From positions 1 through 64,000 of IMG/VR virus record IMGVR_UViG_3300032163_000004: a stretch of DNA of 64,000 nucleotides. One strand, 5' to 3'. Each line of letters starts with the position of its first letter. The first letter of the stretch is position 1. A program made the position numbers and the translations under genes. The stretch comes from a virus. The notes beneath the pieces are model-generated. The model searched no databases. It had not been told where the DNA came from and saw nothing but the letters and a program-made list of their open reading frames with translations. Of this stretch, positions 1 through 64,000 are shown piece by piece.

Positions 1-78
1 TTCGCAGCGAACCTTTTAGTCGGATGGACATTCATAGGTTGGGTCATTTGCTTCATATGGGCACTTACAAAGGACTGA
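1..78 (+). CDS. superinfection immunity-like protein, C-terminal end (partial)
   Basis: Frame 1 is open from the window edge to TGA at 76-78 and encodes the last 25 residues of a protein starting upstream. The hydrophobic tail reads N-L-L-V-G-W-T-F-I-G-W-V and ends W-A-L-T-K-D. A GWT-IGW-WAL pattern is the hallmark of the small membrane superinfection immunity family related to T4 Imm (Pfam superinfection immunity), which blocks DNA entry of related phages at the inner membrane. Only the second membrane segment is visible, so the assignment rests on this short motif. Confidence 0.6.
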   Translation, partial: FAANLLVGWTFIGWVICFIWALTKD

Positions 79-88
79 GGGAGGTATT

Positions 89-313
89 ATGCTAAAACGT
101 ATCTGGAAAGTAGTGTCTCGAAACAGTTACATCTGGAACTATTTAAAATGGTTCTGGAACGGAAAACCAACTATAAAGTATTCCGGATACCATTGTGGGT
201 GTTGTGGAGAATACTGGAACATCCCCTTTGAAATTCCCACTTACAAAAGTGCAGGTAAATGGTGGGATACTTGGGATTTATGTCCAGAAGGAAAAGGATG
301 CAATAAACAATAA
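89..313 (+). CDS. small Trp/Cys-rich protein, possible zinc ribbon
   Basis: 74 residues; a GGAGG site lies just before the ATG and overlaps the end of the previous gene's surroundings, so the two are probably co-transcribed. The protein is rich in Trp and Tyr and has H-C-G-C-C near residue 36 and C-P-E-G-K-G-C near the C-terminus, a plausible metal site. I do not recognise the family. Confidence 0.65.
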   Translation: MLKRIWKVVSRNSYIWNYLKWFWNGKPTIKYSGYHCGCCGEYWNIPFEIPTYKSAGKWWDTWDLCPEGKGCNKQ

Positions 314-332
314 AAAAGGAGGTATAGGGTAT

Positions 333-857
333 ATGAAAAGAAGTACTCGGATCATAATTGTTATTTTGATAGGATTAGTAGCATCCTACACTATAATAAG
401 GTGTACTGAAACAGAACCAGCTCAAATTCCAACTGAATTATTTAAATGCGATCTTAAACAAATGCGAGTTGGAGATATCGGATACTGTGGGGCAACTGCA
501 ATGATTGTTGACGTTGAGGGTAGAGCTTATCTTTGGGGATTTACAGACCTAGAAAAAGGTATGAGCCTAAACGATGGTTGGTTAAGAATAGAGAGAAAAA
601 CTGATGGTTATTATGTCTCTCTTAAACTGGGTAAACAAAAATGGGCCAATGGTAAAACTTACTATTGGAAACCCTATACAGCCAAAGTAAATTCTCAACC
701 AGAAGAAATAGTCGATTTAAAAAAGATGGTTAAATCAGGGTCTATATTTCCAGTCAAAAAGGTTTTACTATATCGAGATAGATTATTTTATGGGTGGTTT
801 AGGAAAGATCAAGTTGATGAATATGAAGAACTTCCAAAGGAGGTATTACAAAAATGA
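333..857 (+). CDS. membrane-anchored hypothetical protein
   Basis: 174 residues. The frame is open from 195, but the ATG at 333 follows AAAAAAGGAGG and starts a typical anchor: K-R-S-T-R, then about 17 hydrophobic residues (IIIVILIGLVASYTII), then a Cys. The rest is soluble, with several aromatic residues and many lysines. It may be a lipoprotein-like or single-pass protein facing outward. The stop overlaps the next ATG (ATGA). Function unknown. Confidence 0.75.
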   Translation: MKRSTRIIIVILIGLVASYTIIRCTETEPAQIPTELFKCDLKQMRVGDIGYCGATAMIVDVEGRAYLWGFTDLEKGMSLNDGWLRIERKTDGYYVSLKLGKQKWANGKTYYWKPYTAKVNSQPEEIVDLKKMVKSGSIFPVKKVLLYRDRLFYGWFRKDQVDEYEELPKEVLQK

Positions 858-964
858 AAGAACACGATGATCTAGATTGTGCAATTGGCATCAAAAACGG
901 TTTGTTGCTAGTCTTAACTTTGGCAGTAGGGATATTCTTGTTTGTGGCGTTTGTAACTAACTAA
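854..964 (+). CDS. 36-residue single-pass membrane peptide
   Basis: Short ORF starting in the ATGA overlap with the previous stop; GGAGG at 838-844 sits upstream. Residues 1-15 are charged (K-E-H-D-D-L-D) and residues 16-34 form one membrane segment. Translational coupling supports it being real. No family recognised. Confidence 0.6.
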   Translation: MKEHDDLDCAIGIKNGLLLVLTLAVGIFLFVAFVTN

Positions 965-1068
965 AACAAAATAAGATAAGGGATAAAGTAACCAGTAGTT
1001 AAATAGAATAGAGAGGAGACGAAGAACTAATTTACTGACTGGAGCTCCCTATCCCTTATCTTGTTTTA
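962..1068 (+). ncRNA. long-stem intergenic RNA hairpin
   Basis: The strand TAAAACAA-[AATAA]-GATAAGGGATA pairs with TATCCCTTATCTTGTTTTA at 1050-1068: 19 base pairs with one 5-base bulge. The 65-base interior holds a second possible stem (CCAGT near 992 with ACTGG near 1037). It lies between two genes on the same strand. It is too long for a simple terminator, so it may be a structured RNA or a processing site. Confidence 0.5.
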
Positions 1069-1085
1069 GAAAGAGGTGAAATCAA

Positions 1086-1397
1086 ATGAGACTTAATTTT
1101 ATTATCGGATATTTAATCTTTATGCTTAACCTATTCGATGGTATAGTTACTTACTTCGCGATTAATATGACAGACATTTCAATTGAATTTAATCCGCTAT
1201 TACAACATGTATATCCATCAATAGGTAACTGGTTTCTTCTACCAAAAATTGCAATTGCACTACTTGGAGGTATTCTAGTGGGTTACTACTGGAAGAAGTC
1301 TAAAATAGTTCGAATTAGTTCAATCGTTCTGGTAACTATTTATGGTTTTACAGTTGTTTATCACAGTTTGTCCTTTAAACTTATAGAGGGGTTCTAG
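1086..1397 (+). CDS. DUF5658-like membrane protein
   Basis: 103 residues with three or four predicted membrane helices. The N-terminal helix holds L-N-L-F-D-G-I-V-T-Y and is followed by E-F-N-P-L-L, the N-x-x-D...T...E-x-N-P signature of the DUF5658 family of small membrane proteins. RBS AGAGGTGAAATCAA precedes the ATG. A second protein with the same signature lies at 35687-35968. Function unknown. Confidence 0.65.
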   Translation: MRLNFIIGYLIFMLNLFDGIVTYFAINMTDISIEFNPLLQHVYPSIGNWFLLPKIAIALLGGILVGYYWKKSKIVRISSIVLVTIYGFTVVYHSLSFKLIEGF

Positions 1398-1438
1398 TTA
1401 AAGAAAAAGGAAGTACAACGATGTAAAGGAGGAAATAA

Positions 1439-1600
1439 ATGTACTACCACAAATGTGGAGAAAGGTTAGAAGAACTTGAAAAAGAGTGGAGAGAAGATTT
1501 TAAGTGCCCTGGATGTGGGGAGATTGTAAAACCTTACCACGTTTGGGATTCAAGTACAGTAAAATACGATTTAGGGGATGGGGTCGAATTCGCTAACTAA
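1439..1600 (+). CDS. 53-residue zinc-ribbon protein
   Basis: Starts after AAAGGAGGAAATAA. The N-terminus has H-K-C-G, an acidic helix follows, then C-P-G-C-G, so four Cys/His ligands are available. One of many stand-alone zinc-ribbon peptides in this genome. Function unknown. Confidence 0.65.
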   Translation: MYYHKCGERLEELEKEWREDFKCPGCGEIVKPYHVWDSSTVKYDLGDGVEFAN

Positions 1601-1700
1601 AGAGAGTAGTTGGAGTCTACTGGCTGATGTCAACTGATAATGGTTGATTCAAGGCGTAAGGGACGAACCTAAGCAATATGTCCTACTACTCTCTTTTTTT
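1599..1700 (+). ncRNA. long-stem intergenic RNA hairpin followed by T-run
   Basis: AAAGAGAGTAGT at 1599-1610 pairs perfectly with ACTACTCTCTTT at 1685-1696, enclosing about 74 bases that can form further small stems. A T-run follows directly. It may end the upstream transcript, but the large interior suggests a structured RNA or regulated terminator. The 5' arm overlaps the previous stop codon. Confidence 0.5.
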
Positions 1701-1714
1701 AATAGGAGGTTAAA

Positions 1715-2008
1715 ATGTCTGGGCCAGAACAACCGATAACAGAAAAGCAATTCCTTAAACTCTTCAAACAACACCTTAAAATAGTTAAGAAAACTAAACT
1801 TCTTACTAAAAAAGAAATTGATAAAAATATTTTTTATGGTCTTTGTCCTTTTCGAAATATAATGTCTTTTAAAGATAGTTTAGCACAAGGTAAATTAAGA
1901 ACTCAAAGTTTTAGTGATGCAACAATGTACTATATGACTCATAAAAAAACAGGTTGGTTTTTGAGGCAAGAAATGCGAACAATTCTTGAAGAAATGAAAT
2001 GGAGATAA
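1715..2008 (+). CDS. hypothetical basic protein
   Basis: 97 residues, ATG after AATAGGAGG. Lysine-rich and mostly helical, with the segment F-Y-G-L-C-P-F-R-N-I in the middle. No motif recognised. It heads a run of closely spaced genes to 4759. Confidence 0.65.
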   Translation: MSGPEQPITEKQFLKLFKQHLKIVKKTKLLTKKEIDKNIFYGLCPFRNIMSFKDSLAQGKLRTQSFSDATMYYMTHKKTGWFLRQEMRTILEEMKWR

Positions 2009-2020
2009 GGAGGTTAAAAG

Positions 2021-2194
2021 ATGGCAACCAACGTACAAGAAGTTAAAGAAATGTCAGAAGCAGAAGTAATTTTTACAGTAGATAGATTTACAGAAGAATA
2101 TTTAATTTCAGAAGGTTGGTCTAGATGGGCAATAAAAAACTTACATAAAAGATACGATGAAATAATAGAAAAGGAAGGAGAAAAAGATGACTAA
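2021..2194 (+). CDS. 57-residue acidic hypothetical protein
   Basis: ATG after AAGGAGGTTAAAAG, 12 bases past the previous stop. Acidic, helical, with E-G-W-S-R-W-A-I near residue 37. The end overlaps the next ATG by 8 bases, so it is coupled to it. Function unknown. Confidence 0.6.
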   Translation: MATNVQEVKEMSEAEVIFTVDRFTEEYLISEGWSRWAIKNLHKRYDEIIEKEGEKDD

Positions 2195-2459
2195 AGAAAG
2201 AATGTTCCCTATTTTATTATCCTCAGAAGAAAAGAGAAAATTTCCAGATTGCCCTAAAGAAATTCCATGGAACTTAATTGCTCCTCATGAAGACCAAGCA
2301 AGGAAAAATCATTTTCAGTCTTTAGAAGAATTAGCTAAAAGAGGAGGCTTAAGTCCAGAAGAACTTTGGTGTGTATTTAAAGACCATGATTATGTTTCTG
2401 GAATAAAAACAGAAGATGCTATTATGTGGTTGCATGGATTCATGGGAATACTCCCTTAA
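2187..2459 (+). CDS. conserved phage protein, PW-LIAPHE family
   Basis: 90 residues. The core P-W-N-L-I-A-P-H-E-D-Q-A-R followed by N-H, Q-S-L-E-E-L-A, R-G-G-L-S-P-E-E-L is a strongly conserved pattern in small proteins of many phages and plasmids. No biochemical role is known. RBS GGAAGGAG lies inside the previous gene, indicating translational coupling. Confidence 0.75.
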   Translation: MTKERMFPILLSSEEKRKFPDCPKEIPWNLIAPHEDQARKNHFQSLEELAKRGGLSPEELWCVFKDHDYVSGIKTEDAIMWLHGFMGILP

Positions 2460-2503
2460 TTACCATTTAATGATACGACCAGTAAAAAGAAAGGAGAATA
2501 ATT

Positions 2504-2860
2504 ATGATCGTTTATAAAGTTCTACATGAAAAACAAAATGGAAATTTAGAATCTGCTATAGTGTCTAAACCTTTTTGTTTAAAATATGGAGTTAACCAAA
2601 TAATAAAGAGTAAAAAAGGATATGGTGGTATTTTATGCTTTGAAGATTCCGTTGCTGCCCAAATTTTTTATAACCAAATGTATTCACCACAACATGAACT
2701 TTTCATATTTGAATGTTTAGTTAACAAGAAAAACAGAACACCGTTACCTATTAAAACCAGCGTTAAAATGTGGAATGGTAAAGATTCTTATGGTAATGGA
2801 TACTGGCCTGAAAGAACAATTTGTTTTAAACAAATTAAAGTTATTAAAAAGCATATCTAA
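2504..2860 (+). CDS. hypothetical protein
   Basis: 118 residues, ATG after AAAGGAGAATAATT. Mixed alpha/beta composition with many Lys and aromatic residues; C-terminal W-P-E-R-T-I-C. No family recognised. Confidence 0.65.
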   Translation: MIVYKVLHEKQNGNLESAIVSKPFCLKYGVNQIIKSKKGYGGILCFEDSVAAQIFYNQMYSPQHELFIFECLVNKKNRTPLPIKTSVKMWNGKDSYGNGYWPERTICFKQIKVIKKHI

Positions 2861-2879
2861 GAAAAGGAGGCGAAAACTA

Positions 2880-3083
2880 ATGGGAGAAGAAGAACACGAT
2901 GCAATGTTTATTCACTCTAGATGTTGTATGGCTCACTGGGAGCTAACTTATCATGATGGAAAATATGAACTTAGGTGTGAAAAATGTGGTAAACCAGCTC
3001 CTACTATTGTAGTTAATGGACCACCTCTTGAAGAAGAATGTGCTATTTGTAAAGAAAAAAAGAAGAAGGGTCTACTAAGCTAA
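2880..3083 (+). CDS. 67-residue zinc-ribbon protein
   Basis: Start taken at 2880 after AAAAGGAGGCGAAAACTA; an upstream ATG in frame at 2775 lies inside the previous gene and has no RBS. Three cysteine knuckles are visible: R-C-C near residue 15, C-E-K-C-G near 33, and C-A-I-C near 54. Likely a zinc-binding adaptor or nucleic-acid binder, role unknown. Confidence 0.65.
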   Translation: MGEEEHDAMFIHSRCCMAHWELTYHDGKYELRCEKCGKPAPTIVVNGPPLEEECAICKEKKKKGLLS

Positions 3084-3096
3084 GGAGGACATAATT

Positions 3097-3333
3097 ATGT
3101 TTAACTGGTTAAAACATTACTTAAAACGTAGGGTAAAAGATCCATTTACTGTTGCATGTGATCAATCTCCTTTCTGGACTCCCCTTAATGAGAGAGAATC
3201 CTTAATACGCGTAAATGGTCTTTGGAGAGCAAGGCGTGAAGCTAGAAAATGGGTACGTCGTTATTTAAGAGGACAAGCTAGAATTTTAAAAGGTTGGCAC
3301 TATTGGCCAGAAGAAAAACAAGGAGGTCACTAA
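3097..3333 (+). CDS. hypothetical basic protein
   Basis: 78 residues, ATG after AAGGAGGACATAATT. The second half is very Arg/Trp-rich (W-R-A-R-R-E-A-R-K-W-V-R-R), suggesting nucleic-acid or membrane-surface contact. No known domain. Confidence 0.6.
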   Translation: MFNWLKHYLKRRVKDPFTVACDQSPFWTPLNERESLIRVNGLWRARREARKWVRRYLRGQARILKGWHYWPEEKQGGH

Positions 3334-3334
3334 A

Positions 3335-3916
3335 ATGAAATGCGTAGTCCAAGAATGGCTGTTATGTTTACCAATGATGCAACAAACTGTTGCACTTGAA
3401 ATGATTCGAGGTTGCGATGGAGCAGGAAAGAATGATCCAACTAAATCAATAATTAGAGAACTACGAAAAGTTTTACTATATAATGCTGGAGGAAATGGAA
3501 GTTCTTTCATGGATAATCCATCTCTTGAGAAAGACATTAAGTCTTTTTTTGAAGACTGTGATTCTTATCCGCTCCATTTTGCTATGCACCTTGTTCATAC
3601 CGCAGAAATAATTGGGTATAAACATCCTAATCCAGAAGTAGCTCGATTTTGGAGAGATTTCTATTTTGACTTTTGTCACACTGTTCACTTTAATCCTGAA
3701 TCAGAAGAACAGTTAGATGAGAGACTTTGTGATGGTAGAGATGAAACTAAGCATGGGAGCAAATACAGGTTGATCACTGAATGGAAAGCTCATGGAGAAA
3801 AGGTCTATACCCAAACTGAAGTAGATAAAATAGTAACTAAAAGATTAGTTGAGAAAGAAAGAGAGGTTGTACAAAGAGAACATCAGGCTTACTGGAGTGG
3901 TAGAGGTGGAAGTTAA
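3335..3916 (+). CDS. conserved phage protein, R-G-C-D-G family
   Basis: 193 residues, ATG after AAGGAGGTCACTAAA. The pattern L-P-M-M-Q-Q-T-V-A-L, R-G-C-D-G-A, D-P-T-K, later H-P-N-P-E-V-A-R-F-W and F-N-P-E-S-E-E-Q-L-D-E-R-L is shared by hypothetical proteins of many tailed phages. The C-terminal 50 residues look like a charged helix. Role unknown; this is one of the better conserved genes of the block. Confidence 0.7.
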   Translation: MKCVVQEWLLCLPMMQQTVALEMIRGCDGAGKNDPTKSIIRELRKVLLYNAGGNGSSFMDNPSLEKDIKSFFEDCDSYPLHFAMHLVHTAEIIGYKHPNPEVARFWRDFYFDFCHTVHFNPESEEQLDERLCDGRDETKHGSKYRLITEWKAHGEKVYTQTEVDKIVTKRLVEKEREVVQREHQAYWSGRGGS

Positions 3917-3946
3917 TAAGATAAATTAGAAGAGGGGTGAATGCCA

Positions 3947-4147
3947 ATGGATAAAATTTATATCAACGGGATAGAAATTAATGTACTAACTAAACAAGAA
4001 CTTGAAGGGGAAGCTGCTGATCAAACTATAATGGTATTATGTATTCGAGTTGATGATAAATTACCATTCCTTCTTACTTCACAAAAAGATATTTGTAATA
4101 CTTGTGGAAATGAAGTATGGATTTCTCCAGCTACTAAAAATGAGTAG
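3947..4147 (+). CDS. small hypothetical protein with Cys pair
   Basis: Two ATGs (3941 and 3947) follow GAGGGGTGA; the second has better spacing. About 66 residues, beta-rich start (D-K-I-Y-I-N-G-I-E-I), then C-N-T-C-G near residue 50. A tiny ORF (4140-4214, 24 codons, with C-V-D-C) overlaps its stop and could be coupled, but I cannot support it well. Confidence 0.55.
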   Translation: MDKIYINGIEINVLTKQELEGEAADQTIMVLCIRVDDKLPFLLTSQKDICNTCGNEVWISPATKNE

Positions 4148-4210
4148 ACCTGAAAATTCAGTAATAATATGTGTAGACTGTCTCAAAGAAAAACTTAAGG
4201 AGGTAAAATC

Positions 4211-4759
4211 ATGAATCTTGAGATCACTAAACAAGGAGCTATAATTCATATTACAGAACAGACTCTCAGAGAACTATACGATAATATGATTAAATTTAAA
4301 GAAGAGAAATCAGATTATGAAGCTGTTGGGATAATAAAAAGTGAATATTCGCCATTTAGTTTCGTAATTCACATTGAGACTCAACCTCGTACTCAAGAAT
4401 CTTTGGGATTTAGAATTGATAAAAATCAAATAGTAGTAAATAAAGACGAAGAAGAGGAAGAAGGACCTGAAGAAGAAAAGTTAAAGGAATTAGAAGAAAA
4501 ATTCAACACTCTGAAAAATGAAGTGAAACAGCTACAAACAAACGACAATCTATTACTAGAAATAGATAGAGTTTTCAAAGAAGCCTTATATAAAATCTCA
4601 GCAGAAATTAAAGAATCAATCAAGAACGAATTACAAATAAGCACTAACATGATAGAGATAAGTAAAATACTTGAACAGATATTAGATAGAGAAAAAGAGT
4701 TAAGACAAATAGTCGATAAATTATCTCAACAAAGTAATAAAGCAATAGCACAAGCATAA
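4211..4759 (+). CDS. coiled-coil protein
   Basis: 182 residues, ATG after AAGGAGGTAAAATC. Residues 1-75 are globular, with a short beta-like stretch S-F-V-I-H-I-E-T. After an acidic linker (D-E-E-E-E-E-G-P-E-E-E) the last 100 residues form a long heptad-type coiled coil. Last gene before a terminator. May be a structural or scaffolding component; no family recognised. Confidence 0.65.
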   Translation: MNLEITKQGAIIHITEQTLRELYDNMIKFKEEKSDYEAVGIIKSEYSPFSFVIHIETQPRTQESLGFRIDKNQIVVNKDEEEEEGPEEEKLKELEEKFNTLKNEVKQLQTNDNLLLEIDRVFKEALYKISAEIKESIKNELQISTNMIEISKILEQILDREKELRQIVDKLSQQSNKAIAQA

Positions 4760-4765
4760 AGAAAA

Positions 4766-4801
4766 GAACTAGTATAAGTTTTGTTTATACTAGTTTTTTT
4801 T
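4766..4801. terminator. bidirectional terminator at convergent junction
   Basis: AACTAGTATAA, a short T-rich loop, then TTTATACTAGTT and a T-run. It separates the rightward block ending at 4759 from the leftward block ending at 4819 and can act in both directions. Confidence 0.8.
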
Positions 4802-4818
4802 GTTTGAATCACTTATTC

Positions 4819-5538
4819 TTAAACGAATATGGAGTTTATATCTTCTTTTAGTTGTTCTTTAGTTGGAACTTGATCTCTATATCTTAAAATTTTCCAACTT
4901 CTATTTCTTAAATCTTCATCCCTTTGTTTATCGTATTCTTCTTTGCCTTGGTGCCAATGATTTCCATCATACTCTATATCTATTTTTAAACTTGGAATTA
5001 CTACATCTAAAACATACCATTTTCTTCTAAATATCTTTACTACATAATTCATTATACATTCAGGATATAATTCTTTAACATTATTAAATGTTTTAATTTG
5101 AGGCCAAGATGTTTTTCTAACAAAAGAACTAGCGTGAGCTCCTCCACCATTTAACATCCTGATTCTACATCGTTCTTTAATTTCTAGCCTATTGTTAACT
5201 TCTTTCCCAGCTTTACGCCATTTTTCTATATTTTTCGATATAGAATCTTTATGTCTTTGTTTTACATCTGGTTTAACCATAGCTTTCTTAACTGACTCTG
5301 ATAACTTTAACCTTCTTTTTAGACTACTAGCCGCATCTTGGTATTTCTGTCTTGTTCTTGGATTATTCCATTTTTCTTTAAGACCTTTAGACCTCTTCTC
5401 TTTTACTTCCAATTTATTTTGACTTTCAGAATTTCTCTTTCTCATATTACTACAACAATTTTGACTTTTCGAGCAACACCACTTCCCATTCTTTAGTTGA
5501 TATTTTGCTTCTTGCTCACAACCATATTCACAAATCAT
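4819..5538 (-). CDS. EDxHD-type (VSR-like) homing endonuclease
   Basis: 239 residues. N-terminal Cys-rich knot (C-E-Y-G-C, C-C-S-K-S), then a basic region of repeated K/R helices typical of DNA-binding modules of homing enzymes, then a C-terminal nuclease domain with D-I-E-Y-D-G-N-H-W-H and W-K-I-L-R-Y-R-D. That E-x-D-G-x-x-x-H arrangement matches the VSR-related EDxHD homing endonucleases known from Bacillus phages (I-Bth0305I). It abuts the aminotransferase gene and is a likely selfish insertion. The paralogue at 17892-18647 shares the same C-terminal domain. Confidence 0.75.
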   Translation of the reverse strand: MICEYGCEQEAKYQLKNGKWCCSKSQNCCSNMRKRNSESQNKLEVKEKRSKGLKEKWNNPRTRQKYQDAASSLKRRLKLSESVKKAMVKPDVKQRHKDSISKNIEKWRKAGKEVNNRLEIKERCRIRMLNGGGAHASSFVRKTSWPQIKTFNNVKELYPECIMNYVVKIFRRKWYVLDVVIPSLKIDIEYDGNHWHQGKEEYDKQRDEDLRNRSWKILRYRDQVPTKEQLKEDINSIFV

Positions 5539-6527
5539 TACTTCTCTCCTTCATTAAAGGAATAAGGAGTAAGTCCTACTATTTTAGAATCGTTCTCTTC
5601 ATCCCACTTTTGGATTTGTTTTTTTATATCAACTTCTACTTCAAAACTCCATTTGTTTAATAAAGTATTTGTAACTTCAAAGTCCTCTGGATTTCCTGTC
5701 CCAACAGAGATAAAATTCAATGAAGAAACAGGAAGAATACAAAATGGTGTAGCAGTTGCGAAAGCTTCTTTTGCTTCATATACATCATATGGAGTAATAT
5801 TCTTTTCAATCCATTCGATTCCAAGATCATCACAAAGTTCAAATACATATTGTCTACTAATTCCCCTTAAAATATTCCTTCCCTCTGGTGTTATAACTGT
5901 ATCTCTTTTATCTACTATAAAAAAATTGTCACCTGTAAACTCAGCTATATATCCATCAGGGTCTAATAATAAAGACCAATTGTTACTTCCCTTATATCTC
6001 GAAACTTCTAAGTTAGCTCTAACAAAATGTATCCTATTCCTGTTCTTAATTCTTTGGTCTAAAAGGGAAAATGGAATTGTTCTATTAGAAGAAATACAAG
6101 CGTTTATTCCAGTATCAAACAATTTTCCCATCCCTTTCGTCGTTACTCTTAAAGGAAAATCTGCTATAATAGTATTTGACCCAATAGGAACATCTGCAAA
6201 ACCTTGGTATAACCCTAAGAGTCCTCTAGAACTTTCTATTAAAATACGATGTTCGTCGTCATTACTAAGATTTTTTTCATTTTCTTTCATTGCTTCAATA
6301 ACAGCAGATTCTAACTGTTTTTTACTATAAGGGATTTTGATTTCTAAAATTTTTAAACCCACAAGAAATCGATCTAAGTGTTCTTCAAGCTTAAAAATTT
6401 TCTTGTTAAATGATCTAAGCATATCGAAGCAAAGATCCCCAAACATACACGCAGAATCATAAATGGAAATTCTAGCTTCTGACTCTGGAATAAACTGGTT
6501 ATTCCACCACACTACACGCTGATTCAT
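5538..6527 (-). CDS. class IV PLP aminotransferase
   Basis: 329 residues. Fold-type IV aminotransferase (branched-chain, D-amino-acid or aminodeoxychorismate-lyase type). Visible signatures: an early F-G-D-L-C-F-D-M, the PLP lysine in R-I-K-N-R-N-R, G-Y-I-A-E-F-T-G-D-N-F-F and I-L-R-G-I-S-R. Start taken at 6527 after GGAGAGG; the longer frame begins with GTG. The substrate cannot be told from sequence. In this cluster it could supply an amino-sugar or amino-acid decoration, but a general amino-acid role is equally possible. Confidence 0.8.
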   Translation of the reverse strand: MNQRVVWWNNQFIPESEARISIYDSACMFGDLCFDMLRSFNKKIFKLEEHLDRFLVGLKILEIKIPYSKKQLESAVIEAMKENEKNLSNDDEHRILIESSRGLLGLYQGFADVPIGSNTIIADFPLRVTTKGMGKLFDTGINACISSNRTIPFSLLDQRIKNRNRIHFVRANLEVSRYKGSNNWSLLLDPDGYIAEFTGDNFFIVDKRDTVITPEGRNILRGISRQYVFELCDDLGIEWIEKNITPYDVYEAKEAFATATPFCILPVSSLNFISVGTGNPEDFEVTNTLLNKWSFEVEVDIKKQIQKWDEENDSKIVGLTPYSFNEGEK

Positions 6528-7317
6528 TTTCCTCTCCACCTTTCTTCTTCTTCAACAAAAATGGAACATCTGATTGAGCACTAAAATTAGTTAAATCAAA
6601 ATTTGAGAATAACTTCTTCAAAGATATATTATTAAATATGGTAAAATGAGCGACTTCAAAAGGGTACAAACTAAAATCTGGATTATTCATGAAAGGTACT
6701 AAACCATCAGGAGCTATTGGTGTTTCAACTAACAACACTCCATCACTTTTTAAAACTTTTCTAATTTTTTCAACACAAAAAACTGGATCAACCAAATGTT
6801 CAATAACTTCTATAGCTATAACATAATCAAAAGACTGTTCTTCAAAATCTAGTTTTTCAAAAAAGTCAATATAAAGTTTAATTCCATTTTCTAAAAATAC
6901 ATTTCTAAAATCTTTTGAAACTTCAATTGTTTCAATATCAAAACCTTTTTCTTTAAGATACAAACTTACTCTTCCTGCTCCAGCTCCAATTTCTAAAACT
7001 CTTCCTTTAGAGAGTGTATCTATTATATCTATAACTTGTTTTCTAAACTTAGAAGTTTTTCTCTTTGAATCAAACTCAAACTTATTCTTACAATTTATAT
7101 CAGTAATCTTAAATGTTTTTCTATCAGTTGAAAAATAGACGTCTTTATAATACTTCTTAGATTCATCTAAAGTAAAGTAGAATTGTTGATAGAATATCTG
7201 ACAAACACTACATTGAACCATTTTAAATTTGCTTCCATATTTTCCAGATTCACAAATCACTTTGTTATTTTTTGTGTCTCTCCCACACAATGGGCACTTC
7301 TCAGAGTATATTGGCAT
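6499..7317 (-). CDS. SAM-dependent methyltransferase with N-terminal zinc ribbon
   Basis: 272 residues. N-terminal C-P-L-C-G and C-S-V-C zinc ribbon, then a Rossmann methyltransferase (motif I V-L-E-I-G-A-G-A-G-R near residue 100, D-Y-V-I-A-I-E-V-I-E-H, then L-K-S-D-G-V-L-L-V-E-T-P). This order is typical of methyltransferases in sugar and polysaccharide clusters. Overlaps the aminotransferase start by 29 bases, so the two are coupled. Substrate unknown. Confidence 0.8.
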   Translation of the reverse strand: MPIYSEKCPLCGRDTKNNKVICESGKYGSKFKMVQCSVCQIFYQQFYFTLDESKKYYKDVYFSTDRKTFKITDINCKNKFEFDSKRKTSKFRKQVIDIIDTLSKGRVLEIGAGAGRVSLYLKEKGFDIETIEVSKDFRNVFLENGIKLYIDFFEKLDFEEQSFDYVIAIEVIEHLVDPVFCVEKIRKVLKSDGVLLVETPIAPDGLVPFMNNPDFSLYPFEVAHFTIFNNISLKKLFSNFDLTNFSAQSDVPFLLKKKKGGEENESACSVVE

Positions 7318-7352
7318 TTCTACTTCTTCCTTAAATTTTCTTTATAATTTCC

Positions 7353-8153
7353 TCACTGTATCACCATAAGATCTTCAAAATTCTTTACATCCTGTATTTT
7401 CTTTTCTTCCATTTTCGAAACTGTAATTCCCTTCTTGGGTCTTTTCACAACTTTCGCATATACTATATTCGAATAATAATGAAATGGGTATATTTTATTA
7501 AGACGATAATGAGGTTTACAGTACGGTGTTTTTATATTTTCTTTTTTTTCTACTAGTGTAACAATTGGACTTGTACCACCAAAAGAAAGATTTTTCGTCA
7601 TATATAAAGTATTATCTTCCTTTGTGGCAATGGTTATTCTAAATTCAAAATCAATACAACCTATTGAATCGTCAAAATAGTTTTGGACAACTTGAACAAA
7701 ATTTGATGATAAGTAATCATCTATATCATATCGTGTACAAGCAATCATTCTATCTTTTCTTTCCAATTTTGATCTAAACTGTTCTACCCAGTTACCACCA
7801 CATGAATTTCTTTCAGAATAGAATTCTGTTGATTTCCACTCATCAAAAATTATATCGGAGCTAGAAAATTTTGACAAAGAAATCAACTGCTCTTTTATTT
7901 CTTCTGGTGTTCCTTTATCGACTAACCAAATCCATTTAAAATTCTTATTTGTTTGATACATTATTGAGGGAATCGAAAATTGTTTTAAGCACTTGATTTC
8001 TTCCATCATAAATGAATTTTTATCTTCCATTGACTTGAGAGGAAGAGGAATCTTTTTCAAACTCTTCACATAATCCGTCATAGGTTTTACTACTTCTACT
8101 GACGAATATACACCTAAATTTATCCTTGTAATAATATAATGATCAATATCCAT
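7353..8153 (-). CDS. putative rhamnosyltransferase-like glycosyltransferase
   Basis: About 266 residues, starting at the ATG at 8153 nine bases after GGAG; an in-frame GTG start at 8168 is less likely. Patterns F-S-I-P-S-I-M-Y-Q-T, F-K-W-I-W-L-V-D and the DxD-like T-R-Y-D-I-D-D-Y match the family annotated as putative rhamnosyl transferase (GT-A-type nucleotide-sugar glycosyltransferase). Part of the glycan operon. Donor and acceptor unknown. Confidence 0.65.
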   Translation of the reverse strand: MDIDHYIITRINLGVYSSVEVVKPMTDYVKSLKKIPLPLKSMEDKNSFMMEEIKCLKQFSIPSIMYQTNKNFKWIWLVDKGTPEEIKEQLISLSKFSSSDIIFDEWKSTEFYSERNSCGGNWVEQFRSKLERKDRMIACTRYDIDDYLSSNFVQVVQNYFDDSIGCIDFEFRITIATKEDNTLYMTKNLSFGGTSPIVTLVEKKENIKTPYCKPHYRLNKIYPFHYYSNIVYAKVVKRPKKGITVSKMEEKKIQDVKNFEDLMVIQ

Positions 8154-8158
8154 CCATT

Positions 8159-8701
8159 TCAACTCCACGATAATTGTTTTTTAGATTTTCTTATTAAAGT
8201 TAAACCAGCGTATGGACCTGGAATAGTAAAAACCTCAAAGTTTTTATATTTTGGGTTTGTCCTAATCTCCCATACAGCTTCATGGGCATTTGAACACATT
8301 TTTTTACTAAGTAATTCTGGAAACATCGGATGGGTATCATGCATAGCTATGATACCTGTTCCTTCTCTAACGAAAATAGAGAAGTTATTAAAATCTTTTA
8401 AGACTTGATCTTTATCATGATCAGCATCAATGAACAGAAAGTCTATAGGGTCTTTCCATAATAAAGCTAAATCATCAGTTTTCATTGTATAAATTTCAAC
8501 ATTATCTCGTAGAACTGCACCACATTTTTTAATATCTACTGCAATAGCCCATTTAACTAAGGGTGCTATTTGATTAAATGTAAATCCTCTTCTGACACCA
8601 AGTTCCATATATGTATGGATCTCAAGTAATCTAATAAGTTCTTTAAATAGACAAACATATTCCATTCTTATCCATTTTCGTCGGGTTTCTTCAAAACTCA
8701 T
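8159..8701 (-). CDS. class I methyltransferase (CmcI / Methyltransf_24-like)
   Basis: 180 residues. Y-M-E-L-G-V-R-R-G-F-T (motif I), I-D-F-L-F-I-D-A-D-H (motif III) and I-I-A-M-H-D-T-H-P are characteristic of small class I methyltransferases found in cell-surface and antibiotic glycosylation clusters. RBS GAGAGGTAA before the ATG. Likely methylates a glycan component. Confidence 0.75.
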   Translation of the reverse strand: MSFEETRRKWIRMEYVCLFKELIRLLEIHTYMELGVRRGFTFNQIAPLVKWAIAVDIKKCGAVLRDNVEIYTMKTDDLALLWKDPIDFLFIDADHDKDQVLKDFNNFSIFVREGTGIIAMHDTHPMFPELLSKKMCSNAHEAVWEIRTNPKYKNFEVFTIPGPYAGLTLIRKSKKQLSWS

Positions 8702-8757
8702 TTACCTCTCTCCAAAGAATTAACTCTCCATATCTATTGTTTTGTTTCATTTTAAAC

Positions 8758-9582
8758 TTATTTTCTTCTTAATTTTTTCTTTACAATTTCCTCACTAGGG
8801 AACACTATCCATCTTCCATCACCACCTGCTATTTCAAAACCTCTAACATAATCAACTATCTTATAAACACCCGGAGGTTCAATACTAGCAGCCTGATCAG
8901 TTCCATAAGAAGCTCTATTAAGAGTGATATGAAATTCTAACATTTCAGCTCCTAATGCAGCTGCTACACAACAAAAGTAAATCCCAGGATGATGGTTCGA
9001 AAAACCAATTCTATATTTTGGATATTCTTCCTTTAAAGTCTTTATAAAATTAAGATTCACTTCTTCATCACTAGTTGGGTAAGTTGATGTACAAGCAAGT
9101 ATATATTCAACTTGATCTCCAAGAAATTTTAAACAATTATCAACTTCTTTTTTCGTTGACATTCCAGTCGATACTATTGCAGGAATACAAGTTTCTTTAA
9201 CTGCGTACAAAATTTCAAAATCATTTATAGTTGGAGACGCCACTTTTATATAGGGTATATTATAAGAAGCTAAAAACTTTATAGAAACTGGATCCCAGCC
9301 AGACGAAAACCAAGGAATATTTTTTTGTTTACAGTATTCATTAATTATATCATACTGTTCTTTCCCAAACTCTAGACCATATTTCTGTTCTCTAGTTATA
9401 GTTCCCCAAGGAGACTCTCTATATTTATTAAGTTCTTCTTCCGTATAGACAAGATCTACAGTCCTTTTTTGAAATTTAACAAAATCACATCCAGTTAAAG
9501 CTGCTACATCTATTAATTTTTTTGCAATATTAATATCCCCATTATGATTAATTCCTAGTTCACAGACCAGTTTAGTTTTCAT
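8758..9582 (-). CDS. neuB: NeuB-family nonulosonate (sialic acid) synthase lacking SAF domain
   Basis: 274 residues. Condenses phosphoenolpyruvate with an N-acetyl-hexosamine derivative to a 9-carbon sialic-acid-like sugar. Signatures: C-E-L-G-I-N-H-N-G-D at the N-terminus, F-V-K-F-Q-K-R, W-F-S-S-G-W-D, Y-I-K-V-A-S, I-V-S-T-G-M-S, C-T-S-T-Y-P-T and G-F-S-N-H-H-P-G. The TIM barrel is complete through H-I-T-L-N-R, but the protein stops where the usual C-terminal antifreeze-like SAF domain (about 60-70 residues) should follow. Start after TTTGGAGGACAT. The sugar made (Neu5Ac, legionaminic or pseudaminic) cannot be decided. Confidence 0.85.
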   Translation of the reverse strand: MKTKLVCELGINHNGDINIAKKLIDVAALTGCDFVKFQKRTVDLVYTEEELNKYRESPWGTITREQKYGLEFGKEQYDIINEYCKQKNIPWFSSGWDPVSIKFLASYNIPYIKVASPTINDFEILYAVKETCIPAIVSTGMSTKKEVDNCLKFLGDQVEYILACTSTYPTSDEEVNLNFIKTLKEEYPKYRIGFSNHHPGIYFCCVAAALGAEMLEFHITLNRASYGTDQAASIEPPGVYKIVDYVRGFEIAGGDGRWIVFPSEEIVKKKLRRK

Positions 9583-9648
9583 ATGTCCTCCAAATTTTTA
9601 GCAAAATCTATATTTCGGAGAACACATCAAACTTCTTTCTTCTTAAAT

Positions 9649-10221
9649 TTATTTTATAACATTAACATATAAAGCATAGTGTTTATACTTTTCGTGATCT
9701 CTATCCATGAATATTTCTATACAGTTGTGAAATGATGATCTTTGGGTTTCAGAAAATTTAGCTTTCTTTAAAAAATATGATAACAACTCAAAATCAAAAG
9801 CCATTTTATGTCCATTTGCACTTTTGCTTATATCTGGAGAATAGAACCAACTTATTAATCTTCCAGCTTTAAATTTAGTTAAAATTTCATCTGCCTGGTA
9901 TGGACATCCTTTTGTAAAAAGTTTTTCGGGTTGATTCAAATAAAACTTAACACCAACATTTATGTCAGGAACTACAACTCTAAACATTCCTCCAGGTTTT
10001 AGCGTTCTATAGATTTCAGATAAAACGAATTCAAGGTGTACTCTATCTAAGTGCTCAAGAATCATAGAAGAATAATAGTTATCTACAGAATTATCTTTCA
10101 ATTCAAATGGTTTCATACTATTCAAATCATAAACAAATTCTGAAGATTTACGACTATCCATAACTTTCCATAATTCATTCATAATTCTATTTTTCGCTCC
10201 CCCAACATCTATATTCAGCAA
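9649..10221 (-). CDS. SAM methyltransferase-like protein (COG4627-like)
   Basis: 190 residues. The TTG at 10221 has GGAGG eight bases upstream and sits just past the previous stop; the longer open frame overlaps the upstream gene and is unlikely. L-L-N-I-D-V-G-G near the start, S-M-I-L-E-H-L-D-R and L-K-P-G-G-M-F-R-V-V-V-P-D match small predicted methyltransferases that accompany glycosyltransferases. Motif I (D-V-G-G-A) departs from the usual G-x-G, so catalysis is not certain. Confidence 0.65.
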   Translation of the reverse strand: MLNIDVGGAKNRIMNELWKVMDSRKSSEFVYDLNSMKPFELKDNSVDNYYSSMILEHLDRVHLEFVLSEIYRTLKPGGMFRVVVPDINVGVKFYLNQPEKLFTKGCPYQADEILTKFKAGRLISWFYSPDISKSANGHKMAFDFELLSYFLKKAKFSETQRSSFHNCIEIFMDRDHEKYKHYALYVNVIK

Positions 10222-10222
10222 T

Positions 10223-11017
10223 TTATTTTTCCTCCAAAGTATTTTTTCTAAGATAATCACCGCTCCAGTGAGAAATATCAGAATTACAATATTCAATACT
10301 CATATAGTATTTCTGATCTTCTGTTAAATTTTTATAATCTAAATACCAATCTAGATGCCTTGCATCATATGGTTCCCCTATCCTAAAAGAAAGTCTCTTC
10401 TTAAAAAATGTGGAATATCTTCTATACATAGCGAAAGGAGTTACATTTGCTTCTCTATATTTTATGATAAACTTATCAAACTTTATTTCTTCTCCAAATT
10501 CATTAATTCGTTTACCTCTGTATTTTTTAAAAACAAGTTCTTTTAGAGGATAATGATCAGGTATATCATCCATTTTTGGCATTGGACCAACTTTATAAAG
10601 TTCACTTTCATGAAACATATCTAAAAGAGAAGCATAAAACACTAGAACATTTTTTCGAGTTTTTTCATAAAAAGCCATATCTGGATCAGTAACACAATAA
10701 AATCGACTATCATTCCCTGTTTCTAAAAAGTACCTAGATATAGATTGATTTACTAAAGCATACATATCCTGTTTAAATTTAAACTTCTTATGTTTAAATC
10801 TATAAACTCTAATTCCTTTATCTTCAAGTTGTTTCAAGTATTCTAAAGTGTCTGGAAATGATGTACCTGTATCATGAATAACTATTTCAAAAGGAGTTGC
10901 AATATATTCATAATACGATTTAATCGCTTGTTTCAAAACAGTTAACTTATTAAATGAAATAATAAAAATTGGAATTCTACTTCTAGAGAGGTTTGTTTTT
11001 TGTTTGACCGTAATCAT
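10223..11017 (-). CDS. glycosyltransferase family 2-like protein
   Basis: 264 residues. I-P-I-F-I-I-S-F-N-K-L and F-E-I-V-I-H-D-T-G near the N-terminus and the metal-site-like V-T-D-P-D-M near residue 115 resemble GT-A glycosyltransferases. The start codon overlaps the end of the upstream gene region closely, so the genes are coupled. Acceptor unknown. Confidence 0.6.
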   Translation of the reverse strand: MITVKQKTNLSRSRIPIFIISFNKLTVLKQAIKSYYEYIATPFEIVIHDTGTSFPDTLEYLKQLEDKGIRVYRFKHKKFKFKQDMYALVNQSISRYFLETGNDSRFYCVTDPDMAFYEKTRKNVLVFYASLLDMFHESELYKVGPMPKMDDIPDHYPLKELVFKKYRGKRINEFGEEIKFDKFIIKYREANVTPFAMYRRYSTFFKKRLSFRIGEPYDARHLDWYLDYKNLTEDQKYYMSIEYCNSDISHWSGDYLRKNTLEEK

Positions 11018-11782
11018 TTAAAGTTCCACCATCCTTAAACTAGGGTATAGTAATGTTTTAGTACTTATTAAAACAATCTCTTTATTATTTGGTACAAAAT
11101 ATCGGTTATTAAAATCAATTATGAAATCTTTAATATGGTAAGTATTATGAGGTTGATCTGCAGTTTTCCCAACTTCGTGTTGTTTATTAAATTGATGGTG
11201 AACAGGACCAAACTCTGGATGATCAGTCCAAAAATATCTTGAATCTCTCATATCAATTCCTACTAAAATAACTTTTTTATAATCTAACTTGTACAACATA
11301 TCAATTAGTACAGTTAATGAAGCATCATAAGACTTAGTTAAAATAGGAGAACTTACATTATAATTAGCATCCATAATTCCCCCTAACTTCTTCTCTTTCT
11401 TACCCCTTTCTTCATAACCGTAAGTGAATATTCTAGATTCATCATGATGACCAATTCCCTCTCTAACAAATTTAAACCTATTTGAACTCATTATAAAATT
11501 AGTATCTTTATAGTACTTCCATTTCTTATCAAAATGTTCTCTAACGATTTCTCTATCATACGATTTAAGTTCTATATGATAAAACTTTGGGATAACACGA
11601 AAATCACACCCTGGAGGTTTTAGTGGCATATAAACATAATTATTCATTGCCCAAAAATCATAGTTAATTATTTTCTTCCATTGTTCTGCAGTCAAATCAT
11701 TGATAGAACTTCCGGACCCCATTAACACAACTGTATCATTACTCTTCAATTTAGATAAGTCTTTAAAATCTCCAGTTCTCAT
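11018..11782 (-). CDS. sialyltransferase (GT42)-like or DUF115-like protein
   Basis: 254 residues. V-V-L-M-G-S-G-S-S-I-N-D-L near the N-terminus, W-A-M-N-N-Y, S-Y-D-A-S-L-T-V-L-I-D-M-L, Y-K-K-V-I-L-V-G-I-D-M, a His-containing N-T-Y-H segment and a C-terminal L-I-S-T-K-T-L-L-Y-P follow the order of motifs in Campylobacter-type GT42 sialyltransferases (G-N-G-P-S-L, L-G-Y-x-x-I-x-L-x-G-I-D, H-Y, P-x-S-L). The match is from memory of the fold. The related DUF115/MptE-like group is the main alternative. Genes for a NeuB and a NeuA lie nearby, making a nonulosonate transferase attractive. Confidence 0.45.
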   Translation of the reverse strand: MRTGDFKDLSKLKSNDTVVLMGSGSSINDLTAEQWKKIINYDFWAMNNYVYMPLKPPGCDFRVIPKFYHIELKSYDREIVREHFDKKWKYYKDTNFIMSSNRFKFVREGIGHHDESRIFTYGYEERGKKEKKLGGIMDANYNVSSPILTKSYDASLTVLIDMLYKLDYKKVILVGIDMRDSRYFWTDHPEFGPVHHQFNKQHEVGKTADQPHNTYHIKDFIIDFNNRYFVPNNKEIVLISTKTLLYPSLRMVEL

Positions 11783-11943
11783 ATTTTCTCCATCTGTTCT
11801 TTTGAAGTAACTTTCTTTATTGACTCTTTAAACTTCTTAACTAACTCTTTTTGTTCTTCTAAAGTTAAAGACTTAATCTCAATGATAAACACCTTTTTAT
11901 CATCTGTTTCTTTTGGTCTTGAACACGCAAGTATACAGCACAT
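11779..11943 (-). CDS. 54-residue hypothetical protein
   Basis: Start taken at the ATG at 11943 just after the radical SAM stop; the frame extends upstream within that gene. M-C-C-I-L-A-C start, then V-F-I-I-E-I-K-S-L and a charged helix. Its stop overlaps the next ATG (ATGA). May be a small accessory subunit. Function unknown. Confidence 0.5.
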   Translation of the reverse strand: MCCILACSRPKETDDKKVFIIEIKSLTLEEQKELVKKFKESIKKVTSKEQMEKI

Positions 11944-11944
11944 A

Positions 11945-12751
11945 TTAGTAACCAGTTGGGACTCCGTAGAAGTGGCACTTATTTCCACAATAAGGAATTA
12001 AATGTCTTTTTCCTTCAACGTGTAATTTTTTCATTTCTAGTCTTTTTTCACAGCTCCAAAGTTCTTGTAAAGTATAGTATTTAGAATTTCCAAGAACTAA
12101 TTCACCATCTTTATCAAATCTTACACACGTAGAAACTTGCCCAAACCTATTTATTGCTAAATGATGTAAAAAATCTTCACATATTCCATGTTCAGGAATC
12201 GTTGGACTTTTTTTATAGTTAATACTCCCATTTGGATCATGTAGAACTCTTCTAACTTTCAACAATGAAAACTCACCATATCTACTTTCGTCAACTTTTC
12301 CAACAAATCTCAAAGTAGTAAATGGTTTTTTATCTTTTTTCAACTCTAAAAATTTTTCTATTAGTATATATTGTTCTTCCCATTCCGGATCACCCTGAAT
12401 AATTGAGATTGAGATTGTATCTAAATTATCTATAATCTCATCTGATTTTTCAATAATTAATTTTCCATTTGTTACAAAATTAGTTATTCGTCCTTCTCCT
12501 TTAAAAAGTTGGATTGCTTCTTTTAATTTTGGATACAGACTACATTCTCCATTGTTATGGAATTGGACAATTATATTTGGAGGAACTTCTTTAGATATCT
12601 TTTCTAACAAGGAAAATTCTATATCTCCATAATATAATTTAATGTTTGGATTTTCTCTCTCACGTTTTCTCCGTCCACAAAAAGAGCAATTTTTATTACA
12701 CCTATCACTAAGCTCAATATTTAAATTAAACAGTCCATATAAACTATTCAA
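11945..12751 (-). CDS. radical SAM protein with SPASM-like C-terminus
   Basis: 268 residues. C-N-K-N-C-S-F-C near residue 18 is the radical SAM 4Fe-4S motif (CxxxCxxC). F-H-N-N-G-E-C-S-L follows as the SAM-binding segment. The C-terminal part has G-I-C-E-D, G-Q-V-S-T-C-V-R-F, L-G-N-S, L-Q-E-L-W and C-G-N-K-C, as in SPASM domains binding auxiliary clusters. The start is a TTG overlapping the upstream stop (TTGA), with AAAGGA before it. Probably modifies a sugar or peptide; substrate unknown. Confidence 0.8.
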   Translation of the reverse strand: MNSLYGLFNLNIELSDRCNKNCSFCGRRKRERENPNIKLYYGDIEFSLLEKISKEVPPNIIVQFHNNGECSLYPKLKEAIQLFKGEGRITNFVTNGKLIIEKSDEIIDNLDTISISIIQGDPEWEEQYILIEKFLELKKDKKPFTTLRFVGKVDESRYGEFSLLKVRRVLHDPNGSINYKKSPTIPEHGICEDFLHHLAINRFGQVSTCVRFDKDGELVLGNSKYYTLQELWSCEKRLEMKKLHVEGKRHLIPYCGNKCHFYGVPTGY

Positions 12752-13323
12752 ATCAATTCCTTTCTAGCCTTAAGAGAAGAACTAATTTTCTTTTTTGTTT
12801 CTTCTGTAAAAGATTTAGCTTTATAATTTGGATTATACTCTCCTCTCATACTTTCTCTAGGACCTCTCATTTTTTCTCTAACATCTTCTCTTTTAGATGG
12901 ATTATTATTACCTAAAATTCTGTATCTTCTAATTTCTCTTTCCTCTTCACGTTTAGCTACATTATTTATTGATAACTTTCTTCTATGTTCCTCAGTAAAA
13001 ATTTTTCGTTTACCTGCTTCACTCATTTTCTTTCTAGACTCTTCATTAGGAAAAAATCCTAAAGTTCCATCTCCACCATCTGTTAAATTATAACCATTTG
13101 GAACTTTACAATTATAAAATCTAATCCAGTACCTTTCTTTTTCATTAAGATCTTCTTCATTTTCTGTTAAATCTATAACTTCTTTTGTAAAGTTCTCCTT
13201 ACTGTACTTTTTAATTGCCTTTTGTAGTAATATACCAGAACCAAAATAGTCAGGATTACTTTTAGAATCTTTACCAACGTAAACTTTCCTATTAATTTTA
13301 TTTGTAGTTTTATAAATTATCAT
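12748..13323 (-). CDS. GIY-YIG homing endonuclease
   Basis: About 191 residues from the ATG at 13323, which begins M-I-I-Y-K-T-T-N-K-I-N-R-K-V-Y-V-G, the usual start of the GIY-YIG fold. E-R-Y-W-I-R-F-Y and Y-N-L-T-D-G-G complete the nuclease domain at residue 90. The remaining residues carry NUMOD3-type helices (N-N-N-P-S-K-R-E-D-V, N-P-N-Y-K). Inserted in the glycan operon. A second GIY-YIG enzyme is at 24191-24865. Confidence 0.8.
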   Translation of the reverse strand: MIIYKTTNKINRKVYVGKDSKSNPDYFGSGILLQKAIKKYSKENFTKEVIDLTENEEDLNEKERYWIRFYNCKVPNGYNLTDGGDGTLGFFPNEESRKKMSEAGKRKIFTEEHRRKLSINNVAKREEEREIRRYRILGNNNPSKREDVREKMRGPRESMRGEYNPNYKAKSFTEETKKKISSSLKARKELI

Positions 13324-13416
13324 TATTCTGCTACTTCCTTGGATCAACGTAAATATAGACGTAGAAATCTCTTCTCACGCCTATATCTACATTGTTTATA
13401 CTATCCATATTTTATC

Positions 13417-13719
13417 TTATACTGCAGCTGCTGCTTTTTGTTCTTTCTTAGCTTTAGCAGTAGCAGCAATTTTCGCTTTTATAGCTTCTCTCTTCACTGG
13501 ATCCGACCAAGTCTTACGAAGACTTTCAGAAATCTTTTTCTTAACATCCGCTCTCTTAGTTGGGTTATTGTCTCCAGAAATTTTAGCTCTAACTTCTGGT
13601 TTTGCCCATGCTTTTTTCAACGCTTCAGAAATCTTTTTTCTCACTTCTTCTCTTGTTGCTGGAATTTTCTCTCCCATGATCTTCTCCCTTCCTTCTTTAG
13701 TTTCTTGTACTTCAGTCAT
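13417..13719 (-). CDS. stand-alone NUMOD3-repeat DNA-binding protein
   Basis: 100 residues, ATG after AAAGGAGAATTTTAAA. Consists almost wholly of NUMOD3-like repeats (K-K-I-S-E-A-L-K-K-A-W, D-N-N-P-T-K-R-A-D-V, K-K-I-S-E-S-L-R-K-T-W) with an Ala/Lys tail, and has no nuclease domain. These modules normally form the DNA-binding tail of homing endonucleases. It may be a remnant or a separate small DNA-binding protein. Lies directly upstream of the GIY-YIG gene, in the other module order. Confidence 0.65.
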   Translation of the reverse strand: MTEVQETKEGREKIMGEKIPATREEVRKKISEALKKAWAKPEVRAKISGDNNPTKRADVKKKISESLRKTWSDPVKREAIKAKIAATAKAKKEQKAAAAV

Positions 13720-13761
13720 TTTAAAATTCTCCTTTCTTTTTTATTTTTGATTTGTTCGGAG

Positions 13762-14391
13762 TTAAACAGAAGACATCTGTACCTGTTTTTCTCCTAGAAA
13801 CATGACTGTCCAGTTTTCTCTCCAACCACCTAACTCATCTATAGGAGGTACATCTAAAATTCCAATTTTTCCTCCCCTATGATCTTGTCTTCTCTTTCCA
13901 ATATCATATCCAGATAATATAGTAATAATCTTACCAGTTCTTTCAAACAAATATCTTAATCCATCTGAACTGTACCGAAACATATCTACAGGAACCGGAT
14001 GATAACGCCATGAAAAAACTGTAATATGCAATGCTAATCCACCAGGTTTTAAAATTCGACTTATCTCTTCTGCAGCTTTCCACGGCTCATTTAAATGCTC
14101 AAAAACATTATTTGAATAAACTATATCATATGAATTATCTAGAATTTCTGGACAACTACAAATATCTGCGTAGACTATTCTCTCAGATTTTATGTTCTTA
14201 TCACATTCAAGAATTACATATTCAAAACCCATAGATTCCCAACGAACTTTAGATTTTCCAGATCCTCCACCAACATCAAGAAAAACTAGCCTTTCTTTTT
14301 TGTGATTTTCTGCGTATTCTCTAATCTTCGAATACAATAAATTCTTATCAACAAATTTGTAGTGAGGAGAATATCTAAGTCCAGTCATCAA
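13762..14391 (-). CDS. SAM-dependent methyltransferase
   Basis: 209 residues. V-F-L-D-V-G-G-G-S-G-K (motif I), Y-D-I-V-Y-S-N-N-V-F-E-H-L and I-L-K-P-G-G-L-A-L-H-I-T place it in the Methyltransf_11 group. The end V-F-S-W-R-Y-H-P-V-P-V-D is typical of methyltransferases in O-antigen-like clusters. Coupled to NeuA by a 4-base overlap. Confidence 0.75.
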   Translation of the reverse strand: MMTGLRYSPHYKFVDKNLLYSKIREYAENHKKERLVFLDVGGGSGKSKVRWESMGFEYVILECDKNIKSERIVYADICSCPEILDNSYDIVYSNNVFEHLNEPWKAAEEISRILKPGGLALHITVFSWRYHPVPVDMFRYSSDGLRYLFERTGKIITILSGYDIGKRRQDHRGGKIGILDVPPIDELGGWRENWTVMFLGEKQVQMSSV

Positions 14392-15050
14392 TCTCTCATT
14401 AACTTTTCTATATTTTTTAAATCTTCTTCTGTGTCTATTTCAAACATCATCCAAAATGGAATATCTACGGTTCCAATTCTACCACTTAATCTACATTTAC
14501 TAGATAAAATACTTTCTCTGGTTGCTACATAAAAAGAACCATTTTCAATTTTATAGTTATCTTTTCTTACTGATCTACTTCTGTTATTAAGATCATAGTT
14601 GACTGGAGACATTCCATACTTGTTACATTCCCAAAATAAAATATCAGCTTCATGCATAGGGACTGAAGAAAACACACTATCCCATTCTTTTGATTTAACC
14701 ATATTAATTCCGATATTTATATATTCTGATCTAATCATAGGAGAAGTTGGTTGTATCAAAACAATAATATCACATCCTGGAGCCTTCTCGCAAAAATGTA
14801 AAAGAACATCATCTGTAGTTGCATTATCAGTTGCTAATTCAGGTGGTCTTGTTAAAACTTTACTACCATAGTTAACAGAAACTTTTGCAATTTCCATATC
14901 TTCCGTGCTAACAAAAGTCTCATCTACATTTGATTCAAGTGAAGCTTTTATAGCATAGTAGATTAAAGGTTTTCCATTTAACATGACCAAATTTTTTCTT
15001 GGTATACGTTTCGAACCACCTCTAGCCGGTATTAACGCAACTATTTTCAT
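14388..15050 (-). CDS. neuA: CMP-N-acetylneuraminate cytidylyltransferase-like
   Basis: About 220 residues. Activates a nonulosonate sugar as its CMP derivative for transfer. Hallmarks: A-L-I-P-A-R-G-G-S-K-R-I-P-R-K-N, V-S-T-E-D, L-I-Q-P-T-S-P, D-S-V-F-S and E-N-G-S-F-Y. Full family length. Start taken at the ATG at 15050; an in-frame TTG lies three codons earlier. Partner of the NeuB-like gene at 8758. Confidence 0.88.
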   Translation of the reverse strand: MKIVALIPARGGSKRIPRKNLVMLNGKPLIYYAIKASLESNVDETFVSTEDMEIAKVSVNYGSKVLTRPPELATDNATTDDVLLHFCEKAPGCDIIVLIQPTSPMIRSEYINIGINMVKSKEWDSVFSSVPMHEADILFWECNKYGMSPVNYDLNNRSRSVRKDNYKIENGSFYVATRESILSSKCRLSGRIGTVDIPFWMMFEIDTEEDLKNIEKLMRD

Positions 15051-16011
15051 TCTTTCCAATTACCCCTTTCATAATTTCAATGTACTGATTAGCCATATAT
15101 CTAGCAGTTAGTTGTTCTGGCAGTAGTACTATTCTCTTGTCTTTACTAATTTCCACCATAAATTTCAGAATGTTTTCCTTAAGTTCTGGAGTTAAAATAT
15201 TGAATTCTTCTCTATAAGGATAAGATGGTTGAAAATCATTATCAAAGTCTCCATCACATACTACACAACCATCTACCATCGAACACATTTCTGTAGCTCC
15301 TCCACATTTATCGCTAGTTATAACTGGTATACCCGCCCCAATACATTCAACTACAGAATTTGGACATGAATCTCTTTTACTTAAATGAAGACTAAAATCA
15401 GATATATTCAAAACTTGTCCAACGATTGTTCTATCAACCATTCCATAATAAATTATTCTTGAATGTTTTACTTCTTTATTATCATGAAGTTTTCCAAGTA
15501 TGTGCAAAGTTGAATTCGGAACTATCTTTAAGAATTCTAAAAACAAACTAATAATCTCTTTAAGTCTCTTATGTCTTCTCCATTTTCCAGAAACTACAAT
15601 ATTTATTCCATCATGATGTTTTCTTTCTCCACACCAATTTAGATCGATTCCATTATAGATAACTCTGCATAACGAACCTTTCTTTCTTGGAGTTAAAAAC
15701 TTTTCACATAATGTTTTAGAATAGTTACTTTGATAAATAACTCCATCTGCAATAGAATTAGAAAAACTGATCTCTAAATTTCGACTTGTAAAGTCTTCAT
15801 CAAGATCGTAATATATGCCGTCTATTCGAAGAACTATTGGTAAATTTTTTCTTTCTCTTATTCTAACAAACGAAAGCTGAACATTACACCTTCCCTTATT
15901 TGTCACACTCCTTTTAATCGCATCTGAAATAGAATGATTATTAGAATTCCAATGTGGTGTCATTCTACTAATAACTATATGGTGCTTCTTCCTTTCAAGA
16001 TATATTTTCAT
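15022..16011 (-). CDS. GT-B glycosyltransferase (group 1 / GT4)
   Basis: 329 residues. N-terminal half has L-P-I-V-L-R-I-D-G-I-Y-Y-D, Q-S-N-Y-S-K and V-I-Y-N-G-I-D. C-terminal half has V-S-G-K-W-R-R-H-K-R-L, L-H-I-L-G-K and the donor-binding S-C-P-N-S-V-V-E-C-I-G-A-G-I-P-V-I-T-S. These match retaining GT4-type transferases. Overlaps NeuA and the upstream GT2 gene, indicating one operon. Confidence 0.82.
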   Translation of the reverse strand: MKIYLERKKHHIVISRMTPHWNSNNHSISDAIKRSVTNKGRCNVQLSFVRIRERKNLPIVLRIDGIYYDLDEDFTSRNLEISFSNSIADGVIYQSNYSKTLCEKFLTPRKKGSLCRVIYNGIDLNWCGERKHHDGINIVVSGKWRRHKRLKEIISLFLEFLKIVPNSTLHILGKLHDNKEVKHSRIIYYGMVDRTIVGQVLNISDFSLHLSKRDSCPNSVVECIGAGIPVITSDKCGGATEMCSMVDGCVVCDGDFDNDFQPSYPYREEFNILTPELKENILKFMVEISKDKRIVLLPEQLTARYMANQYIEIMKGVIGKNENSCVNTG

Positions 16012-16813
16012 TTTTCTTTAACATCCTTCTATCTCTAGCATTTCTATACATTCTTAATTTATCTTCATGAACCGCTTCTTTATATTCTCTAGACTTATTA
16101 TACCACAACCTTGTAATACTATTTTCATGAAGTCTATACAAATATAGAGGTATAGGTATATGGTGTAATTTTCCAACTTCTTCTAATTTTAAAACTAAGT
16201 CTTTATCTACTGACTTTAGTAAAGTAGAATCTACTCCTTCAGTCTGATCATAAAAACTTCTTTTAAAACATTTAACATGACTTACCCTAACATTATTACC
16301 AAGATATTGATCACCATCAAATTCTCCTAAATAAGTTTGACCTTCTTTAAAAGTAGTACATCTCATTCTCTTATATAGTTTTAAATTTTCGTAACATGCC
16401 CAATAATCACTATAAACCAAAGAAGCTTCTGGATGATTATAATGCGCTTCAACTAACATTTTAAGAGCATTTCTATGACCAAAAGTATCATCACTATCAA
16501 CAATTACTACTAATTCTCCCTTTCCAAACTCTATAGCATGTTTTAATGATTGTCCATACCCACAATTAAAGGAGTGTGAAAAAATTTTTATTTTATTGAT
16601 CATACTAAATCTTCTAACTGTACTCTCTAAGAGTTTTAATGTAATATCAGTGGAACAATCATCCACTAAAATAATTTCATAATTTGTATAAGATTGAAGC
16701 CAAATACTTCGAATACAATCTACGATAAACCTACGCGAATTATATGTTGTTACAGCTATATTAACTAAGGGTCTATATATAGTTTTAAATGAGTTTTCTT
16801 CGAATTTTTGCAT
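15995..16813 (-). CDS. glycosyltransferase family 2
   Basis: 272 residues. GT-A signatures V-N-I-A-V-T-T-Y-N-S-R-R-F, I-I-L-V-D-D-C-S-T-D and V-I-V-D-S-D-D (metal-binding DxD). Close paralogue of the next gene upstream (shared K-C-F-K-R-S-F-Y, T-E-G-V-D and K-S-V-D-K-D-L), so the pair arose by tandem duplication. Overlaps both neighbours. Confidence 0.85.
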   Translation of the reverse strand: MQKFEENSFKTIYRPLVNIAVTTYNSRRFIVDCIRSIWLQSYTNYEIILVDDCSTDITLKLLESTVRRFSMINKIKIFSHSFNCGYGQSLKHAIEFGKGELVVIVDSDDTFGHRNALKMLVEAHYNHPEASLVYSDYWACYENLKLYKRMRCTTFKEGQTYLGEFDGDQYLGNNVRVSHVKCFKRSFYDQTEGVDSTLLKSVDKDLVLKLEEVGKLHHIPIPLYLYRLHENSITRLWYNKSREYKEAVHEDKLRMYRNARDRRMLKKNENIS

Positions 16814-17519
16814 TTTTTATAATCTTATCCCTACTCTTCCCAATTTTTTTCTGCTCATCTTTTGGTTTTCTAAAAAAATTATTTGATAAATTATTTCTAT
16901 GTTCTCTATACATATATGATATAGCATCAACGTAAAAAAATGGGCCTACTTCTTCTAGTTTAAATATTAAATCTTTATCTACTGATTTTACTAAAGTAGG
17001 ATCTACTCCTTCAGTTTTATTATAGAAACTTTTTTTAAAACATTTAAAGTGACTAACACCCTTCATAAAGTTAAGGAATGTCTTTCCTTTAGGTATCTGA
17101 AAATTCTTTACTATTCTCATATGATGTAAATTAGAATCACATACCATATAGTTCGTATAAACTAAACAAACACCAGGATATTTTTCATGTGGAGCAACAA
17201 CTAAAGATAGAGCATTAGATTTTATAGCATCATCTGAATCTACAACAGCTACTAAATCTCCTTGACTATACTGAATAGCATCACTTAGAGTTCTTCCATA
17301 TCCAAAATTCTGTTTATGCTTAAATATTCTACATTTCTTTTTAATACCTAGTCTAGAAATAGTTTTTTCAACAACTTCAAGAGTTCCATCTGTAGACGCG
17401 TCATCTACAATCACCAATTCCCAATTCGTATATATCTGATCATAAATACTCTTTATTGCTTGTTCTATGAATTTCGAAGTATTAAAACAAGTCATTGCTA
17501 TAGAAACTTTAAGCGACAT
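16785..17519 (-). CDS. glycosyltransferase family 2 (paralogue)
   Basis: 244 residues. V-S-I-A-M-T-C-F-N-T-S-K-F, L-V-I-V-D-D-A-S-T-D-G-T-L and V-A-V-V-D-S-D-D define the GT-A nucleotide-binding core. Tandem paralogue of 15995-16813. First glycosyltransferase of the leftward glycan operon. Confidence 0.85.
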   Translation of the reverse strand: MSLKVSIAMTCFNTSKFIEQAIKSIYDQIYTNWELVIVDDASTDGTLEVVEKTISRLGIKKKCRIFKHKQNFGYGRTLSDAIQYSQGDLVAVVDSDDAIKSNALSLVVAPHEKYPGVCLVYTNYMVCDSNLHHMRIVKNFQIPKGKTFLNFMKGVSHFKCFKKSFYNKTEGVDPTLVKSVDKDLIFKLEEVGPFFYVDAISYMYREHRNNLSNNFFRKPKDEQKKIGKSRDKIIKNAKIRRKLI

Positions 17520-17530
17520 ATTTTGTCCTT

Positions 17531-17866
17531 CTACTTCTTCAATATATGTAATCCTGGAATTGAAATATTAGAAGTGGCTTGTACGTAAGTTCCAAAAAGG
17601 TCTCCTAAAGCTGAAACTTTTCTAATAAACGAAACACTGTCCCAATATATAAGAAGCTCTCTAGAAAAGTTTCCATTCTCTGAAAGGTCAGCCATACTAT
17701 GCATCAAACCTTTTTCAGTTTTCTGAGTTACGATTAAGACAGCATCACGTAGGATAAGAAAATGCTTTGAATTGTCATCTTTATATGTAGAAACAAACTT
17801 ACCTATGACTTCGATACCATTAAAGTTTACTGCGATTACATCATTCTCAGTCAAAAAATTATCCAT
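17531..17866 (-). CDS. hypothetical small beta-rich protein
   Basis: 111 residues, ATG after AAAGGAGAACTTT. Starts D-N-F-L-T-E-N-D-V-I-A-V-N-F-N-G-I-E-V-I-G-K-F, an Sm-like or SH3-like beta-barrel pattern, followed by H-F-L-I-L-R-D-A-V-L-I-V. This layout is seen in unassigned phage proteins. No function assigned. Confidence 0.6.
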   Translation of the reverse strand: MDNFLTENDVIAVNFNGIEVIGKFVSTYKDDNSKHFLILRDAVLIVTQKTEKGLMHSMADLSENGNFSRELLIYWDSVSFIRKVSALGDLFGTYVQATSNISIPGLHILKK

Positions 17867-17891
17867 AAAGTTCTCCTTTCAAAATTCAGCT

Positions 17892-18647
17892 TTATTTTAA
17901 TAACAGTTTTACATCTTCTAATAATTGTTCTTTACTTGGAACATAGTCTCTATATCTTAAAACTTTCCAACCTTGAGATTTTATTCTTTCATCTCTTTTT
18001 CTATCTTTTTCTTGATCTTGATGCCAATATGAACCATCATGTTCTATATCTAATTTAATGCTAGGAACAGCAATATCAAGAGAATAGTTTAGAAACTGAT
18101 AATTTAGAATAGCACCAAAGAATAGTTCTTTAGTATTTTCAAATGTTTTAATTTGTGGATAAGAAGGATTTTGTATAAACGAATTAGCATAAGCAGCTCC
18201 ACCTTCCAACATATACTGTCTACGTTTCTCTTTCTCTTCATTTGAATGAATCTTCTTTCCTTCATGACTTTTACTTAAGTTCTTTTTATGACCTTCTGAA
18301 AACTTCATACCAGTACGTTTTTCACGTATTTTCTTTCTAGACTCTTCTAATTTCATATGGCTATCCACACCATATTTTCGTCTAGACGTTTTCTTAGATT
18401 TTTCTTTAACTACAATATCTGAATTACTACACTTGTAAGAACAGTGTTTAGAATAACCTGAAGTTAAGTATTGAAAACTAGTTTCGTTACTACAATTAGG
18501 GTTACTACACACGCCTTCTCCATCTTTCTTAAAGAACTTATCATAGTATTCTTTACTTCTCATACTATGTTTTTGAAAAACGTGGGATACTAAACCCAAA
18601 TAATTCTTACATTCTTTTATGCATATTTTACAAATCAAAGATATCAT
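17892..18647 (-). CDS. EDxHD-type (VSR-like) homing endonuclease
   Basis: 251 residues. N-terminal zinc fingers (C-K-I-C-I-K-E-C, C-S-N-P-N-C, C-S-Y-K-C), a Lys/Arg-rich middle with R-R-K-Y-G-V-D-S-H, and C-terminal L-D-I-E-H-D-G-S-Y-W-H plus G-W-K-V-L-R-Y-R-D-Y-V-P-S-K. Nuclease domain closely related to 4819-5538. The E-x-D-G core and trailing His are intact, so it is probably active. Free-standing between two unrelated genes. Confidence 0.75.
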   Translation of the reverse strand: MISLICKICIKECKNYLGLVSHVFQKHSMRSKEYYDKFFKKDGEGVCSNPNCSNETSFQYLTSGYSKHCSYKCSNSDIVVKEKSKKTSRRKYGVDSHMKLEESRKKIREKRTGMKFSEGHKKNLSKSHEGKKIHSNEEKEKRRQYMLEGGAAYANSFIQNPSYPQIKTFENTKELFFGAILNYQFLNYSLDIAVPSIKLDIEHDGSYWHQDQEKDRKRDERIKSQGWKVLRYRDYVPSKEQLLEDVKLLLK

Positions 18648-18664
18648 TTTAATCTCTTACTAAG

Positions 18665-19000
18665 TTAAATTCCAAATTTCTTTCTGAAACCACTCACATC
18701 TTTTCCAAGTTTCTCTGCTGCAGCAGCTATTCTTCTAGCAATTCCTTTCCTTATAGAAGGACTATATTTAGTATGATTTTTTGGCATAGAAAAGTAACTT
18801 ATAGCAGCTTGAATGTGCTTCAAATCCACTGGGTATTTTTTATTAGCTGGATCTGCAAATGCTACATTTCCATATTTTTTAACAGCTGATTTTTTAGCTG
18901 CAGGTGAAGAATCTTCTTCAACTACTATATCACCTTCTTCATTAATAGTTCTATAAAGTTTCTCTAATGTATCTTGTACTAAACTTATTTTAACTGTCAT
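18665..19000 (-). CDS. DUF6582-like protein
   Basis: 111 residues, ATG after CGTGGAGGTTGT. The core F-A-D-P-A-N-K-K-Y-P-V-D followed by I-Q-A-A-I-S-Y-F, P-K-N-H-T and I-R-K-G-I-A-R-R-I is the conserved pattern of DUF6582, often found as a tail on phage morphogenesis or scaffold proteins and as a free protein. Function unknown. Confidence 0.6.
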   Translation of the reverse strand: MTVKISLVQDTLEKLYRTINEEGDIVVEEDSSPAAKKSAVKKYGNVAFADPANKKYPVDLKHIQAAISYFSMPKNHTKYSPSIRKGIARRIAAAAEKLGKDVSGFRKKFGI

Positions 19001-19032
19001 ACAACCTCCACGATAACATTTTGTATTTGTTC

Positions 19033-19485
19033 TTATTTTCTAGATTGTTTACACTTATCTCTAACTTTCATCAAGATCTTTCCTAAATTATTTTCTCCAA
19101 CTCCTTTACAAACTCCCCAAAAAGTATCACCCCACCAATTATCTTCTATTAGTTCAACACCACCTGTATCTAGCAGTTTATCTAACAAATCAGGATTTTG
19201 AGAAAACTTAGCAGTCACAACTTTCTCCATCACTAGAAGACTGACATCTCTCCAATCCTTACGAACTACTTTCTTAAACTCAGCTGCAAGTTGTTTAGCA
19301 TCTGATGGTTTCTCACACAACCTAATCCTTTCTGCTATTTTTTCGTCTGTTGTGATAAACTTCATAGCTTGAAATGCATGTTCTGAAGACGGATATTTTA
19401 CCCCTTCAACTATGACTTCACATCGATAGAAATTAGATAAAAAACTATACCACTTTTGAAATCCTCTTATTTTCTCTTCCATCAT
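19033..19485 (-). CDS. NADAR family N-glycosidase-like protein (YbiA/COG3236)
   Basis: 150 residues. Family signatures: F-L-S-N-F-Y, Y-P-S-S-E-H-A-F-Q-A-M-K, A-K-F-S-Q-N-P-D-L, L-I-E-D-N-W-W-G-D-T-F-W-G-V and N-L-G-K-I-L-M. NADAR proteins act on N-glycosidic bonds of ADP-ribose-linked molecules; some reverse ADP-ribosylation of guanine in DNA. In a phage it may neutralise ADP-ribosyl-based defence or act in NAD metabolism. Overlaps the next gene by one base. Confidence 0.82.
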   Translation of the reverse strand: MMEEKIRGFQKWYSFLSNFYRCEVIVEGVKYPSSEHAFQAMKFITTDEKIAERIRLCEKPSDAKQLAAEFKKVVRKDWRDVSLLVMEKVVTAKFSQNPDLLDKLLDTGGVELIEDNWWGDTFWGVCKGVGENNLGKILMKVRDKCKQSRK

Positions 19486-19709
19486 TACCCCTCTCTTTCT
19501 TTTCTAATTTTATAAACTTTCTTCAGAACTCTAGATGCTAAAATCTCATATCCTTCAGAACGCTCATGCCATATCACAAACTTCTCATCTGGATATTTTT
19601 CCGAAAACGCTATATACTTATCTTGTCCTTTCTTATTAGTCACTCCTTGATTATGAACACAAACCTTACCTATCAGATCTTTATTAATAAACGCTAGAAG
19701 ATATAACAT
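19485..19709 (-). CDS. hypothetical protein upstream of NADAR gene
   Basis: 74 residues, ATG after CGGAGACTACT. Contains V-C-V-H-N-Q-G-V-T-N-K-K-G-Q-D-K-Y and F-V-I-W-H-E-R-S-E-G-Y-E-I. First gene of the leftward block and coupled to the NADAR gene. Not recognised. Confidence 0.6.
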   Translation of the reverse strand: MLYLLAFINKDLIGKVCVHNQGVTNKKGQDKYIAFSEKYPDEKFVIWHERSEGYEILASRVLKKVYKIRKEREG

Positions 19710-19728
19710 AGTAGTCTCCGTTTTAAGA

Positions 19729-19740
19729 TTTGTTCGTCTA
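19729..19740 (-). promoter_or_regulatory. leftward promoter element (GAACA type)
   Basis: On the minus strand CGAACAAATC lies about 20-27 bases upstream of the start at 19709, at the same place relative to its divergent partner as the TGAACA elements of other junctions. One base differs from the core TGAACA. Confidence 0.35.
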
Positions 19741-19754
19741 TTTTATATAACGAT

Positions 19755-19775
19755 CTATATATTAATTAATGAATA
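19755..19775 (+). promoter_or_regulatory. rightward phage promoter box
   Basis: CTATATATTAATTAATGAA, a copy of the TACATATATTAATTA-N-TGA box that precedes rightward operons. Lies 41 bases before the first gene of the block. Confidence 0.6.
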
Positions 19776-19815
19776 AAAGAGTCTATTCTAACTACAAAAA
19801 GAGAGGTGAAAACAA

Positions 19816-19974
19816 ATGTCAGATTCTCAAGAAAGACATAACGAACAAGAGACCGAGTTACTCAGATTAGAGATTGAATTCTTAACTAACCCGGAGAAAG
19901 AAGCAGAAGAAGAGAAAGAGATTTTCATCCTCAAAGATAACCTCAAAAGCTTCCTTGACCCCAGACTGGTATGA
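19816..19974 (+). CDS. 52-residue acidic helical peptide
   Basis: ATG after AGAGGTGAAAACAA. Glu-rich (N-E-Q-E-T-E-L, K-E-A-E-E-E-K-E), likely a single long helix. First gene after the promoter box. No family recognised. Confidence 0.6.
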   Translation: MSDSQERHNEQETELLRLEIEFLTNPEKEAEEEKEIFILKDNLKSFLDPRLV

Positions 19975-19978
19975 AAAG

Positions 19979-20119
19979 ATGAAAGAAGAACTACAGCCAG
20001 GTGAAGCAAAGTGCATTCTATGCGGTAGAGTAAAATCTATACACGATATACAAAAGAAGTTCGACAGAAGAGATGAGGAGATCTGCAAAGAATGCTATAG
20101 GTTTGAAGATGAAAATTGA
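19979..20119 (+). CDS. 46-residue zinc-ribbon peptide
   Basis: Starts five bases after the previous stop, so probably by coupling; no strong RBS of its own. C-I-L-C-G near residue 12 and C-K-E-C near residue 36 form a four-Cys site. Followed at once by a terminator. Function unknown. Confidence 0.55.
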   Translation: MKEELQPGEAKCILCGRVKSIHDIQKKFDRRDEEICKECYRFEDEN

Positions 20120-20124
20120 TCTGT

Positions 20125-20164
20125 AAGAAAACGGTAGGTTTACTTAGTCTACCGTTTCTTTTTT
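20125..20164 (+). terminator. intrinsic terminator
   Basis: AAGAAAACGGTAG, an eleven-base loop, then CTACCGTTTCTT and T6 (one-base bulge in the stem). Ends the two-gene transcript begun at the promoter box near 19755. Confidence 0.8.
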
Positions 20165-20199
20165 GTTGTATTAGTACTTTCAAAGATAAACCATCTATC

Positions 20200-20220
20200 T
20201 TATATATATTAATGTATGAA
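20200..20220 (+). promoter_or_regulatory. rightward phage promoter box
   Basis: TTATATATATTAATGTATGAA, close to the consensus box. It follows a terminator rather than a divergent gene, and the TGAACA element of the divergent junctions is absent here, which helps assign that element to leftward transcription. Confidence 0.6.
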
Positions 20221-20275
20221 AGTAGAAATACTAGTTATAATTTTTTTATACAAAAATACTACAAAGGAGAATAAA

Positions 20276-20728
20276 ATGAGAGTAGTTAAAGCGAAACTTA
20301 TAAAACGTTGTACAGATGATAGTATTGTCGAAATGAACGATAACGTTCCCCTCGGAAGAACATACAGCGTAGATCTTGACACAATCTGTAAATTTGAAAT
20401 GATAAATACAGAAAAGAAAGTACGGAAGAAAAGGCAAGTAATTCATGATATACTTGGAGGATGGTTACCCTTGGAAATGCTTGAAATACGAAAGGAGGAT
20501 ATAGAAAAAATGAAACGTGTTAAAATGGAAAAAGGTCCATTTAAAGGTAAAGTTATAGAATTCGAAACTGAAGGTTCAGAAAAGATGGTAAAATGTATAA
20601 TTTGTAAAACTCAATTCGAAGTAACATTTTTTAGAAAAGATCCAGATCCTAACGATGCAACTCTCTGTCCAAGTTGTGGATCCAGAGGAGGATTTGAATT
20701 TGTGGAGGAGAAGAATGAAAGGATTTAG
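20276..20728 (+). CDS. hypothetical protein with C-terminal zinc ribbon
   Basis: 150 residues from the ATG at 20276 after AAAGGAGAATAAA; an upstream in-frame ATG at 20216 lies in the promoter and is not used. The N-terminal half is basic (K-K-V-R-K-K-R-Q). The C-terminal half has C-I-I-C-K and C-P-S-C-G-S-R. Possible nucleic-acid-binding protein. Confidence 0.65.
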   Translation: MRVVKAKLIKRCTDDSIVEMNDNVPLGRTYSVDLDTICKFEMINTEKKVRKKRQVIHDILGGWLPLEMLEIRKEDIEKMKRVKMEKGPFKGKVIEFETEGSEKMVKCIICKTQFEVTFFRKDPDPNDATLCPSCGSRGGFEFVEEKNERI

Positions 20729-20939
20729 AAAAATAATCGTCGATGAAAAGTTATGGTGGTGGAAGTTTATCAAAAGTAAAGTAGTAGCTTATTCAGACGA
20801 AACTAAAGAAAAAAGAGTCATTGATTTAAGTACTCTCACAGGACAAAGTTGGAATGATATTGAAAGAGGAGAATGGAAACATTATTTTTCAGTTACTCCC
20901 AAAGAAGTAGAGAAATGGTTAAAGGAGGAAGTTAAATGA
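20715..20939 (+). CDS. hypothetical basic protein
   Basis: 74 residues from the ATG at 20715 after GTGGAGGAGAAG, overlapping the previous gene by 14 bases. W-W-W-K-F near residue 14 and W-K-H-Y-F-S-V-T-P-K-E-V near the end. Coupled on both sides. Not recognised. Confidence 0.6.
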   Translation: MKGFRKIIVDEKLWWWKFIKSKVVAYSDETKEKRVIDLSTLTGQSWNDIERGEWKHYFSVTPKEVEKWLKEEVK

Positions 20940-21400
20940 AAAAACATATAGCTAAACCTGCTACTGCAGAAGAGATCTTAAAAGCGCTAAAAATCGATCC
21001 AACTGAATCAAGAATTCTTAAGGTTCTAAGTTCAATTGTAGAAGAACGAAAGAAACCAAAAGTCATTTATACAATCACTACAATGAGATTTGGAGCATAT
21101 GAGATACCTAGGGGGAAAAACAAGGGTAAAAAAGTACGGTCTATTTTAGATGATAGAGTAGTAGGATGGTTCAAAGAAAAAGAAGTAGCTATACAATGTG
21201 TTAAAGAAAACGCTGGAGATATTTATGAATGTGGTGCATATCCATACGCTGTTGTAGAAGAAGTTCCAGCAGGACTTTATCCATATTGCAGTAAATCTTG
21301 GTGGTTTCATTGGAGAAGGATAGGTCTTTCTGATGGTTGCTACACACAATCCAGAAAACCAAAGTCGCACAAAAATGTTGTTAATTTTGCCATTGGTTAA
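20936..21400 (+). CDS. conserved phage protein, R-x-V-G-W-F family
   Basis: 154 residues. The central part R-V-V-G-W-F-K-E-K-E-V-A-I-Q-C-V-K-E-N and I-Y-E-C-G-A-Y-P-Y-A-V-V-E-E-V matches a small-protein family found in many T4-like and large phages, without known function. N-terminus is helical and Lys-rich. ATG within the ATGA overlap with the previous stop. Confidence 0.65.
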   Translation: MKKHIAKPATAEEILKALKIDPTESRILKVLSSIVEERKKPKVIYTITTMRFGAYEIPRGKNKGKKVRSILDDRVVGWFKEKEVAIQCVKENAGDIYECGAYPYAVVEEVPAGLYPYCSKSWWFHWRRIGLSDGCYTQSRKPKSHKNVVNFAIG

Positions 21401-21430
21401 TTACAGTACAAAAAAAGGGGGTGGTCATTT

Positions 21431-21655
21431 ATGATAAGGGCATGTATACGATGTAGACAACCGTGTATTGAAGTTTATCCTAAAGAAGATAAAACAATTA
21501 TTTTTGAAGGTCATTGCCGAGAATGTTATATTATTGTTGAAAAAGAAAGGATCTCTCTGCCAAGAGGGGAGAGCAATACTAATACTACCCAACAAAAATA
21601 TCTTCCAGCCATACCATTTATATTCCCTACTATTTCTCCAGATAAAGAGGCATAA
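21431..21655 (+). CDS. zinc-ribbon protein
   Basis: 74 residues. C-I-R-C-R-Q-P-C near the start and I-F-E-G-H-C-R-E-C give the metal site; the rest looks disordered (S-N-T-N-T-T-Q-Q). Related in layout to 28842-29072 (R-G-C-G-K and F-E-G-Y-C-G-E-C). Function unknown. Confidence 0.6.
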   Translation: MIRACIRCRQPCIEVYPKEDKTIIFEGHCRECYIIVEKERISLPRGESNTNTTQQKYLPAIPFIFPTISPDKEA

Positions 21656-21677
21656 TTTTTTCTTGCCTCTTTTTTTG
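21644..21677. terminator. bidirectional terminator at convergent junction
   Basis: AAAGAGGCA, loop, TGCCTCTTT followed by a T-run. The reverse strand also has a T-run-like stretch, so it can serve the leftward gene ending at 21680. Confidence 0.75.
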
Positions 21678-21679
21678 TT

Positions 21680-21886
21680 TCATAATCCTGTTAAATCTTC
21701 TTTAGTAATACATTCTTCAAAATTACAAGTCGGACATGAAAGTCCATATCCCCCACAACGACCATCTAAAATTTCTTCAATTATATCACATTCACTATCA
21801 ACAATTGTCCCACATTTTGGACATTTTATAATCCATTTACATTTAGTAACTATAACTTCTTCTCTAGTTACTTCAAAGTTTTTCAC
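21680..21886 (-). CDS. zinc-ribbon protein
   Basis: 68 residues. Two CxxC pairs (K-C-P-K-C-G and S-C-P-T-C) with further cysteines between them, as in double zinc ribbons. Last gene of the leftward block. Function unknown. Confidence 0.65.
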   Translation of the reverse strand: MKNFEVTREEVIVTKCKWIIKCPKCGTIVDSECDIIEEILDGRCGGYGLSCPTCNFEECITKEDLTGL

Positions 21887-21889
21887 TAA

Positions 21890-22702
21890 TTATTCCTCAC
21901 TTTGTTTTCTGTTACGAAGTTCTAGATTTAAATTGATAAATTTATTTATTGCATATACTCCTGCATTAATTCTTCGTCTTAGTTGATACGTACCTGGAGT
22001 TTCTGTAACTACTATTCTTGGAACACCTAAATGGTGTAACCAGTCCTCAAATGACCCATCATGTAACTTATGATGATTAATAATTCCATCTTTAACAAAA
22101 GGTCCTACACCAGTATCAACTATTACTCTTACTCCATCAAGAGCTTTTGGAAAAAACTTCTGAAGGCTTTCTCTCATTCCAATAGTAAACTCTCCTGATT
22201 TTTTACTCTCATCAAAAGTATAAAGATAAAACTCTTTAGCACTTATATCTTCATGTAAAGACAAAAATCCATCTTCCGCTAAAGGTCTTAACAAATCAAT
22301 ATTATTTATTAAAATCTGTCCTTCACGAGATGGACTCTCTTTATTTTCAGGGTGACAAAAACCACAGTTAGTTTTTTCCCCTAATGTATTATAACGAGTA
22401 TTTCTCTTAAATCCTATTGGATTAACAATTGGTATAAAAGATAAATCTACTTTCTTTAAAATATTTTGATCACAATTCTTCATCCACTTAAGAATAGAGT
22501 ATGGACCAGCTTTTTCTTCTCCATGAAAAGCAGAAACTATTAGCATTTTAGGATCTTCATGATCTACTGAATTTCTTGTTCTCAATAACCAAATTTGATG
22601 AACATCTCCTTTAGTTTCAACTTCACCCAATACACAAAGCCAAAATCTTCTACTTGCTGATATACTAAACATTTTTTTAACATATCGTCGAATAGCTGCC
22701 AT
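21890..22702 (-). CDS. M14-type zinc peptidase / aspartoacylase-like
   Basis: 270 residues. S-A-F-H-G-E-E-K-A-G-P-Y (zinc ligands His and Glu), I-V-N-P-I-G-F-x-x-N-T-R-Y-N, L-S-L-H-E-D (third zinc ligand) and V-V-T-E-T-P-G (candidate catalytic Glu) follow the order of M14 carboxypeptidase and succinylglutamate desuccinylase/aspartoacylase folds. It could cleave a peptide or deacylate a small molecule; an endolysin-type role is possible but no cell-wall-binding domain is present. RBS TCGGAGAAATT. Confidence 0.75.
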   Translation of the reverse strand: MAAIRRYVKKMFSISASRRFWLCVLGEVETKGDVHQIWLLRTRNSVDHEDPKMLIVSAFHGEEKAGPYSILKWMKNCDQNILKKVDLSFIPIVNPIGFKRNTRYNTLGEKTNCGFCHPENKESPSREGQILINNIDLLRPLAEDGFLSLHEDISAKEFYLYTFDESKKSGEFTIGMRESLQKFFPKALDGVRVIVDTGVGPFVKDGIINHHKLHDGSFEDWLHHLGVPRIVVTETPGTYQLRRRINAGVYAINKFINLNLELRNRKQSEE

Positions 22703-22715
22703 AATTTCTCCGATC

Positions 22716-22910
22716 TTACTTACGTTGGATCAAAACTTTAACATCTACAGTTACTTCATCTCCCTCTTTAAATTCTTCATCTTTCAGTAGGTCTAAAACT
22801 ACCATTGCAGCATTCCCTTTTGCGTCTCTAGTAGTAACATGTGATCTTTCTGGACTATCTGTTTTAGATATTGTAAACGTTGATCTTTTATGTAGTTTTG
22901 AAGTTTTCAT
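22716..22910 (-). CDS. hypothetical basic protein
   Basis: 64 residues, ATG after GAGGTAATAA. Basic N-terminus (K-T-S-K-L-H-K-R), Ala/Val-rich middle and a beta-like C-terminus G-D-E-V-T-V-D-V-K-V. Sits between the peptidase and the DUF3307-like gene. Not recognised. Confidence 0.55.
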   Translation of the reverse strand: MKTSKLHKRSTFTISKTDSPERSHVTTRDAKGNAAMVVLDLLKDEEFKEGDEVTVDVKVLIQRK

Positions 22911-22913
22911 TTA

Positions 22914-23327
22914 TTACCTCATCATTAACGCAACAAAAGCTAACACAACAATATGAAAAATCTGATCTATTGTAATAAACAATAACCAAAACAAACCCAT
23001 GTCTAAAGGAACTGGTTCATCTTTGATTTTATAAAAAGGACAACCTGATATAATAAAAATTCCTTTAAACTTCTTAAACAACCAAAGTTCAAATTTACGA
23101 TTATCTAAGAAAGCATGACTTATAAAAAGTAATGGAAGTATCCAAAACAAAGAAAACAATTGGGTACTAAGACCAAAAACTAAAACTGGAATAAAGAAAA
23201 TTGTATAAATAGCTGAATGTTCTAAAAGTACTCTTAAATCTTTGTCTTTTCTCATTGCATGTTTTTGAGTCTGAAAAATCCAATCAGCTATAAAATGCAC
23301 CAACACTAACATTTCGAAAAAATTCAT
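22914..23327 (-). CDS. DUF3307-like membrane protein
   Basis: 137 residues, four predicted membrane segments. The start V-L-V-H-F-I-A-D-W-I-F-Q-T-Q-K-H-A followed by L-L-E-H-S-A and I-S-H-A-F-L-D fits DUF3307 small integral membrane proteins, which are common in phages and bacteria. Function unknown. Confidence 0.65.
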   Translation of the reverse strand: MNFFEMLVLVHFIADWIFQTQKHAMRKDKDLRVLLEHSAIYTIFFIPVLVFGLSTQLFSLFWILPLLFISHAFLDNRKFELWLFKKFKGIFIISGCPFYKIKDEPVPLDMGLFWLLFITIDQIFHIVVLAFVALMMR

Positions 23328-23345
23328 GCTATTCTCCTTTAATCT

Positions 23346-23639
23346 TTAATCAACTCCAACTATCTTTGATATTCTTTCTATTTTCTTATCCCAAATTTCT
23401 TTATATTTATTTTCTATACAACTCTCTCCATAAATATTGCTTAAAATAACCTTAACTTGATTGATCATAATTTGAACATCTACAACCTCTTCAACAACTA
23501 TTTCAAAATCTCCTCTTTGCCTTTTAAATTTATTAATCGCTTGAATTAACTCTGCAGATTCTTCGATCGTTTGATCTAATTGTGGTGTAACTCCCCATTT
23601 CTCAATACATTTTCTATAAATCAGATCTTCTCTATTCAT
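23346..23639 (-). CDS. MazG-like nucleotide pyrophosphohydrolase
   Basis: 97 residues. Q-T-I-E-E-S-A-E-L-I-Q-A-I-N-K and V-V-E-E-V-V-D-V-Q-I-M-I-N carry the E-E-x-x-E and E-x-x-D metal-binding motifs of all-alpha NTP pyrophosphohydrolases. Such phage enzymes may hydrolyse non-canonical nucleotides or (p)ppGpp. A second member is at 56620-56961. Confidence 0.75.
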   Translation of the reverse strand: MNREDLIYRKCIEKWGVTPQLDQTIEESAELIQAINKFKRQRGDFEIVVEEVVDVQIMINQVKVILSNIYGESCIENKYKEIWDKKIERISKIVGVD

Positions 23640-23681
23640 AATATTCCTCTATTTTTTGTTCAGTTCAATTTAATCTGTTTC

Positions 23682-24188
23682 TTAAAGAGATTCTAAATAT
23701 TCAGCAAATACAAAATTAACTAATGCACCTGGTCTTTTCTCTCGAATCAATTTAACTGCATCTTTTCCTTTCATCCCTGACAAAATCAATATTATACCAT
23801 TCAGTAATCCACTTCTATTCATCCCTTGAGCACAGTGAACTAGTACTCTGAGTGGTTGTGGTTTTTTCTTCCAACAAGCTAGTCCATATGAAGCAACAGC
23901 TTTTAGTTCGTCTACATCTGGCAACTCAGGTTTATCTGAAATAGGCCAATATAAATATGAAGACAGTGGAGTAACAAAAGGATCAAAACTTCCCTCCAAA
24001 TCAATCACAACATCGATTTTAAGGTCTATAACTTTTTTAGGATCATCAAAAGATCCAGACTGAAATAGACCAGGTAATATTTCGTTGTAGTTGAATTCTT
24101 TCATAATTACTCTCCTCACGAAAGATGTAAAAACAGACCAAAGGTTTACTTGTATTAACCACCGAATCCAAATTTTTATATCACTCAT
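23682..24188 (-). CDS. cysteine-based protein phosphatase-like (dual-specificity type)
   Basis: 168 residues from the ATG at 24188 after AAAGGAGGTAGTA, or 140 from the ATG at 24104 after GAGGAGAGTAATT; both sites look usable. V-H-C-A-Q-G-M-N-R-S-G is the C-x5-R signature loop, with an upstream I-D-V-V-I-D-L-E-G. The 28-residue extension is hydrophobic and aromatic (I-W-I-R-W-L-I-Q-V) and could be a membrane anchor, giving two forms. Targets might be host phosphoproteins or phosphorylated RNA ends. Confidence 0.75.
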   Translation of the reverse strand: MSDIKIWIRWLIQVNLWSVFTSFVRRVIMKEFNYNEILPGLFQSGSFDDPKKVIDLKIDVVIDLEGSFDPFVTPLSSYLYWPISDKPELPDVDELKAVASYGLACWKKKPQPLRVLVHCAQGMNRSGLLNGIILILSGMKGKDAVKLIREKRPGALVNFVFAEYLESL

Positions 24189-24190
24189 TA

Positions 24191-24865
24191 CTACCTCCTT
24201 TTCTTTCCAAACATTGGATTCTTTTCTCCTTTTACTCCTTCACTCTGTTTCTTTCTCCATTCTTTTGCTTTTTCTTCTCCAAATAATTCTTCATATGTTT
24301 TTCCCTTTCTTTTAGAAGATCTTCCTTCTAAAGATTCACTAATCTTCTTCTTATGTTCTTCAGATTGTGGACCTTTTCTTCTTCCTTTCATTGCTTTTCT
24401 TCTTTTCTCATTACTTTCTTCTGATATAATTCTTCCTTTAAGTTTCTTACTAAGTTTTTCTCTAACTTCTAACCTTTTAGATGGATTGTTTTCTCCTCTC
24501 ATCCATTCTGAATGACTTGGATTTTTCTTTCCTTTATGAGATATGCTTATCCTTTCTCTTTGATCCTGAGTAAGGAAATAACCATTAATTCCTTCTCCAC
24601 CATCTGTTAAGTTATACCCTCTTGGAACTTTACAGTTGTAAAATTTAATCCAATATTTTTCTTTTTCATTAAGTTCTTCTATAGACTTAGCATTATCTAT
24701 AACTAAAAACTCGAAATTTTGAATTCCATATTTCTTAAGAGCTTTTGAAAAAACAGGAGATCCTCCCATCCTAACATGGTCATAAATCCTAACTTTCAGT
24801 TCATTTCTGGTTTGACCAATATAAATCTTTTCATTGATCTTATTCTGAGCCCTATAAATTATCAT
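24191..24865 (-). CDS. GIY-YIG homing endonuclease with NUMOD3 tail
   Basis: 224 residues. M-I-I-Y-R-A-Q-N-K-I-N-E-K-I-Y-I-G-Q-T-R starts the GIY-YIG domain; E-K-Y-W-I-K-F-Y and Y-N-L-T-D-G-G-E-G end it. A long basic tail with NUMOD3 repeats (N-N-P-S-K-R-L-E-V, S-E-E-H-K-K-K-I-S) follows. Paralogue of 12748-13323. Located at the head of a leftward block, between the promoter and the phosphatase-like gene. Confidence 0.82.
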   Translation of the reverse strand: MIIYRAQNKINEKIYIGQTRNELKVRIYDHVRMGGSPVFSKALKKYGIQNFEFLVIDNAKSIEELNEKEKYWIKFYNCKVPRGYNLTDGGEGINGYFLTQDQRERISISHKGKKNPSHSEWMRGENNPSKRLEVREKLSKKLKGRIISEESNEKRRKAMKGRRKGPQSEEHKKKISESLEGRSSKRKGKTYEELFGEEKAKEWRKKQSEGVKGEKNPMFGKKRR

Positions 24866-24897
24866 ATCTTTCTCTCTATCTACAATCTATATATTTT

Positions 24898-24907
24898 TGT
24901 TCAAAAC
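24898..24907 (-). promoter_or_regulatory. leftward promoter element (TGAACA)
   Basis: Minus-strand TTTTGAACAAAAATATATAG lies upstream of the GIY-YIG gene start at 24865. TGAACA followed by an A/T-rich stretch recurs at divergent junctions. Confidence 0.45.
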
Positions 24908-24929
24908 TCCAAAAAAATGTCCTGTTGTC

Positions 24930-24951
24930 TACATATATTAATTACTGATAG
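24930..24951 (+). promoter_or_regulatory. rightward phage promoter box
   Basis: TACATATATTAATTACTGAT followed by AGG, an exact copy of the box. The first rightward gene starts 36 bases downstream. Confidence 0.7.
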
Positions 24952-24986
24952 GAAAATCAAATACTTTAAAAGGAGGTGAAACCATA

Positions 24987-25217
24987 ATGAGTATCTTGGT
25001 TTGTTCTACAAAATATGGAGGTTGCGGTTATATTGGATATGCTGAATCTTTCATATGGGCAAACGATGACACCACGATATGTCCTTCATGTGGTGAAGAC
25101 CATACTTTTCAAATCACCAGAGAAAATATCGATTCACTAACCAGTGACAATAACCTTAAGTTAGCCAGTGCTCTTTTGGACTTAGAAATTGAAGTATCAG
25201 CGTGGGCAAAACAGTAA
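24987..25217 (+). CDS. zinc-ribbon protein
   Basis: 76 residues, RBS AAAGGAGGTGAAACCATA. C-S-T-K-Y-G-G-C-G-Y and C-P-S-C-G-E-D-H form a four-Cys ribbon; the C-terminal half is a helix (L-A-S-A-L-L-D-L-E-I-E). Function unknown. Confidence 0.65.
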   Translation: MSILVCSTKYGGCGYIGYAESFIWANDDTTICPSCGEDHTFQITRENIDSLTSDNNLKLASALLDLEIEVSAWAKQ

Positions 25218-25260
25218 AAATTTACCTAAACAACTCCAAATAAAAAGAGAGGTGAAACCA

Positions 25261-25575
25261 ATGTATACATCACAAAATTTAGTAAAACTTATAGTAAAAT
25301 TGGAAAACAGTGAAAACCCTCTATCTAGGAGAATAGCTGAAATGTTATCCTCAGATGTTGGGAAAGAACTAATAGACTCTAGTTCTTCTGAGTGGAATCG
25401 TTCTTCAATTCAAGAAAAAATCATGTTGTTAAAACAGTTAAACACAGAAGGTATCATTATCAATGAATTGTTCTACAATTTTAAAGAAGTGTTTAGGGAT
25501 AATCCACACATGATTGAAAGTGCAGAGAATGCTCTGCTCGACTATTTACAATTCTTCATCTCTTCACCTTCATAG
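25261..25575 (+). CDS. hypothetical helical protein
   Basis: 104 residues; the ATG at 25261 follows AGAGAGGTGAAACCA. Helical (Q-N-L-V-K-L-I-V-K-L-E) with a C-terminal L-L-D-Y-L-Q-F-F. No motif recognised. Middle gene of a three-gene operon. Confidence 0.65.
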   Translation: MYTSQNLVKLIVKLENSENPLSRRIAEMLSSDVGKELIDSSSSEWNRSSIQEKIMLLKQLNTEGIIINELFYNFKEVFRDNPHMIESAENALLDYLQFFISSPS

Positions 25576-25640
25576 AAAGGAGAAGCTATAAGAACATGAT
25601 CAGGAGGTACAAACAAATGAGAAAGGAGGTGAAATCTAAA

Positions 25641-26201
25641 ATGAGAGACTACATGATTAACGGGACTTGCGTAAAGAAGAATGGTTCCAGATATCCTTTT
25701 CGAAAAAGACTTACTGCACTGAACCGCAAAGACGCTAGAGATCAAATTAACCAAGTCTTCTCCGCGATAGAAGTAAAGTTATACAACAAAGGAAAAGGTT
25801 TACATATCTCTCCAGCTAAACCATTAAAGGAGAGACCTTCTAAACGGAAAGTTCAAAGAAAAGAATGCAGAGTCTGCGCTCCGACTAGAGGTCCTCTACC
25901 TCTTAGTGCTTTTGGGAAGGATAAGAATTCCGCGGATGGGTTAATGAGAACCTGCCGAAAATGCAGATCGAAGGAACAAAAGGCATCGAGAGAAAGAATT
26001 CATAAACATGTTTCACTAAGACTTCACAGCCAACTTGAACTAACAGCAAGTGAACTTTCCAAAGTCGAAGTAGCCCGAATCGAAAGAATCAAAATTAACG
26101 ACGAAGTATATGTCCGAGAAAAGGATATATCCAAAGTCCTTTCTGAAATGTCTTCCAAGTTCTGCAGCGACCTGATGAATCAAATCAGATCTGAAAAGTA
26201 G
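25641..26201 (+). CDS. basic zinc-binding protein
   Basis: 186 residues from the ATG at 25641, which has the strongest site (AAAGGAGGTG); in-frame ATGs at 25596 and 25617 are alternatives. Middle portion C-R-V-C-A-P, L-S-A-F-G-K-D-K-N-S-A-D-G-L and C-R-K-C-R-S-K-E resembles the C-x2-C ... F-x-K-D-x-x-x-x-D-G-L ... C-x2-C pattern of phage HNH-type and DNA-associated proteins, but no HNH triad is seen. Probably binds nucleic acid. Confidence 0.65.
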   Translation: MRDYMINGTCVKKNGSRYPFRKRLTALNRKDARDQINQVFSAIEVKLYNKGKGLHISPAKPLKERPSKRKVQRKECRVCAPTRGPLPLSAFGKDKNSADGLMRTCRKCRSKEQKASRERIHKHVSLRLHSQLELTASELSKVEVARIERIKINDEVYVREKDISKVLSEMSSKFCSDLMNQIRSEK

Positions 26202-26205
26202 TTAA

Positions 26206-26245
26206 AGAGGACTAAGTTCAGTTAGACTTAGTCCTCTATTTTTTA
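26206..26245. terminator. bidirectional terminator at convergent junction
   Basis: AGAGGACTAAGT, an eight-base loop, ACTTAGTCCTCT, then T-run. A perfect 12-bp stem between the rightward gene ending at 26201 and the leftward gene ending at 26236. Confidence 0.85.
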
Positions 26246-26529
26246 CTATCTCCAATATACTTTCCAGGAGAACATATAACATCACAAATAAATTCTAATG
26301 AATGTTTATATGCACTTCTTATAATAGAATCAATTTCTCCAAAATCTAACTTAATCTTAAGTGCAATTTCGATAGTATCTCCTTCAGATACTATTGTTGT
26401 GCTTAATTGTTCTAAAACATCTTTTGTTTTTATATCAACAGAAGAGTTTACTAGTTCCTTTAATCTATCAGAAATCTCTCTACACAAAAACTCCTTCTCC
26501 TTCTCCGATAGTTTTCCTATACATATCAT
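26236..26529 (-). CDS. hypothetical protein
   Basis: 97 residues, mostly helical (K-L-S-E-K-E-K-E-F-L, E-I-S-D-R-L-K-E-L-V) with beta-like I-E-I-A-L-K-I-K-L. Overlaps the terminator stem. Downstream of the RlaP-like gene, 18 bases away. Not recognised. Confidence 0.6.
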   Translation of the reverse strand: MICIGKLSEKEKEFLCREISDRLKELVNSSVDIKTKDVLEQLSTTIVSEGDTIEIALKIKLDFGEIDSIIRSAYKHSLEFICDVICSPGKYIGDSKK

Positions 26530-26547
26530 CTATTCTTCAACTCCTTA

Positions 26548-27426
26548 TTATAGCTTTTGAATTTCTTCTTTTTCATAAAGTTCATCCCAGCTATCAAATG
26601 GAATATTATAATATAAACTTACGATGTTCATAGTTAATTTATCTGCTTTTTTATAATCTGGTTCTGGAGGAAGAGTGCTTCTAACATATGCTTCTTGGGC
26701 TAAAGAAAATAATTTTTCAGCTTCACTTTTTACTTTCTCTAGTTTCCATTCACCATTCTTTATTTCTATTAATTGAGGAGCATCTTCTCTTTCTACATGC
26801 AAAGTTCCTTCACTTAAAAACTCTATACCCATTCTCAATAGTCTAATTAAGTGAGCGGCATTCTTCGTATCATAACCAAACTTTTCAACAAGTTGTTTTC
26901 TCTTTTCTCCCATATAACCTTCGTAATTTGCATGCTCCATTTTATGTAATTGATCATAAGCATAACCTGTAAATGCATGGTAAACTTTTTTAGTTTTAAA
27001 AATATTTCTATATAAAACAAGAGCCCATCCAATTCTATTCACATAAATGTAGTGTCTTTCATCTAACCAAAGCATCATCAAAACATTAGGATTTCCTTGT
27101 AACAATAATTTAACAAACTTTATAACTTCATAATGAACTGCATCCCAATCTCTTATCTTTACTTCATACGCTCCTCTTGGATTGAGTTCATCTTTCTTAG
27201 AATAGTCATATTTACTAAGACCAATATAGGAGTTCAAAGGAGCTACATAGACTCCCAATACATCTTTATCATCAACCCCACAAGTTCTTGATGGGTCTAA
27301 ATACATACCATGAGCAATACTTCCTCTAAACCCTAAGAGAATAGTAGTAGAAGGAACTAGTGCTTTCTTCTCAACATAAGTCAAACCTTTAAGATTCATT
27401 TTATCATGAATATCTTTATTCTCCAT
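26548..27426 (-). CDS. RlaP-like nucleotidyltransferase (DNA polymerase beta superfamily, COG3541)
   Basis: 292 residues. G-F-R-G-S-I-A-H-G-M-Y, then D-D-K-D-V-L-G-V-Y-V-A-P and Y-I-G-L form the G-S ... D-x-D nucleotidyltransferase core, in the order of the COG3541/PF10127 family, whose members are linked by comparative genomics to RNA-repair operons. The helical C-terminal part (Y-E-V-I-K-F-V-K-L-L-L-Q-G-N-P-N) is typical. A role in mending cut tRNA is plausible given the tRNA genes here, but it is an inference. Confidence 0.68.
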   Translation of the reverse strand: MENKDIHDKMNLKGLTYVEKKALVPSTTILLGFRGSIAHGMYLDPSRTCGVDDKDVLGVYVAPLNSYIGLSKYDYSKKDELNPRGAYEVKIRDWDAVHYEVIKFVKLLLQGNPNVLMMLWLDERHYIYVNRIGWALVLYRNIFKTKKVYHAFTGYAYDQLHKMEHANYEGYMGEKRKQLVEKFGYDTKNAAHLIRLLRMGIEFLSEGTLHVEREDAPQLIEIKNGEWKLEKVKSEAEKLFSLAQEAYVRSTLPPEPDYKKADKLTMNIVSLYYNIPFDSWDELYEKEEIQKL

Positions 27427-27453
27427 TTTAAACTCTACTCCTCTTTTTTAATT

Positions 27454-27463
27454 TATTCACATC
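27454..27463 (-). promoter_or_regulatory. leftward promoter element (TGTGAA type)
   Basis: Minus-strand GATGTGAATAAATT is upstream of the start at 27426. It resembles the TGTGAACA element of other divergent junctions with one change. Confidence 0.35.
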
Positions 27464-27489
27464 GATATTTTAGATGTCTATTTTGTTTC

Positions 27490-27513
27490 TATTATATATA
27501 TTAATTTATGATA
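27490..27513 (+). promoter_or_regulatory. rightward phage promoter box
   Basis: ATTATATATATTAATTTATGA then TAAG, a variant of the box, 19 bases before the first rightward gene. Confidence 0.6.
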
Positions 27514-27531
27514 AGAAAGGAGGTAATTTAA

Positions 27532-27723
27532 ATGTTAATTATCAGGTTAGTTGTGAAAGACAAACAAAATGTAATATTAAACGTATATGAAATGAGGAAG
27601 TTTCGAAAAGATGGAAAAAGAGATCATGCAACAATAGAATTCTTTCTAACTAAAGCTGAGGAAGCTTTAGAAAAAGGGGAGCGTCCAAATTTTGAATTCT
27701 TAACTGAGGAGGTGAAATTATAA
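27532..27723 (+). CDS. hypothetical small protein
   Basis: 63 residues, ATG after AAAGGAGGTAATTTAA. Beta-like start (L-I-I-R-L-V-V-K-D-K) and a Lys/Glu-rich helix (T-K-A-E-E-A-L-E-K). First gene of a rightward operon of eleven. Not recognised. Confidence 0.6.
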   Translation: MLIIRLVVKDKQNVILNVYEMRKFRKDGKRDHATIEFFLTKAEEALEKGERPNFEFLTEEVKL

Positions 27724-27725
27724 AA

Positions 27726-27938
27726 ATGAAGACAATATATACAATATATATATCTATAGCAATATTCTTATTTGACATTTGGGGGTCATGTTATATGGCT
27801 TACCAGATTTCTTGGGGAGAATGGAAAGTTTATCCAATTATCGCAACATCTGTTGCAATAGCTATAGTAGGGCTAATTGTATTGAACAATGGAATCCGCT
27901 ACAGAAATGCTCTATGGAGAAGCACACTCAAACCTTAG
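27726..27938 (+). CDS. two-helix membrane protein
   Basis: 70 residues. Membrane segments at about residues 5-25 (T-I-Y-I-S-I-A-I-F-L) and 36-55 (I-I-A-T-S-V-A-I-A-I-V-G-L). RBS GAGGAGGTGAAATTA is inside the end of the previous gene, so the two are coupled. Function unknown. Confidence 0.6.
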   Translation: MKTIYTIYISIAIFLFDIWGSCYMAYQISWGEWKVYPIIATSVAIAIVGLIVLNNGIRYRNALWRSTLKP

Positions 27939-27982
27939 TTCTCAATGTTCACAAAAATCAATTCTTATAAGGAGGAGGAACA

Positions 27983-28306
27983 ATGAAACAAGAACTTGAG
28001 ATAATTAAAAATGTAACAGAAAACCTATACGCCAAAGATATGCAATCAATGGTGGTAAAACCTGGAAAAGATGTACAAATTGTTCCCACCGTCATCTGGG
28101 CATTCAATGGTAAAGTTAAGACAATCCATGGACAAAATGGAGATATTATACATACTCCTCATGGATATGGAACAGTCAAAGAAGCAGAACAATTCGTCAT
28201 TGGTACTTTGGGAGTAAATAACATGCTAAAACATGAACATGGCACAGTTTCGTCTATCAAAGGGGAAAAGGAAAAACAAGCACTACTTTCAGAGGTCGGT
28301 GATTAG
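27983..28306 (+). CDS. hypothetical protein
   Basis: 107 residues, ATG after AAGGAGGAGGAACA. Beta-rich with V-I-W-A-F-N-G-K-V-K and H-G-Q-N-G-D-I-I-H-T-P-H-G-Y-G. Directly followed by a structured RNA element. Not recognised. Confidence 0.65.
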   Translation: MKQELEIIKNVTENLYAKDMQSMVVKPGKDVQIVPTVIWAFNGKVKTIHGQNGDIIHTPHGYGTVKEAEQFVIGTLGVNNMLKHEHGTVSSIKGEKEKQALLSEVGD

Positions 28307-28309
28307 AAC

Positions 28310-28418
28310 CAACTGGATAGCAACCCAGTAGTAAGAACCTAGAGTAAGAGTCTCCTCTATTATGTCCGGGGCCAAATGATCAGGCGACGCCTTTAGAGAG
28401 ACTCTTGCTCTATCTTTT
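28310..28418 (+). ncRNA. intergenic structured RNA (two hairpins)
   Basis: A small hairpin ACTGG-atagcaac-CCAGT (near 28312) precedes a large one: TAGAGTAAGAGTCTC at 28340-28354 pairs with GAGACTCTTGCTCTA at 28398-28412, 15 bp with one wobble, enclosing 43 bases. A partial T-run follows. Similar in design to the hairpins at 962, 1599 and 59904. Role unknown. Confidence 0.5.
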
Positions 28419-28436
28419 CTAAAAAGAGGAGGAAAA

Positions 28437-28757
28437 ATGAAATGCCTAAGATGCGGATATTGTTGTTTATACCTTTGGATCATAGTAATTAAAGATCCAA
28501 CAAAACCTATATCAGAAGATAACTGTCAAGAAGTTGACGCACGGCAAGGTAAACCATGTCCACACCTTAGAGGAAACAAACCAGGAGAATATTCTTGTGT
28601 AATTCACAACTTCCCTCGTTACAAAAAAACACCGTGCTTTAGTCATGGTCAAATTGAAAGAAGTAAAAAAGATCTCTGTAGAATGGGTGATTATATAATC
28701 AATTCAAGACCTCTAAGACTATCTTCAAAATTGGGTAGAACCAGTGGCAAAAGCTGA
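28437..28757 (+). CDS. YkgJ-type cysteine-cluster protein
   Basis: 106 residues. K-C-L-R-C-G-Y-C-C at the N-terminus, then C-Q-E-V, K-P-C-P-H-L and C-V-I-H-N-F-P, followed by P-C. This is the spacing of the YkgJ / zinc- or iron-chelating cysteine cluster family. Biochemical role unclear even in bacteria. ATG after GAGGAGGAAAA. Confidence 0.75.
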   Translation: MKCLRCGYCCLYLWIIVIKDPTKPISEDNCQEVDARQGKPCPHLRGNKPGEYSCVIHNFPRYKKTPCFSHGQIERSKKDLCRMGDYIINSRPLRLSSKLGRTSGKS

Positions 28758-28841
28758 AGTAAAGGCTTCGAGCAGACTAAAATATGCCAAACCTGCCTGG
28801 TCCTACCATTTTTACAATTCAAAAGAAAAGAGGTTAAAAAA

Positions 28842-29072
28842 ATGTGGTACGAAAGGTGTAGAGGGTGTGGAAAAGAAGTACCTGTAATAGAAGATCCCTA
28901 TACTAAAAACATAGTAATAATAAAAGACAATCATTATGGACTCATATTTGAAGGTTACTGCGGGGAATGTTTTAATCCTCCACTTCAAGAAGTAGAAAGA
29001 GTTGGTAAAGAACTAAAATATTTCTATTACGATTTTCTCAAAGAACACCCATTAACTCCAATAGGAGGTTAG
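28842..29072 (+). CDS. zinc-ribbon protein
   Basis: 76 residues. R-C-R-G-C-G-K near residue 5 and F-E-G-Y-C-G-E-C-F near residue 43 form the metal site; the two halves are joined by a beta-like stretch N-I-V-I-I-K-D-N-H. Same layout as 21431-21655. The 84 bases before it contain a small stem GAAG-taaag-GCTTC. Function unknown. Confidence 0.6.
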   Translation: MWYERCRGCGKEVPVIEDPYTKNIVIIKDNHYGLIFEGYCGECFNPPLQEVERVGKELKYFYYDFLKEHPLTPIGG

Positions 29073-29074
29073 AA

Positions 29075-29383
29075 ATGGACACTAAAAAAGAAATTCTTAA
29101 AAATGTTAGAAAAATCGTTCTCACTGAATTAAAAGAGACTGATTTCCCAAACAGATCATTTCAAGCAGTTATAGTGCTAGATCCTATAAGAACTATTGAT
29201 GTACAGGGAAATGAAAAAACTTACAACAACGCAGTAATTTTAAAAATAATTAGAACAAGAAAGTTATTTACATTATCCAGATTAAGTTTTGGATTTCTTA
29301 GAAAAATATCTAATCGAATTATTTCTGAAGTCGAAGGTGTTTCTAGAGTAGTGTTTGATATCACTAGCGAAAGGAGAATTTAA
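29075..29383 (+). CDS. hypothetical basic protein
   Basis: 102 residues, ATG after ATAGGAGGTTAGAA. Lys/Arg-rich with V-I-V-L-D-P-I-R-T-I-D-V-Q-G. Coupled to the preceding zinc ribbon and followed two bases later by the DnaJ-like gene. Not recognised. Confidence 0.6.
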   Translation: MDTKKEILKNVRKIVLTELKETDFPNRSFQAVIVLDPIRTIDVQGNEKTYNNAVILKIIRTRKLFTLSRLSFGFLRKISNRIISEVEGVSRVVFDITSERRI

Positions 29384-29384
29384 T

Positions 29385-30014
29385 ATGCGGATAACTCTAG
29401 GTGACAGATCAATAGAATGTATGTCACTTCTTGGTATAATAGAACATCCCTTCACATCAGAAGAACTAAAAACAGCTTTTCGCATAAAACTAAAAATGGT
29501 TCACCCAGATAAAGGAGGAACCAAAGAAGCAACTGTAAAAATCATTGATGCTTTTAATCATTTAAAGAACTTAGCATCTACTCCTATTGGAGCAGAGTTT
29601 CTTGAAGTTGAGATAGAAGAAAACGAAGATATATTCAAACTCTGGAAAATTTGTCATGATTGTCATGGAACCAAGATAAAAATTTATCACACTCCCGATA
29701 GGCCCTGTCCTTGGTGCTCATATATGTACTCTTTCTTCTATAGAGGAGGTTCAGGAAGAGGATACATAATGGGCACTTGTAAAAAATGTTTAGGGACAGG
29801 AAAATTCAAAAAAGATGGTGTTGATAAAGGAATTTGTTATAACTGTTCTGGAACTGGAGTAGTCAAAAAGAGGTGTTCGATGTGTCAAGGAACAGGTTGG
29901 TTATCAAGAGTAGAAACTAAAAAAGTAGTATGTCCAACTTGTAAAGGTAAAGGAAAAATTGAACTTAACCCTTGGAATCCAGTTATTCCAAAGGGTGCAG
30001 TTCTAAAGAAATAA
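29385..30014 (+). CDS. DnaJ-like co-chaperone (J domain plus zinc finger)
   Basis: 209 residues from the ATG at 29385 after AAAGGAGAATTTA. J domain about residues 9-60 with the H-P-D motif in M-V-H-P-D-K-G-G, which activates Hsp70. Then a cysteine-rich region with five CxxC knuckles of DnaJ type (C-H-D-C-H-G-T, C-K-K-C-L-G-T-G, C-Y-N-C-S-G-T-G, C-S-M-C-Q-G-T-G, C-P-T-C-K-G-K-G). There is no Gly/Phe linker and no C-terminal peptide-binding domain, so it is shorter than cellular DnaJ (about 370). Likely recruits host DnaK for virion assembly or replication. Confidence 0.85.
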   Translation: MRITLGDRSIECMSLLGIIEHPFTSEELKTAFRIKLKMVHPDKGGTKEATVKIIDAFNHLKNLASTPIGAEFLEVEIEENEDIFKLWKICHDCHGTKIKIYHTPDRPCPWCSYMYSFFYRGGSGRGYIMGTCKKCLGTGKFKKDGVDKGICYNCSGTGVVKKRCSMCQGTGWLSRVETKKVVCPTCKGKGKIELNPWNPVIPKGAVLKK

Positions 30015-30031
30015 GAAAGGAGAATAAAGAA

Positions 30032-30238
30032 ATGAAAGTGAGGTATATCGGAGCTTCAGATGGCCAAGTGAATTATGGAGGTGGTAGTGATGATCCACGC
30101 GGTTTATTAAAAGAAGGAAAAATTTATACATTACAACGTAAAGAAGCCCACTCATGGCACACTAAATATTACCTAAAAGAGTTTCCTGGTAAAAAATTCA
30201 ATTCTGTTTGTTTTGAAGAAGTAGTTAAATTAAGATAA
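30032..30238 (+). CDS. SH3-like small protein
   Basis: 68 residues from the ATG at 30032 after GAAAGGAGAATAAAGA. Pattern K-V-R-Y-I-G-A-S-D, L-K-E-G-K-I-Y-T-L, Y-Y-L-K-E-F-P-G-K-K-F-N-S looks like an SH3-type beta barrel. The protein at 50073-50297 has the same layout. Function unknown. Confidence 0.55.
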   Translation: MKVRYIGASDGQVNYGGGSDDPRGLLKEGKIYTLQRKEAHSWHTKYYLKEFPGKKFNSVCFEEVVKLR

Positions 30239-30252
30239 GAAAAGGAGGAGAA

Positions 30253-30504
30253 ATGATTCTAAACAAACACGAAATCTTACTCATTGCGTTAGCTGATGAA
30301 GGAGGTTACTACTCTATCCAGATTGATAACAATTTAGAGATGGCTACCATGAATGAGATGTTTCAGAAGAAGTTATTCAAACTTGCAAAAAGAGCAGATC
30401 CTTTTCATAACAGATTCAAGATAACTCCAAAGGGAATGAAATTGGCTAAAGAAGCTAAAAAAGTTTTAGAGATACTTCAAGAACCAATAGAAGGAGGAGT
30501 TTAA
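30253..30504 (+). CDS. hypothetical winged-helix-like protein
   Basis: 83 residues, ATG after AAAGGAGGAGAA. L-N-K-H-E-I-L-L-I-A-L-A-D-E-G, F-K-L-A-K-R-A-D and F-K-I-T-P-K-G-M-K-L-A-K-E-A have the look of a small winged helix with a C-terminal helix. Could be a DNA-binding regulator. Low certainty. Confidence 0.5.
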   Translation: MILNKHEILLIALADEGGYYSIQIDNNLEMATMNEMFQKKLFKLAKRADPFHNRFKITPKGMKLAKEAKKVLEILQEPIEGGV

Positions 30505-30506
30505 AA

Positions 30507-30743
30507 ATGATAAAAGGTAAATGTTATACAAACCTTGATGGTTTTAGAAATGCCAAGTGGCCAGAAGTATTTGTGGAAGTTCCAAGAATTGGAGAGTTGG
30601 TAGAAGCAGAAGGAGGAAAGAGACTAAAAGTTGTTGGAATTACTCATAAGGTTCGAAAAGTGGAATCTGCAATAGAACAAATGAAAATTGAATATGAACC
30701 CTATGTTGAGATCGAACTCTGGGCTCAAATTTTAAAAGGGTAA
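30507..30743 (+). CDS. hypothetical beta-rich protein
   Basis: 78 residues, start after AAGGAGGAGTTTAAAA. W-P-E-V-F-V-E-V-P-R-I-G-E-L-V-E-A and L-K-V-V-G-I-T-H alternate strands, then a helix and P-Y-V-E-I-E-L-W. Not recognised. Confidence 0.55.
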   Translation: MIKGKCYTNLDGFRNAKWPEVFVEVPRIGELVEAEGGKRLKVVGITHKVRKVESAIEQMKIEYEPYVEIELWAQILKG

Positions 30744-30758
30744 AGGAGGGTAATCTAG

Positions 30759-31277
30759 ATGGGACTAATTCATCCACATTGTAAAATATCAACAGGTATA
30801 CATGAAGGATTAACTTTTGGAAAAGGTGAACTAGATGACATGGGATACTGGGAATTTCCCTGTAATGAATGTGCTAGAGAGAATGAGAGACTATTTCCGG
30901 AAGATGGAAAGTGCTGGCCATTCGAAGGGTCCACTATACAAATGTCTGAAAAGTCAACTTTCGTTCTTCAAAAGACGAAAAAGTCATTCTGTCCAATTTG
31001 TGACAAAGAAGTTTACTTACTTACTCCTTTTGAGGCTACAAACTCCAAACCATCCTTCTATATATGTTTCAATTGCAAATTCGTAGGAGAAGTTGGAGTA
31101 GGTGCTGTTATGATAGGATTACATTCTAACCAAAATATCTTAAGAAAGGCAGGAAAAATGATGGGATTCTTGAAAAGGTTTTGGGAAAAACACATTATTG
31201 CAACTTATCATGGTCCTCCAGAATGTTTTGATTGCAATAAATCTGATTGTGAAAATTGTTACGTCAATCTCAAATAA
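30759..31277 (+). CDS. multi-zinc-ribbon protein
   Basis: 172 residues, ATG after AAAGGAGGGTAATCTAG. Three cysteine pairs: C-N-E-C-A, C-P-I-C-D and C-F-N-C-K, plus a C-terminal C-F-D-C-N-K-S-D-C-E-N-C. The central part S-F-Y-I-C-F-N-C-K-F-V-G-E-V-G-V-G is repeated as a fragment just downstream (31290-31400). May be a nucleic-acid-binding adaptor; not recognised. Confidence 0.6.
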   Translation: MGLIHPHCKISTGIHEGLTFGKGELDDMGYWEFPCNECARENERLFPEDGKCWPFEGSTIQMSEKSTFVLQKTKKSFCPICDKEVYLLTPFEATNSKPSFYICFNCKFVGEVGVGAVMIGLHSNQNILRKAGKMMGFLKRFWEKHIIATYHGPPECFDCNKSDCENCYVNLK

Positions 31278-31279
31278 AG

Positions 31280-31400
31280 GCGAAGAGTTTACAAATCGGG
31301 ACCAACATTCTATATCTGCTTCAACTGTAAGTTCATAGGAGAGGTTGGAGTAGGAACTGTTAAACTAGAGGAAGGAGAAAAAGATGGTAGAAAAGTCTAG
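31280..31400 (+). pseudogene. duplicated fragment of the preceding zinc-ribbon gene
   Basis: Reading on after the 31277 stop, the frame V-Y-K-S-G-P-T-F-Y-I-C-F-N-C-K-F-I-G-E-V followed by G-V-G-T-V-K-L repeats residues of the upstream gene (P-S-F-Y-I-C-F-N-C-K-F-V-G-E-V) with base changes. There is no own start, and it ends at a TAG at 31398-31400 inside the next gene. Remnant of a duplication. Confidence 0.7.
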
Positions 31401-31629
31401 AAAAAGTAGAAAGGCTGAAGACAAGTCCCAGGAAGTGGAACCACTGTTAAATGGTTTGTGGGCTTTAGGCTATCGCGATAGGGGTCATGATCATGGTGAT
31501 TATGCAGTGATGACGAAAGATGGGAAAATGGTTGTTGAGTGCCCGAACCTCTATGTTTCTCAACACATAATTACCTTACACAATAAGAGCGTAAAACGTC
31601 AACTCCACCCACTGAGACGTATTTCATAA
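31384..31629 (+). CDS. hypothetical basic protein
   Basis: 81 residues, ATG after GAGGAAGGAGAAAAAG. N-terminus very basic (K-S-R-K-S-R-K), later W-A-L-G-Y-R-D-R-G-H-D-H-G-D-Y and C-P-N-L-Y-V-S-Q-H-I. It sits between two copies of a 13-base repeat (ATAAAGGCGAAGA at 31274 and 31626), so it may have entered or duplicated with the fragment before it. Confidence 0.6.
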   Translation: MVEKSRKSRKAEDKSQEVEPLLNGLWALGYRDRGHDHGDYAVMTKDGKMVVECPNLYVSQHIITLHNKSVKRQLHPLRRIS

Positions 31630-31684
31630 AGGCGAAGACTATATTAATTTGGAGTCCTCATGTTCCACCCTTCGCTTTTTTTTA
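31626..31684. terminator. terminator-like hairpin at convergent junction
   Basis: AAAG-GCGAAG at 31628-31637 pairs with CTTCGC-TTT at 31670-31678 and is followed by T8. The interior of about 32 bases is longer than usual. The 5' arm is the second copy of the repeat ATAAAGGCGAAGA. Confidence 0.6.
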
Positions 31685-31930
31685 AATATCTCCATTTTCT
31701 TCTTTCTTTTTCAGTTCGTATGGATCAATAAAGTCTCGTTCTATTTGCTCAGCACATTCCCGCAGCTCTCCACAATAATTTTTGAAGTTATTATAAGAAG
31801 GTGTTACATGATATTTACAAAACTTATAGAGAATGTAATTCAGATCTCCATCAGCTTTAACACCTTTAGCAACCATTAGGTTAACTATTTCATTCATATC
31901 TGGTCGTTTTTCTTGTTTTATAAATGGCAT
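31682..31930 (-). CDS. conserved phage protein (DUF6899-like)
   Basis: 82 residues. M-P-F-I-K-Q-E-K-R-P-D, A-K-G-V-K-A-D-G-D-L-N-Y-I-L-Y-K-F-C, N-Y-C-G-E-L and N-G-D-I match a small family common in large phages (G-D-L-N-Y near the centre, N-G-D-V/I at the end). Function unknown. RBS GAGGAGGACTGAAT. Confidence 0.65.
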   Translation of the reverse strand: MPFIKQEKRPDMNEIVNLMVAKGVKADGDLNYILYKFCKYHVTPSYNNFKNYCGELRECAEQIERDFIDPYELKKKEENGDI

Positions 31931-31932
31931 AT

Positions 31933-32082
31933 TCAGTCCTCCTCATATTGGGGTCTACGGTGAGAATATTTATCCAAATCATACATAGCTTCACTTATTA
32001 AATCCTGATCGGACTTTCCTATGTTTGGATCCTCTTTCTTCTTAGGAACATATTCAATTCCGTCAATTATTACTGTATTCAT
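31933..32082 (-). CDS. 49-residue acidic hypothetical protein
   Basis: Start after AGGAGGA, choosing the second of two adjacent ATGs. Starts N-T-V-I-I-D-G-I-E-Y-V-P-K-K-K. The sequence resembles other short phage peptides with a V-x-I-D-G-x-x-Y-V-P motif. It lies between the GGQ gene and the conserved gene downstream. Function unknown. Confidence 0.6.
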   Translation of the reverse strand: MNTVIIDGIEYVPKKKEDPNIGKSDQDLISEAMYDLDKYSHRRPQYEED

Positions 32083-32090
32083 CATTCCTC

Positions 32091-32414
32091 CTATTCTGCT
32101 GTATAATATTCAATCTTCAAATTTTTTTCATCCATTTGTCTTTCAACTTCTTTATCTACTTCGTAAATAATTTGATATGCTCTCATTTTTAACCAACTTC
32201 GAAATTTATAATTCTCTACAAGTTTCCTAAATGCTTTTCTCTTATTTTGTCCTTGAGATCTCTCTTCTCTACATTCTGAAGATATTCCAGTTTCAATATG
32301 AGTTATTCTAACACCGCTATTTACTTTATTAACATTTTGTCCACCATGACCACCACATCTAAAAGTATCAACTCTAAAGTCTTTTTTAGTTAAAGAGAAT
32401 ATTCGATCTTTCAT
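32091..32414 (-). CDS. class I release factor-like (GGQ) protein
   Basis: 107 residues. [20 protein letters not shown] is the peptidyl-tRNA hydrolase core, with the G-G-Q needed for ester cleavage, followed by the usual I-x-E-x-R-S-Q-x-x-N-K-R-x-A segment. Only the RF-1-type catalytic domain is present, as in ArfB/PrfH-like rescue factors, and there is no codon-recognition domain. Immediately downstream of the eight-tRNA cluster. Likely rescues stalled ribosomes or acts on specially damaged ribosomes. Confidence 0.82.
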
Positions 32415-32427
32415 TTTTCTCCTAATT

Positions 32428-32516
32428 TGGCGGCGGGTAAAGGATTTGAACCTTTGTGGCTTTTACACCGGCAGTTTAGCAAACTGCTGCAATAAGCCTG
32501 ACTCTGCCAACCCGCC
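32428..32516 (-). tRNA. tRNA-Ser(GCT)
   Basis: Class II tRNA with long variable arm. Acceptor GGCGGGT pairs with ACCCGCC, discriminator G, encoded CCA. Anticodon stem GCAGT, loop TTGCTAA, ACTGC; anticodon GCT (reads AGC/AGT). Confidence 0.9.
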
Positions 32517-32519
32517 TAA

Positions 32520-32593
32520 TGGTGAGTCGAGAAGGAATCGAACCTTCGTTTGCGAGTTAAAGGCCCGCTACTTTGCCACTAAGTTATCGACTC
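32520..32593 (-). tRNA. tRNA-Lys(TTT)
   Basis: Acceptor GAGTCGA/TCGACTC, U8-A9, anticodon loop CCTTTAA with anticodon TTT, encoded CCA. Position 33 is C rather than the conserved U. Confidence 0.88.
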
Positions 32594-32597
32594 TATA

Positions 32598-32674
32598 TGG
32601 TGGGCAGGACAGGAATTGAACCTGCGACCTTCTGGACTTCAGCCAGACGCTCTACCTTCTGAGCTACCTTGCCC
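32598..32674 (-). tRNA. tRNA-Phe(GAA)
   Basis: Acceptor GGGCAAG with CCTGCCC (one A-C mismatch), anticodon stem TCTGG, loop CTGAAGT, CCAGA; anticodon GAA; encoded CCA. Confidence 0.9.
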
Positions 32675-32682
32675 TTATATTT

Positions 32683-32761
32683 TGGTGGAGGATAAGAGAA
32701 TCGAGCTCTTCTGAATTCCTCGGTGCAAGCGAGGTGACCACCCCAAGCAGTCCCATCCCCC
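32683..32761 (-). tRNA. tRNA-Ala(TGC)
   Basis: Acceptor GGGGGAT with ATCCTCC, discriminator A, CCA. Anticodon arm CCTCG-CTTGCAC-CGAGG gives anticodon TGC. Confidence 0.85.
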
Positions 32762-32771
32762 GAAATTATAT

Positions 32772-32845
32772 TGGTAGCCAGTAGAGGATTTGAACCTCTG
32801 TTAGACGATTATCATTCGCCTGTCCTGCCATTGGACGAACCGGCC
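32772..32845 (-). tRNA. tRNA-Ile(GAT)
   Basis: Acceptor GGCCGGT with ACTGGCT, discriminator A, CCA. Anticodon arm GGCGA-ATGATAA-TCGTC gives anticodon GAT. Confidence 0.88.
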
Positions 32846-32855
32846 TTTTATTTAT

Positions 32856-32929
32856 TGGACACACCGGTGGGATTTAAACCCACGTAGCTGATTTTGCAGA
32901 CCAGTGCCTCGTCTCTCGGCCACGGTGTG
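32856..32929 (-). tRNA. tRNA-Cys(GCA)
   Basis: Acceptor CACACCG with CGGTGTG, discriminator T as expected for Cys tRNAs, CCA. Anticodon arm CTGGT-CTGCAAA-ATCAG gives GCA. Starts with C, which is uncommon. Confidence 0.88.
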
Positions 32930-32931
32930 AT

Positions 32932-33007
32932 TGGCGGACTGGACGAGATTTGAACTCGTAATCTTTCAGATCGACAGTCTGATATTTTACCATTAAACTA
33001 CCAGTCC
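32932..33007 (-). tRNA. tRNA-Asp(GTC)
   Basis: Acceptor GGACTGG with CCAGTCC, discriminator G, CCA. Anticodon arm TCAGA-CTGTCGA-TCTGA gives GTC. Confidence 0.9.
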
Positions 33008-33197
33008 ACACTCTCTAAGATAACTTGCGCTGCCACGCAATTACTACGTGAAAAAATTTGAATGACAAAACTATTTCTCCCTTCATACACGGTGATCCTG
33101 CCTTAATCCATCTCCACTTGGTAGATCCCTTAATAAGCATTACCCAGGCCAATACGGCATTACCTAAACTCATTTGCGATAACCATCCCAACATATT
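33008..33197 (-). other. 190-base spacer inside the tRNA cluster
   Basis: Between tRNA-Ser(TGA) and tRNA-Asp on the same transcript. GC content is clearly above the genome's. It has the direct repeat GGTAATGC (twice) and small stems such as GCC-gtatt-GGC. A 59-codon ORF from ATG at about 33193 lacks an RBS. I cannot fold it into a tRNA. It may be a structured RNA. Confidence 0.4.
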
Positions 33198-33287
33198 TGG
33201 AGGAAGGGGAGGGATTTGAACCCCCGAGGCTTTTACACCCAGTGGTTTTCAGGACCACCTCCATAAGCCAGACTCGGACACCCTTCC
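33198..33287 (-). tRNA. tRNA-Ser(TGA)
   Basis: Class II tRNA. Acceptor GGAAGGG with CCCTTCC, encoded CCA, discriminator T (Ser tRNAs usually have G). Anticodon arm GTGGT-CCTGAAA-ACCAC, anticodon TGA, again with C at position 33. First tRNA of the leftward transcript. Confidence 0.85.
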
Positions 33288-33338
33288 TTACAACAAACGA
33301 TCTACCTAATCGTTTTTAAAAAGTATATAATATTTATT

Positions 33339-33566
33339 CTATTTTTCTTTTCTTGCTTCTTCTATTTCTTCAAGTATTGTATGACATTTCAAAGCTTGAA
33401 TTATTCCTTGTTTATATGATGTTAATGCTTTAACAACTATTTTTCTTATCTCTTCTGTTGATACTTTCTTGTCCCCTTTTTTCCTACTATACTCCTTAAC
33501 CGCTTCTTCTACGCTATTCATAAAAGCTTCGTCTATCCTTTCTGCTAAGACAAATTCTTTTGTCAT
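33339..33566 (-). CDS. hypothetical helical protein
   Basis: 75 residues. Charged and helical (V-E-E-A-V-K-E-Y-S-R-K-K-G, S-T-E-E-I-R-K-I-V-V-K-A-L). Upstream of the tRNA cluster on the same strand. No strong RBS seen and no family recognised. Confidence 0.55.
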   Translation of the reverse strand: MTKEFVLAERIDEAFMNSVEEAVKEYSRKKGDKKVSTEEIRKIVVKALTSYKQGIIQALKCHTILEEIEEARKEK

Positions 33567-33586
33567 GCATATAGTCCTTATATAGT

Positions 33587-33697
33587 TTATTTTAAACTTT
33601 TTCTTTTAAAACCACAATTTTGACATGTTCCACTCAATTTCCAAATATCAATTTCAAAATAAGTATCACAAAAAGGACACTTATAAATCCAACGCAT
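33587..33697 (-). CDS. 36-residue zinc-ribbon peptide
   Basis: ATG at 33697 after AAAGGAGCAAAA. C-P-F-C-D-T-Y-F-E-I-D and C-Q-N-C-G-F form a minimal zinc ribbon. First gene after the divergent promoter. Function unknown. Confidence 0.6.
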   Translation of the reverse strand: MRWIYKCPFCDTYFEIDIWKLSGTCQNCGFKRKSLK

Positions 33698-33733
33698 TTT
33701 TGCTCCTTTTTTACAAAAAAGGTCTTCATTAAA

Positions 33734-33742
33734 TATGTTCTA
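33734..33742 (-). promoter_or_regulatory. leftward promoter element (GAACA type)
   Basis: Minus-strand TAGAACATATTTAATG lies upstream of the small zinc-ribbon gene starting at 33697, directly next to the rightward box. Confidence 0.35.
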
Positions 33743-33762
33743 CATATATTAATTATTGAAGA
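33741..33762 (+). promoter_or_regulatory. rightward phage promoter box
   Basis: TACATATATTAATTATTGAA followed by GAAAGGAGG, so the box runs almost directly into the RBS of the next gene at 33778. Confidence 0.7.
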
Positions 33763-33777
33763 AAGGAGGATTTATTT

Positions 33778-34230
33778 ATGATCGAACAACACTTAAAATA
33801 TAGAATAGAAGATATCATGTCAGGAGCAGAAGATCTCTTAATCGAACATGGTCATTTAGTTCCAACATTATTTATAGAAAACGAAAATGGAATAGAAGTA
33901 ATAGAAATCTTGTACAGAAATTTTGAAGAAAAAGAAGAAGCATTTTCTAATTTAAATCATATGTTAAAGTCTACAAATTTAGAAGCTTGTTTCTTCGTAT
34001 CAGAAGGGTGGACAAGTAAAATTCTCATGGGTGCTCCTTCACAAAATCCAGACAAACAAGAAGTTATAATAGTTACTGGAATTAGTTACAACATACAACT
34101 TTCTTATACTTGTTTAATTCAAAGAGATTCTCATGTTAAACCAATAGGTGTAGTAAAACCGGGTGAAATGATGCAAGCATCTTTTAAACTTTTTGATGGT
34201 CTATTTAGAAATACTATGGCAACTGCATAA
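33778..34230 (+). CDS. hypothetical protein
   Basis: 150 residues, ATG after AAAGGAGGATTT. Helix first (L-K-Y-R-I-E-D-I-M-S-G-A-E-D-L-L), then beta-rich segments (V-S-E-G-W, E-V-I-I-V-T-G-I-S-Y-N). V-S-E-G-W-T followed by K-Q-E-V-I is seen in other phage hypotheticals. No function assigned. Confidence 0.65.
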   Translation: MIEQHLKYRIEDIMSGAEDLLIEHGHLVPTLFIENENGIEVIEILYRNFEEKEEAFSNLNHMLKSTNLEACFFVSEGWTSKILMGAPSQNPDKQEVIIVTGISYNIQLSYTCLIQRDSHVKPIGVVKPGEMMQASFKLFDGLFRNTMATA

Positions 34231-34247
34231 AAAAGGAGGTGAAAACA

Positions 34248-34472
34248 TTGGCTATAATAAACAGTTCTAGATTAGAATTTAAAAAGTTAGATCGACAAAA
34301 ACAGAAACTTCATGATTGTCTGGGGTGTGGAAAAGGAGATATTGTTGGATGGTTATGTGATAGTTGTAAGGCTCGAAATAGAAACTTAGAGTCTGGAGGA
34401 TTGGATGATGAAGAGAGATATGAATTTCACCCAGAAGCAATCGAAACTTTAGGAGAAAAATTTTATGAATAA
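34248..34472 (+). CDS. zinc-ribbon protein
   Basis: 74 residues. Start is TTG at 34248, nine bases after AAAGGAGGTG; the GTG at 34239 is part of the RBS. C-L-G-C-G-K-G and C-D-S-C-K form the ribbon near residue 25-45. Acidic tail. Function unknown. Confidence 0.6.
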   Translation: MAIINSSRLEFKKLDRQKQKLHDCLGCGKGDIVGWLCDSCKARNRNLESGGLDDEERYEFHPEAIETLGEKFYE

Positions 34473-34542
34473 CAACACACCTGGTATTGTAATTATAGCA
34501 GCAATACTTTCTGCTATCTTCGTCCTCATAACAATGTCATAA
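34465..34542 (+). CDS. 25-residue membrane peptide
   Basis: ATG at 34465 inside the end of the previous gene, after AGGAGAAAAATTTT. N-N-N-T-P-G followed by 18 hydrophobic residues. Very short but has a good RBS, and its layout matches other tiny membrane peptides here. Confidence 0.5.
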   Translation: MNNNTPGIVIIAAILSAIFVLITMS

Positions 34543-34557
34543 CAACATAGAGGACGG

Positions 34558-34590
34558 TAAAAGAGGCTATTCGCTTGCCTCTTTTTTACT
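34558..34590. terminator. terminator at convergent junction
   Basis: AAGAGGC-tattcgctt-GCCTCTT followed by T-run. Between the rightward block and the leftward gene ending at 34607. Confidence 0.75.
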
Positions 34591-34606
34591 CCATTAGTAA
34601 TCTTTT

Positions 34607-35029
34607 CTACACATCCTTTCCATCCCATCCAGGGAGTATCGAACGATGAAAATCACTTATTATTAATGACTTCTTTACTTGTTCATCATTACTCATTAAA
34701 AAAACTATAGACACCATCTGAATAATTCTTATTTTATTCTCATCTTTTGTATAACAATAACCAGTCGTAGTTACTATTCCAGCTATAACGACTTCACCTT
34801 CGGTTGTTAGTGCTCCATCAACAAACTCAAAATTAATCGTAATAAAACTCAAAGTATAACCATATTCTCTACTAACTCCATCTTTCCAATTCTGTATTGT
34901 ATCTTCACTTTTTTGCCCTTTTTCATATATTTTTTTAATAGTATTAATATAAGAAGAAAAATCATTAGCCAATAAACTAGAAGTAAGTAAAAACATAAAA
35001 ACAACTAGTAACGATATAAGTTTCTTCAT
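34607..35029 (-). CDS. secreted hypothetical protein with signal peptide
   Basis: 140 residues from the ATG at 35029 after TTGGAGGTGGTAATTTT; the longer frame start is unlikely. N-terminus K-K-L-I-S-L-L-V-V-F-M-F-L-L-T-S-S-L-L-A-N-D is a signal peptide with an A-N-D cleavage-like end. The mature part is beta-rich with T-T-T-G-Y-C-Y. Exported or periplasmic role, perhaps at the host surface. Not recognised. Confidence 0.7.
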   Translation of the reverse strand: MKKLISLLVVFMFLLTSSLLANDFSSYINTIKKIYEKGQKSEDTIQNWKDGVSREYGYTLSFITINFEFVDGALTTEGEVVIAGIVTTTGYCYTKDENKIRIIQMVSIVFLMSNDEQVKKSLIISDFHRSILPGWDGKDV

Positions 35030-35081
35030 AAAAATTACCACCTCCAAAATTTTACAACTACTCTTGTTCTCCTTTGTTTTT

Positions 35082-35090
35082 TGTTCACGT
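35082..35090 (-). promoter_or_regulatory. leftward promoter element (TGAACA)
   Basis: Minus-strand ACGTGAACAAAAAACAAAG precedes the signal-peptide gene starting at 35029. The facing rightward gene (35126) has only a CTACTATAAAG sequence, not the standard box. Confidence 0.4.
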
Positions 35091-35125
35091 ATCATCTACT
35101 ATAAAGAAAAGAGGTGAAATCCTTA

Positions 35126-35683
35126 ATGCAAGAAAATCAACTTTATCTAGACTTCTTCACTAAAGTCTTACAAAGAATTCTATCTAAAAATCCAACTTTT
35201 ACTTCTGCCCATGCTAAACCTCAACCTTACTTTAGCACAGGTATAGGTAGGGGAGGTTTTTTAGTCTTCTGTGAGTTTAAAGAAACTGACAAAAACCGCT
35301 GGCAGGATGAACTTAGAGTTGGACTTTTTTGGGATACAAAAAACAAAGAAAAGAATGATAAAATATTTTCAACTCTAGAAAAGTATGGTTCTCTAATTGA
35401 ACAAGAAATTAATCAAGGATCAGAATGGATAGAACCAAATCATACATTGATATGGTCTAAATCTGCTAAAAGAGAACGAAAAATATTTGTTTCTACTAAT
35501 GGCAATATCTATAGTAAGTCAGGAAGGATCGAAGAACTAATTAGTTTTACAGTAGTTTATTTAAAAAGGTTTAAAGAATTCTTTTCTTTCTTTTTAGATG
35601 AGATTGACAATCTTCCTCATGAAATATCTCAACTGATTAAAAACGAAGGGACCCCAATATATAAATTGGAGAGAAAAAGATAA
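35126..35683 (+). CDS. hypothetical protein
   Basis: 185 residues, ATG after AAGAGGTGAAATCCTTA. Patterns F-S-T-G-I-G-R-G-G-F-L-V-F-C, R-W-Q-D-E-L-R-V-G-L-F-W and W-I-E-P-N-H look like a DUF4268-type alpha/beta domain, but this is only an impression. No catalytic motif identified. Runs to within four bases of the converging gene. Confidence 0.6.
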   Translation: MQENQLYLDFFTKVLQRILSKNPTFTSAHAKPQPYFSTGIGRGGFLVFCEFKETDKNRWQDELRVGLFWDTKNKEKNDKIFSTLEKYGSLIEQEINQGSEWIEPNHTLIWSKSAKRERKIFVSTNGNIYSKSGRIEELISFTVVYLKRFKEFFSFFLDEIDNLPHEISQLIKNEGTPIYKLERKR

Positions 35684-35686
35684 TAT

Positions 35687-35968
35687 TCATATTCCTTTTC
35701 TGTATTTCCTGATCTGAACATAATTCCAAACACAACATCCAACCATAATTATATTTAGTGGAACAAAAACTCCCCAACTAACAAAATAACCCATTAAACC
35801 AGCAGCACCAATTGCGATCACCTTTGAGGGAACTATTCCAATTTTATTGATAACAGGATTTAATTCTTTACCACCATGTTTTAAAATACGTTTAGTTAGA
35901 TAGTAATCAACTCCATTTAGAACAACAAATATACCTAGTCCAATACTTGCTAATTTATTCATTCTCAT
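35687..35968 (-). CDS. DUF5658-like membrane protein
   Basis: 93 residues from the ATG at 35968 after AAAGGAGATT. L-N-G-V-D-Y-Y-L-T-K near residue 18 and K-E-L-N-P-V-I near residue 35 repeat the N-x-x-D...T...E-x-N-P signature of the protein at 1086. Three or four membrane helices. Function unknown. Confidence 0.65.
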   Translation of the reverse strand: MRMNKLASIGLGIFVVLNGVDYYLTKRILKHGGKELNPVINKIGIVPSKVIAIGAAGLMGYFVSWGVFVPLNIIMVGCCVWNYVQIRKYRKGI

Positions 35969-35985
35969 AATCTCCTTTCTTTTAT

Positions 35986-36020
35986 TGTTCAAAAACAGAA
36001 CGTTGTCTTCTGTATGTTCA
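35986..36020 (-). promoter_or_regulatory. leftward promoter elements (two TGAACA copies)
   Basis: Minus-strand TTTTTGAACAATAAAAG (35986-35991) and AATGAACATACAG (36015-36020) lie upstream of the gene starting at 35968. The nearer one is only about 18 bases from the start codon. Confidence 0.4.
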
Positions 36021-36037
36021 TTGTTATTTAGTATAGA

Positions 36038-36060
36038 CTATATATATTAATTATTGAAGA
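36038..36060 (+). promoter_or_regulatory. rightward phage promoter box of the Ro60-like operon
   Basis: CTATATATATTAATTATTGA then AGAAAGG. Drives the operon with the Ro60-like gene and the RNA array. The first gene is 95 bases downstream, leaving an unusual leader. Confidence 0.65.
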
Positions 36061-36064
36061 AAGG

Positions 36065-36132
36065 AAGGAAGTTTTATTTTTACTTGGCCTAGTCATCTTA
36101 AGAAGAATAAAACTTCCTTACCTAATTTTTTT
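36065..36132 (+). promoter_or_regulatory. leader hairpin with T-run (possible attenuator)
   Basis: AAGGAAGTTTTATT at 36065-36078 pairs perfectly with AATAAAACTTCCTT at 36106-36119, and a T7 run follows six bases later. Sits between the promoter box and the RBS of the Ro60-like gene, so it could limit read-through into the operon or protect the transcript end. No such leader is seen before the other operons. Confidence 0.55.
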
Positions 36133-36154
36133 ATTCACGAAAGGAGGATTGATA

Positions 36155-37633
36155 ATGAAAGCTTCAGAACAAGTTCTAACTACTCAACAACTAATTGGGA
36201 ACTTGATCAAAGTCGTCCACAAATCTTTAGACTTATATGTAGATGACTCTCTAAAAGTAGTTAAGCAAAATCCAGATCTCTTCGCTCACCTCATAGCATG
36301 GAATCACATTAATGGAGAGATAAGGGATACTAAAATTGCATTCCCAGTACTATCTCTTCGAGGAAACGCAGGAGAAGAAAAGTCCTACTATGAAAATGCT
36401 GTTGCTCATCTATTATTGTTTGATCCACGAAATTTAGTAAAAGCAGTAACTTTTGATCGAGAACTCAATAGTAAAGGTGTTATTATTTCTGGAGGAGCTG
36501 GAACTCTTTTAAAGAAAGCAGTTCAAAATTATCTTAGAATAAGAGAAGAAAATCCACCATGGTGGAATAAAGCAGTTGTTCAACACAGAACATCAATGAA
36601 AACTCTCTATGCTATGTACCATGTTAAACCAAATGCAATGGCTGATAAAATTCTCTTTAAAGAACAATATCCAAAAAATTCAGTGTTTGAAGCCATAAGA
36701 CAATTAAAAAATATGGACCCAAAAGAAGCTGGCGCTGCAATACTAAATTATAAAATTCCATTTACAATCGCTGTTGGCGCAGTTGGGGGTATAGCTAAGA
36801 ATACTGATTTAGTTTTATCTCTCATTGAAAATATGTCTGGAAATGAACTTATAACTAATTCAAACATGCTTTCTAAATTAGGAGTTATGGATAATCCTGT
36901 TCTTAAATCTGCTTTTGAAAATGCAATTTCTAAAGCTAAAAAAGATAAAAGGACAAGCACTCTTAAAGCAGGAATAGCAGCTTCAGTTGTAAATGATGAA
37001 AAGATGAAAGTCAAATTAGAAAAACTGCAAGAACACAAAATCGACAATCTAAAAGGTCTAGAAGGAGATTGGTTAATCTTAGCTGACAAATCAGGTTCTA
37101 TGAAAGAATCTATTATTAAATCAAAAGAAGTAGCTGCATTTCTTGCTCGCACTACTAAAGGAAAAGTATACCTAGTCTTCTTTAATACCCTCCCAGTTAT
37201 GTATGATGTTTCCGAAAAATCTTTACAAGAGATCAAAACAATTACGTCTGGTATTATGGCTGGAGGAGGAACATCTATTGGTTGCGGTTTACAACTAATC
37301 TCCGATAAACAAATTATCGTAAATGGAATAGTAATCTGTTCAGATGGTGGAGAAAATACTCATCCTCACTTCTTTGAAGTTTATAAACAATATGAAAAGA
37401 AATATATGATTTCCCCAACAATTTATCTTATACATTTTCCTGGAGAACTTGACGTACTAACTATTCAAGCTTCTGGTTTTTCTTATGAGAAACTAGATGG
37501 AAAAGATCTTGATTATTATGGTCTACCTAATTTATCAAACATTCTAAGATCATCAAGATATACTTTTGTTGATGAAATAATGCAAGTTCCATTACTAACA
37601 ATAAACAGTGTCTTACAAAGAAAGGAGGCTTAA
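36155..37633 (+). CDS. Ro60/Rsr-like RNA-binding protein (TROVE-like plus vWA domain)
   Basis: 492 residues from the ATG at 36155 after AAAGGAGGATTGATA. Residues 1-290 are an alpha-solenoid with H-L-I-A-W-N, V-A-H-L-L-L-F-D-P-R, Q-H-R-T-S-M-K-T-L-Y-A-M and I-P-F-T-I-A-V-G-A-V-G-G-I, resembling the TROVE ring that binds RNA 3' ends and Y RNAs in Ro60. Residues about 300-470 are a vWA domain with an intact MIDAS: D-K-S-G-S-M, a Thr in G-G-G-T-S-I, and C-S-D-G-G-E-N. This domain order and length fit Ro60/Rsr, reported also in some mycobacteriophages. Ro proteins bind misfolded RNAs and gate exonucleases through Y RNAs. The RNA array just downstream supports this. Confidence 0.72.
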   Translation: MKASEQVLTTQQLIGNLIKVVHKSLDLYVDDSLKVVKQNPDLFAHLIAWNHINGEIRDTKIAFPVLSLRGNAGEEKSYYENAVAHLLLFDPRNLVKAVTFDRELNSKGVIISGGAGTLLKKAVQNYLRIREENPPWWNKAVVQHRTSMKTLYAMYHVKPNAMADKILFKEQYPKNSVFEAIRQLKNMDPKEAGAAILNYKIPFTIAVGAVGGIAKNTDLVLSLIENMSGNELITNSNMLSKLGVMDNPVLKSAFENAISKAKKDKRTSTLKAGIAASVVNDEKMKVKLEKLQEHKIDNLKGLEGDWLILADKSGSMKESIIKSKEVAAFLARTTKGKVYLVFFNTLPVMYDVSEKSLQEIKTITSGIMAGGGTSIGCGLQLISDKQIIVNGIVICSDGGENTHPHFFEVYKQYEKKYMISPTIYLIHFPGELDVLTIQASGFSYEKLDGKDLDYYGLPNLSNILRSSRYTFVDEIMQVPLLTINSVLQRKEA

Positions 37634-37634
37634 G

Positions 37635-37931
37635 ATGCCAATCAGAATTTCTAATTTAGAGTCATTAGATTTAGATGAATTAATAGACCTTCGTGCACGA
37701 TTAAGAAGTATTGATCAAGGATATTCAGAAGAAAAAGCAGATACTCCTGAATATATAGTTGATGCCTTAGCTCAAACCAGTACTAGAATTACAAACCAAA
37801 CCAAAGCAGAGCTTCAAAGAAAACGAAAACTAGCAATAGCAAAAAGATCTTCTCTTGCTACTAGAGATGAAAGAAAAGCTCAACTTGATCAAGAAATCGC
37901 TGCTTACGACGAGAAACTTAAACCAGCTTAG
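37635..37931 (+). CDS. coiled-coil accessory protein
   Basis: 98 residues from the ATG at 37635 after AAAGGAGGCTTAAG, overlapping nothing and only two bases past the Ro60-like stop. Charged helices (L-R-A-R-L-R-S-I-D, K-A-E-L-Q-R-K-R-K-L-A) joined by a middle Thr-rich loop. Same operon as the Ro60-like gene and the RNA array. Not recognised. Confidence 0.6.
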   Translation: MPIRISNLESLDLDELIDLRARLRSIDQGYSEEKADTPEYIVDALAQTSTRITNQTKAELQRKRKLAIAKRSSLATRDERKAQLDQEIAAYDEKLKPA

Positions 37932-37950
37932 AGAACATATACCTATAAAT

Positions 37951-38071
37951 TAGCCGATACTGAATAATCTTACATGCTTTAGCTCAATGGTAGAGCAAGA
38001 ATCTATCAAATTCTCGGTATGCGGTTCAACTCCGCAAAGCAACCAAACAAAGGTTATTCGACTTTCGGCTA
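37951..38071 (+). ncRNA. Y-RNA-like unit 1 (tRNA-shaped insert)
   Basis: Outer helix P1 TAGCCGA/TCGGCTA, internal loop TACT opposite GACTT, helix P2 GAATAATC/GGTTATTC, then TTACATGC. The insert is a tRNA-like domain (37975-38045). P1 and P2 differ from those of the other units but always pair. First unit after the coiled-coil gene. Confidence 0.7.
37975..38045 (+). tRNA. tRNA-like domain in unit 1
   Basis: Normal order: acceptor TGCTT pairs with AAGCA (only 5 bp), U8-A9, D arm GCTC/GAGC, anticodon arm AGAAT-CTATCAA-ATTCT, T arm TGCGG-TTCAACT-CCGCA, then A-C-C-A. Formal anticodon ATC (Asp codon), unusual for a real tRNA-Asp. The 10-bp acceptor-plus-T stack is two short of normal, so this is probably a mimic. 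Confidence 0.55.
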
Positions 38072-38088
38072 TTTAATTTATTAAATAT

Positions 38089-38234
38089 TGGTCGATACTG
38101 AACAATCATACATGCTTAAACATAGGTTCGAATCCTATAATTCGCTCCCTAAAAGCGAACTTAGCCAAGTGGATAAGGCAAGACTCTTGAAAAGTCTCAA
38201 TATGCAAACAAATTGGTTGTTCGACTTTCGACCA
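38089..38234 (+). ncRNA. Y-RNA-like unit 2 (permuted tRNA insert)
   Basis: P1 TGGTCGA/TCGACCA, loop TACT/GACTT, P2 GAACAATC/GGTTGTTC, then ATACATGC. The insert carries a tRNA whose halves are in reverse order (38122-38197). This is the same topology as the tRNA mimic of bacterial YrlA RNA. Confidence 0.72.
38122..38197 (+). tRNA. circularly permuted tRNA-Ser(TGA)-like domain
   Basis: Order along the strand: T arm ATAGG-TTCGAAT-CCTAT (38122-38138), acceptor 3' strand AATTCGC, connector TCCCTAAAA, acceptor 5' strand GCGAACT (38155-38161), U8-A9, D arm GCC/GGC, then anticodon arm AGACT-CTTGAAA-AGTCT. Read with halves swapped this is a complete tRNA with U33 and anticodon TGA; the acceptor has one C-A mismatch. 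No CCA follows the acceptor strand. The RNA ends emerge where the variable arm would be. Confidence 0.68.
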
Positions 38235-38258
38235 TATTTATTAAAAATGGAGAAGGAA

Positions 38259-38423
38259 ATGAGAAACCCTAAAATAGGAGATCGTTTCTATTCTGAAGTA
38301 TATGATCTTAACGGAACTATTAAAGCAGTAAAAAATAGTTGGATTAGAATCCAATATGACGATTGGTCTCATGGTGATTTTTCTACTAACGAATTCTATA
38401 AACTTCATATATCACTTGATTAG
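38259..38423 (+). CDS. 54-residue protein inside the RNA array
   Basis: Start at 38259 after GGAGAAGGAA. The open frame reaches back to 38088, but that part is RNA unit 2. The protein, M-R-N-P-K-I-G-D-R-F-Y-S-E onward, reads like a small beta barrel (I-R-I-Q-Y-D-D-W-S-H-G). Located between units 2 and 3 of the array. Not recognised. Confidence 0.6.
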   Translation: MRNPKIGDRFYSEVYDLNGTIKAVKNSWIRIQYDDWSHGDFSTNEFYKLHISLD

Positions 38424-38427
38424 ATAA

Positions 38428-38496
38428 GCCAGTCACTGAATAATCATACATGCTTCTATCCTAAAGGAAACAATAATGGTTATTCGACTTACTGGC
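38428..38496 (+). ncRNA. Y-RNA-like unit 3 (short hairpin)
   Basis: P1 GCCAGT/ACTGGC, loop CACT/GACTT, P2 GAATAATC/GGTTATTC, ATACATGC, and then only a tiny stem TCC-taaa-GGA. No tRNA domain. Shows the minimal unit of about 69 bases. Confidence 0.65.
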
Positions 38497-38505
38497 ATAA
38501 AATAA

Positions 38506-38580
38506 TAGTCAGTCACTGAGTAATCTTACATGCCTTTTAGGTAGGCTCCAAAACCGAAAGGTTACTCGACTTACTGACTA
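38506..38580 (+). ncRNA. Y-RNA-like unit 4 (short hairpin)
   Basis: P1 TAGTCAGT/ACTGACTA, loop CACT/GACTT, P2 GAGTAATC/GGTTACTC, TTACATGC, then a small stem GCCT-tttaggt-AGGC. P2 differs from unit 3 by a compensating change (AAT/ATT to AGT/ACT). Confidence 0.65.
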
Positions 38581-38590
38581 AAAAAATTGG

Positions 38591-38714
38591 GTTAGTCACT
38601 GGATAATCATACATGCTTTTTAGCTCAATTGGTTGAGCGTTAGTACTTAGAACTAAGGGTTGATGGTTCAACTCCATCAAAAGCAGCCAAAAATTGGTTA
38701 TCCGACTTACTAAC
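38591..38714 (+). ncRNA. Y-RNA-like unit 5 (tRNA insert)
   Basis: P1 GTTAGT/ACTAAC, loop CACT/GACTT, P2 GGATAATC/GGTTATCC, ATACATGC. Holds a full-length tRNA at 38614-38689. Last unit of the array. Confidence 0.68.
38614..38689 (+). tRNA. tRNA-like domain in unit 5 (anticodon TTA)
   Basis: Seven-base acceptor TGCTTTT/AAAAGCA, discriminator G, CCA; U8-A9; D arm GCTC/GAGC; anticodon arm TTAGT-ACTTAGA-ACTAA; T arm GATGG-TTCAACT-CCATC. Standard numbering gives anticodon TTA (would read UAA) with C33. A one-base shift would give a Leu-like TAG. Either a decoy or a tRNA with an altered loop. Confidence 0.62.
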
Positions 38715-38814
38715 TCATTTTTATTTTAGGATTCTGCATCCGTATAAACTCACGACTCCATTTGTGACCTTCTGCCTAATCAACGCTCAACGAGCATAAG
38801 CACCTCCATGAGCT
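38715..38814 (+). other. array tail with small stems
   Basis: After unit 5, TTAGG and CCTAA can enclose GGAT-tctgc-ATCC and TCAC-gactccattt-GTGA; GCTC-aac-GAGC follows. No conserved unit motif is present. Possibly further structured RNA; no gene seen. Confidence 0.35.
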
Positions 38815-38862
38815 AATAAAGGAACTAGATAACTCATAATTATTTAGTTCCTTTATTTTTTT
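38815..38862 (+). terminator. terminator of the Ro60-like/RNA operon
   Basis: AATAAAGGAACTA, 17-base loop, TAGTTCCTTTATT and T-run. A perfect 13-bp stem, and the last element before the next promoter box. Confidence 0.85.
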
Positions 38863-38879
38863 GTTGAACTAGCCCTTAT

Positions 38880-38899
38880 TACATATATTAATTAATAGA
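38880..38899 (+). promoter_or_regulatory. rightward phage promoter box
   Basis: TACATATATTAATTAATAGA then AAGGAG. Follows a terminator instead of a divergent gene; as at 20200, no TGAACA element accompanies it. Confidence 0.65.
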
Positions 38900-38913
38900 A
38901 AGGAGATGAAACT

Positions 38914-39213
38914 TTGATAAACAGAAAACGAATTGATTTCTTCAAAAAGAATTGGAAATTAGGAATTCACCTTATCTTGTATACTAGGAGATTTGGAGTA
39001 AATAACGAATGGTGGAACTATTTTTCATCAACAGTTTGGGGAAATCCTATCCATAAAATCTTGTGGGACATTATACGTATTTATCCTTTAGTTCGCAATT
39101 ATAAAAGTATGAGATTTCGTGCAGGAGCCCTTCATTTCATGACAGATGAACAATATGAATTAGCATTTGGAAAGACTAAAGAATCAAGATTTAAACAGAG
39201 GAGGTTAATATGA
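38914..39213 (+). CDS. hypothetical basic protein
   Basis: 99 residues from a TTG at 38914 after AAAGGAGATGAAAC. Trp/Lys/Arg-rich (F-F-K-K-N-W-K-L-G-I-H, N-E-W-W-N-Y-F-S-S). Ends overlapping the next ATG. Not recognised. Confidence 0.55.
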   Translation: MINRKRIDFFKKNWKLGIHLILYTRRFGVNNEWWNYFSSTVWGNPIHKILWDIIRIYPLVRNYKSMRFRAGALHFMTDEQYELAFGKTKESRFKQRRLI

Positions 39214-39497
39214 ACGAAGCCGATAAGATCAGAAAGAAATATGCTGAAGTCGGAAAACTTTGTAGCGAAGACTTAGATGGGGAACTGGCAGAACTAAGGA
39301 GTAGTTGTGGCCACAACGAATCAATAAGTTATAGAGAAGCCTCGAGATACTGGGGAGGAGAGTTATATTTTACAGAAGAAGAAGTTGCAAATATTATAGA
39401 ACCAAAAGATATACATACTGGAAAAAAGTATGAAGATTTACTACCAGTAAGAATATGTAAACGATGTGACAAGTTATTGTGGCCAAGTATGAACTAA
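39210..39497 (+). CDS. hypothetical protein with C-terminal Cys pair
   Basis: 95 residues, ATG in an ATGA overlap with the previous stop, RBS AGAGGAGGTTAAT. Acidic helix, central W-G-G-E-L-Y-F-T, C-terminal C-K-R-C-D-K with an earlier C-G-H. Not recognised. Confidence 0.6.
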   Translation: MNEADKIRKKYAEVGKLCSEDLDGELAELRSSCGHNESISYREASRYWGGELYFTEEEVANIIEPKDIHTGKKYEDLLPVRICKRCDKLLWPSMN

Positions 39498-39513
39498 GGA
39501 AGGAGAAGAAAAT

Positions 39514-40020
39514 ATGAAAACTGAAATGAGAAACAGATTAGCAGAAGTTCTTAAAGAACACAAAGAGATGGATGATTTTGCATCTAATCACTGGAGCAAG
39601 GTAGCCAATCTAGAAACAGAAAGACGACAGCTTTTATCACAGATAATAAAGGAAGAAAAGTTACTTAGTGAAGCTACCTTTTCTTTTAGAATAGATGTCT
39701 ACATACATAATAGAACTTGTGCCTTGGATGGACCAGTGTTGAGGGAAATGAAAGGATTGCAACAACTTTTAAAGGGTACACCTGAAGACAATAGTGATTA
39801 TCTTAGTCTTGATTTAGGCGAGGGGCATTTAAGTGTTAATGACGGAGAAGTTCATATTTCTATCAATAAGCTAGAGGATTCTCAAAAGATCATTGATGAT
39901 TGGGGCTTAAAGGTTGAATATAAAAACCTTGCGAAGCATAAAGAAAAGTTAGAAGAAGATTTAAAGGTAATAAACACTTTTATTAGAAAAATCACAAAGG
40001 AAGGAGGTTTTATAAAATGA
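39514..40020 (+). CDS. helical hypothetical protein
   Basis: 168 residues, ATG after AAGGAAGGAGAAGAAAAT. Long charged helices at both ends flank a beta-rich middle (S-L-D-L-G-E-G-H-L-S-V, E-V-H-I-S-I). No motif recognised. Coupled to the next gene by ATGA. Confidence 0.62.
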   Translation: MKTEMRNRLAEVLKEHKEMDDFASNHWSKVANLETERRQLLSQIIKEEKLLSEATFSFRIDVYIHNRTCALDGPVLREMKGLQQLLKGTPEDNSDYLSLDLGEGHLSVNDGEVHISINKLEDSQKIIDDWGLKVEYKNLAKHKEKLEEDLKVINTFIRKITKEGGFIK

Positions 40021-40199
40021 AGTGTAATATTTGTGGTGAAGAAGCAGAAGACTATATTGACTCTAATGAATGTCTCCGTATAGATATTGGAGAGTTTGTT
40101 TGTAAAAAGTGTTGTGACGACTGTCCATTTGCTTACGGAATTTGTGACCACCACCTTCGTGTAATTAAAAAGAAATGGACTGGTCCTATGTCAAACTAA
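40017..40199 (+). CDS. 60-residue zinc finger protein
   Basis: C-N-I-C-G-E, C-K-K-C-C-D-D-C and a C-D-H-H segment give up to eight ligands, enough for two zinc ions. RBS AAGGAGGTTTTATAA. Function unknown. Confidence 0.62.
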   Translation: MKCNICGEEAEDYIDSNECLRIDIGEFVCKKCCDDCPFAYGICDHHLRVIKKKWTGPMSN

Positions 40200-40223
40200 T
40201 CCTTGAAAGAAAGGAGGTTAAAA

Positions 40224-40475
40224 ATGCAACAAGGTAAAGTTATTATGTCTCTTAAAGAAGCTAACAAAATAGTATCTGAAGAATATCGGATTGGCAAGAG
40301 AAATGAGAATGATCTTTACCCAGTATATAAAAGAGATACTTCTTCTCATATGATTGCTCTTATTAGGGGGGCTCATTGTGAAGAACGAATTGCATTTGCC
40401 AAAACATTAGAACAAGCTGTAGATATTACTAAAGGGATTGTAGAACAAGATCCATCTCAAAGAAAGGAGGTATGA
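40224..40475 (+). CDS. hypothetical protein
   Basis: 83 residues from the ATG at 40224 after AAAGGAGGTTAAA. V-I-M-S-L-K-E-A-N-K-I-V-S-E-E-Y and A-F-A-K-T-L-E-Q-A-V-D-I-T-K-G-I-V frame a helical domain. Not recognised. Confidence 0.6.
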   Translation: MQQGKVIMSLKEANKIVSEEYRIGKRNENDLYPVYKRDTSSHMIALIRGAHCEERIAFAKTLEQAVDITKGIVEQDPSQRKEV

Positions 40476-40480
40476 CAAAA

Positions 40481-40684
40481 GTGAAGCCAAAAATAAACAG
40501 ATTAGAAAATGATTTTGGAGGAGGATATTCTATTGATTCTATCACAATTGGAAAGAAAACATTTGAAATTTGGGAGTCAGTAGTTGGATGGGAGAATAGT
40601 ATGAAAAATATAGAGAGAGCGATAACAAAAGCCTATAACGAAGGATTCAAAGATGGTCAAAAACCTGAAAGAGAAAAGCGATAA
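40481..40684 (+). CDS. hypothetical protein
   Basis: 67 residues from the GTG at 40481, ten bases after AAAGGAGG; the ATG at 40472 is too close to that site. G-G-G-Y-S-I-D-S-I-T-I-G-K-K-T-F-E-I-W starts a beta-like segment, then a helix. Last gene before the terminator. Confidence 0.55.
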   Translation: MKPKINRLENDFGGGYSIDSITIGKKTFEIWESVVGWENSMKNIERAITKAYNEGFKDGQKPEREKR

Positions 40685-40715
40685 ATAAAACGCCATTTGC
40701 ATTTGATGGATAATA

Positions 40716-40744
40716 TTGGAGGTCTTTGGACCTCTTTTTTTGTT
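40716..40744. terminator. terminator at convergent junction
   Basis: GAGGTC-tttg-GACCTC with a following T-run. Separates the rightward operon from the leftward gene ending at 40745. Confidence 0.75.
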
Positions 40745-41023
40745 TCAATTTCTATGATTTTTAGCCCATTCTTTAACTTTCCTAGATGCTCTATATGTAT
40801 GCTTTCCTGGGTGTTTCTTTTTCCATTCAATATAAATTTTCATTTTATCAGAATTCATTAACCGTATAAAAGACATCTTAGCAAGTTCTTTATTAGTGAA
40901 TAACATATGAACTTGGTTTCCACAATCTGTACAACAATCGATTATCTCAACACCACCAAGACTTCTTGGAATTTTATGGTGTTTCATAGTTGCTTTATCA
41001 GTTAGACAAAATCTACATTTCAT
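40745..41023 (-). CDS. HNH-type nuclease domain protein
   Basis: 92 residues. C-R-F-C-L near the start, H-H-K-I-P-R-S-L-G-G, C-C-T-D-C-G and V-H-M-L-F-T-N reproduce the C-x2-C ... H-H-x-x-P-x-S-x-G-G ... C-x2-C ... V-H core of HNH nucleases. No strong RBS is visible before its ATG. May be a free-standing homing or DNA-processing nuclease. Confidence 0.65.
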   Translation of the reverse strand: MKCRFCLTDKATMKHHKIPRSLGGVEIIDCCTDCGNQVHMLFTNKELAKMSFIRLMNSDKMKIYIEWKKKHPGKHTYRASRKVKEWAKNHRN

Positions 41024-41040
41024 TTTTTTTGTCTCAACAT

Positions 41041-41253
41041 CTATAAATTTATCATCACTCCAGAATCTTCTTTAGAAATATCAAGAAGAAAATTACAAAG
41101 TTCATTTGTATATAGAAATACTTTACAAGAAGATTCATTTTCCACACCTAAATGAACACATCCATTTCTACAATGGTCCGTTGGCTTATGAAGGAGTATA
41201 TGACCACACCCTTTCATTTCACATTTATCATATCTTTCACATATTACCGTCAT
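41041..41253 (-). CDS. Cys/His-rich hypothetical protein
   Basis: 70 residues. C-E-R-Y-D-K-C-E-M-K-G-C-G-H near the N-terminus and H-C-R-N-G-C-V-H suggest zinc binding. RBS GAGGATAAAAGCGA. Coupled to the upstream gene by ATGA. Not recognised. Confidence 0.58.
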   Translation of the reverse strand: MTVICERYDKCEMKGCGHILLHKPTDHCRNGCVHLGVENESSCKVFLYTNELCNFLLDISKEDSGVMINL

Positions 41254-41579
41254 TCGCTTTTATCCTCTTTAAATTCTTTTACTTCCACTGTTACTATAAA
41301 CGCAGGTTTAAAATCGATCATTGTAAGATTTATTGTCAACTCAGGCATTGAATCTTCTGGTCTATTCTTAAGTTTTGCTAAATCTTCCTCTTTAATTAAA
41401 GTTTGATTAATAGGTCCTTGTTCTCTACATCTCCAACAATAATAGTATTTAAAACCTTTATCAAAAGGAACACCTTTCGAATCTATAATTAGTTTTGAAA
41501 GGTCAGCTGGAAATATTGGTTTATAACACATTGGACATAAATAATCAACTTCTCCAAAACAAGATAGACATATAGTCAC
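41250..41579 (-). CDS. zinc-ribbon hypothetical protein
   Basis: 109 residues starting at a GTG that overlaps the previous stop, after GAGGAGGATACTGCA. C-L-S-C-F-G and C-P-M-C-Y near the start and C-W-R-C-R further on form two knuckles. C-terminal beta-rich segment I-N-L-T-M-I-D-F-K. Function unknown. Confidence 0.58.
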   Translation of the reverse strand: MTICLSCFGEVDYLCPMCYKPIFPADLSKLIIDSKGVPFDKGFKYYYCWRCREQGPINQTLIKEEDLAKLKNRPEDSMPELTINLTMIDFKPAFIVTVEVKEFKEDKSE

Positions 41580-41767
41580 TGCAGTATCCTCCTCTTTTCT
41601 CTATTTGAACTACCTAAATCAAACTCAAAGCGAAATATTTTTCCTTTGGTTTCTGTTTTCTTTTTCCTGCGTTCATCTAATTTATCTTCTATAAGACATA
41701 TTAAAATAGATAATATAATAGGTGCTAGAACTATTGCACAAACAATTTCCCACTTTATTATCATCAT
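41576..41767 (-). CDS. single-pass membrane protein
   Basis: 63 residues, ATG after GGAGAATATCA. Membrane helix about residues 7-27 (V-C-A-I-V-L-A-P-I-I-L), then a strongly basic tail (D-E-R-R-K-K-K-T). Coupled to the next gene. Function unknown. Confidence 0.58.
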   Translation of the reverse strand: MMIIKWEIVCAIVLAPIILSILICLIEDKLDERRKKKTETKGKIFRFEFDLGSSNREKRRILQ

Positions 41768-41777
41768 TGATATTCTC

Positions 41778-41939
41778 CTATTTTATTCTATGATAAAAAT
41801 CCTTTGACTTCGCTTCCTTTAATAGTTCTCTTTCCTTTGGATTTAAAAAACGTTCAATAATCTCTCCTGGTTTTGTCCTCTGTCTATAGTTCAATATTGT
41901 TATCCACAAAAGTTTATCAATAACGTCTGAGATTCTCAT
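41778..41939 (-). CDS. 53-residue hypothetical protein
   Basis: ATG at 41939 after AAGGAAGTAATAT. Helical and basic (D-V-I-D-K-L-L-W-I-T, K-E-R-E-L-L-K-E-A-K). Not recognised. Confidence 0.58.
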   Translation of the reverse strand: MRISDVIDKLLWITILNYRQRTKPGEIIERFLNPKERELLKEAKSKDFYHRIK

Positions 41940-41955
41940 ATATTACTTCCTTATT

Positions 41956-42213
41956 TTACCACTCACTCCAAAAGTAACACATCCAAAAAACAAAGAGTAT
42001 AAAAAGGATAATTTGAGTTCCTCCTAAAAACCAAAAACCCAATCCATAAATAGCAAACTTTTGCCAGAAACCTTCTGGATTCACAAGATACTTAAACAAG
42101 AAAAATATCAAACTGGGAATAATCATAATAACAAAAGATGTCAAACTAACTAAAATCCACATTATCAAATCTTTAAAAATTCTAGGTTGTATTTCCTTCG
42201 TAGTTAATTTCAT
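41956..42213 (-). CDS. two-helix membrane protein
   Basis: 85 residues, ATG after GGAGAATAGAAGAAT. Membrane segments at about 18-40 and 60-82, rich in Phe, Trp and Ile. Directly downstream of the AAA+ gene and likely co-expressed with it. Function unknown. Confidence 0.6.
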   Translation of the reverse strand: MKLTTKEIQPRIFKDLIMWILVSLTSFVIMIIPSLIFFLFKYLVNPEGFWQKFAIYGLGFWFLGGTQIILFILFVFWMCYFWSEW

Positions 42214-42219
42214 ATTCTT

Positions 42220-43203
42220 CTATTCTCCATTAGCATCAAATCCTATTTTATTACTATCGTACTCTACACTAGATCTCTTTATAGTTGTTATTTCTTTTAA
42301 TCTAATTATTGATTCTTCAAAATTATTACCCAAACATTTAACTGATATAACTAGTTCACATAAAGAAGCAAAAGAGAATCCTTTTGTACGTTCCACCCAC
42401 TTATCTAAATCTTCTCCGTTCACTCCTAATTTATTCTTAAAATATACCATTCTTATCTTTTCATTAGGCATATCAATTTTTATCACTCTATCAAATCTTC
42501 TTGGTCTAGCTACAATCCTTTTATCTAGTCTCTCAGGATAATTAGTCGTAGCTATATTAATAACTTTGTCAACTTGGTTCTCTCCATCTAAAAGCATAAG
42601 AACATCAGACTCACCCCAATTAGAAACGATAGCATCTATATCTTCAAAAACACAAACAATTCCTCTATCTGGTTCTACTTCTCTAAATATCTTTAAACCA
42701 TCAGAAGCAATTCTTGGACTACCTGAGCAAATAAAAACAATACCCTTTCTATTAATAACATTCTTTATAATTCGTTGAACTAAACAACTCTTTCCAGAAC
42801 CTGCTGGACCATAAAGAAGATATCCTCTTCTATGAAGAAATCCATATTTTTTAAATGGTTCTCCCATATTCCAAAATATGTCTACTTCTTTTTCTATATT
42901 GTCAGAAACACTATCTGGAAAACTTATCAATTCATCAGTGTTTAGTGGATTTTCACAAATTAAAATCCCTATTGAACTATCTCTAAAAGTATAAACTCCA
43001 GACCTTAAAGTCTTAATTGTAAGAGAACTAGCTAAATATTTTCCAGAACTAACTATTGACCATTGATTTCTCTTTAGTTTATTCTCTTCTCTATATTCCT
43101 CTTTTGGTTGACATTCTTCAATTCTTTCTTCACGCCCAGCTTTTCCTGTAACGGGTTTACCTTCACCACCTACACAAGTTCCAAATTCTTCTAACGCGTT
43201 CAT
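42220..43203 (-). CDS. AAA+ ATPase (BCS1-like)
   Basis: 327 residues from the ATG at 43203 after AAAGGAGAGAGGAAT. Walker A G-P-A-G-S-G-K-S near residue 143, Walker B V-C-V-F-E-D-I-D, sensor 1 I-A-T-T-N and the arginine-finger segment R-P-R-R-F-D-R are all intact. The N-terminal 120 residues carry no known domain. The small P-loop insert and the G-Y-L-L-Y-G-P pattern fit the classical AAA group containing BCS1 and proteasome-type motors. Could unfold or remodel a phage protein; substrate unknown. Confidence 0.82.
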   Translation of the reverse strand: MNALEEFGTCVGGEGKPVTGKAGREERIEECQPKEEYREENKLKRNQWSIVSSGKYLASSLTIKTLRSGVYTFRDSSIGILICENPLNTDELISFPDSVSDNIEKEVDIFWNMGEPFKKYGFLHRRGYLLYGPAGSGKSCLVQRIIKNVINRKGIVFICSGSPRIASDGLKIFREVEPDRGIVCVFEDIDAIVSNWGESDVLMLLDGENQVDKVINIATTNYPERLDKRIVARPRRFDRVIKIDMPNEKIRMVYFKNKLGVNGEDLDKWVERTKGFSFASLCELVISVKCLGNNFEESIIRLKEITTIKRSSVEYDSNKIGFDANGE

Positions 43204-43222
43204 ATTCCTCTCTCCTTTAAAT

Positions 43223-43408
43223 TTATTCTTTATAGTGAGGATTCGGTTCTCCACACCTTGGACAAAACTTATGAGGTCTCCATACATAATAATCCCCTTT
43301 TATAGGAATCATAGGATAAAGTCGATGATGCGTATCAAACTGCTCACCCGTAGAGAATTTTCCCATAAACTTATGTCCCCATACAAAACAGATAAACCAC
43401 TTAATCAT
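43223..43408 (-). CDS. small zinc-binding hypothetical protein
   Basis: 61 residues. F-C-P-R-C-G-E near the C-terminus and several His residues (G-H-K-F, H-H-R) suggest a zinc site. Hydrophobic start (W-F-I-C-F-V-W). Upstream of the AAA+ gene. Not recognised. Confidence 0.5.
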   Translation of the reverse strand: MIKWFICFVWGHKFMGKFSTGEQFDTHHRLYPMIPIKGDYYVWRPHKFCPRCGEPNPHYKE

Positions 43409-43411
43409 TTC

Positions 43412-43777
43412 TCACTTCTCCTTTCTTTCTCTCCGGAACCACTTCAATATCTTCTCAATAAAATTCATAAGACTCATAAGACCACCTATTCCTGAACCAA
43501 CTTTTAATCCTATACCAGCATAGTCAGGTTTAGATGAAACTTGAACTGCAGGAGGTTGTGTAGGTCGAATATCAGAAGGCTTTTTAGATTCTTCTTTCTT
43601 TTCTTTAAACGATTTGGGTTGTTTATCTAAATATTCATATAGATGAGGTGATATCAATGTTGGTTGTTTTACCGCTTGTTTTACAGCTACATGTTCCACT
43701 TGGTATTTTACAATCAAACCAAATAAACATAGTATAAAAACAGGTAACCAAAATTTAGTAGTTCTCCATTTCTTCAT
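43412..43777 (-). CDS. membrane-anchored hypothetical protein
   Basis: 121 residues from the ATG at 43777 after GGGAGAAGAT. N-terminal anchor about residues 8-25 (F-W-L-P-V-F-I-L-C-L-F), a long Lys/Pro-rich linker (S-K-K-P-S-D-I-R-P-T), then a hydrophobic Gly-rich C-terminus (I-G-G-L-M-S-L-M-N-F). Could span the envelope. Confidence 0.62.
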   Translation of the reverse strand: MKKWRTTKFWLPVFILCLFGLIVKYQVEHVAVKQAVKQPTLISPHLYEYLDKQPKSFKEKKEESKKPSDIRPTQPPAVQVSSKPDYAGIGLKVGSGIGGLMSLMNFIEKILKWFRRERKEK

Positions 43778-44367
43778 ATCTTCTCCCATTCTTTACTTAA
43801 AATTTCTGCAAGATCTGGCAAGTTCCAATGGTGACAAACAATATCATCAACTCCACATCCAAATGGATTATCATCAATAATTTGCCAACTATCTATTATA
43901 TTATCTCTCTCACCAAGCCATCCTATAAGACCTCCCTTTTCTTTAGGACTTACAGAATGAATAGATGTAAAACGTTTTTGACAAGCTTCAGCATGAGACT
44001 CAAAATAAGGTATCAAATGAACTTTATATACATTAGATTTTTCATCTGCACTTACTCTTAAAATAAGAGTTTTAATATACTTACCCTTCGTGAATGTAAT
44101 TTTAGCATAAGGTTTAAACTTCTTTATTATGCTTGGAATAAGTACTTGATTAAACACTACTATTGCTCTTTCAATCAGGCAAGCAGCATAATGAAATCGA
44201 TCTGATTCTCTATGACAATTACGAGACCGAAATTTTATAACAAGTTCCGAATGTCCAAAAGTGAAAGGAACACGAAACAAAAAAAGTCGAACATCTATTC
44301 CGATAAGATTTTTCAACCTAAACCAAGTTCTAGCTTCTAAACTATCAAACATTTTAGAATTCTCCAT
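43774..44367 (-). CDS. hypothetical protein
   Basis: 197 residues, ATG after AGAATGGAGAATTCT region. Basic, alpha/beta, with R-V-P-F-T-F-G-H-S-E-L-V-I-K-F and C-H-H-W-N-L-P-D-L. I do not recognise it. It overlaps the membrane protein downstream. Confidence 0.6.
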   Translation of the reverse strand: MENSKMFDSLEARTWFRLKNLIGIDVRLFLFRVPFTFGHSELVIKFRSRNCHRESDRFHYAACLIERAIVVFNQVLIPSIIKKFKPYAKITFTKGKYIKTLILRVSADEKSNVYKVHLIPYFESHAEACQKRFTSIHSVSPKEKGGLIGWLGERDNIIDSWQIIDDNPFGCGVDDIVCHHWNLPDLAEILSKEWEKI

Positions 44368-44373
44368 TCTTAC

Positions 44374-44625
44374 TTACCAATCAGGGTCAACTTCATTTCC
44401 CCAAACTATATAGTCTCCTTCTTTTCTATACCTATAAGGTATATTTAGTAACTTACAAATACTTTCAGTACTCTTTATATAATCAGGATCTTGACCTGTC
44501 ATAACCCAAATCATACCTCTTATCTGGTTCCCAATAGCTTCAATACGAAAAGAGTTAGTAGACTGACTCATTGCTTTAATTCTTTCCATTACAATAATAC
44601 ACTGTTCCCTATTCCACTTGTCCAT
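44374..44625 (-). CDS. hypothetical protein
   Basis: 83 residues from the ATG at 44625 after AGAGGTTATCAT. Helical start (W-N-R-E-Q-C-I-I-V-M-E-R-I-K), then G-N-Q-I-R-G-M-I-W-V-M. Located six bases upstream of the previous gene. Not recognised. Confidence 0.55.
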   Translation of the reverse strand: MDKWNREQCIIVMERIKAMSQSTNSFRIEAIGNQIRGMIWVMTGQDPDYIKSTESICKLLNIPYRYRKEGDYIVWGNEVDPDW

Positions 44626-44696
44626 ATGATAACCTCTTCTTTTCAGCAATGATAGTTCTTCTAGTTAAATTTTTTTTGTATCATTCAACTCCTTAA

Positions 44697-44957
44697 TTAC
44701 TTAACTATAATATGAAGTGGATTCTTACAATTAGCCTTATGAACTATAGCTTTTCCCGCCCCAGTTACTATATACTCACAATCATCAATAACTATAACAT
44801 GAGTAGAATAACAAGTCCGAGGAGTCATATCCTTTGGTCTATAGTCCATTGACTTATATCCTTCAATATCTCCTTTCGTTTCAGACTCTTTGCATCCTCC
44901 TAAACATAAAAGTAACAGTACTAAAAACAACACTACGATTAAAACTTTCGCTTTCAT
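44697..44957 (-). CDS. lipoprotein
   Basis: 86 residues, ATG after AAAGGAGACTTTT. Signal peptide K-A-K-V-L-I-V-V-L-F-L-V-L-L-L-L-C-L-G-G-C with the lipobox L-G-G-C, so the mature protein starts at Cys21 and is lipid-anchored. The mature part has five more Cys/His, including C-E-Y-I-V and C-K-N-P. Possibly involved in superinfection exclusion, as many phage lipoproteins are, but this is a guess. Confidence 0.72.
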   Translation of the reverse strand: MKAKVLIVVLFLVLLLLCLGGCKESETKGDIEGYKSMDYRPKDMTPRTCYSTHVIVIDDCEYIVTGAGKAIVHKANCKNPLHIIVK

Positions 44958-44983
44958 AAAAGTCTCCTTTCAGAATTCAAATG

Positions 44984-45239
44984 GAGGGGGCTGGGTTCTT
45001 CATCCCCTTAAGGCACGCCCCCAATGCCATTTATTATGACAACGCAACTGCTTTTCTTCCACATTTTCTTGTACCAGCCTTATCCAATCATTTATAAGAT
45101 GAACAGTTCGTTAACAAGTTATCTCATTCATCATCTTTAGATTTACCTTTATAGTTTATTCTATTTGACAGTGATTACTTCTAGGAAAAGATAACGGTGG
45201 GAGAAACCCCATACCAACATCTTACGATATCAGTATGGA
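44984..45239 (-). ncRNA. non-coding spacer with strong stems
   Basis: No credible ORF. Two stems stand out: GGGGGC near 44986 with GCCCCC near 45017, and CCATAC at 45209 with GTATGG at 45233. GC is locally high. On the minus strand it lies between the Cys-rich membrane protein and the lipoprotein. May be a structured RNA. Confidence 0.4.
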
Positions 45240-45246
45240 GTCTTCC

Positions 45247-45645
45247 TTAAATTTTCTTAATTAGCTTCTCTATCTCAATTAGTCTATTAACCCATATAGC
45301 TATTTCTTGATTTATTTTCTTCTTACATTTATCATCTTTACATTTAGTTCTAGCACTTCCTAGTCTTCTCATGCACTGTTTAATACCATCTTTTTTACAG
45401 TTATAATAACAAAGATTATATTGCTTTTCTCCTCTCAATGATTCACATCGTCTCTTGCACTTTTCTCTAAACAAATTAAACAAAGAACGAACCCCTGCAA
45501 TAAGTGCAGGAATACCAGCGCCAATACCAGCAACAACGCCTCCAACCATAATTCCAGTTTTTGCTTCTGGTGGTAAACTAGACCATAAATCCCCAATTTT
45601 TGATTCTATAATCATATCAAGTTGCTTACTTAATTTATCATCCAC
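45247..45645 (-). CDS. membrane protein with Cys-rich tail
   Basis: 132 residues from a GTG at 45645 after GGGAGGCTGAA. A Gly-rich hydrophobic segment (G-I-M-V-G-G-V-V-A-G-I-G-A-G-I) near residue 33 is a glycine-zipper-like membrane stretch. The basic tail has eight Cys in pairs (C-K-R-R-C, C-Y-Y-N-C, C-K-D-D-K-C), perhaps metal- or disulfide-bound. Unknown function. Confidence 0.65.
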   Translation of the reverse strand: MDDKLSKQLDMIIESKIGDLWSSLPPEAKTGIMVGGVVAGIGAGIPALIAGVRSLFNLFREKCKRRCESLRGEKQYNLCYYNCKKDGIKQCMRRLGSARTKCKDDKCKKKINQEIAIWVNRLIEIEKLIKKI

Positions 45646-45724
45646 TTCAGCCTCCCTTAATATTTAACATACTAATCTTTTAATCTATTTTAAATTTGTT
45701 CTCTTTCAACTAAATTTTTATTAT

Positions 45725-45916
45725 TTATCCTCCATAACCGAGAATAGCTTCCTCTTCACTAACTTCACCCCTTGCTAATTTAATAAATCCCTCTTCTGCC
45801 CATCTATAAGCCTTCCGAGCTTCTTCAGATAATTCAGGATTATCCCCAAACATTCTAGCACTAAAAGCCAAACCATAAGCTTCTCCTTTAATCATCCATA
45901 CCTTTAAAACTCTCAT
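45725..45916 (-). CDS. hypothetical helical protein
   Basis: 63 residues. A-R-M-F-G-D-N-P-E-L-S-E-E-A-R-K-A-Y and a Glu-rich C-terminus. The start codon choice (45916 or 45895) is unsure because both lie in the overlap with the upstream gene. Not recognised. Confidence 0.5.
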   Translation of the reverse strand: MRVLKVWMIKGEAYGLAFSARMFGDNPELSEEARKAYRWAEEGFIKLARGEVSEEEAILGYGG

Positions 45917-46070
45917 TTACCTTCCCTTTCAATCTAATATTAATTTCTCCATAATACCCAGACTCTTCCGAGTAACACCAATTTCCTAATTCAATAACAA
46001 CAACTTTCCTACCTAAACCTTTTAACTTAAGGAACTTCTTCTCACACACATCATAAAACTTAATCTTCAT
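45888..46070 (-). CDS. hypothetical small beta-rich protein
   Basis: 60 residues from the ATG at 46070 after AAAGGAGGTAACGGAA. Alternating strands K-V-V-V-I-E-L-G-N-W and G-E-I-N-I-R-L-K. Overlaps the next gene by 29 bases. Not recognised. Confidence 0.55.
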   Translation of the reverse strand: MKIKFYDVCEKKFLKLKGLGRKVVVIELGNWCYSEESGYYGEINIRLKGKVNESFKGMDD

Positions 46071-46089
46071 TTCCGTTACCTCCTTTCCT

Positions 46090-46245
46090 TCACAATAAAC
46101 ACTCATTATAAGCACTTATTACTTCATTAACTTCACAGTCACTCATCCCTATATAGTCACAAATAGATTCAATATCTATTCCAACAGAGTACATAAACAT
46201 GATAGCATTAATATATTCTGGGTCTAAACAAGTAGTTGCATTCAT
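46090..46245 (-). CDS. 51-residue acidic hypothetical protein
   Basis: ATG at 46245 after GGAAAGTAAT. Helical with I-N-A-I-M-F-M-Y-S-V-G-I-D-I and a later C-D-Y-I-G. One base after the upstream gene's stop. Not recognised. Confidence 0.5.
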   Translation of the reverse strand: MNATTCLDPEYINAIMFMYSVGIDIESICDYIGMSDCEVNEVISAYNECLL

Positions 46246-46246
46246 A

Positions 46247-46468
46247 TTACTTTCCACAACAAAACAAATGTAACACTTTATCATAAATTCTCACAGCTCG
46301 TTCACGTACAGATTTATCCTTACTCTTCATTGCTTTCACCTTCATTGTTTTTATTGCATCAAACATTTGTAGTTTTGTCATTGGCCTTCTCCCTTCTGTA
46401 TAATAATAGTTGTTAATATCTTTAATAGTATCTTCCACCCGATGTACACATCCAGTTTCATAACCCAT
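46247..46468 (-). CDS. hypothetical basic protein
   Basis: 73 residues from the ATG at 46468 after AAAGGTGAATCA. R-R-P-M-T-K-L-Q-M-F-D-A-I-K-T and V-R-E-R-A-V-R-I-Y-D-K-V give a helical, basic character. Ends in F-C-C-G-K. Not recognised. Confidence 0.52.
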   Translation of the reverse strand: MGYETGCVHRVEDTIKDINNYYYTEGRRPMTKLQMFDAIKTMKVKAMKSKDKSVRERAVRIYDKVLHLFCCGK

Positions 46469-46628
46469 TGATTCACCTTTTATTCCTTTCCGACTTCTCA
46501 ATAATTAAAACTCTTTGTCAATTTGAAATTTTATTATATATTCATGGACGAATTAAAGAGGTCTATTATCTTCGAATTTTGGATACAAATTAAGATTCGG
46601 GGTAGGTTGAATATTATAACTCAACATG

Positions 46629-46862
46629 TTACCACCATTGACCTATTCCTATGGATATAGGTTCAGCTTCAATAATAATCCTTATTGCTTCTATGAACTC
46701 TGGAGGAGTTACTTTCTCCCACCATGTTGGTCCATCTTCATTAAATTCAAGTTTTTCTGTATATCCACAATATTTACAGAATCTTTCATTCCGTCCAACA
46801 TTTACATCATATGTATATAGAAAGCTTCCATTTTTGTCTATATGATTGCAATTAGGATTCAT
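46629..46862 (-). CDS. zinc-ribbon protein
   Basis: 77 residues, ATG after AAAGGTATAAATA. C-N-H near residue 5 and F-C-K-Y-C-G-Y near residue 30 supply ligands. The C-terminus is helical, ending W-W. The 120 bases beyond its end hold no gene. Confidence 0.58.
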   Translation of the reverse strand: MNPNCNHIDKNGSFLYTYDVNVGRNERFCKYCGYTEKLEFNEDGPTWWEKVTPPEFIEAIRIIIEAEPISIGIGQWW

Positions 46863-46882
46863 TATTTATACCTTTCTAGGTA

Positions 46883-46972
46883 TTAGGTACTCCACCCACA
46901 ATTTCTACATCTGTAACATCCGAGTCTTTCATCCCAATATAGATACTTATCATCACACTCACATTTTTGCAT
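46883..46972 (-). CDS. 29-residue zinc-ribbon peptide
   Basis: ATG at 46972 after AAGGAGTTTGAA. K-C-E-C-D-D-K and C-Y-R-C-R-N-C-G form a complete ribbon in 29 residues. The preceding gene ends one base away. Function unknown. Confidence 0.55.
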   Translation of the reverse strand: MQKCECDDKYLYWDERLGCYRCRNCGWST

Positions 46973-46973
46973 T

Positions 46974-47246
46974 TCAAACTCCTTGTTCTATTGGTTCGGG
47001 TATGACTAGTAGAAATATACTCTCAACTATACTCTCAACTTGTTTTAGCTGTGCCTCGGTTATATACTCCATATCCCACTTATCTCGAAATTTCATAAAC
47101 TTCTTTCTCTTATCAGTAAAGAAACGTATTTCCTTAATAGTATATGGATAAGTTCCATTGTACACTTCTATCCTTCCTCCCACATACTTCTGGTATTGAG
47201 GATTCATTATACATTCTTCTATAAAGGAAATATAAACTTTTTTCAT
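46974..47246 (-). CDS. hypothetical protein
   Basis: 90 residues from the ATG at 47246 after GGAAGGCAGC. Helical with Y-P-Y-T-I-K-E-I-R-F-F-T-D-K-R-K. No motif recognised. A longer frame to 47294 lacks an RBS. Confidence 0.55.
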   Translation of the reverse strand: MKKVYISFIEECIMNPQYQKYVGGRIEVYNGTYPYTIKEIRFFTDKRKKFMKFRDKWDMEYITEAQLKQVESIVESIFLLVIPEPIEQGV

Positions 47247-47299
47247 GCTGCCTTCCAAACCTTCGACTAGTAGAAATATAAAAAACTTTGTCAAATTAC

Positions 47300-47425
47300 A
47301 AAAAATTATTTATGTGTGTTCCGAGGTTAGTCCAAAAACAGATCACGGTGCTAAGATGTAATATTCGTTCTGGCGGTGTAAACCAGTAAGTAAAGGTTAG
47401 AGTGAACGCCTAACAGTCAGAGAGA
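47300..47425 (-). ncRNA. non-coding region with several stems
   Basis: Between the gene at 47426 and the one ending at 46974. Small inverted pairs CTGG-cggtgtaaa-CCAG and GTTAG-agtgaacgc-CTAAC are next to each other. GC is higher than average. No ORF or promoter box found; may be structured RNA. Confidence 0.35.
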
Positions 47426-47839
47426 CTATCCTCTATACAAGGTATATAGATATACGCTCCAAGCAACCGCGAAGACTGCACACAAGTAGCCCAACCAGAT
47501 AATCTTCCACTTAAGAAAGGAGAATAGCGACAATACGATGAATCCTACATCTATCAAACAGAAGACAATAACAATAATAAGAAGCAAGAGTGCTAAACCA
47601 CTCCAGTCAGAATGTCCTCTTTGGTTATTTAGAATATTCATAAGTCCTGCTTCATAACATGGATTCAACTCTCTTGTAGATTGACTTAACCCTGGAACAA
47701 CCATGTCTATTACCGTTTCATATTTAGGAATACGATGCATTTTTAAAACTTCTTCTTTAGTTTGGCCTTCTCTACGTAAAATTAGGCAACCACACTTAGG
47801 GCATAGAACTCTTTCAACAACTTTACTCAATTGATCCAT
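47426..47839 (-). CDS. zinc-ribbon membrane protein
   Basis: 137 residues, ATG after GGAAGGATAGAGTGAC. N-terminal C-P-K-C-G-C-L, then a soluble stretch, then two membrane helices from about residue 82 (L-A-L-L-L-L-I-I-V-I-V-F) to the C-terminus. Function unknown. Confidence 0.62.
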   Translation of the reverse strand: MDQLSKVVERVLCPKCGCLILRREGQTKEEVLKMHRIPKYETVIDMVVPGLSQSTRELNPCYEAGLMNILNNQRGHSDWSGLALLLLIIVIVFCLIDVGFIVLSLFSFLKWKIIWLGYLCAVFAVAWSVYLYTLYRG

Positions 47840-47845
47840 GTCACT

Positions 47846-48259
47846 CTATCCTTCCAAACCTCTAGTAGGCAAGAATCCATGCCTTAGGCCACATCCAACA
47901 CACAGAGTCTTAAGCTGTCCATCTTTGTGAAATAACTCACCATTACCACCACATACCTCACATACATTCCTCGACTCTAACTGTGCTTCTTCTATTGCTT
48001 GTTTTATATTACCAGTCATAATATTGGCATTGAAGGAAAGTGCTCCAAACCTCTCTCTAACTTGGATTGCTCTGAGCTCAGGTTCTTTTTCACTTCTTAT
48101 TAATGCAGTGAGCTTTACCGACATCTTCCTAATGATTTCAAACCACCCGTCACCGCATGCAAACCCAAACATCGTAAGACTTTGATCTGTCATAGAATCT
48201 CTATCTAAATATAACTGAGGATTCTCTTCTAATAGAACGATTGTGTGTTCTTTATTCAC
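47846..48259 (-). CDS. conserved phage protein, G-D-G-W-F family
   Basis: 137 residues from a GTG at 48259 after AGGAGTCAAAA. C-G-D-G-W-F-E-I-I-R-K, R-E-R-F-G-A-L-S-F, then C-E-V-C-G-G-N-G and L-C-V-G-C-G match a widely spread phage hypothetical family with a C-terminal zinc ribbon. No known role. Confidence 0.68.
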   Translation of the reverse strand: MNKEHTIVLLEENPQLYLDRDSMTDQSLTMFGFACGDGWFEIIRKMSVKLTALIRSEKEPELRAIQVRERFGALSFNANIMTGNIKQAIEEAQLESRNVCEVCGGNGELFHKDGQLKTLCVGCGLRHGFLPTRGLEG

Positions 48260-48286
48260 TTTTGACTCCTAACTAGTTATTTTATA

Positions 48287-48357
48287 AAAGCTGGAACCAT
48301 ATACTTGAACCCGACTCACACAGGCATATCTGCAGATAAGGTGAAAGTTCCAGCTTT
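48287..48357 (-). ncRNA. long-stem intergenic hairpin
   Basis: AAAGCTGGAAC at 48287-48297 and GTTCCAGCTTT at 48347-48357 form a perfect 11-bp stem around 49 bases, which contain an inner palindrome TATCTGCAGATA. A weaker pair GAAACC/GGTTTC follows (48362 and 48435). Leftward genes flank it. Similar in design to the hairpins of the plus strand. Confidence 0.5.
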
Positions 48358-48483
48358 CAATGAAACCAAGGCGGAAATGGAATAGAAATTGCTCGAATTA
48401 TAAAAATGGTAACACGAAATCATTGAGGAAAAGAGGTTTCGAACAGTTCTATACATAAACTGCCTTATCTGGAATGAATTTAT

Positions 48484-48990
48484 TTATGGTTTGTTCATCT
48501 CTATTGATTTAACATCAGAATAATCAAAATGCTTTACTAATGTCTTTAAAATCTCTTCATCAATCTCTTTTCTTATCTGTTCAGCAATTGAAGATGTTAC
48601 CTGATTCATAAATGATCCTGCTCGCAGCAGTGGCATAGGTATGCTAACCCAATCTTTTCCGTCCCACTCCTTATCATAGAATAGATACATTAAAACAAGC
48701 AATATGAGGATATCTTTACTAAGACCGTCCTGAGTATAATTAAGCGCAAATTCAATTTGTGCTCTACTAAACAAATTATCCTTCAAACTAAGCAAACTAT
48801 CTGCTAAAGGACCACCAAGGCAATAGAAACTCACTGGATTTTTTAATTTGGCAAACAATGGAGCGTTAAAATCAATCCTTTGGTATGCGAATGATGTACT
48901 AGCAAGATCTACTTTATCTGGGAATCCAAGCAGCTTCGACTTGTAATACATTTGAAAACATTCATGATTTCTTTTTTCTTCATTATTCAT
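48484..48990 (-). CDS. hypothetical protein
   Basis: 168 residues, ATG in an overlap with the upstream stop (ATGA). Mostly helical with I-E-F-A-L-N-Y-T-Q-D-G-L and L-I-L-L-V-L-M-Y-L-F-Y. No family recognised. Confidence 0.6.
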   Translation of the reverse strand: MNNEEKRNHECFQMYYKSKLLGFPDKVDLASTSFAYQRIDFNAPLFAKLKNPVSFYCLGGPLADSLLSLKDNLFSRAQIEFALNYTQDGLSKDILILLVLMYLFYDKEWDGKDWVSIPMPLLRAGSFMNQVTSSIAEQIRKEIDEEILKTLVKHFDYSDVKSIEMNKP

Positions 48991-49163
48991 TTTAACCTAA
49001 CTTTGAGCTGGAGATTATTGACAAAGTCTGTGAACGCTTCCGAATTACACTTGCTATCGTTTCCGCTGATATTTCCAACTACAGAAGCTATTTCTATCCA
49101 CTCACATGATATCTTAGGAACGAATGAAACAACTCTCCACACTTCCACTTCAATTTCAAGCAT
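48987..49163 (-). CDS. 58-residue hypothetical protein
   Basis: ATG at 49163 after CGGAGAGGTTTCTAA. Beta-rich start L-E-I-E-V-E-V-W-R-V-V-S-F-V-P-K-I-S, then a soluble C-terminus. Coupled to the next gene. Not recognised. Confidence 0.55.
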   Translation of the reverse strand: MLEIEVEVWRVVSFVPKISCEWIEIASVVGNISGNDSKCNSEAFTDFVNNLQLKVRLK

Positions 49164-49286
49164 TTAGAAACCTCTCCGAACCCGTAAAAGCTATCACTCC
49201 CACCATGAATCCTACAATCATTTCATACAACTATTCTAATTTGAAAAGTCCCAGAAAATACTGTCCATTAGTTTTTCTTATACTTA

Positions 49287-49415
49287 CTATATATCTTTAA
49301 TACTGTCTAGTCTTTCTTCTTCCCATTCATCATACCACCTAACAAACAATACACCAAATCCAAAGAATCCTCCAAGAAATAAAACAATTCCTAATACACT
49401 TAAAAATATATCCAT
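49287..49415 (-). CDS. 42-residue single-pass membrane peptide
   Basis: ATG at 49415 after AAAGGAGGATATAAAAGGTA. One hydrophobic helix (L-S-V-L-G-I-V-L-F-L-G-G-F-F-G-F) and an acidic tail (D-E-W-E-E-E-R). First gene of the leftward block next to a divergent promoter. Confidence 0.6.
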   Translation of the reverse strand: MDIFLSVLGIVLFLGGFFGFGVLFVRWYDEWEEERLDSIKDI

Positions 49416-49511
49416 TACCTTTTATATCCTCCTTTTGAATGCTCTTACTTTACTATCTCATATTAATCTATTCTTCTTTCTCTTTTCTTTGGACTCAACT
49501 TTCTTTTGAAT

Positions 49512-49520
49512 ATGTTCATA
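49512..49520 (-). promoter_or_regulatory. leftward promoter element (TGAACA)
   Basis: Minus-strand AGTATGAACATATTC sits upstream of the start at 49415, about 100 bases away, and 24 bases from the rightward box. Confidence 0.4.
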
Positions 49521-49541
49521 CTAGTATAAGACTCATCTAAC

Positions 49542-49563
49542 TACATATATTAATTCTTGATAG
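49542..49563 (+). promoter_or_regulatory. rightward phage promoter box
   Basis: TACATATATTAATTCTTGAT followed by AGG. One mismatch to consensus. First gene at 49594. Confidence 0.7.
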
Positions 49564-49593
49564 GAATAAAATTCTAGTTGAAAGGAGATAATC

Positions 49594-49917
49594 ATGAGTT
49601 GGACAACTGTTATTCTAGGCACAGTATTTGGTATCGTTTTATCTTGTCTTATACTTATGCCTATCAGAATTAATCGAGTTCATGAACATCATATACAACT
49701 TATCAATATTATATCCGAAATGAATATGGAAGAAATTAGACGAGGTGCTCCTTATAATGGGTGGAGATACAATGAATTTAAAACAGTACCATACTATAAG
49801 CAATTACTAATGTTTTGGAAATCATATGATTCTTTTTATACAGACAAAAGATTTTTTGAAGAAATACAACTAAGATTCATTGCCAAGTCAGAACCTGATA
49901 CGAAATGGGTGAGTTAA
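49594..49917 (+). CDS. membrane-anchored protein, paralogue A
   Basis: 107 residues, ATG after GAAAGGAGATAATC. One membrane helix near residues 5-23 (V-I-L-G-T-V-F-G-I-V-L), then a soluble domain with W-R-Y-N-E-F-K-T-V-P-Y-Y-K-Q-L-L-M-F-W. The gene at 55557 has the same layout (W-R-L-K-E-F ... S-Y-R-K-M-L-Y-M-F-W). Function unknown. Confidence 0.65.
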   Translation: MSWTTVILGTVFGIVLSCLILMPIRINRVHEHHIQLINIISEMNMEEIRRGAPYNGWRYNEFKTVPYYKQLLMFWKSYDSFYTDKRFFEEIQLRFIAKSEPDTKWVS

Positions 49918-49933
49918 GGAGGAGAAACTATTT

Positions 49934-50068
49934 ATGAGAGTCATTCGTAAACATTGGTATGTCTTTCATTTATGTACTTTTTGTGGACGAATAATTTGGG
50001 GTAATGGATTTTATCGGCATATTAAAGCACACGAAGATAGAAATCCTTTAATTAAGAAAAGGAGGTAA
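49934..50068 (+). CDS. 44-residue C2H2-like zinc finger peptide
   Basis: ATG after AAGGAGGAGAAACTATTT. L-C-T-F-C-G-R ... R-H-I-K-A-H has the C-x2-C ... H-x3-H spacing of a classical zinc finger. Basic ends suit nucleic-acid binding. Confidence 0.6.
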   Translation: MRVIRKHWYVFHLCTFCGRIIWGNGFYRHIKAHEDRNPLIKKRR

Positions 50069-50072
50069 CGAT

Positions 50073-50297
50073 ATGAAATTTAAACCAGGAGATAAAGTAA
50101 TTTGTGTAAAACCTACTAAAAGTGATACTAAAAGGTTTTGCTTAGAACGCGGAGAAATTTATACAGTTTCAGAATTCGAAGAGCTTCCTAATGGAAACAA
50201 TATGGTCATGCTTCTTGAGAAAGGAGCGGATTATGGTAATTCATTCTTTGCTTCAAGGTTTAAACTTTTTAAGGAGGTGAACTCAAATGAAAGTTAA
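50073..50297 (+). CDS. SH3-like small protein
   Basis: 74 residues, ATG after AAAGGAGGTAACGAT. K-F-K-P-G-D-K-V-I-C-V-K, E-R-G-E-I-Y-T-V-S-E-F and F-F-A-S-R-F-K-L-F have the pattern of a phage SH3-like barrel; 30032-30238 shares this layout. Function unknown. Confidence 0.6.
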   Translation: MKFKPGDKVICVKPTKSDTKRFCLERGEIYTVSEFEELPNGNNMVMLLEKGADYGNSFFASRFKLFKEVNSNES

Positions 50298-50625
50298 CAA
50301 AACAATGAAGAAGCGTAAATGGATATATGTCATGAAACCATCAAGCTATGAAATATCTTGTGATAAGTGTGGTGGTAATAATATAACATGGAGTGAATTT
50401 GAGGGGCTTATTTGGTGCCACGATTGTGAAATTGACACTAAAGGAACAGAAGGAATATTTGGAGGACCTATACCACTTGGAGTATCGAAGATATTAGGTA
50501 TTAGCTTTGATCGATTTTACTTAAAAGACTATAGCATAAGAAGAATGAATCTAGTTGGAAACAAAATGATTTGGAAGGAGGTGAAATCAAATGAACAGAG
50601 TACAAACAAATACACCAAGAAATAA
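50287..50625 (+). CDS. zinc-ribbon hypothetical protein
   Basis: 112 residues, ATG after AAGGAGGTGAACTCAA, overlapping the previous gene by 11 bases. Central S-C-D-K-C-G-G-N-N and W-C-H-D-C-E form the ribbon. Basic ends. Not recognised. Confidence 0.6.
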   Translation: MKVNKTMKKRKWIYVMKPSSYEISCDKCGGNNITWSEFEGLIWCHDCEIDTKGTEGIFGGPIPLGVSKILGISFDRFYLKDYSIRRMNLVGNKMIWKEVKSNEQSTNKYTKK

Positions 50626-50821
50626 GAAAGGTAAATCTCATTACTTATATACTATCAGTGATAAGGACATTGCAAAAACAGCTGGGGTTAGTGTAGGAGC
50701 AGTTGTAGCAGCGAGGTTTAGGAAACAACTTACTGACCTTCGATCTATTATCTTATGGGTCAATTTACATAAACTGGTAAGAGAAATGAAAGAGAGAGAT
50801 ATAACGTGTTTAAAATGGTAA
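50591..50821 (+). CDS. small helix-turn-helix protein
   Basis: 76 residues, ATG after AAGGAGGTGAAATCAA, overlapping the previous gene. I-S-D-K-D-I-A-K-T-A-G-V-S-V-G-A-V-V-A-A-R-F looks like a helix-turn-helix with recognition helix. A possible transcriptional regulator. Not assigned to a family. Confidence 0.6.
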   Translation: MNRVQTNTPRNKKGKSHYLYTISDKDIAKTAGVSVGAVVAARFRKQLTDLRSIILWVNLHKLVREMKERDITCLKW

Positions 50822-50848
50822 GAATAACTAAAGAATTACTTACTCCTT

Positions 50849-50893
50849 AAATTGGGAACTGACTTAACTACTACGTCTCTTCCCAATTTTTTT
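50849..50893. terminator. terminator at convergent junction
   Basis: AAATTGGGAA, 21-base loop, TTCCCAATTT and T-run. Ends both the rightward operon and the leftward gene at 50911. Confidence 0.75.
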
Positions 50894-50910
50894 GTATCTT
50901 TAAGATACTG

Positions 50911-51507
50911 TCAAAAACACAAAAGCCCATTTAAAACTATTCTTCTTTCTTGTTTTTCATGTTTATTAAACCCTTCTTTTTTCCATTCCCAAACTGCTCT
51001 TAAATTTTCAATAGCAATAGCATTAATTTCACACTTTGGAACTACCATATAAGCATTATCTGACTTCCTCCATTTAAGCTTATTTCTTTCTTCTAACATA
51101 ACTGCAGCTCCAAAAACATCTTGCATATTCCATATCTGAATCATTTTACATATAGGATATAAAGGATCAGGATCTCCAACAAAATAAACTAGATACTCAG
51201 GAAAAACATTCTTCTTTCCCTTAAGTTTTTCTTGTATATTCACTTTCATTTTCCAGAATTCAAGTTGTCTAATTGATACATCATCGTAATGAAATTCTCT
51301 ACCTCTAACAGCTACTGTAACAATATCTCCATCTCTTTTAATAAGATAGTCAATATCATATTTTCTATCTAACTCTGTTTCTTCTACACATCTAAATGAT
51401 TCAACTCTCCATTCATTATTTAAGATAGGAAAAACTGCTTTTTGAAATACTAATCTCCATTTCCTCATGTTTTCTTTAGCATCAACAATTATATCTTTCT
51501 CATTCAC
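50911..51507 (-). CDS. hypothetical protein, nuclease-like fold possible
   Basis: 198 residues from a GTG at 51507 after AAAGGAGATTAATGTA. F-R-C-V-E-E-T-E-L-D, D-I-D-Y-L-I-K-R-D-G and V-T-V-A-V-R-G-R-E resemble the D...D...E-x-K region of PD-(D/E)XK nucleases, but the catalytic Lys is not obvious. Function not assigned. Confidence 0.55.
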   Translation of the reverse strand: MNEKDIIVDAKENMRKWRLVFQKAVFPILNNEWRVESFRCVEETELDRKYDIDYLIKRDGDIVTVAVRGREFHYDDVSIRQLEFWKMKVNIQEKLKGKKNVFPEYLVYFVGDPDPLYPICKMIQIWNMQDVFGAAVMLEERNKLKWRKSDNAYMVVPKCEINAIAIENLRAVWEWKKEGFNKHEKQERRIVLNGLLCF

Positions 51508-51511
51508 TACA

Positions 51512-51979
51512 TTAATCTCCTTTCGCTTTTCTTTGATTTGTTCTACTAATAATCGATACTGCTCTTTCTATATCATCCTTAGTTAAACCATTATCATAGT
51601 TGGTTTGGACAAGACGATCCATAAATGGTTTCATATCATCTTCATCATCAATGATAACAAAAGAATCAATATCCTTCTCAGTTTTCTTTAACCATTTATC
51701 AATCTCTTCTCCACGAGAGGTTACTCGAGGTTCACCTAAAAGGTCTGGAGTTGCTCCAATAATACATCTTGGATACTTTAATCCTGCATTAATAAGTATT
51801 TGTCTCAAGTCTACCATTGGATAAAGAGTTCTCCACTGACTAGTAATCACAATCTTAGATCCTGAACGTTCTACTAATGAATTCAAATTCTCTACACATT
51901 CTTTTGAAAGATATAAGAGTGATTCAGGATCAGTAAACTTGTTTAATACTCCATCGAAGTCAAGAAAAATTACCTTCAT
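51512..51979 (-). CDS. HAD hydrolase (HAD domain of RNA-repair type)
   Basis: 155 residues. I-F-L-D-F-D-G-V-L-N (DxD nucleophile motif), I-V-I-T-S-Q-W-R (motif II), R-G-E-E-I-D-K-W-L and F-V-I-I-D-D-E-D-D (motif IV) fit the Pfam HAD domain in Swiss Army Knife RNA repair proteins, whose members are thought to be 3'-phosphatases in RNA repair. N-G-L-T near the end matches that family too. ATGA overlap with the upstream gene. Confidence 0.72.
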   Translation of the reverse strand: MKVIFLDFDGVLNKFTDPESLLYLSKECVENLNSLVERSGSKIVITSQWRTLYPMVDLRQILINAGLKYPRCIIGATPDLLGEPRVTSRGEEIDKWLKKTEKDIDSFVIIDDEDDMKPFMDRLVQTNYDNGLTKDDIERAVSIISRTNQRKAKGD

Positions 51980-52170
51980 TTGGTTTCTCTTCTCCCTCTT
52001 TTCTTTGGTTCCTTTCTAACTACAGGTTCAGAAACCTCTTCTGTTTCCTTACTATATTTTTTTTCAATAACTTCAATTAAAACTAGTGTGGTCTTTCTAA
52101 TACGACCTAGATTATAATCTTCTTGTAATTGACTTTTTAATTCCTCCCACATTTTTTTATACTGTATCAT
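51976..52170 (-). CDS. small basic hypothetical protein
   Basis: 64 residues, ATG after AAAGGAGAATAAAAA. Helical (M-W-E-E-L-K-S-Q-L-Q-E-D-Y) with a very basic C-terminus (K-E-P-K-K-R-G-R-R). First gene of the leftward block. Not recognised. Confidence 0.58.
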   Translation of the reverse strand: MIQYKKMWEELKSQLQEDYNLGRIRKTTLVLIEVIEKKYSKETEEVSEPVVRKEPKKRGRRETK

Positions 52171-52217
52171 TTTTTATTCTCCTTTTCTTTGGTTTAAACT
52201 TTGCTTTACTAGTATTT

Positions 52218-52226
52218 TGTTCACAA
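52218..52226 (-). promoter_or_regulatory. leftward promoter element (TGAACA)
   Basis: Minus-strand GTTGTGAACAAAATACTAG lies about 48 bases upstream of the start at 52170. Close to the form at other divergent junctions. Confidence 0.45.
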
Positions 52227-52245
52227 CTAATATAAGACTATCTAC

Positions 52246-52268
52246 TACATATATTAATACTTGATAGG
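52246..52268 (+). promoter_or_regulatory. rightward phage promoter box of the ligase operon
   Basis: TACATATATTAATACTTGAT followed by AGG. The ligase start is 37 bases downstream. Confidence 0.7.
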
Positions 52269-52304
52269 AAAGATCAATTACTTTTTTAAAGGGAGGTGAA
52301 TAAA

Positions 52305-54203
52305 GTGAAAAAGAAAATCGCTGAAATAGTAGAATTGTTGATGAAGGCTAAGGAAGCCTATTACAATGATGTACCAATTATGTCTGATGAAGAGTTTGAT
52401 AGAATGGAAGATGAGTTACGAGATCTTGATCCGGAAAATTCTTACTTCTCCATTGTTGGAACTCAAGTTACTAGTAGAGTAAAAGTTCGCCATGAAATTC
52501 CTATGTTATCTTGTGACAAAGCCAAAAATATTGAGGGCGCTTTGCAATGGCTCCAGAAGCTAGGTTTGGAAGACGAATCTATAGTAATAGAACCAAAGAT
52601 AGATGGTCTATCCTGTTCTCTCCTTTATGAGAAGGGGAAGTTAGTTAGGATAGCCACAAGGGGAGATGGATACATAGGTCAGAACATTACTCACATAGTC
52701 AATTTTGTTAAAAGTATTCCCAAAAAAATAACCTATCAGGAACTTGGCACTAAGGAAGTTCGTGGAGAACTTTATCTTCCAAAGAAAACTAATCTATCGA
52801 ATCCTGATGAAAAACCTTTGAGGAGTTTGGCTGTCGGTCTTATTAATCGAAAAGACTCTAACTTAGAAGATTTAGGATTTCTTCATTTTGTAAGCTATCA
52901 GCTTTTGGGGACCGATTTCCAATATGAAGATGAAAAGCTGGATGTTCTTTATTCTAACAAATTTGAAGTTATTGATTTTGTAGTTATACCTACTAAAAAT
53001 ACTTTGGAAGAATATTATAATAAGTATCTTAATGAACTTCGGGAAAAATGGAGTTATGAAACTGATGGGTTAGTCCTTGTTGTTAGAGATACCAAAAAGT
53101 GGAGTGATCTTGATTCAAAGTATGTAGTTCGTCATCATCATTTCTATAATATAGCTTTTAAAGCTCCTTCTCTAAGTAAAGAAACCATTCTTGAAAATAT
53201 AGAATGGAATGTAAGTAGATTTGGAAATGTCATCCCGGTTGCTATTGTGAAAGCCGTTATTATTGGAGGAACTTCTATCACCAGAAGCTCTTTAAATAAT
53301 GTGGAATATGTAGAAGAATTAGGTTTGAGGGTTGGGGACAGAGTAGTAATTGAAAGAGCTAATGATGTGATTCCATATTTTAAAGAGAATCTAAGTAAGA
53401 CTGAAAGAAGTAGAAGTAAAGGTTCTTTAAAATGGGAAAATGAAGAAGAGCTGTTGTCTTTCTTAGGTCCAGATAATTTTTTAATTCCGGAAAAATGTCC
53501 TTCATGTAAGGGGGTTTTAGAAAAAGTAGGTGTTCATTTAGTTTGCCTATCTAAAGAATGTCCGGAGAAGTTGATAAGACAAATTCTTCATTGGGTTCAA
53601 AAGTGTGAGATGGATGGATTATCAGAATCCTTTGTAAGAAAGCTGGTTGAATCAAAAAGGATTTCTTCTATCAAAGACCTCTATCTATTGAGAGAAAAGG
53701 ATTTTGAAGGGATAGATGGGTTTGGCCTAAAGAAGACAAAGAATGCCCTTGAGCAGATAGAGACATCTACTAAAATGTCTTTACGTCAGTTTGTTGTTAG
53801 ACTTGGCATTCCAATGGTAGGTGAGAGGGCAATGGAGAAATTGGGCATAAATAACATCTATGAACTTTTCTCCTATAAGAGTAATGACTATGTAATAAGT
53901 CATGCCTTGGAAGACTTTATAAGATGTAATAAAGTCATGATCGAAGACCTTTTGGAGGTAATTGACGTATCGCCTGAAACTCCTAAGAAGCAAGGGGTGT
54001 TAAGAATTTGTATGACCGGTACGGGACCTAAGTCAAGGAAAGAACTGATAGCTAAAATTGAAAGGGCGGGTAATACTTTCGTAGATCATGTCAGTAAAGA
54101 AACAGACATCTTGGTGTGTGAAGATGTAAACGGATCTTCAAGCAAGTTATCAAAGGCTGCGAAACTCGGTGTGAAACTTGTAAACTATCAAGACTTCTTT
54201 TAG
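52305..54203 (+). CDS. ligA: NAD-dependent DNA ligase
   Basis: 632 residues from the GTG at 52305 after GGGAGGTGAATAAA; the GTG at 52296 overlaps that site. NMN-binding Ia domain (Y-Y-N-D ... D-E-E-F-D-R), adenylation Lys98 in E-P-K-I-D-G, R-G-D-G-Y-I-G-Q, E-L-Y-L-P-K, OB fold (G-D-R-V-V-I-E-R-A), a four-Cys zinc finger (C-P-S-C ... C-L-S-K-E-C), helix-hairpin-helix repeats, and a C-terminal BRCT domain (R-I-C-M-T-G-T-G). All domains of bacterial LigA are present; cellular enzymes are about 670 residues. Seals nicks in replication using NAD. Confidence 0.95.
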   Translation: MKKKIAEIVELLMKAKEAYYNDVPIMSDEEFDRMEDELRDLDPENSYFSIVGTQVTSRVKVRHEIPMLSCDKAKNIEGALQWLQKLGLEDESIVIEPKIDGLSCSLLYEKGKLVRIATRGDGYIGQNITHIVNFVKSIPKKITYQELGTKEVRGELYLPKKTNLSNPDEKPLRSLAVGLINRKDSNLEDLGFLHFVSYQLLGTDFQYEDEKLDVLYSNKFEVIDFVVIPTKNTLEEYYNKYLNELREKWSYETDGLVLVVRDTKKWSDLDSKYVVRHHHFYNIAFKAPSLSKETILENIEWNVSRFGNVIPVAIVKAVIIGGTSITRSSLNNVEYVEELGLRVGDRVVIERANDVIPYFKENLSKTERSRSKGSLKWENEEELLSFLGPDNFLIPEKCPSCKGVLEKVGVHLVCLSKECPEKLIRQILHWVQKCEMDGLSESFVRKLVESKRISSIKDLYLLREKDFEGIDGFGLKKTKNALEQIETSTKMSLRQFVVRLGIPMVGERAMEKLGINNIYELFSYKSNDYVISHALEDFIRCNKVMIEDLLEVIDVSPETPKKQGVLRICMTGTGPKSRKELIAKIERAGNTFVDHVSKETDILVCEDVNGSSSKLSKAAKLGVKLVNYQDFF

Positions 54204-54227
54204 AAAGGAGAAGGAGGTAAAATCAAA

Positions 54228-54524
54228 ATGTCAAAGTTAAAATACTTACGGATATCTAGAACAATGAGTGAAATAAATGAAGAAGTAGAAAAGATTAATC
54301 TTCAAGTTGAGGGTATTAATGTTGCTGATATGATAGCAGCTACTACTGTAATGACATTTTGTGACTGGCTTTGTGGATTATCAGACATGACTATGTCAAG
54401 TCTTTTAGCCTTAGCAAAGTGTGGTGAAAATGCGTTAAAGAAAGGAGTTCCACCTCAGGATGTTAATTCATTTGTTCTCGATAAAATAAATAAAATGTAT
54501 TTAAAGAGTGAAATCAAAGAGTAG
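54228..54524 (+). CDS. hypothetical protein
   Basis: 98 residues, ATG after AGGAGGTAAAATCAAA. Helical; N-V-A-D-M-I-A-A-T-T-V-M-T-F-C-D-W-L-C-G-L-S-D. Follows the ligase gene by 24 bases. Not recognised. Confidence 0.6.
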   Translation: MSKLKYLRISRTMSEINEEVEKINLQVEGINVADMIAATTVMTFCDWLCGLSDMTMSSLLALAKCGENALKKGVPPQDVNSFVLDKINKMYLKSEIKE

Positions 54525-54585
54525 TTATATTTTAGTATCAAATAGTAAATAATCCAAAATCCAACTCTGCGAAAGGAGAGAAAAA

Positions 54586-54693
54586 ATGTTCACAAAAATA
54601 ATTGAATTGTTTACAAATTTGACAATGCTTGCTCTGATTGTACTATCCCTACTATTAGTTTGGAAGGTAGGACTTCAGTTCGGCACTTGGTAA
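54586..54693 (+). CDS. 35-residue single-pass membrane peptide
   Basis: ATG after GAAAGGAGAGAAAA. One hydrophobic helix (L-T-M-L-A-L-I-V-L-S-L-L-L-V-W) with short polar ends. Function unknown. Confidence 0.55.
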   Translation: MFTKIIELFTNLTMLALIVLSLLLVWKVGLQFGTW

Positions 54694-54709
54694 GAATGGA
54701 GGAGACAAG

Positions 54710-54919
54710 ATGGAGAAACTATACTATGCTGAAACTGGTTTAGGATGTTGTATTCGTGAAGCAGAAACACTTAATCTTGCCAGATCACTTGTGTTGAGGG
54801 AGGCTGGAACTTGTTCTGGCATTTCTCTTATTCGTAAGGCTACTGAAAAGGATGTTGAATGGGTACGTGCAATGGGAGGTTATGTACCTGAAGTCAAGAA
54901 AAAGGAGATGAAACTATGA
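54710..54919 (+). CDS. conserved phage protein, REA-x-T family
   Basis: 69 residues. Y-A-E-T-G-L-G-C-C-I-R-E-A-E-T, V-L-R-E-A-G-T and A-T-E-K-D-V-E-W-V-R-A-M-G-G match a small family present in many phages. RBS GGAGGAGACAAG. Role unknown. Confidence 0.68.
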   Translation: MEKLYYAETGLGCCIREAETLNLARSLVLREAGTCSGISLIRKATEKDVEWVRAMGGYVPEVKKKEMKL

Positions 54920-55092
54920 ACTGTAAAAAGTGTGGTGAAGATATTACTTTTTATGTATTTGGTATGCCAGATGATATATGCTACGGTTGTTTAACTTCAA
55001 AAGAAAAGGGTGAAGTAGTAGGAATAAATGTTGGAATTACAAGAGAACGAATACAAGAAGATGAACTTGAAGGAGGAGAACTCAAATGTTAA
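54916..55092 (+). CDS. 58-residue zinc-binding protein
   Basis: ATG overlapping the previous stop, after AAAGGAGATGAAACT. N-C-K-K-C-G-E and I-C-Y-G-C-L make a ribbon at residues 3-26. Acidic C-terminus. Overlaps the next gene. Not recognised. Confidence 0.58.
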   Translation: MNCKKCGEDITFYVFGMPDDICYGCLTSKEKGEVVGINVGITRERIQEDELEGGELKC

Positions 55093-55316
55093 AGATTAAA
55101 GAGATGTTTGCATTTGTAGCAAAAGAGAGAAAAGGTGAAGGAGTTATGGCGTCCGAAATGGTTATTGATGGAAGACTTATGTTTGTTCCGCTAGTCGGAG
55201 CAGATATTGCAAGAGTTGATTCTCTTCGACGGAAAGCAGATGAAATTTCTAGGATAACAGGAAAGCCATATAAGATTCTCCATTTTAAACTTGTAGGAGA
55301 AATTCCAAGGAGGTGA
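55086..55316 (+). CDS. conserved phage hypothetical protein
   Basis: 76 residues, ATG after GGAGGAGAACTCAA, overlapping the previous gene. F-V-A-K-E-R-K-G-E-G-V, M-F-V-P-L-V-G-A-D and A-D-E-I-S-R-I-T-G-K-P-Y are shared with other phage hypotheticals. Function unknown. Confidence 0.62.
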   Translation: MLKIKEMFAFVAKERKGEGVMASEMVIDGRLMFVPLVGADIARVDSLRRKADEISRITGKPYKILHFKLVGEIPRR

Positions 55317-55320
55317 AATT

Positions 55321-55533
55321 ATGGACGAAAGAGTTATAGTTACAAAACCTATTGTTGGAATATGTCATATGCAAGTATGTGTTGTTGAAGATGCTTCTGA
55401 TGAAGAAATCATTGATACATGTAATAAAGAAAATCCAAGTGGAACAACTGGAGGTTGGAAGCAAGTTGAAAGATATGATGTAGTTTCTTGTGATAAGTAT
55501 CCAGGAAGAAATCATATGTGTGTTGTTTGTTGA
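55321..55533 (+). CDS. conserved phage hypothetical protein
   Basis: 70 residues, ATG after AAGGAGGTGAAATT. A-S-D-E-E-I-I-D-T-C-N, G-T-T-G-G-W and a Cys/His-rich end (C-D-K-Y-P-G-R-N-H) resemble a small G-T-x-x-G-W family of phage proteins. Role unknown. Confidence 0.62.
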   Translation: MDERVIVTKPIVGICHMQVCVVEDASDEEIIDTCNKENPSGTTGGWKQVERYDVVSCDKYPGRNHMCVVC

Positions 55534-55556
55534 TATTTTAAAAGGAAGGAGTGATT

Positions 55557-55889
55557 ATGTATTACTTTGATACAAAAGCATATCAGTTAAAACTGCCAGA
55601 TATTTCCCAGTATATGCCTATTATAAGTATACTTTGTGTTGTTTTAGCACTTGTTTGTCTGGTACTTTTAATTGTTTCATCAATGATCTATCGTAGAAAC
55701 GATAAAGTATATTCCTTTAGACTTTCTCTTGTGAATACTATCTTTGAGAAATCTAAAGTAGATGAATTCAAAGATTATGAGTGGAGATTAAAAGAATTTG
55801 ATAGTATCTCCTACAGAAAAATGCTCTATATGTTTTGGAGGCGTTTAAAACCAGAAAACTTTTATAAGAACCTTGACTTTTTAGCTTAG
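55557..55889 (+). CDS. membrane-anchored protein, paralogue B
   Basis: 110 residues from the ATG at 55557 after GGAAGGAGTGATT. Membrane helix at about 22-45 (I-S-I-L-C-V-V-L-A-L-V-C). The soluble part W-R-L-K-E-F-D-S-I-S-Y-R-K-M-L-Y-M-F-W repeats the domain of 49594-49917. Function unknown. Confidence 0.62.
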   Translation: MYYFDTKAYQLKLPDISQYMPIISILCVVLALVCLVLLIVSSMIYRRNDKVYSFRLSLVNTIFEKSKVDEFKDYEWRLKEFDSISYRKMLYMFWRRLKPENFYKNLDFLA

Positions 55890-55938
55890 GGAATAAGGTT
55901 TGCTAATATTTCAGTTGTAAGAAAGGAGAGGGTTGATT

Positions 55939-56103
55939 GTGTCTCTAAAAGATTTAAAAGATTTTTGGTGGGAATCACCTCTAAAAGAAGAACCACCTCT
56001 AGTTAATAACGAGGAAGGTAATAAAGCGTTCTGTATTGCATTTATCATTGCTTTAATTCTTGTAGTCATCTTCATTGTAATAGAAAAAATCTTTCTAAAA
56101 TAA
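55939..56103 (+). CDS. 54-residue membrane protein
   Basis: GTG start after AAAGGAGAGGGTTGATT. Polar N-terminus with P-L-K-E-E-P-P-L, then one membrane helix (F-C-I-A-F-I-I-A-L-I-L-V-V-I-F-I) at the C-terminus. Function unknown. Confidence 0.55.
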   Translation: MSLKDLKDFWWESPLKEEPPLVNNEEGNKAFCIAFIIALILVVIFIVIEKIFLK

Positions 56104-56117
56104 GGAGGGGTAACTTA

Positions 56118-56552
56118 ATGGAAAAAGTCAAAGAAAAGAACAATATGTTTTGGAACCAAACCTTCGTTTTCATCATCACTGAAATATTTGGAGAGCAGGT
56201 ATTAAAAGACTATCTCAAAGATGCTAAATTAGATTCTATTAAAAATGGAGAAACAGTAATTGATAATGTTTCTTTAGATGAGTATGAAAAGAACCTCTAT
56301 AAATATATAGATGCAGTATATTCGTATCTGGAGAAGAATAAGAGGAGAATTCCCTCTGGTGAGTTAGAAGCAAAGGGAAGGGCTGTTAGTGGTCTAAGTG
56401 ATATTTGGTGGGCTCTCGTGAAACTAAGTCATTCAGACCTGCAAGATTATGAATCTATTGGTGTACGAGAAGACTTTAAAGTGATATATAGAGATAGACG
56501 TCCAGGACCTTTGGACATGTTAAATTCAATTCTTAGAGGAAATACTGATTAA
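56118..56552 (+). CDS. hypothetical protein
   Basis: 144 residues, ATG after AAGGAGGGGTAACTTA. Helical, with D-I-W-W-A-L-V-K-L-S-H-S-D-L-Q-D and F-K-V-I-Y-R-D-R-R-P-G-P. No family recognised. Last gene of the operon. Confidence 0.62.
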   Translation: MEKVKEKNNMFWNQTFVFIITEIFGEQVLKDYLKDAKLDSIKNGETVIDNVSLDEYEKNLYKYIDAVYSYLEKNKRRIPSGELEAKGRAVSGLSDIWWALVKLSHSDLQDYESIGVREDFKVIYRDRRPGPLDMLNSILRGNTD

Positions 56553-56562
56553 ATAGTCTTCT

Positions 56563-56597
56563 CTTAGGGGATATCAATTTGTCCCCTATTTTTTTTG
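56563..56597. terminator. terminator at convergent junction
   Basis: TAGGGG-atatcaatttgt-CCCCTA and T-run. Short but G-C-rich stem. Confidence 0.7.
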
Positions 56598-56619
56598 TCT
56601 GCTTAGGTACACTTCTTCT

Positions 56620-56961
56620 TTATAAACTTGTTACCTTTCCATGTTTTATAGGTCTTTTTTTATTCTTATTTACTTTCTTTGAGACTTCTCTATCAATATC
56701 TATTCCACATGATCTAGCTATATCAAGTAACCTAATGATAGTATCTGCTAGTTCTTCTTTAAAGTTACCAAAATCGTTATGTCTAACTGCTTCTGCTGCT
56801 TCACTTAGTTCTGTTACAACTAACATAAGCTTTCCTAACATTAAATCTCCCTTACTTGCAGATCTATTAGAATCAGCTTCAACATCTGGACTTATTCCAT
56901 CTGGAGTATAAAATCCTTTCTTAATTCTCCATTCTTTAATTCTATCACCGATGTCATTCAT
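56620..56961 (-). CDS. MazG-like nucleotide pyrophosphohydrolase
   Basis: 113 residues, ATG after AGGAGGATAAG. V-T-E-L-S-E-A-A-E-A-V-R-H and F-K-E-E-L-A-D-T-I-I-R-L-L-D carry the E-x-x-E and E-x-x-D metal motifs; I-D-I-D-R-E and K-R-P-I-K-H-G near the end are typical for MazG-like proteins. Longer and closer to canonical MazG than 23346. The only gene of its leftward unit. Confidence 0.8.
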   Translation of the reverse strand: MNDIGDRIKEWRIKKGFYTPDGISPDVEADSNRSASKGDLMLGKLMLVVTELSEAAEAVRHNDFGNFKEELADTIIRLLDIARSCGIDIDREVSKKVNKNKKRPIKHGKVTSL

Positions 56962-56993
56962 CTTATCCTCCTTTCTCTTTTTCTTTTAAAGTA

Positions 56994-57002
56994 TGTTCAC
57001 AT
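56994..57002 (-). promoter_or_regulatory. leftward promoter element (TGAACA)
   Basis: Minus-strand AATGTGAACATACTTTAAAAG sits about 33 bases upstream of the MazG-like start. Confidence 0.45.
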
Positions 57003-57021
57003 TAGTATATAACTATTCCAT

Positions 57022-57044
57022 TACATATATTAATTACTGAAGGG
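57022..57044 (+). promoter_or_regulatory. rightward phage promoter box
   Basis: TACATATATTAATTACTGAA then GGG, an exact copy. First gene at 57075. Confidence 0.7.
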
Positions 57045-57074
57045 ATAAAATTTTGGTTGAAAGGAGACAATTAA

Positions 57075-57287
57075 ATGATTCCATACAATTGGTCAAGTGA
57101 AGAAGAGATTTGTGTGAATAAAATTCTTCAATTAATTAGTGCTCTTAATATCAAATTATATGTAACTCCCACTACTCCAAATGAAAAAGACACGGTAACA
57201 TTGAAATCTGCTTTCTCGAAAATGACGTCATCAGTAATTGAAAGAAAAATAAAGGAATTGGTAATTTCCATAGGGATCAAGGAATAA
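57075..57287 (+). CDS. hypothetical protein
   Basis: 70 residues, ATG after GAAAGGAGACAATTAA. Helical (E-E-E-I-C-V-N-K-I-L-Q-L-I) with a T-P-T-T-P-N linker. The 90 bases to the next gene hold nothing obvious. Not recognised. Confidence 0.58.
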   Translation: MIPYNWSSEEEICVNKILQLISALNIKLYVTPTTPNEKDTVTLKSAFSKMTSSVIERKIKELVISIGIKE

Positions 57288-57377
57288 AATATTTCTTTAA
57301 AGATCTATATCTAACTTTTAGAAACAATCATCCGTGGTCTTATAGAAGGCTTATGAAACGAAAGGAGATAATAAATC

Positions 57378-57782
57378 ATGATAAGAGACATCATTGTAAC
57401 TACACCTAAAACTCAAATGAAAATTGCTGAACAGGAAGCCCTTGAATGTCTTGAAGCAATTCAAAATGGTGAAGGGGCAGCATATTTTAGAACATTCTCA
57501 AGGAAACCGAAAGATTTAGATATCGGTAGTCGTATCTTTTATGTTGAAGATGGTTTCATTCGAGGTTTTAATACAGTCGAAAAAATTGGTAAAGGAAATA
57601 TGCAATGTAGTACAACAGGTAAAAATTGGAAAGGTGAGTGTTACGTTATAATGCCAGCTCAAAATTGGAAATGGATCAAACCAATTGTAATGAAAGGTTT
57701 TCAAGGATATCATTATTTTCAAGCAACAAAAGATATGAAAATCGTAGGAGACTGGTTAGATCCTAAACCTAAAACTTTCTAG
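57378..57782 (+). CDS. conserved phage protein, possible ASCH/PUA-like fold
   Basis: 134 residues, ATG after AAAGGAGATAATAAATC. E-D-G-F-I-R-G-F-N-T-V, C-S-T-T-G-K-N-W, Y-V-I-M-P-A-Q-N-W-K-W-I and K-G-F-Q-G are shared with phage hypotheticals whose beta-barrel core suggests an ASCH- or PUA-type nucleic-acid binder. Fold assignment uncertain. Confidence 0.62.
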   Translation: MIRDIIVTTPKTQMKIAEQEALECLEAIQNGEGAAYFRTFSRKPKDLDIGSRIFYVEDGFIRGFNTVEKIGKGNMQCSTTGKNWKGECYVIMPAQNWKWIKPIVMKGFQGYHYFQATKDMKIVGDWLDPKPKTF

Positions 57783-57833
57783 AAGCAAATGAAAAAGTTA
57801 GTCCAACTAGAACTAGACGAGGAGGGGAAGAAG

Positions 57834-58046
57834 ATGAGAAGACTAACGTTGATTCAAGCCAACGAAATCGAAGATGAAATACGAAGGCTGGAAGCAGATC
57901 CGACAGTAGACAAACATGAGATACGTTTGTTTATGCAAACACCAATGCCTTGCGGTCATGCAGCGGGAAATCTTCTAACCTGCGATGATCCACCTTACGG
58001 ATGCGTAATCTGTGGAGAACCTAAAGAAGAAAAGAGGGAAGACTAA
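57834..58046 (+). CDS. small zinc-binding phage protein
   Basis: 70 residues from the ATG at 57834 after GAGGAGGGGAAGAAG; an upstream in-frame ATG at 57789 lacks a site. Helix E-I-E-D-E-I-R-R-L-E, then M-P-C-G-H-A-A-G-N-L, C-D-D-P and C-V-I-C-G, a C-G-H ... C-x2-C zinc pattern found in many phages. Function unknown. Confidence 0.65.
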   Translation: MRRLTLIQANEIEDEIRRLEADPTVDKHEIRLFMQTPMPCGHAAGNLLTCDDPPYGCVICGEPKEEKRED

Positions 58047-58252
58047 TGACATCATCTACAGAACTTCAAAGACTATTTAAGAAGTACGATATCACATCTA
58101 GAAAACATGAGGGGATAAGAGGAGATGAAATATATAACTGGGGAGTCTTTCATAAAGGACAACCAGTAGTATCATGTTTAACTAAACAACAAGTTGTTTA
58201 CTACAAAAAACATGTTCTAGAGAAACTTATGAGAAAGGAGAAATTAAAATGA
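58046..58252 (+). CDS. small conserved protein, paralogue 1
   Basis: 68 residues, ATG overlapping the previous stop. T-E-L-Q-R-L-F-K-K-Y-D-I-T, W-G-V-F-H-K-G-Q-P-V-V-S and V-V-Y-Y-K-K-H-V-L. Nearly the same protein is encoded at 60763-60960. Function unknown; duplication within the operon. Confidence 0.65.
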   Translation: MTSSTELQRLFKKYDITSRKHEGIRGDEIYNWGVFHKGQPVVSCLTKQQVVYYKKHVLEKLMRKEKLK

Positions 58253-58536
58253 TAACAAAATCTCAACGAGATGAAGATGCGAATTTTGAACTATTAAAAC
58301 ATTTCTTCTGGCGCTATCTCAGGTGGGATCAGCGTATCATTATTCTTGTTCGAGCTGCAGTAATAGGAGCTACGAAAAATCGACTTCCACAAACGATTGA
58401 ACACAATGCTTTATTGCGAGCGAAAGAAGCTGGGAAGCTTGTGTCAGTTTGGGATGATATTATGTTTTTTATCCCTCAGGAAAAGAGGATGCCAAATCCA
58501 TTTGAAAAGGAGGTAACTAAAAATGGCCTTAAGTAA
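58249..58536 (+). CDS. hypothetical protein
   Basis: 95 residues, ATGA overlap with the previous gene. D-E-D-A-N-F-E-L-L-K-H-F-F-W-R-Y and D-D-I-M-F-F-I-P-Q-E-K-R. Mostly helical. Not recognised. Confidence 0.58.
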   Translation: MITKSQRDEDANFELLKHFFWRYLRWDQRIIILVRAAVIGATKNRLPQTIEHNALLRAKEAGKLVSVWDDIMFFIPQEKRMPNPFEKEVTKNGLK

Positions 58537-59284
58537 TTGGGATACACTAACAATAGATCTTGATGGTAATGCAATTGATGGTGTTTTTACTAGTCCAAAG
58601 AGTAGGGTCCAAGTAGAGATTTATAAGAACTGGATTCACATTCAAGATCCGAAAGGGTGGCATGGTGGTGGAAGTTTTGCATCATATGTAGTTGCTCAAA
58701 TTCAACACGGCAGTTTAGTATATCACGATGTGAACATTGAAGCAATTCGAGGTCCTCAAAATGGTATTTATATCGTTTGTTGGACAGTAGAATGGATAAA
58801 AATACCACCCTCAGTGCAGACTAGAATGAACTTTCCTAAAGAAGAAGGGAAAACAGAACCGAACTACCATGGAATGATTGGTTGTGGTGTCTATGGATTC
58901 GAAGGAGGAGAATGGGTTGGAGTAAAAAAAGAGAGCCTTGAGTTTTTAAAGAACTGGGTTTCCAAGAAAGAACCAATATGGGATGAAGAAGATCTTGAAT
59001 GGACAGTAGAAAGTTTTAAAGAAGCTATCCAAGATAGAAGTAAAATGCCAGAGAGTGATATTCGAGATATGACTCCAGAACAGTACAAAGAATACTTAAA
59101 GTCGAAAACTCAATATGTTTTTGAAGAAAGAATTGCAACAGTAGATTTTTCTAAAGCTGTTCGCTTCTGTCAAGGTGATGAATATTTTGAAGGTAAATTA
59201 GGAGTAGATAAAAACGCTACTGCAGTAGGGCAAGCTGAAGAACCAATCTTTTTAAAGATGTTAGGAAAGGAGGAGGAGAAATGA
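58523..59284 (+). CDS. conserved phage protein, SNWDTL family
   Basis: 253 residues, ATG after AAAGGAGGTAACTAAAA, overlapping the previous gene. The start S-N-W-D-T-L-T-I-D-L-D-G-N, S-P-K-S-R-V-Q-V-E-I-Y-K-N-W and G-P-Q-N-G-I-Y are shared with large-phage and mycobacteriophage hypotheticals. Beta-rich first half, acidic helical second half (E-D-L-E-W-T-V-E-S-F-K-E). No known function. Confidence 0.7.
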   Translation: MALSNWDTLTIDLDGNAIDGVFTSPKSRVQVEIYKNWIHIQDPKGWHGGGSFASYVVAQIQHGSLVYHDVNIEAIRGPQNGIYIVCWTVEWIKIPPSVQTRMNFPKEEGKTEPNYHGMIGCGVYGFEGGEWVGVKKESLEFLKNWVSKKEPIWDEEDLEWTVESFKEAIQDRSKMPESDIRDMTPEQYKEYLKSKTQYVFEERIATVDFSKAVRFCQGDEYFEGKLGVDKNATAVGQAEEPIFLKMLGKEEEK

Positions 59285-59418
59285 ATAAAGATATGGATAT
59301 TTATTTTGGGACAGATGAGCATTATGAATATAAAGATGTCCCTGAAGTGGTAAGAGATAGAGTTGACGATCTTTTAGAGCCATATAGAATTAAAATAGAA
59401 GAGGAGAAAGGAGATTAG
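59281..59418 (+). CDS. 45-residue acidic hypothetical protein
   Basis: ATG after AAAGGAGGAGGAGAA, overlapping the end of the previous gene. Asp/Glu-rich, Y-F-G-T-D-E-H-Y-E-Y-K-D-V-P-E. Not recognised. Confidence 0.55.
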   Translation: MNKDMDIYFGTDEHYEYKDVPEVVRDRVDDLLEPYRIKIEEEKGD

Positions 59419-59422
59419 AATC

Positions 59423-59653
59423 GTGGGTCTTATAAAGGATGAGAATGATGCAGAATGGACTACTTTAACACACAGTGATCGACATCACGTTTGGGATTAC
59501 TGTAAGCCAGGTAGGATGGCTGAGACTTGCAGGTATCTACTTATGGGACCTAAAGGATGGGAGTGTGGTAAGACTGATCCTTCTATGAAAATACTTATTG
59601 ATAGCAGGGTCGAAAGTATGAATGCTCAAGGAGATAACTGCGAGGGTAAGTAG
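59423..59653 (+). CDS. hypothetical protein with Cys residues
   Basis: 76 residues from a GTG at 59423 after AAAGGAGATTAGAATC. H-H-V-W-D-Y-C-K-P-G, E-T-C-R-Y-L, W-E-C-G-K and C-E-G-K supply Cys/His that could bind zinc. Not recognised. Confidence 0.55.
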   Translation: MGLIKDENDAEWTTLTHSDRHHVWDYCKPGRMAETCRYLLMGPKGWECGKTDPSMKILIDSRVESMNAQGDNCEGK

Positions 59654-59680
59654 TTTGTCAAAAAAAGGAGGATGAACTAA

Positions 59681-59890
59681 ATGACAATACAACATAAAAA
59701 AGAATTTGGTATTTACCATTGGGATACTTTCGACAATGAAACGATCCTTATAGATGAAGCAGACACAATAAAACAAGCAGTCAAAAAAGTAGAAAAGCGC
59801 TACGGAGACAGAATCAGAAGTGATGGAGCAGATCAAGTTGATATAGTTGATTCTAAAGGAAACATTAAAAAGAAATTTAACGTTGGGTAA
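59681..59890 (+). CDS. hypothetical protein
   Basis: 69 residues, ATG after AAAAGGAGGATGAACTAA. F-G-I-Y-H-W-D-T-F-D-N-E-T, then a helix and D-Q-V-D-I-V-D-S-K-G. Small alpha/beta. Not recognised. Confidence 0.55.
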   Translation: MTIQHKKEFGIYHWDTFDNETILIDEADTIKQAVKKVEKRYGDRIRSDGADQVDIVDSKGNIKKKFNVG

Positions 59891-59903
59891 GAGAGAAAGA
59901 AAG

Positions 59904-59971
59904 GTAGGTCGGGACTTATTAGAGGAGTCTAAGGACAGCTAAACCCCCACAGCTAAACCTAACCGACCTAC
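59904..59971 (+). ncRNA. long-stem intergenic hairpin
   Basis: GTAGGTCGG at 59904-59912 pairs with CCGACCTAC at 59963-59971. The 50-base interior holds AGCTAAACC twice-like repeats (AGCTAAACCC and AGCTAAACCT). Same design as the elements at 962, 1599 and 28340. Role unknown. Confidence 0.5.
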
Positions 59972-59994
59972 TCCAATTTAAGGAGGCAATAAAA

Positions 59995-60225
59995 ATGAAA
60001 AAGATACCCGTTCTACTTCAACTTTTATCTTTACTTCTCAATGGTACGTTTTGGATATTTTTATCTGGGATTTCTTGTCTAATCGCTTTTGGAACTGTTA
60101 GTATAACATATTGTTATGGTAAACCATACACTATTGGAATGGCGTTTTACTACACACCTTATTGGGCTTGGATTCTTTTCGCAATAGGATTTATCTTATC
60201 TATTTATATTTTCTTTACTGAATGA
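59995..60225 (+). CDS. two-helix membrane protein
   Basis: 76 residues, ATG after AAGGAGGCAATAAAA. Membrane segments at about 8-35 and 50-74 with a polar turn (C-Y-G-K-P-Y). Function unknown. Confidence 0.6.
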   Translation: MKKIPVLLQLLSLLLNGTFWIFLSGISCLIAFGTVSITYCYGKPYTIGMAFYYTPYWAWILFAIGFILSIYIFFTE

Positions 60226-60248
60226 AGAATGAGAAGAAAGGAGAACAG

Positions 60249-60392
60249 ATGAAATGCCCAGATTGTGGAGGAGAACTAAAGACTGATCAAAAATTTGGTC
60301 AAGGTGTTTGGAGATGTACTAAATGTGGTTGGTCTTGGTTCATCTTAAAATTGAGAAAGAAAGGAGAAATTCAACCATGGAAAAAGCACTAG
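60249..60392 (+). CDS. 47-residue zinc-ribbon peptide
   Basis: ATG after AAAGGAGAACAG. K-C-P-D-C-G-G and W-R-C-T-K-C-G-W are two complete knuckles. Overlaps the next gene. Function unknown. Confidence 0.6.
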   Translation: MKCPDCGGELKTDQKFGQGVWRCTKCGWSWFILKLRKKGEIQPWKKH

Positions 60393-60748
60393 ATGTCCTT
60401 ACTTTAAAGAATTTACTAAATGAAGCTGTATATTATTTAAAAGTTCGTTGTGATGTTCCAGAAGACCTAATAAGGAGAATAGATAAAGAAATTAAAAAGG
60501 AAGTTCAAGAACTATATCTTTGGACAAAAGAGTGGCCAAACGAACCAGGAGAATATTGGTTTTATGGTCGTAGGTTCAAACCTCTAGACGAATCAGATAG
60601 GAAATTAGAGTTAAGCTTTGTGGAAGTAAGAAATACTGCTGTTAAAGGTGTCTTAATGTATGTAGCTCGAGGACACTTTCTTTATAAGGAAGAGGGTGCA
60701 GATGGTTGGTGGTTAAAAGCTAATATTCCAGTTCTCCCATCAGAATAG
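60377..60748 (+). CDS. conserved hypothetical protein, W-P-N-E-P-G family
   Basis: 123 residues from the ATG at 60377 after AAAGGAGAAATTCAACC. W-P-N-E-P-G-E-Y-W-F-Y-G-R is a pattern found in many small phage proteins. N-terminal helices are Lys/Glu-rich. Function unknown. Confidence 0.65.
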   Translation: MEKALDVLTLKNLLNEAVYYLKVRCDVPEDLIRRIDKEIKKEVQELYLWTKEWPNEPGEYWFYGRRFKPLDESDRKLELSFVEVRNTAVKGVLMYVARGHFLYKEEGADGWWLKANIPVLPSE

Positions 60749-60762
60749 GAAAGGAGAAGTTA

Positions 60763-60960
60763 ATGACGTCACTTACAGAACTTCAAAAATTATTTAAGAA
60801 GTATAGTATTACTGCGAAGAAGCATGAGGGAGACGATTCATATAGTTGGGCTATCTTTCATAAAGGACAACCAGTAGTATCAGGTTTAAGTAGGCCAGAA
60901 GTTGCTTATTACAAAAATCAAGTTCTACAATCTTTAAAAAGAAAGGAGGAAAGAAAATGA
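60763..60960 (+). CDS. small conserved protein, paralogue 2
   Basis: 65 residues, ATG after AAAGGAGAAGTTA. T-E-L-Q-K-L-F-K-K-Y-S-I-T, W-A-I-F-H-K-G-Q-P-V-V-S-G and Y-Y-K-N-Q-V-L-Q; about two thirds identical to 58046-58252. The two copies are 2.5 kb apart in one operon, so the duplication is recent or both are kept by selection. Confidence 0.65.
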   Translation: MTSLTELQKLFKKYSITAKKHEGDDSYSWAIFHKGQPVVSGLSRPEVAYYKNQVLQSLKRKEERK

Positions 60961-61214
60961 AGAAGATTGTATTGTTAGTTACTTTATTGTTTATGCTCTT
61001 AACAACATCTACCTGTTGCGATTATGAAAGAAAAGAAGTTCTTGGAGACCCAAGATTCACTAAAGTTGAAGAATTTCTTTTCTGCCAACCAGGAAAGTAT
61101 GACAAGATATACGGGACAATATATGAAGACAAAACAACGGGAGTTAAGTATCTCTATATCTGGGCAGGAAGCGGTAGTGGAGGTCCTGCACTAACTAGGT
61201 ATTGGGATAAGTAA
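60957..61214 (+). CDS. probable lipoprotein
   Basis: 85 residues, ATGA overlap with the previous stop. Signal peptide K-K-I-V-L-L-V-T-L-L-F-M-L-L-T-T-S-T-C-C with a lipobox-like T-S-T-C. The mature part is beta-rich with Y-G-T-I-Y-E-D-K and a Gly/Ser-rich end. Envelope-located; function unknown. Confidence 0.62.
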   Translation: MKKIVLLVTLLFMLLTTSTCCDYERKEVLGDPRFTKVEEFLFCQPGKYDKIYGTIYEDKTTGVKYLYIWAGSGSGGPALTRYWDK

Positions 61215-61226
61215 CGTCGAAAAAAC

Positions 61227-61274
61227 ATTATTGGGAAAGAACTTTAGTATATAGCTCCTTCCCAATTTTTTTTG
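61227..61274. terminator. terminator at convergent junction
   Basis: ATTGGGAA, loop, TTCCCAAT and T8. Ends the rightward operon begun at 57022 and the leftward block. Confidence 0.75.
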
Positions 61275-61279
61275 TCTTT

Positions 61280-61471
61280 TTAGATTATTTTTATCCGCAC
61301 TATTTCTGCATTATAATATGACACAAATCTAAAGAAGTTTTGACCAATCCATTTCTTAACTATTGGAGCACCATCAATAATCTTAGTTCCATTTTTGCCT
61401 GCAGTTTTAACCCAAACTGTAAATATAGGACATGATATCCACCATTCTCTAAACTCACTTTCGTTTTCCAT
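61280..61471 (-). CDS. hypothetical protein
   Basis: 63 residues. W-W-I-S-C-P-I-F-T-V-W-V-K-T-A-G-K-N and a beta-like end. Overlaps the upstream gene by 17 bases. Last leftward gene. Not recognised. Confidence 0.52.
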   Translation of the reverse strand: MENESEFREWWISCPIFTVWVKTAGKNGTKIIDGAPIVKKWIGQNFFRFVSYYNAEIVRIKII

Positions 61472-61682
61472 TTTTGCTTTCTTTATTAACCTGTTTGCTA
61501 AGGATATCTATAAATGCCCAGTTAATCAATAGCTCTTCTTTTTCTTTTCTAGTCATATTCTTATTAGCATATTCTACAAAAAAGCGGACGGCAAGGTTAC
61601 TCATTTCTATATCTAACTTAGCATATTTTTCTACAGATTCCTTTAGTATCTTTATGTTAAAATCTTCTTTCTTATTTGTCAT
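61455..61682 (-). CDS. hypothetical helical protein
   Basis: 75 residues from the ATG at 61682 after AAGGAGAAAGAA. Helical (I-K-I-L-K-E-S-V-E-K-Y, T-R-K-E-K-E-E-L-L). Not recognised. Confidence 0.55.
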   Translation of the reverse strand: MTNKKEDFNIKILKESVEKYAKLDIEMSNLAVRFFVEYANKNMTRKEKEELLINWAFIDILSKQVNKESKNGKRK

Positions 61683-61698
61683 TTTCTTTCTCCTTAAA

Positions 61699-61929
61699 CT
61701 ATAGTTGCTTAACACCTAGACTTTTCATACATTCAATAAATACTTTGTTATCCTCTTCATGAGTATATAAATCTTTCTTCTTTATTTCTATTGGTGTACT
61801 ACTAATTAAAATATCAAACGCGATCGGAGTCGCTTTTTCTTTTTCAACTTTTAATTCTTTCTTCCAATCTCTATAAAATTCTTTCGACTTCATACTATTA
61901 TTCACTTCTAAACTTTTAACTCTTTTCAC
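61699..61929 (-). CDS. hypothetical basic protein
   Basis: 76 residues. Probable start is a GTG at 61929 after AGAGGTTGAAG; a TTG two codons earlier is an alternative. Contains S-S-T-P-I-E-I-K-K-K-D and a helical first half. Not recognised. Confidence 0.45.
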   Translation of the reverse strand: MKRVKSLEVNNSMKSKEFYRDWKKELKVEKEKATPIAFDILISSTPIEIKKKDLYTHEEDNKVFIECMKSLGVKQL

Positions 61930-62155
61930 CTTCAACCTCTATTTTTTGTTCTTTAGCTAGTCGTTCTAGAAAACTTATAGAAGATTTCAGAAGATTAATT
62001 GTCCATGTGAGCTCATTACTTCCAGGTAAACCAGTTGGACCTCTACCTGGAGAGAATTGTTTATTAAATAGTTGCAAACATTCACTCTCTACTCCTACAA
62101 TTTTAGGATAAATACTATCTCTAACTGCTATCACAAATTCATGGTTCGACAACAT
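61916..62155 (-). CDS. hypothetical protein
   Basis: 79 residues, ATG after AGGAGGAGAGACTA. F-S-P-G-R-G-P-T-G-L-P-G-S-N-E-L near the middle, helices on each side (S-S-I-S-F-L-E-R-L). Overlaps neighbours. Not recognised. Confidence 0.55.
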   Translation of the reverse strand: MLSNHEFVIAVRDSIYPKIVGVESECLQLFNKQFSPGRGPTGLPGSNELTWTINLLKSSISFLERLAKEQKIEVEGEKS

Positions 62156-62351
62156 TAGTCTCTCCTCCTTTAAACTGTAGTTTTCCTTCTTTATACTCGT
62201 TATTTAATACTGTTGTTAACCAAGTTCTACTATTGAATATTTCTCTATGAGGTTCACATCTTGGTGAACAGCCAGTAAAATTAGTAGGATCCTTCTCATC
62301 TATGTCTACCACGCAACCACAACTAAGTTCTTTTTGCACTTGCTCAACCAT
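62139..62351 (-). CDS. zinc-binding hypothetical protein
   Basis: 70 residues from the ATG at 62351 after TTGGAGGAAAAAAAG. C-G-C-V-V and C-S-P-R-C-E-P-H form the metal site. Overlaps the downstream gene start by 17 bases. Not recognised. Confidence 0.55.
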   Translation of the reverse strand: MVEQVQKELSCGCVVDIDEKDPTNFTGCSPRCEPHREIFNSRTWLTTVLNNEYKEGKLQFKGGETNVVEP

Positions 62352-62371
62352 CTTTTTTTCCTCCAATCTCT

Positions 62372-62737
62372 TTATACATTACAATTCTCCTCTTCACTAA
62401 ACCATGTAATAAATTTAGCTAAGTACTTATCTTTTAGTTTAGTAACTTGTTTTATCTTTTTATGAAATTTTAAATGATCTAACTGTTCTTTTTGAATTAG
62501 TATTTCGCAAATCTTTAGTGTAGTATCTATTGCATTAACAGTTGAACTTTCTGGATCTTCTAAAGTATGCTTTAAACAATCTAAATGGAAAAAATAAGTA
62601 GATTCAGTATTTCGATAGTGATCATATTGAACTGCATATAAAATGTGTATATCATTGCCTCTTTGCTCCCCACATAACATACAGTTTGGATATGGTGGAT
62701 TCGAAGCTTTTCTTAAAGAAATATCATCTAATCTCAC
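62372..62737 (-). CDS. hypothetical protein with Cys/His cluster
   Basis: 121 residues from a GTG at 62737 after AGGAGGTAGAACGAAC. C-M-L-C-G and H-L-D-C with nearby His could bind zinc. C-terminal half is helical and Lys-rich. Coupled to the thymidylate-synthase-like gene by a 4-base overlap. Not recognised. Confidence 0.58.
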   Translation of the reverse strand: MRLDDISLRKASNPPYPNCMLCGEQRGNDIHILYAVQYDHYRNTESTYFFHLDCLKHTLEDPESSTVNAIDTTLKICEILIQKEQLDHLKFHKKIKQVTKLKDKYLAKFITWFSEEENCNV

Positions 62738-63450
62738 GTTCGTTCTACCTCCTGCTTTATATCTTCAGAACACGTTGGAGTTTTTCCTAACCTGACGTCA
62801 GCTAATTTCCAAGAGTAATCATATAAGTGCAATCCTTTTGAAGCAACAACCATTTCTCCATCTTCTACTCCTATAGATTGCGACATATATTCTTTCATAA
62901 GTTGAATAGCAGCTAAATTAGAAGGGAATCCAGCCCAAAGATCCCAGCTACGAAAATAAACGAAGAAATGTAGTCCGCCATCTTGAATTCTAGTATCGAT
63001 ACTTCGCAAACATGGAGGATCTTTCATAAATAAATGGTCTCTATAATCACCTACAATTATATGCTCTTGATTAGTTCTATAACCACCAGTATTTTGATAT
63101 ACATCTTTATATCTTTCTATTATCTTTTCCATTTGAGGTTTAATATAAATTCCATACGTATAATCTTCATTCGGTTTCTTAATATCTTCCATTAAATAAG
63201 GGAGATATTCTCTTTCTACGTAGTTCATATCTGTAGGGTTTGGGATTCCATAATGAGGAGGTATATCAGGAATTAGTGGTCTATCCCCCGGATAACTAAT
63301 ATGAATAGTAACATAATCTAGTTCTTTTCGTCTTTGCCCAGCGTAACTTCCATAGTTTATCTTAAATTCTTCACCATATTCAACTACTGAGTAAACAGCC
63401 TGAAACCAAGCATCACTTAAACTAGTAGCTTCTATAGTAACGATTTTCAT
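62734..63450 (-). CDS. thymidylate synthase-like protein (archaeal type)
   Basis: 238 residues. D-P-P-C-L-R-S-I-D carries the nucleophile Cys region, R-S-W-D-L-W-A-G-F-P-S-N-L-A-A-I-Q-L-M-K corresponds to the ThyA R-S-x-D-x-x-x-G-x-P-x-N-x-x-x-x core, and L-H-L-Y-D-Y to the D/H-x-Y end motif. It is shorter than bacterial ThyA (264) and matches the archaeal form. It would methylate or hydroxymethylate dUMP or dCMP; hydroxymethylation for modified DNA is possible. Confidence 0.75.
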   Translation of the reverse strand: MKIVTIEATSLSDAWFQAVYSVVEYGEEFKINYGSYAGQRRKELDYVTIHISYPGDRPLIPDIPPHYGIPNPTDMNYVEREYLPYLMEDIKKPNEDYTYGIYIKPQMEKIIERYKDVYQNTGGYRTNQEHIIVGDYRDHLFMKDPPCLRSIDTRIQDGGLHFFVYFRSWDLWAGFPSNLAAIQLMKEYMSQSIGVEDGEMVVASKGLHLYDYSWKLADVRLGKTPTCSEDIKQEVERT

Positions 63451-63469
63451 TACTTGTCCTTTCCTTTCA

Positions 63470-63697
63470 CTATTCTAAAAATCTAAGAACGCTTAAACTT
63501 AACTCACTTGACATAACAATTACTTTTGAATCACTTTCCAAAGCTCTTTTAAATTTTTCTATCAATTGTGAAGCTTCTCCACCTTTAAGAAAACCTCTAG
63601 GAACATGTATAACTAAAATATCTTTATCATGTATTTCTAAATTTAGTTCTTTTGTTTCTTGTTCTTGTCCGTTTTCAATTCTTAGTGTTACTTGCAT
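63470..63697 (-). CDS. hypothetical protein
   Basis: 75 residues, ATG after GAGGAGAAATGA region. I-L-V-I-H-V-P-R-G-F-L-K-G-G-E-A and V-I-V-M-S-S-E-L-S; an alpha/beta pattern. Upstream of the thymidylate-synthase-like gene. Not recognised. Confidence 0.55.
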   Translation of the reverse strand: MQVTLRIENGQEQETKELNLEIHDKDILVIHVPRGFLKGGEASQLIEKFKRALESDSKVIVMSSELSLSVLRFLE

Positions 63698-63745
63698 TTC
63701 ATTTCTCCTCTATTCTAACTACTCGTACTTTTCTTTATACTTAGC

Positions 63746-63925
63746 TCACCCTACTAAGTCTTTCTTATGAGTTCTCATCAGTTTGTGCCATACTCTTGTA
63801 CCTGCTTGACTAACTTCTCTTAAAGCATCGGTTAGTTTATCTTGTTGATTAAACATCGCCCACTCATCAACATTATCAACTAGTGTCTTACATTTTAGTT
63901 TTAAATCTTTAACAAGTTCTTCCAT
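63746..63925 (-). CDS. hypothetical helical protein
   Basis: 59 residues from the ATG at 63925 after GGAGGAGGAGATTA. V-K-D-L-K-L-K-C-K-T-L and A-L-R-E-V-S-Q-A-G-T. Shares one base with the upstream stop. Not recognised. Confidence 0.55.
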   Translation of the reverse strand: MEELVKDLKLKCKTLVDNVDEWAMFNQQDKLTDALREVSQAGTRVWHKLMRTHKKDLVG

Positions 63926-64000
63926 TAATCTCCTCCTCCACAACTACCAGAATCAGAACTATCTGAACTACTTAAATCAGGGCTGCTATCTTCAGTTGGA
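63925..64000 (-). CDS. C-terminal end of a Ser/Asp/Gly-rich protein (partial)
   Basis: The minus-strand frame from the window edge to TAA at 63925-63927 reads P-T-E-D-S-S-P-D-L-S-S-S-D-S and ends D-S-G-S-C-G-G-G-D. Such low-complexity C-terminal tails are found on membrane or secreted proteins with S-G-G-G ends. The rest lies outside the window. Confidence 0.6.
   Translation of the reverse strand, partial: PTEDSSPDLSSSDSSDSGSCGGGD

What the first reader, a model, noticed from the sequence alone, without database searches (positions are those of the whole stretch)
5538..17519. Nonulosonate (sialic-acid-like) and glycan operon in a phage
NeuB- and NeuA-like genes, two GT2 paralogues, a GT4, a GT2-like, a rhamnosyltransferase-like, a possible GT42, four methyltransferases, a class IV aminotransferase and a radical SAM protein lie on one strand with overlaps. 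Making, activating and transferring a 9-carbon sugar is plausible. Targets may be the virion, host envelope (to block other phages) or modified nucleotides. No precursor gene such as NeuC, PseB or PseC is visible, so host supply is needed or another part of the genome encodes it.
Basis: partly seen in the sequence, partly recalled or inferred. Interest (0 to 1): 0.66.

Follow-up and report, generated by a model that had tools for sequence, protein, structure and literature searches.

The report
Phage cassette for aminated sugar acids
This uncultured phage carries a widespread, apparently undescribed four-enzyme set (a shortened sialic-acid-synthase relative, a cytidylyltransferase, an aminotransferase and a radical-SAM enzyme) that probably builds and activates an unusual amino sugar acid for decorating surfaces; the same set recurs in many unrelated phages, including small ones in which no sugar-transferase gene was found.

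Summary
The gene content is real: 5538-17519 (minus strand) of a 102,210-base phage contig holds NeuB- and NeuA-like genes, several glycosyltransferases, four methyltransferases, a class IV aminotransferase (AT4) and a radical SAM protein. The interpretation needs changing. The NeuB belongs to a subfamily lacking the C-terminal SAF domain and, in all 223 relatives checked, the acidic residue at NmNeuB position 134. It fails the sialic- and pseudaminic-acid synthase cut-offs, so a nine-carbon nonulosonate is not established. AT4 and the radical SAM protein are core, not peripheral: searches starting from either recover the short NeuB within 8 kb in 34/38 and 36/44 non-redundant viral loci. In podophage-like contigs the four genes sit beside large-terminase and portal genes without a detected GT2 gene. 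The radical SAM protein resembles BtrN, a sugar-alcohol dehydrogenase, by profile and predicted fold. The oxidation slot (radical SAM or SDR/TIM) and the aminotransferase slot (class IV or III) are swapped while NeuB and the cytidylyltransferase stay. Best reading: synthesis, oxidation, transamination and CMP-activation of an aminated 3-deoxy-2-ulosonate. Chemistry is inferred. No usual precursor gene was found on the contig.

The parts
5538..6539 (-). Class IV (BCAT-like) aminotransferase, AT4: core of the cassette
   Evidence: PF01063 141 bits; invariant K165 taken as the PLP lysine; NeuB within 8 kb in 34 of 38 non-redundant viral AT4 loci
6499..7317 (-). SAM-dependent methyltransferase (PF13489)
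7353..8168 (-). Putative rhamnosyltransferase-like glycosyltransferase (PF11316)
   Evidence: 35.6 bits against cut-off 23
8159..8701 (-). Methyltransferase (PF13578)
8758..9582 (-). Short NeuB: PEP-condensing synthase without SAF domain; core of the cassette
   Evidence: PF03102 205 bits; below NeuB and PseI cut-offs; residue comparison
9649..10296 (-). Methyltransferase (PF08241); the annotated TTG start is uncertain
   Evidence: homologue in L005
10223..11017 (-). Weak GT2-like glycosyltransferase
   Evidence: 23.5 bits at cut-off 23.3
11018..11782 (-). Sialyltransferase-like fold (GT29/GT42/DUF115-type), candidate transferase of the CMP-sugar acid
   Evidence: AlphaFold pLDDT 88.8; Foldseek: M. 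jannaschii HPPK E 3.5e-4, human ST8SiaIII E 1.5e-3 prob 1.00; homologues in NeuB loci
11945..12751 (-). Radical SAM / Twitch protein, BtrN-like; core of the cassette
12748..13347 (-). GIY-YIG-like homing endonuclease gene inserted in the operon
   Evidence: sequence; sub-threshold Pfam GIY-YIG and NUMOD3
13762..14391 (-). Methyltransferase (PF08241)
14388..15059 (-). NeuA-type CMP-sugar-acid cytidylyltransferase; core of the cassette
   Evidence: PF02348 88.8 bits; best solved relative PpNeuA 9t4z E 5e-34
15022..16011 (-). GT4 glycosyltransferase
   Evidence: homologue in L098
15995..16813 (-). GT2 glycosyltransferase, paralogue b
16785..17519 (-). GT2 glycosyltransferase, paralogue a

Best explanation
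The heart of the operon is a four-enzyme cassette that makes a CMP-activated, amino-bearing 3-deoxy-2-ulosonic acid. (1) The short NeuB condenses PEP with a host-supplied sugar aldehyde. (2) The BtrN-like radical SAM enzyme oxidises one hydroxyl to a carbonyl. (3) AT4 transaminates it. (4) The NeuA-type enzyme links the acid to CMP. In this phage a sialyltransferase-fold protein and the GT2, GT4 and PF11316 enzymes would then build it into a methylated glycan on the virion or the infected cell's surface. Shown: gene content, conservation, catalytic residues, fold matches, linkage and slot-swapping. Inferred: the reactions, their order (step 1 may come after steps 2-3) and the target.
For: NeuB keeps the Glu25, Lys53, Gln55, Lys129, Ser213, His215, His236 and Asp247 equivalents (NmNeuB numbering) in at least 152 of 154 viral and all 69 bacterial relatives. 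Searches anchored on AT4 and on radical SAM find short NeuB within 8 kb in 34/38 and 36/44 clusters at 90% identity. The radical SAM profile hits BtrN first, in both the core and the cluster-binding region (E 3e-13); the model of the window protein hits BtrN first (E 1.9e-11), then BlsE, with SpeY and DesII further down. The three core and four auxiliary cysteines are invariant. Slot swapping: in AT4 loci radical SAM only 25, TIM/SDR only 10, both 0, neither 3 (p 6e-7), with at least 5 changes of partner on the AT4 tree; in radical SAM + NeuB loci class IV only 29, class III only 9, both 1, neither 4 (p 1e-5; PF00202). One natural NeuA-AT4 fusion (545 aa, L112). NCBIfam spiro-SPASM matches both the SpsF-type NT and the radical SAM protein of L023 at different ends. 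Bacterial neighbours: NeuB-AT4-rSAM-SpsF contiguous in L023; 7 of 8 Omnitrophota radical SAM loci hold NeuB and an NT.
Against: No product or substrate is known. Fold matches to BtrN cover a large family with varied chemistry (epimerases and peptide maturases rank just below). BCAT-fold enzymes usually act on alpha-keto acids, so AT4 could instead act on the ulosonate's own keto group, which would block CMP-activation. The A2 and A3 profiles were seeded from NeuB-linked members, which biases towards linked relatives. Swap statistics treat related loci as independent. Two Omnitrophota loci (L267, L272) and phage locus L099 carry radical SAM together with another SDR, so exclusion holds only in AT4 loci.
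Confidence: 0.5

Rival explanations
1. Ordinary sialic-acid-type operon: host ManNAc (or a legionaminic/pseudaminic precursor) is condensed by NeuB, activated by NeuA and transferred; AT4 and radical SAM only adjust side groups of the glycan.
For: NeuB and NeuA Pfam families and PEP-site residues; relatives L009 and L011 carry a WecB/NeuC-like gene close to NeuB.
Against: No SAF domain and hence no Arg314; no Glu/Asp at position 134 in any of 223 relatives; equivalog cut-offs failed; no NeuC, PseB or PseC homologue on the contig; AT4 and radical SAM travel with NeuB in small phages that lack other glycan genes near by.
Confidence: 0.2
2. AT4 transaminates the keto acid made by NeuB itself, giving a polyhydroxy amino acid; the nucleotidyltransferase activates another group, and the product is not a glycosyl donor in the sialic-acid sense.
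For: AT4 is closest to branched-chain aminotransferases, which act on 2-keto acids; the podophage-like contigs show no GT2 gene.
Against: AT4 is replaced by class III aminotransferases, which typically act on terminal amines or aldehydes (chemistry from general knowledge); the nucleotidyltransferase is of the NeuA/KdsB type, which needs the anomeric hydroxyl of a keto acid.
Confidence: 0.12
3. The radical SAM protein is an epimerase, dehydratase or peptide maturase unrelated to transamination.
For: EpeE, SuiB and PqqE rank within a few orders of magnitude of BtrN in the fold search.
Against: BtrN is first in both sequence and fold, with four auxiliary cysteines as in BtrN; no precursor-peptide gene was noticed; it is replaced by SDR/TIM in AT4 loci.
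Confidence: 0.15

Closest known systems
Sialic / legionaminic / pseudaminic acid pathways (NeuB, NeuA; LegI/LegF; PseI/PseF)
   Same: PEP-condensing NeuB-family TIM barrel followed by CMP-activation; sialyltransferase-like fold next to it
   Different: NeuB without SAF domain and without the acidic residue 134; no NeuC/PseB/PseC on the contig; AT4 and a radical SAM enzyme as constant partners
Kdo8N pathway of Shewanella (KdnB oxidase, then an aminotransferase acting on Kdo)
   Same: Logic of oxidising an ulosonate hydroxyl and transaminating it before CMP-activation; PMC5125639 describes KdnB as the Kdo 8-oxidase that starts Kdo8N synthesis
   Different: KdnB is an iron-type alcohol dehydrogenase; here a radical SAM enzyme (or SDR/TIM) and a class IV or III aminotransferase; substrate unknown
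BtrN (butirosin) and relatives SpeY and BlsE
   Same: Twitch radical SAM fold, three core and four auxiliary cysteines, best profile and fold match; BtrN does a two-electron alcohol oxidation (PMC9012708)
   Different: About 15% identity; different pathway; activity untested
NCBIfam TIGR04321 spiro-SPASM protein
   Same: One protein holding an NT-like region and a radical SAM/SPASM region, like the separate SpsF-type NT and radical SAM here
   Different: Scores far below its cut-off; function of that family was not found here

Membership tests
NeuB family (PF03102) | Pfam score above cut-off over the TIM barrel | tested here: met
   205.4 bits against 22.1, profile 1-239/241
N-acetylneuraminate synthase NeuB (TIGR03569) | Equivalog cut-off | tested here: not met
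   206.3 against 399.65 bits
Pseudaminic acid synthase PseI (TIGR03586) | Equivalog cut-off | tested here: not met
   159.8 against 340.25 bits
Canonical NeuB/sialic acid synthase | C-terminal SAF/antifreeze-like domain with Arg314 | tested here: not met
   Window protein ends after the barrel (274 aa); median 2-3 and at most 27 extra residues in 223 relatives
Canonical NeuB/sialic acid synthase | Acidic residue at NmNeuB position 134 | tested here: not met
   Thr118 here; the commonest residues in relatives are L, M, C, S, K, R and A
Canonical NeuB/sialic acid synthase | PEP- and metal-site residues (Glu25, Lys53, Gln55, Lys129, Ser213, His215, His236) | tested here: met
NeuA / PseF cytidylyltransferase | PF02348 cut-off | tested here: met
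   88.8 against 22.6 bits
NeuA / PseF cytidylyltransferase | PseF equivalog cut-off | tested here: not met
   121.9 against 205.7 bits
BtrN-type Twitch radical SAM dehydrogenase | CxxxCxxC and four auxiliary-cluster cysteines | tested here: met
   C18, C22, C25 and C191, C209, C255, C259 invariant in nine sequences
BtrN-type Twitch radical SAM dehydrogenase | Two-electron alcohol oxidation | not testable with these tools
   needs an enzyme assay
GT42 / GT29 sialyltransferase | Family sequence signature | tested here: not met
   No Pfam hit for 11018-11782 or three relatives; no convincing solved relative by sequence
GT42 / GT29 sialyltransferase | GT-A-variant fold | tested here: inconclusive
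   ST8SiaIII prob 1.00 but TM 0.43-0.45; best hit is HPPK
Branched-chain aminotransferase IlvE (TIGR01122) | Equivalog cut-off | tested here: not met
   143.8 against 245.55 bits; PF01063 itself is met

The most novel reading that the evidence does not exclude
Phages across several lineages, from T4-like to P22-like, share a mobile four-gene cassette for a new class of CMP-activated aminated ulosonic acid, using radical SAM oxidation plus class IV transamination on a SAF-less NeuB scaffold. In small phages the product is handed to host transferases, remodelling the host surface or virion without a phage transferase.
Probability: 0.35. Interest if true: 0.8.

Novelty: new variant of a known kind. 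Interest (0 to 1): 0.64.

Why it matters
It identifies the likely function-defining partners of a very common but unassigned short NeuB subfamily (over 500 hits in each of two collections) and gives phage and bacterial operons in which to test it. A radical SAM dehydrogenase in a CMP-sugar-acid pathway would be new to my knowledge, as would a sugar-acid cassette in small podophages placed between large-terminase and portal genes. It suggests a defined chemical that phages add to virions or infected cells, measurable by mass spectrometry.

Tried and rejected
Single-sequence viral scans with AT4 and radical SAM found none and three weak loci; alignments were needed. DNA hypermodification as the purpose: nothing in the operon or its relatives pointed to nucleotides; not pursued further. 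GT42 by sequence alone: no Pfam hit and no credible solved-structure hit; replaced by fold prediction. Precursor genes NeuC/WecB, NDP-sugar epimerases and DegT on the contig: none. Transferases in eight podophage-like contigs: no GT2 and no member of the 11018-11782 family; other GT families were not tested. Literature: no relevant paper found linking radical SAM, this NeuB and aminotransferases, and none of the ten listed for virus-encoded NeuB bears on it; only open-licence papers were searchable. Named phage records: NeuB in three of 50,697 and the radical SAM family in none.

Full report
OBSERVATION. The window is bases 1-64000 of a 102,210-base linear IMG/VR virus record, about 32-33% GC, with tRNA genes, an NAD-dependent DNA ligase and a T4-type clamp loader. 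Two corrections: homing-endonuclease-like genes interrupt and flank the operon (12748-13347, 4819-5538, 17892-18647), and the 'possible GT42' is supported by fold, not by sequence. Its AlphaFold model (pLDDT 88.8) matches M. jannaschii HPPK (E 3.5e-4) and human ST8SiaIII (E 1.5e-3, probability 1.00, TM 0.43-0.45).

THE NEUB. The 274-residue protein is a PF03102 TIM barrel (205 bits) but scores only about half of the curated cut-offs for sialic and pseudaminic acid synthases. It has no SAF domain. In meningococcal NeuB that domain supplies Arg314, without which (R314A) the enzyme is inactive (PMC6795526). Alignment to the meningococcal protein and counts over 154 viral and 69 bacterial relatives show that the PEP- and metal-site residues are kept, the SAF domain is absent throughout (at most 27 residues beyond the barrel), and position 134, glutamate in NmNeuB, shows no acidic residue among those counted. 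(That Glu134 is catalytic rests on my own knowledge and was not checked.) A motif near residue 59 (PWG or PFG, position 58 variable) is typical. On a tree of 187 members phage and bacterial sequences separate with 11 changes, and the window's nearest relatives are all viral.

THE CASSETTE. AT4 and radical SAM had strong relatives in NeuB loci of phages and bacteria. Reverse searches with alignments of AT4 and radical SAM were then scored with profiles of all partners. After clustering at 90% identity, 34 of 38 viral AT4 clusters and 36 of 44 viral radical SAM clusters have a short NeuB within the fetched 8 kb; 36 of 38 AT4 clusters have a cytidylyltransferase. Some exceptions are near contig ends. 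In a group of podophage-like contigs the order is NeuB-NT-AT4-rSAM or NeuB-AT4-rSAM-NT, next to a large terminase gene and often a portal gene. Eight such contigs of 26-48 kb have no GT2 gene and no relative of 11018-11782. The window carries the same four core genes inside a larger glycan operon; another phage contig (L098/L180/L222, 98 kb) carries NeuB, NeuA, AT4, radical SAM, the GT4 and the sialyltransferase-like gene in a different order.

RADICAL SAM. The profile's best solved relative is BtrN, matched in both the core and the auxiliary-cluster region (E 3e-13). The model of the window protein (pLDDT 81) also hits BtrN first (E 1.9e-11), then BlsE, with SpeY and DesII among other Twitch/SPASM proteins further down. 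CxxxCxxC and four further cysteines are invariant, and BtrN's auxiliary cluster is held by four cysteines (PMC9012708). BtrN performs a two-electron alcohol oxidation.

SLOT SWAPPING. Among AT4 clusters the loci carry radical SAM (25) or a TIM-barrel isomerase and/or SDR (10), never both, with three having neither (p 6e-7). The TIM protein resembles xylose-isomerase-like barrels only weakly; the SDR scores below cut-off to sugar dehydrogenases, KduD among them. On the AT4 tree the partner changes at least five times. Among radical SAM clusters with NeuB, the aminotransferase is class IV (29) or class III (9), with one locus having both and four having neither (p 1e-5; PF00202). Swapping of unrelated dehydrogenases and aminotransferases around a constant NeuB and cytidylyltransferase is what an oxidise-then-transaminate pathway would give. 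A natural NeuA-AT4 fusion exists, and NCBIfam's spiro-SPASM model matches the SpsF-type NT and the radical SAM protein of L023 in different parts. In Omnitrophota 8 of 193 genomes have the radical SAM family; in 7 of these 8 loci NeuB and a cytidylyltransferase lie in the same cluster.

MECHANISM. Most likely: PEP plus a host aldehyde gives a 3-deoxy-2-ulosonate; one hydroxyl is oxidised and aminated; the acid is CMP-activated and transferred. The order is unsure. The NT-AT4 fusion favours amination next to CMP-activation. The Shewanella Kdo8N pathway, whose first step is Kdo 8-oxidation by KdnB (PMC5125639; the aminotransferase step is from my own knowledge), is the nearest precedent. In the window the further transferases and methyltransferases suggest a decorated glycan. 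Where no phage transferase is seen, host transferases would have to serve; this is inference.

LIMITS. No biochemistry. Profiles were seeded from NeuB-linked members. Swap tests ignore relatedness except for the tree. The window contig may be incomplete. Named phage collections hold almost no relatives, so no host or isolate is known. Only open-licence literature could be searched.

Noticed in passing
window 4819-5538, 12748-13347, 17892-18647; contig 66832-67446, 70048-70740, 73732-74454, 75532-76263, 88047-88937, 100324-101046: At least nine homing-endonuclease-like genes (DUF559, GIY-YIG or NUMOD3) on one phage contig, many lying between glycosyltransferase or radical SAM genes.
   Followed up: partly
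contig 71592-77562 and 96387-101761: Further glycan clusters on the same phage: GT4, GT9-like, a 578-aa GT2 plus methyltransferase fusion, another GT2, and two more radical SAM proteins.
   Followed up: partly
window 38614-38689: ARAGORN calls a tRNA with anticodon tta (a stop-codon reader) and an unusual tRNA-Asp (atc) at 37973-38044; either suppressor tRNA or false call.
   Followed up: no
L014 (Marine virus AG-345-L05, Kyanoviridae) 5511-20905: A large glycan cluster with short NeuB, DegT, SDR and a cytidylyltransferase-like gene (by sequence appearance) in a virus record of the cyanophage family; an ORF at 23095 looks like psbA.
   Followed up: partly
L009 11782-12768, L011 11766-12752, L010 5591-6592: Viral relatives carry a WecB/NeuC-like gene (by sequence appearance) close to the short NeuB, so some phages may supply a precursor themselves.
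   Followed up: partly
L112 3796-5433 (identical in L119 and L192): A natural 545-aa fusion of NeuA-type cytidylyltransferase and class IV aminotransferase.
   Followed up: yes
L107-L170, many loci: Class III aminotransferases also lie near short NeuB in about 20 viral loci without the radical SAM gene, a possible third form of the module.
   Followed up: no
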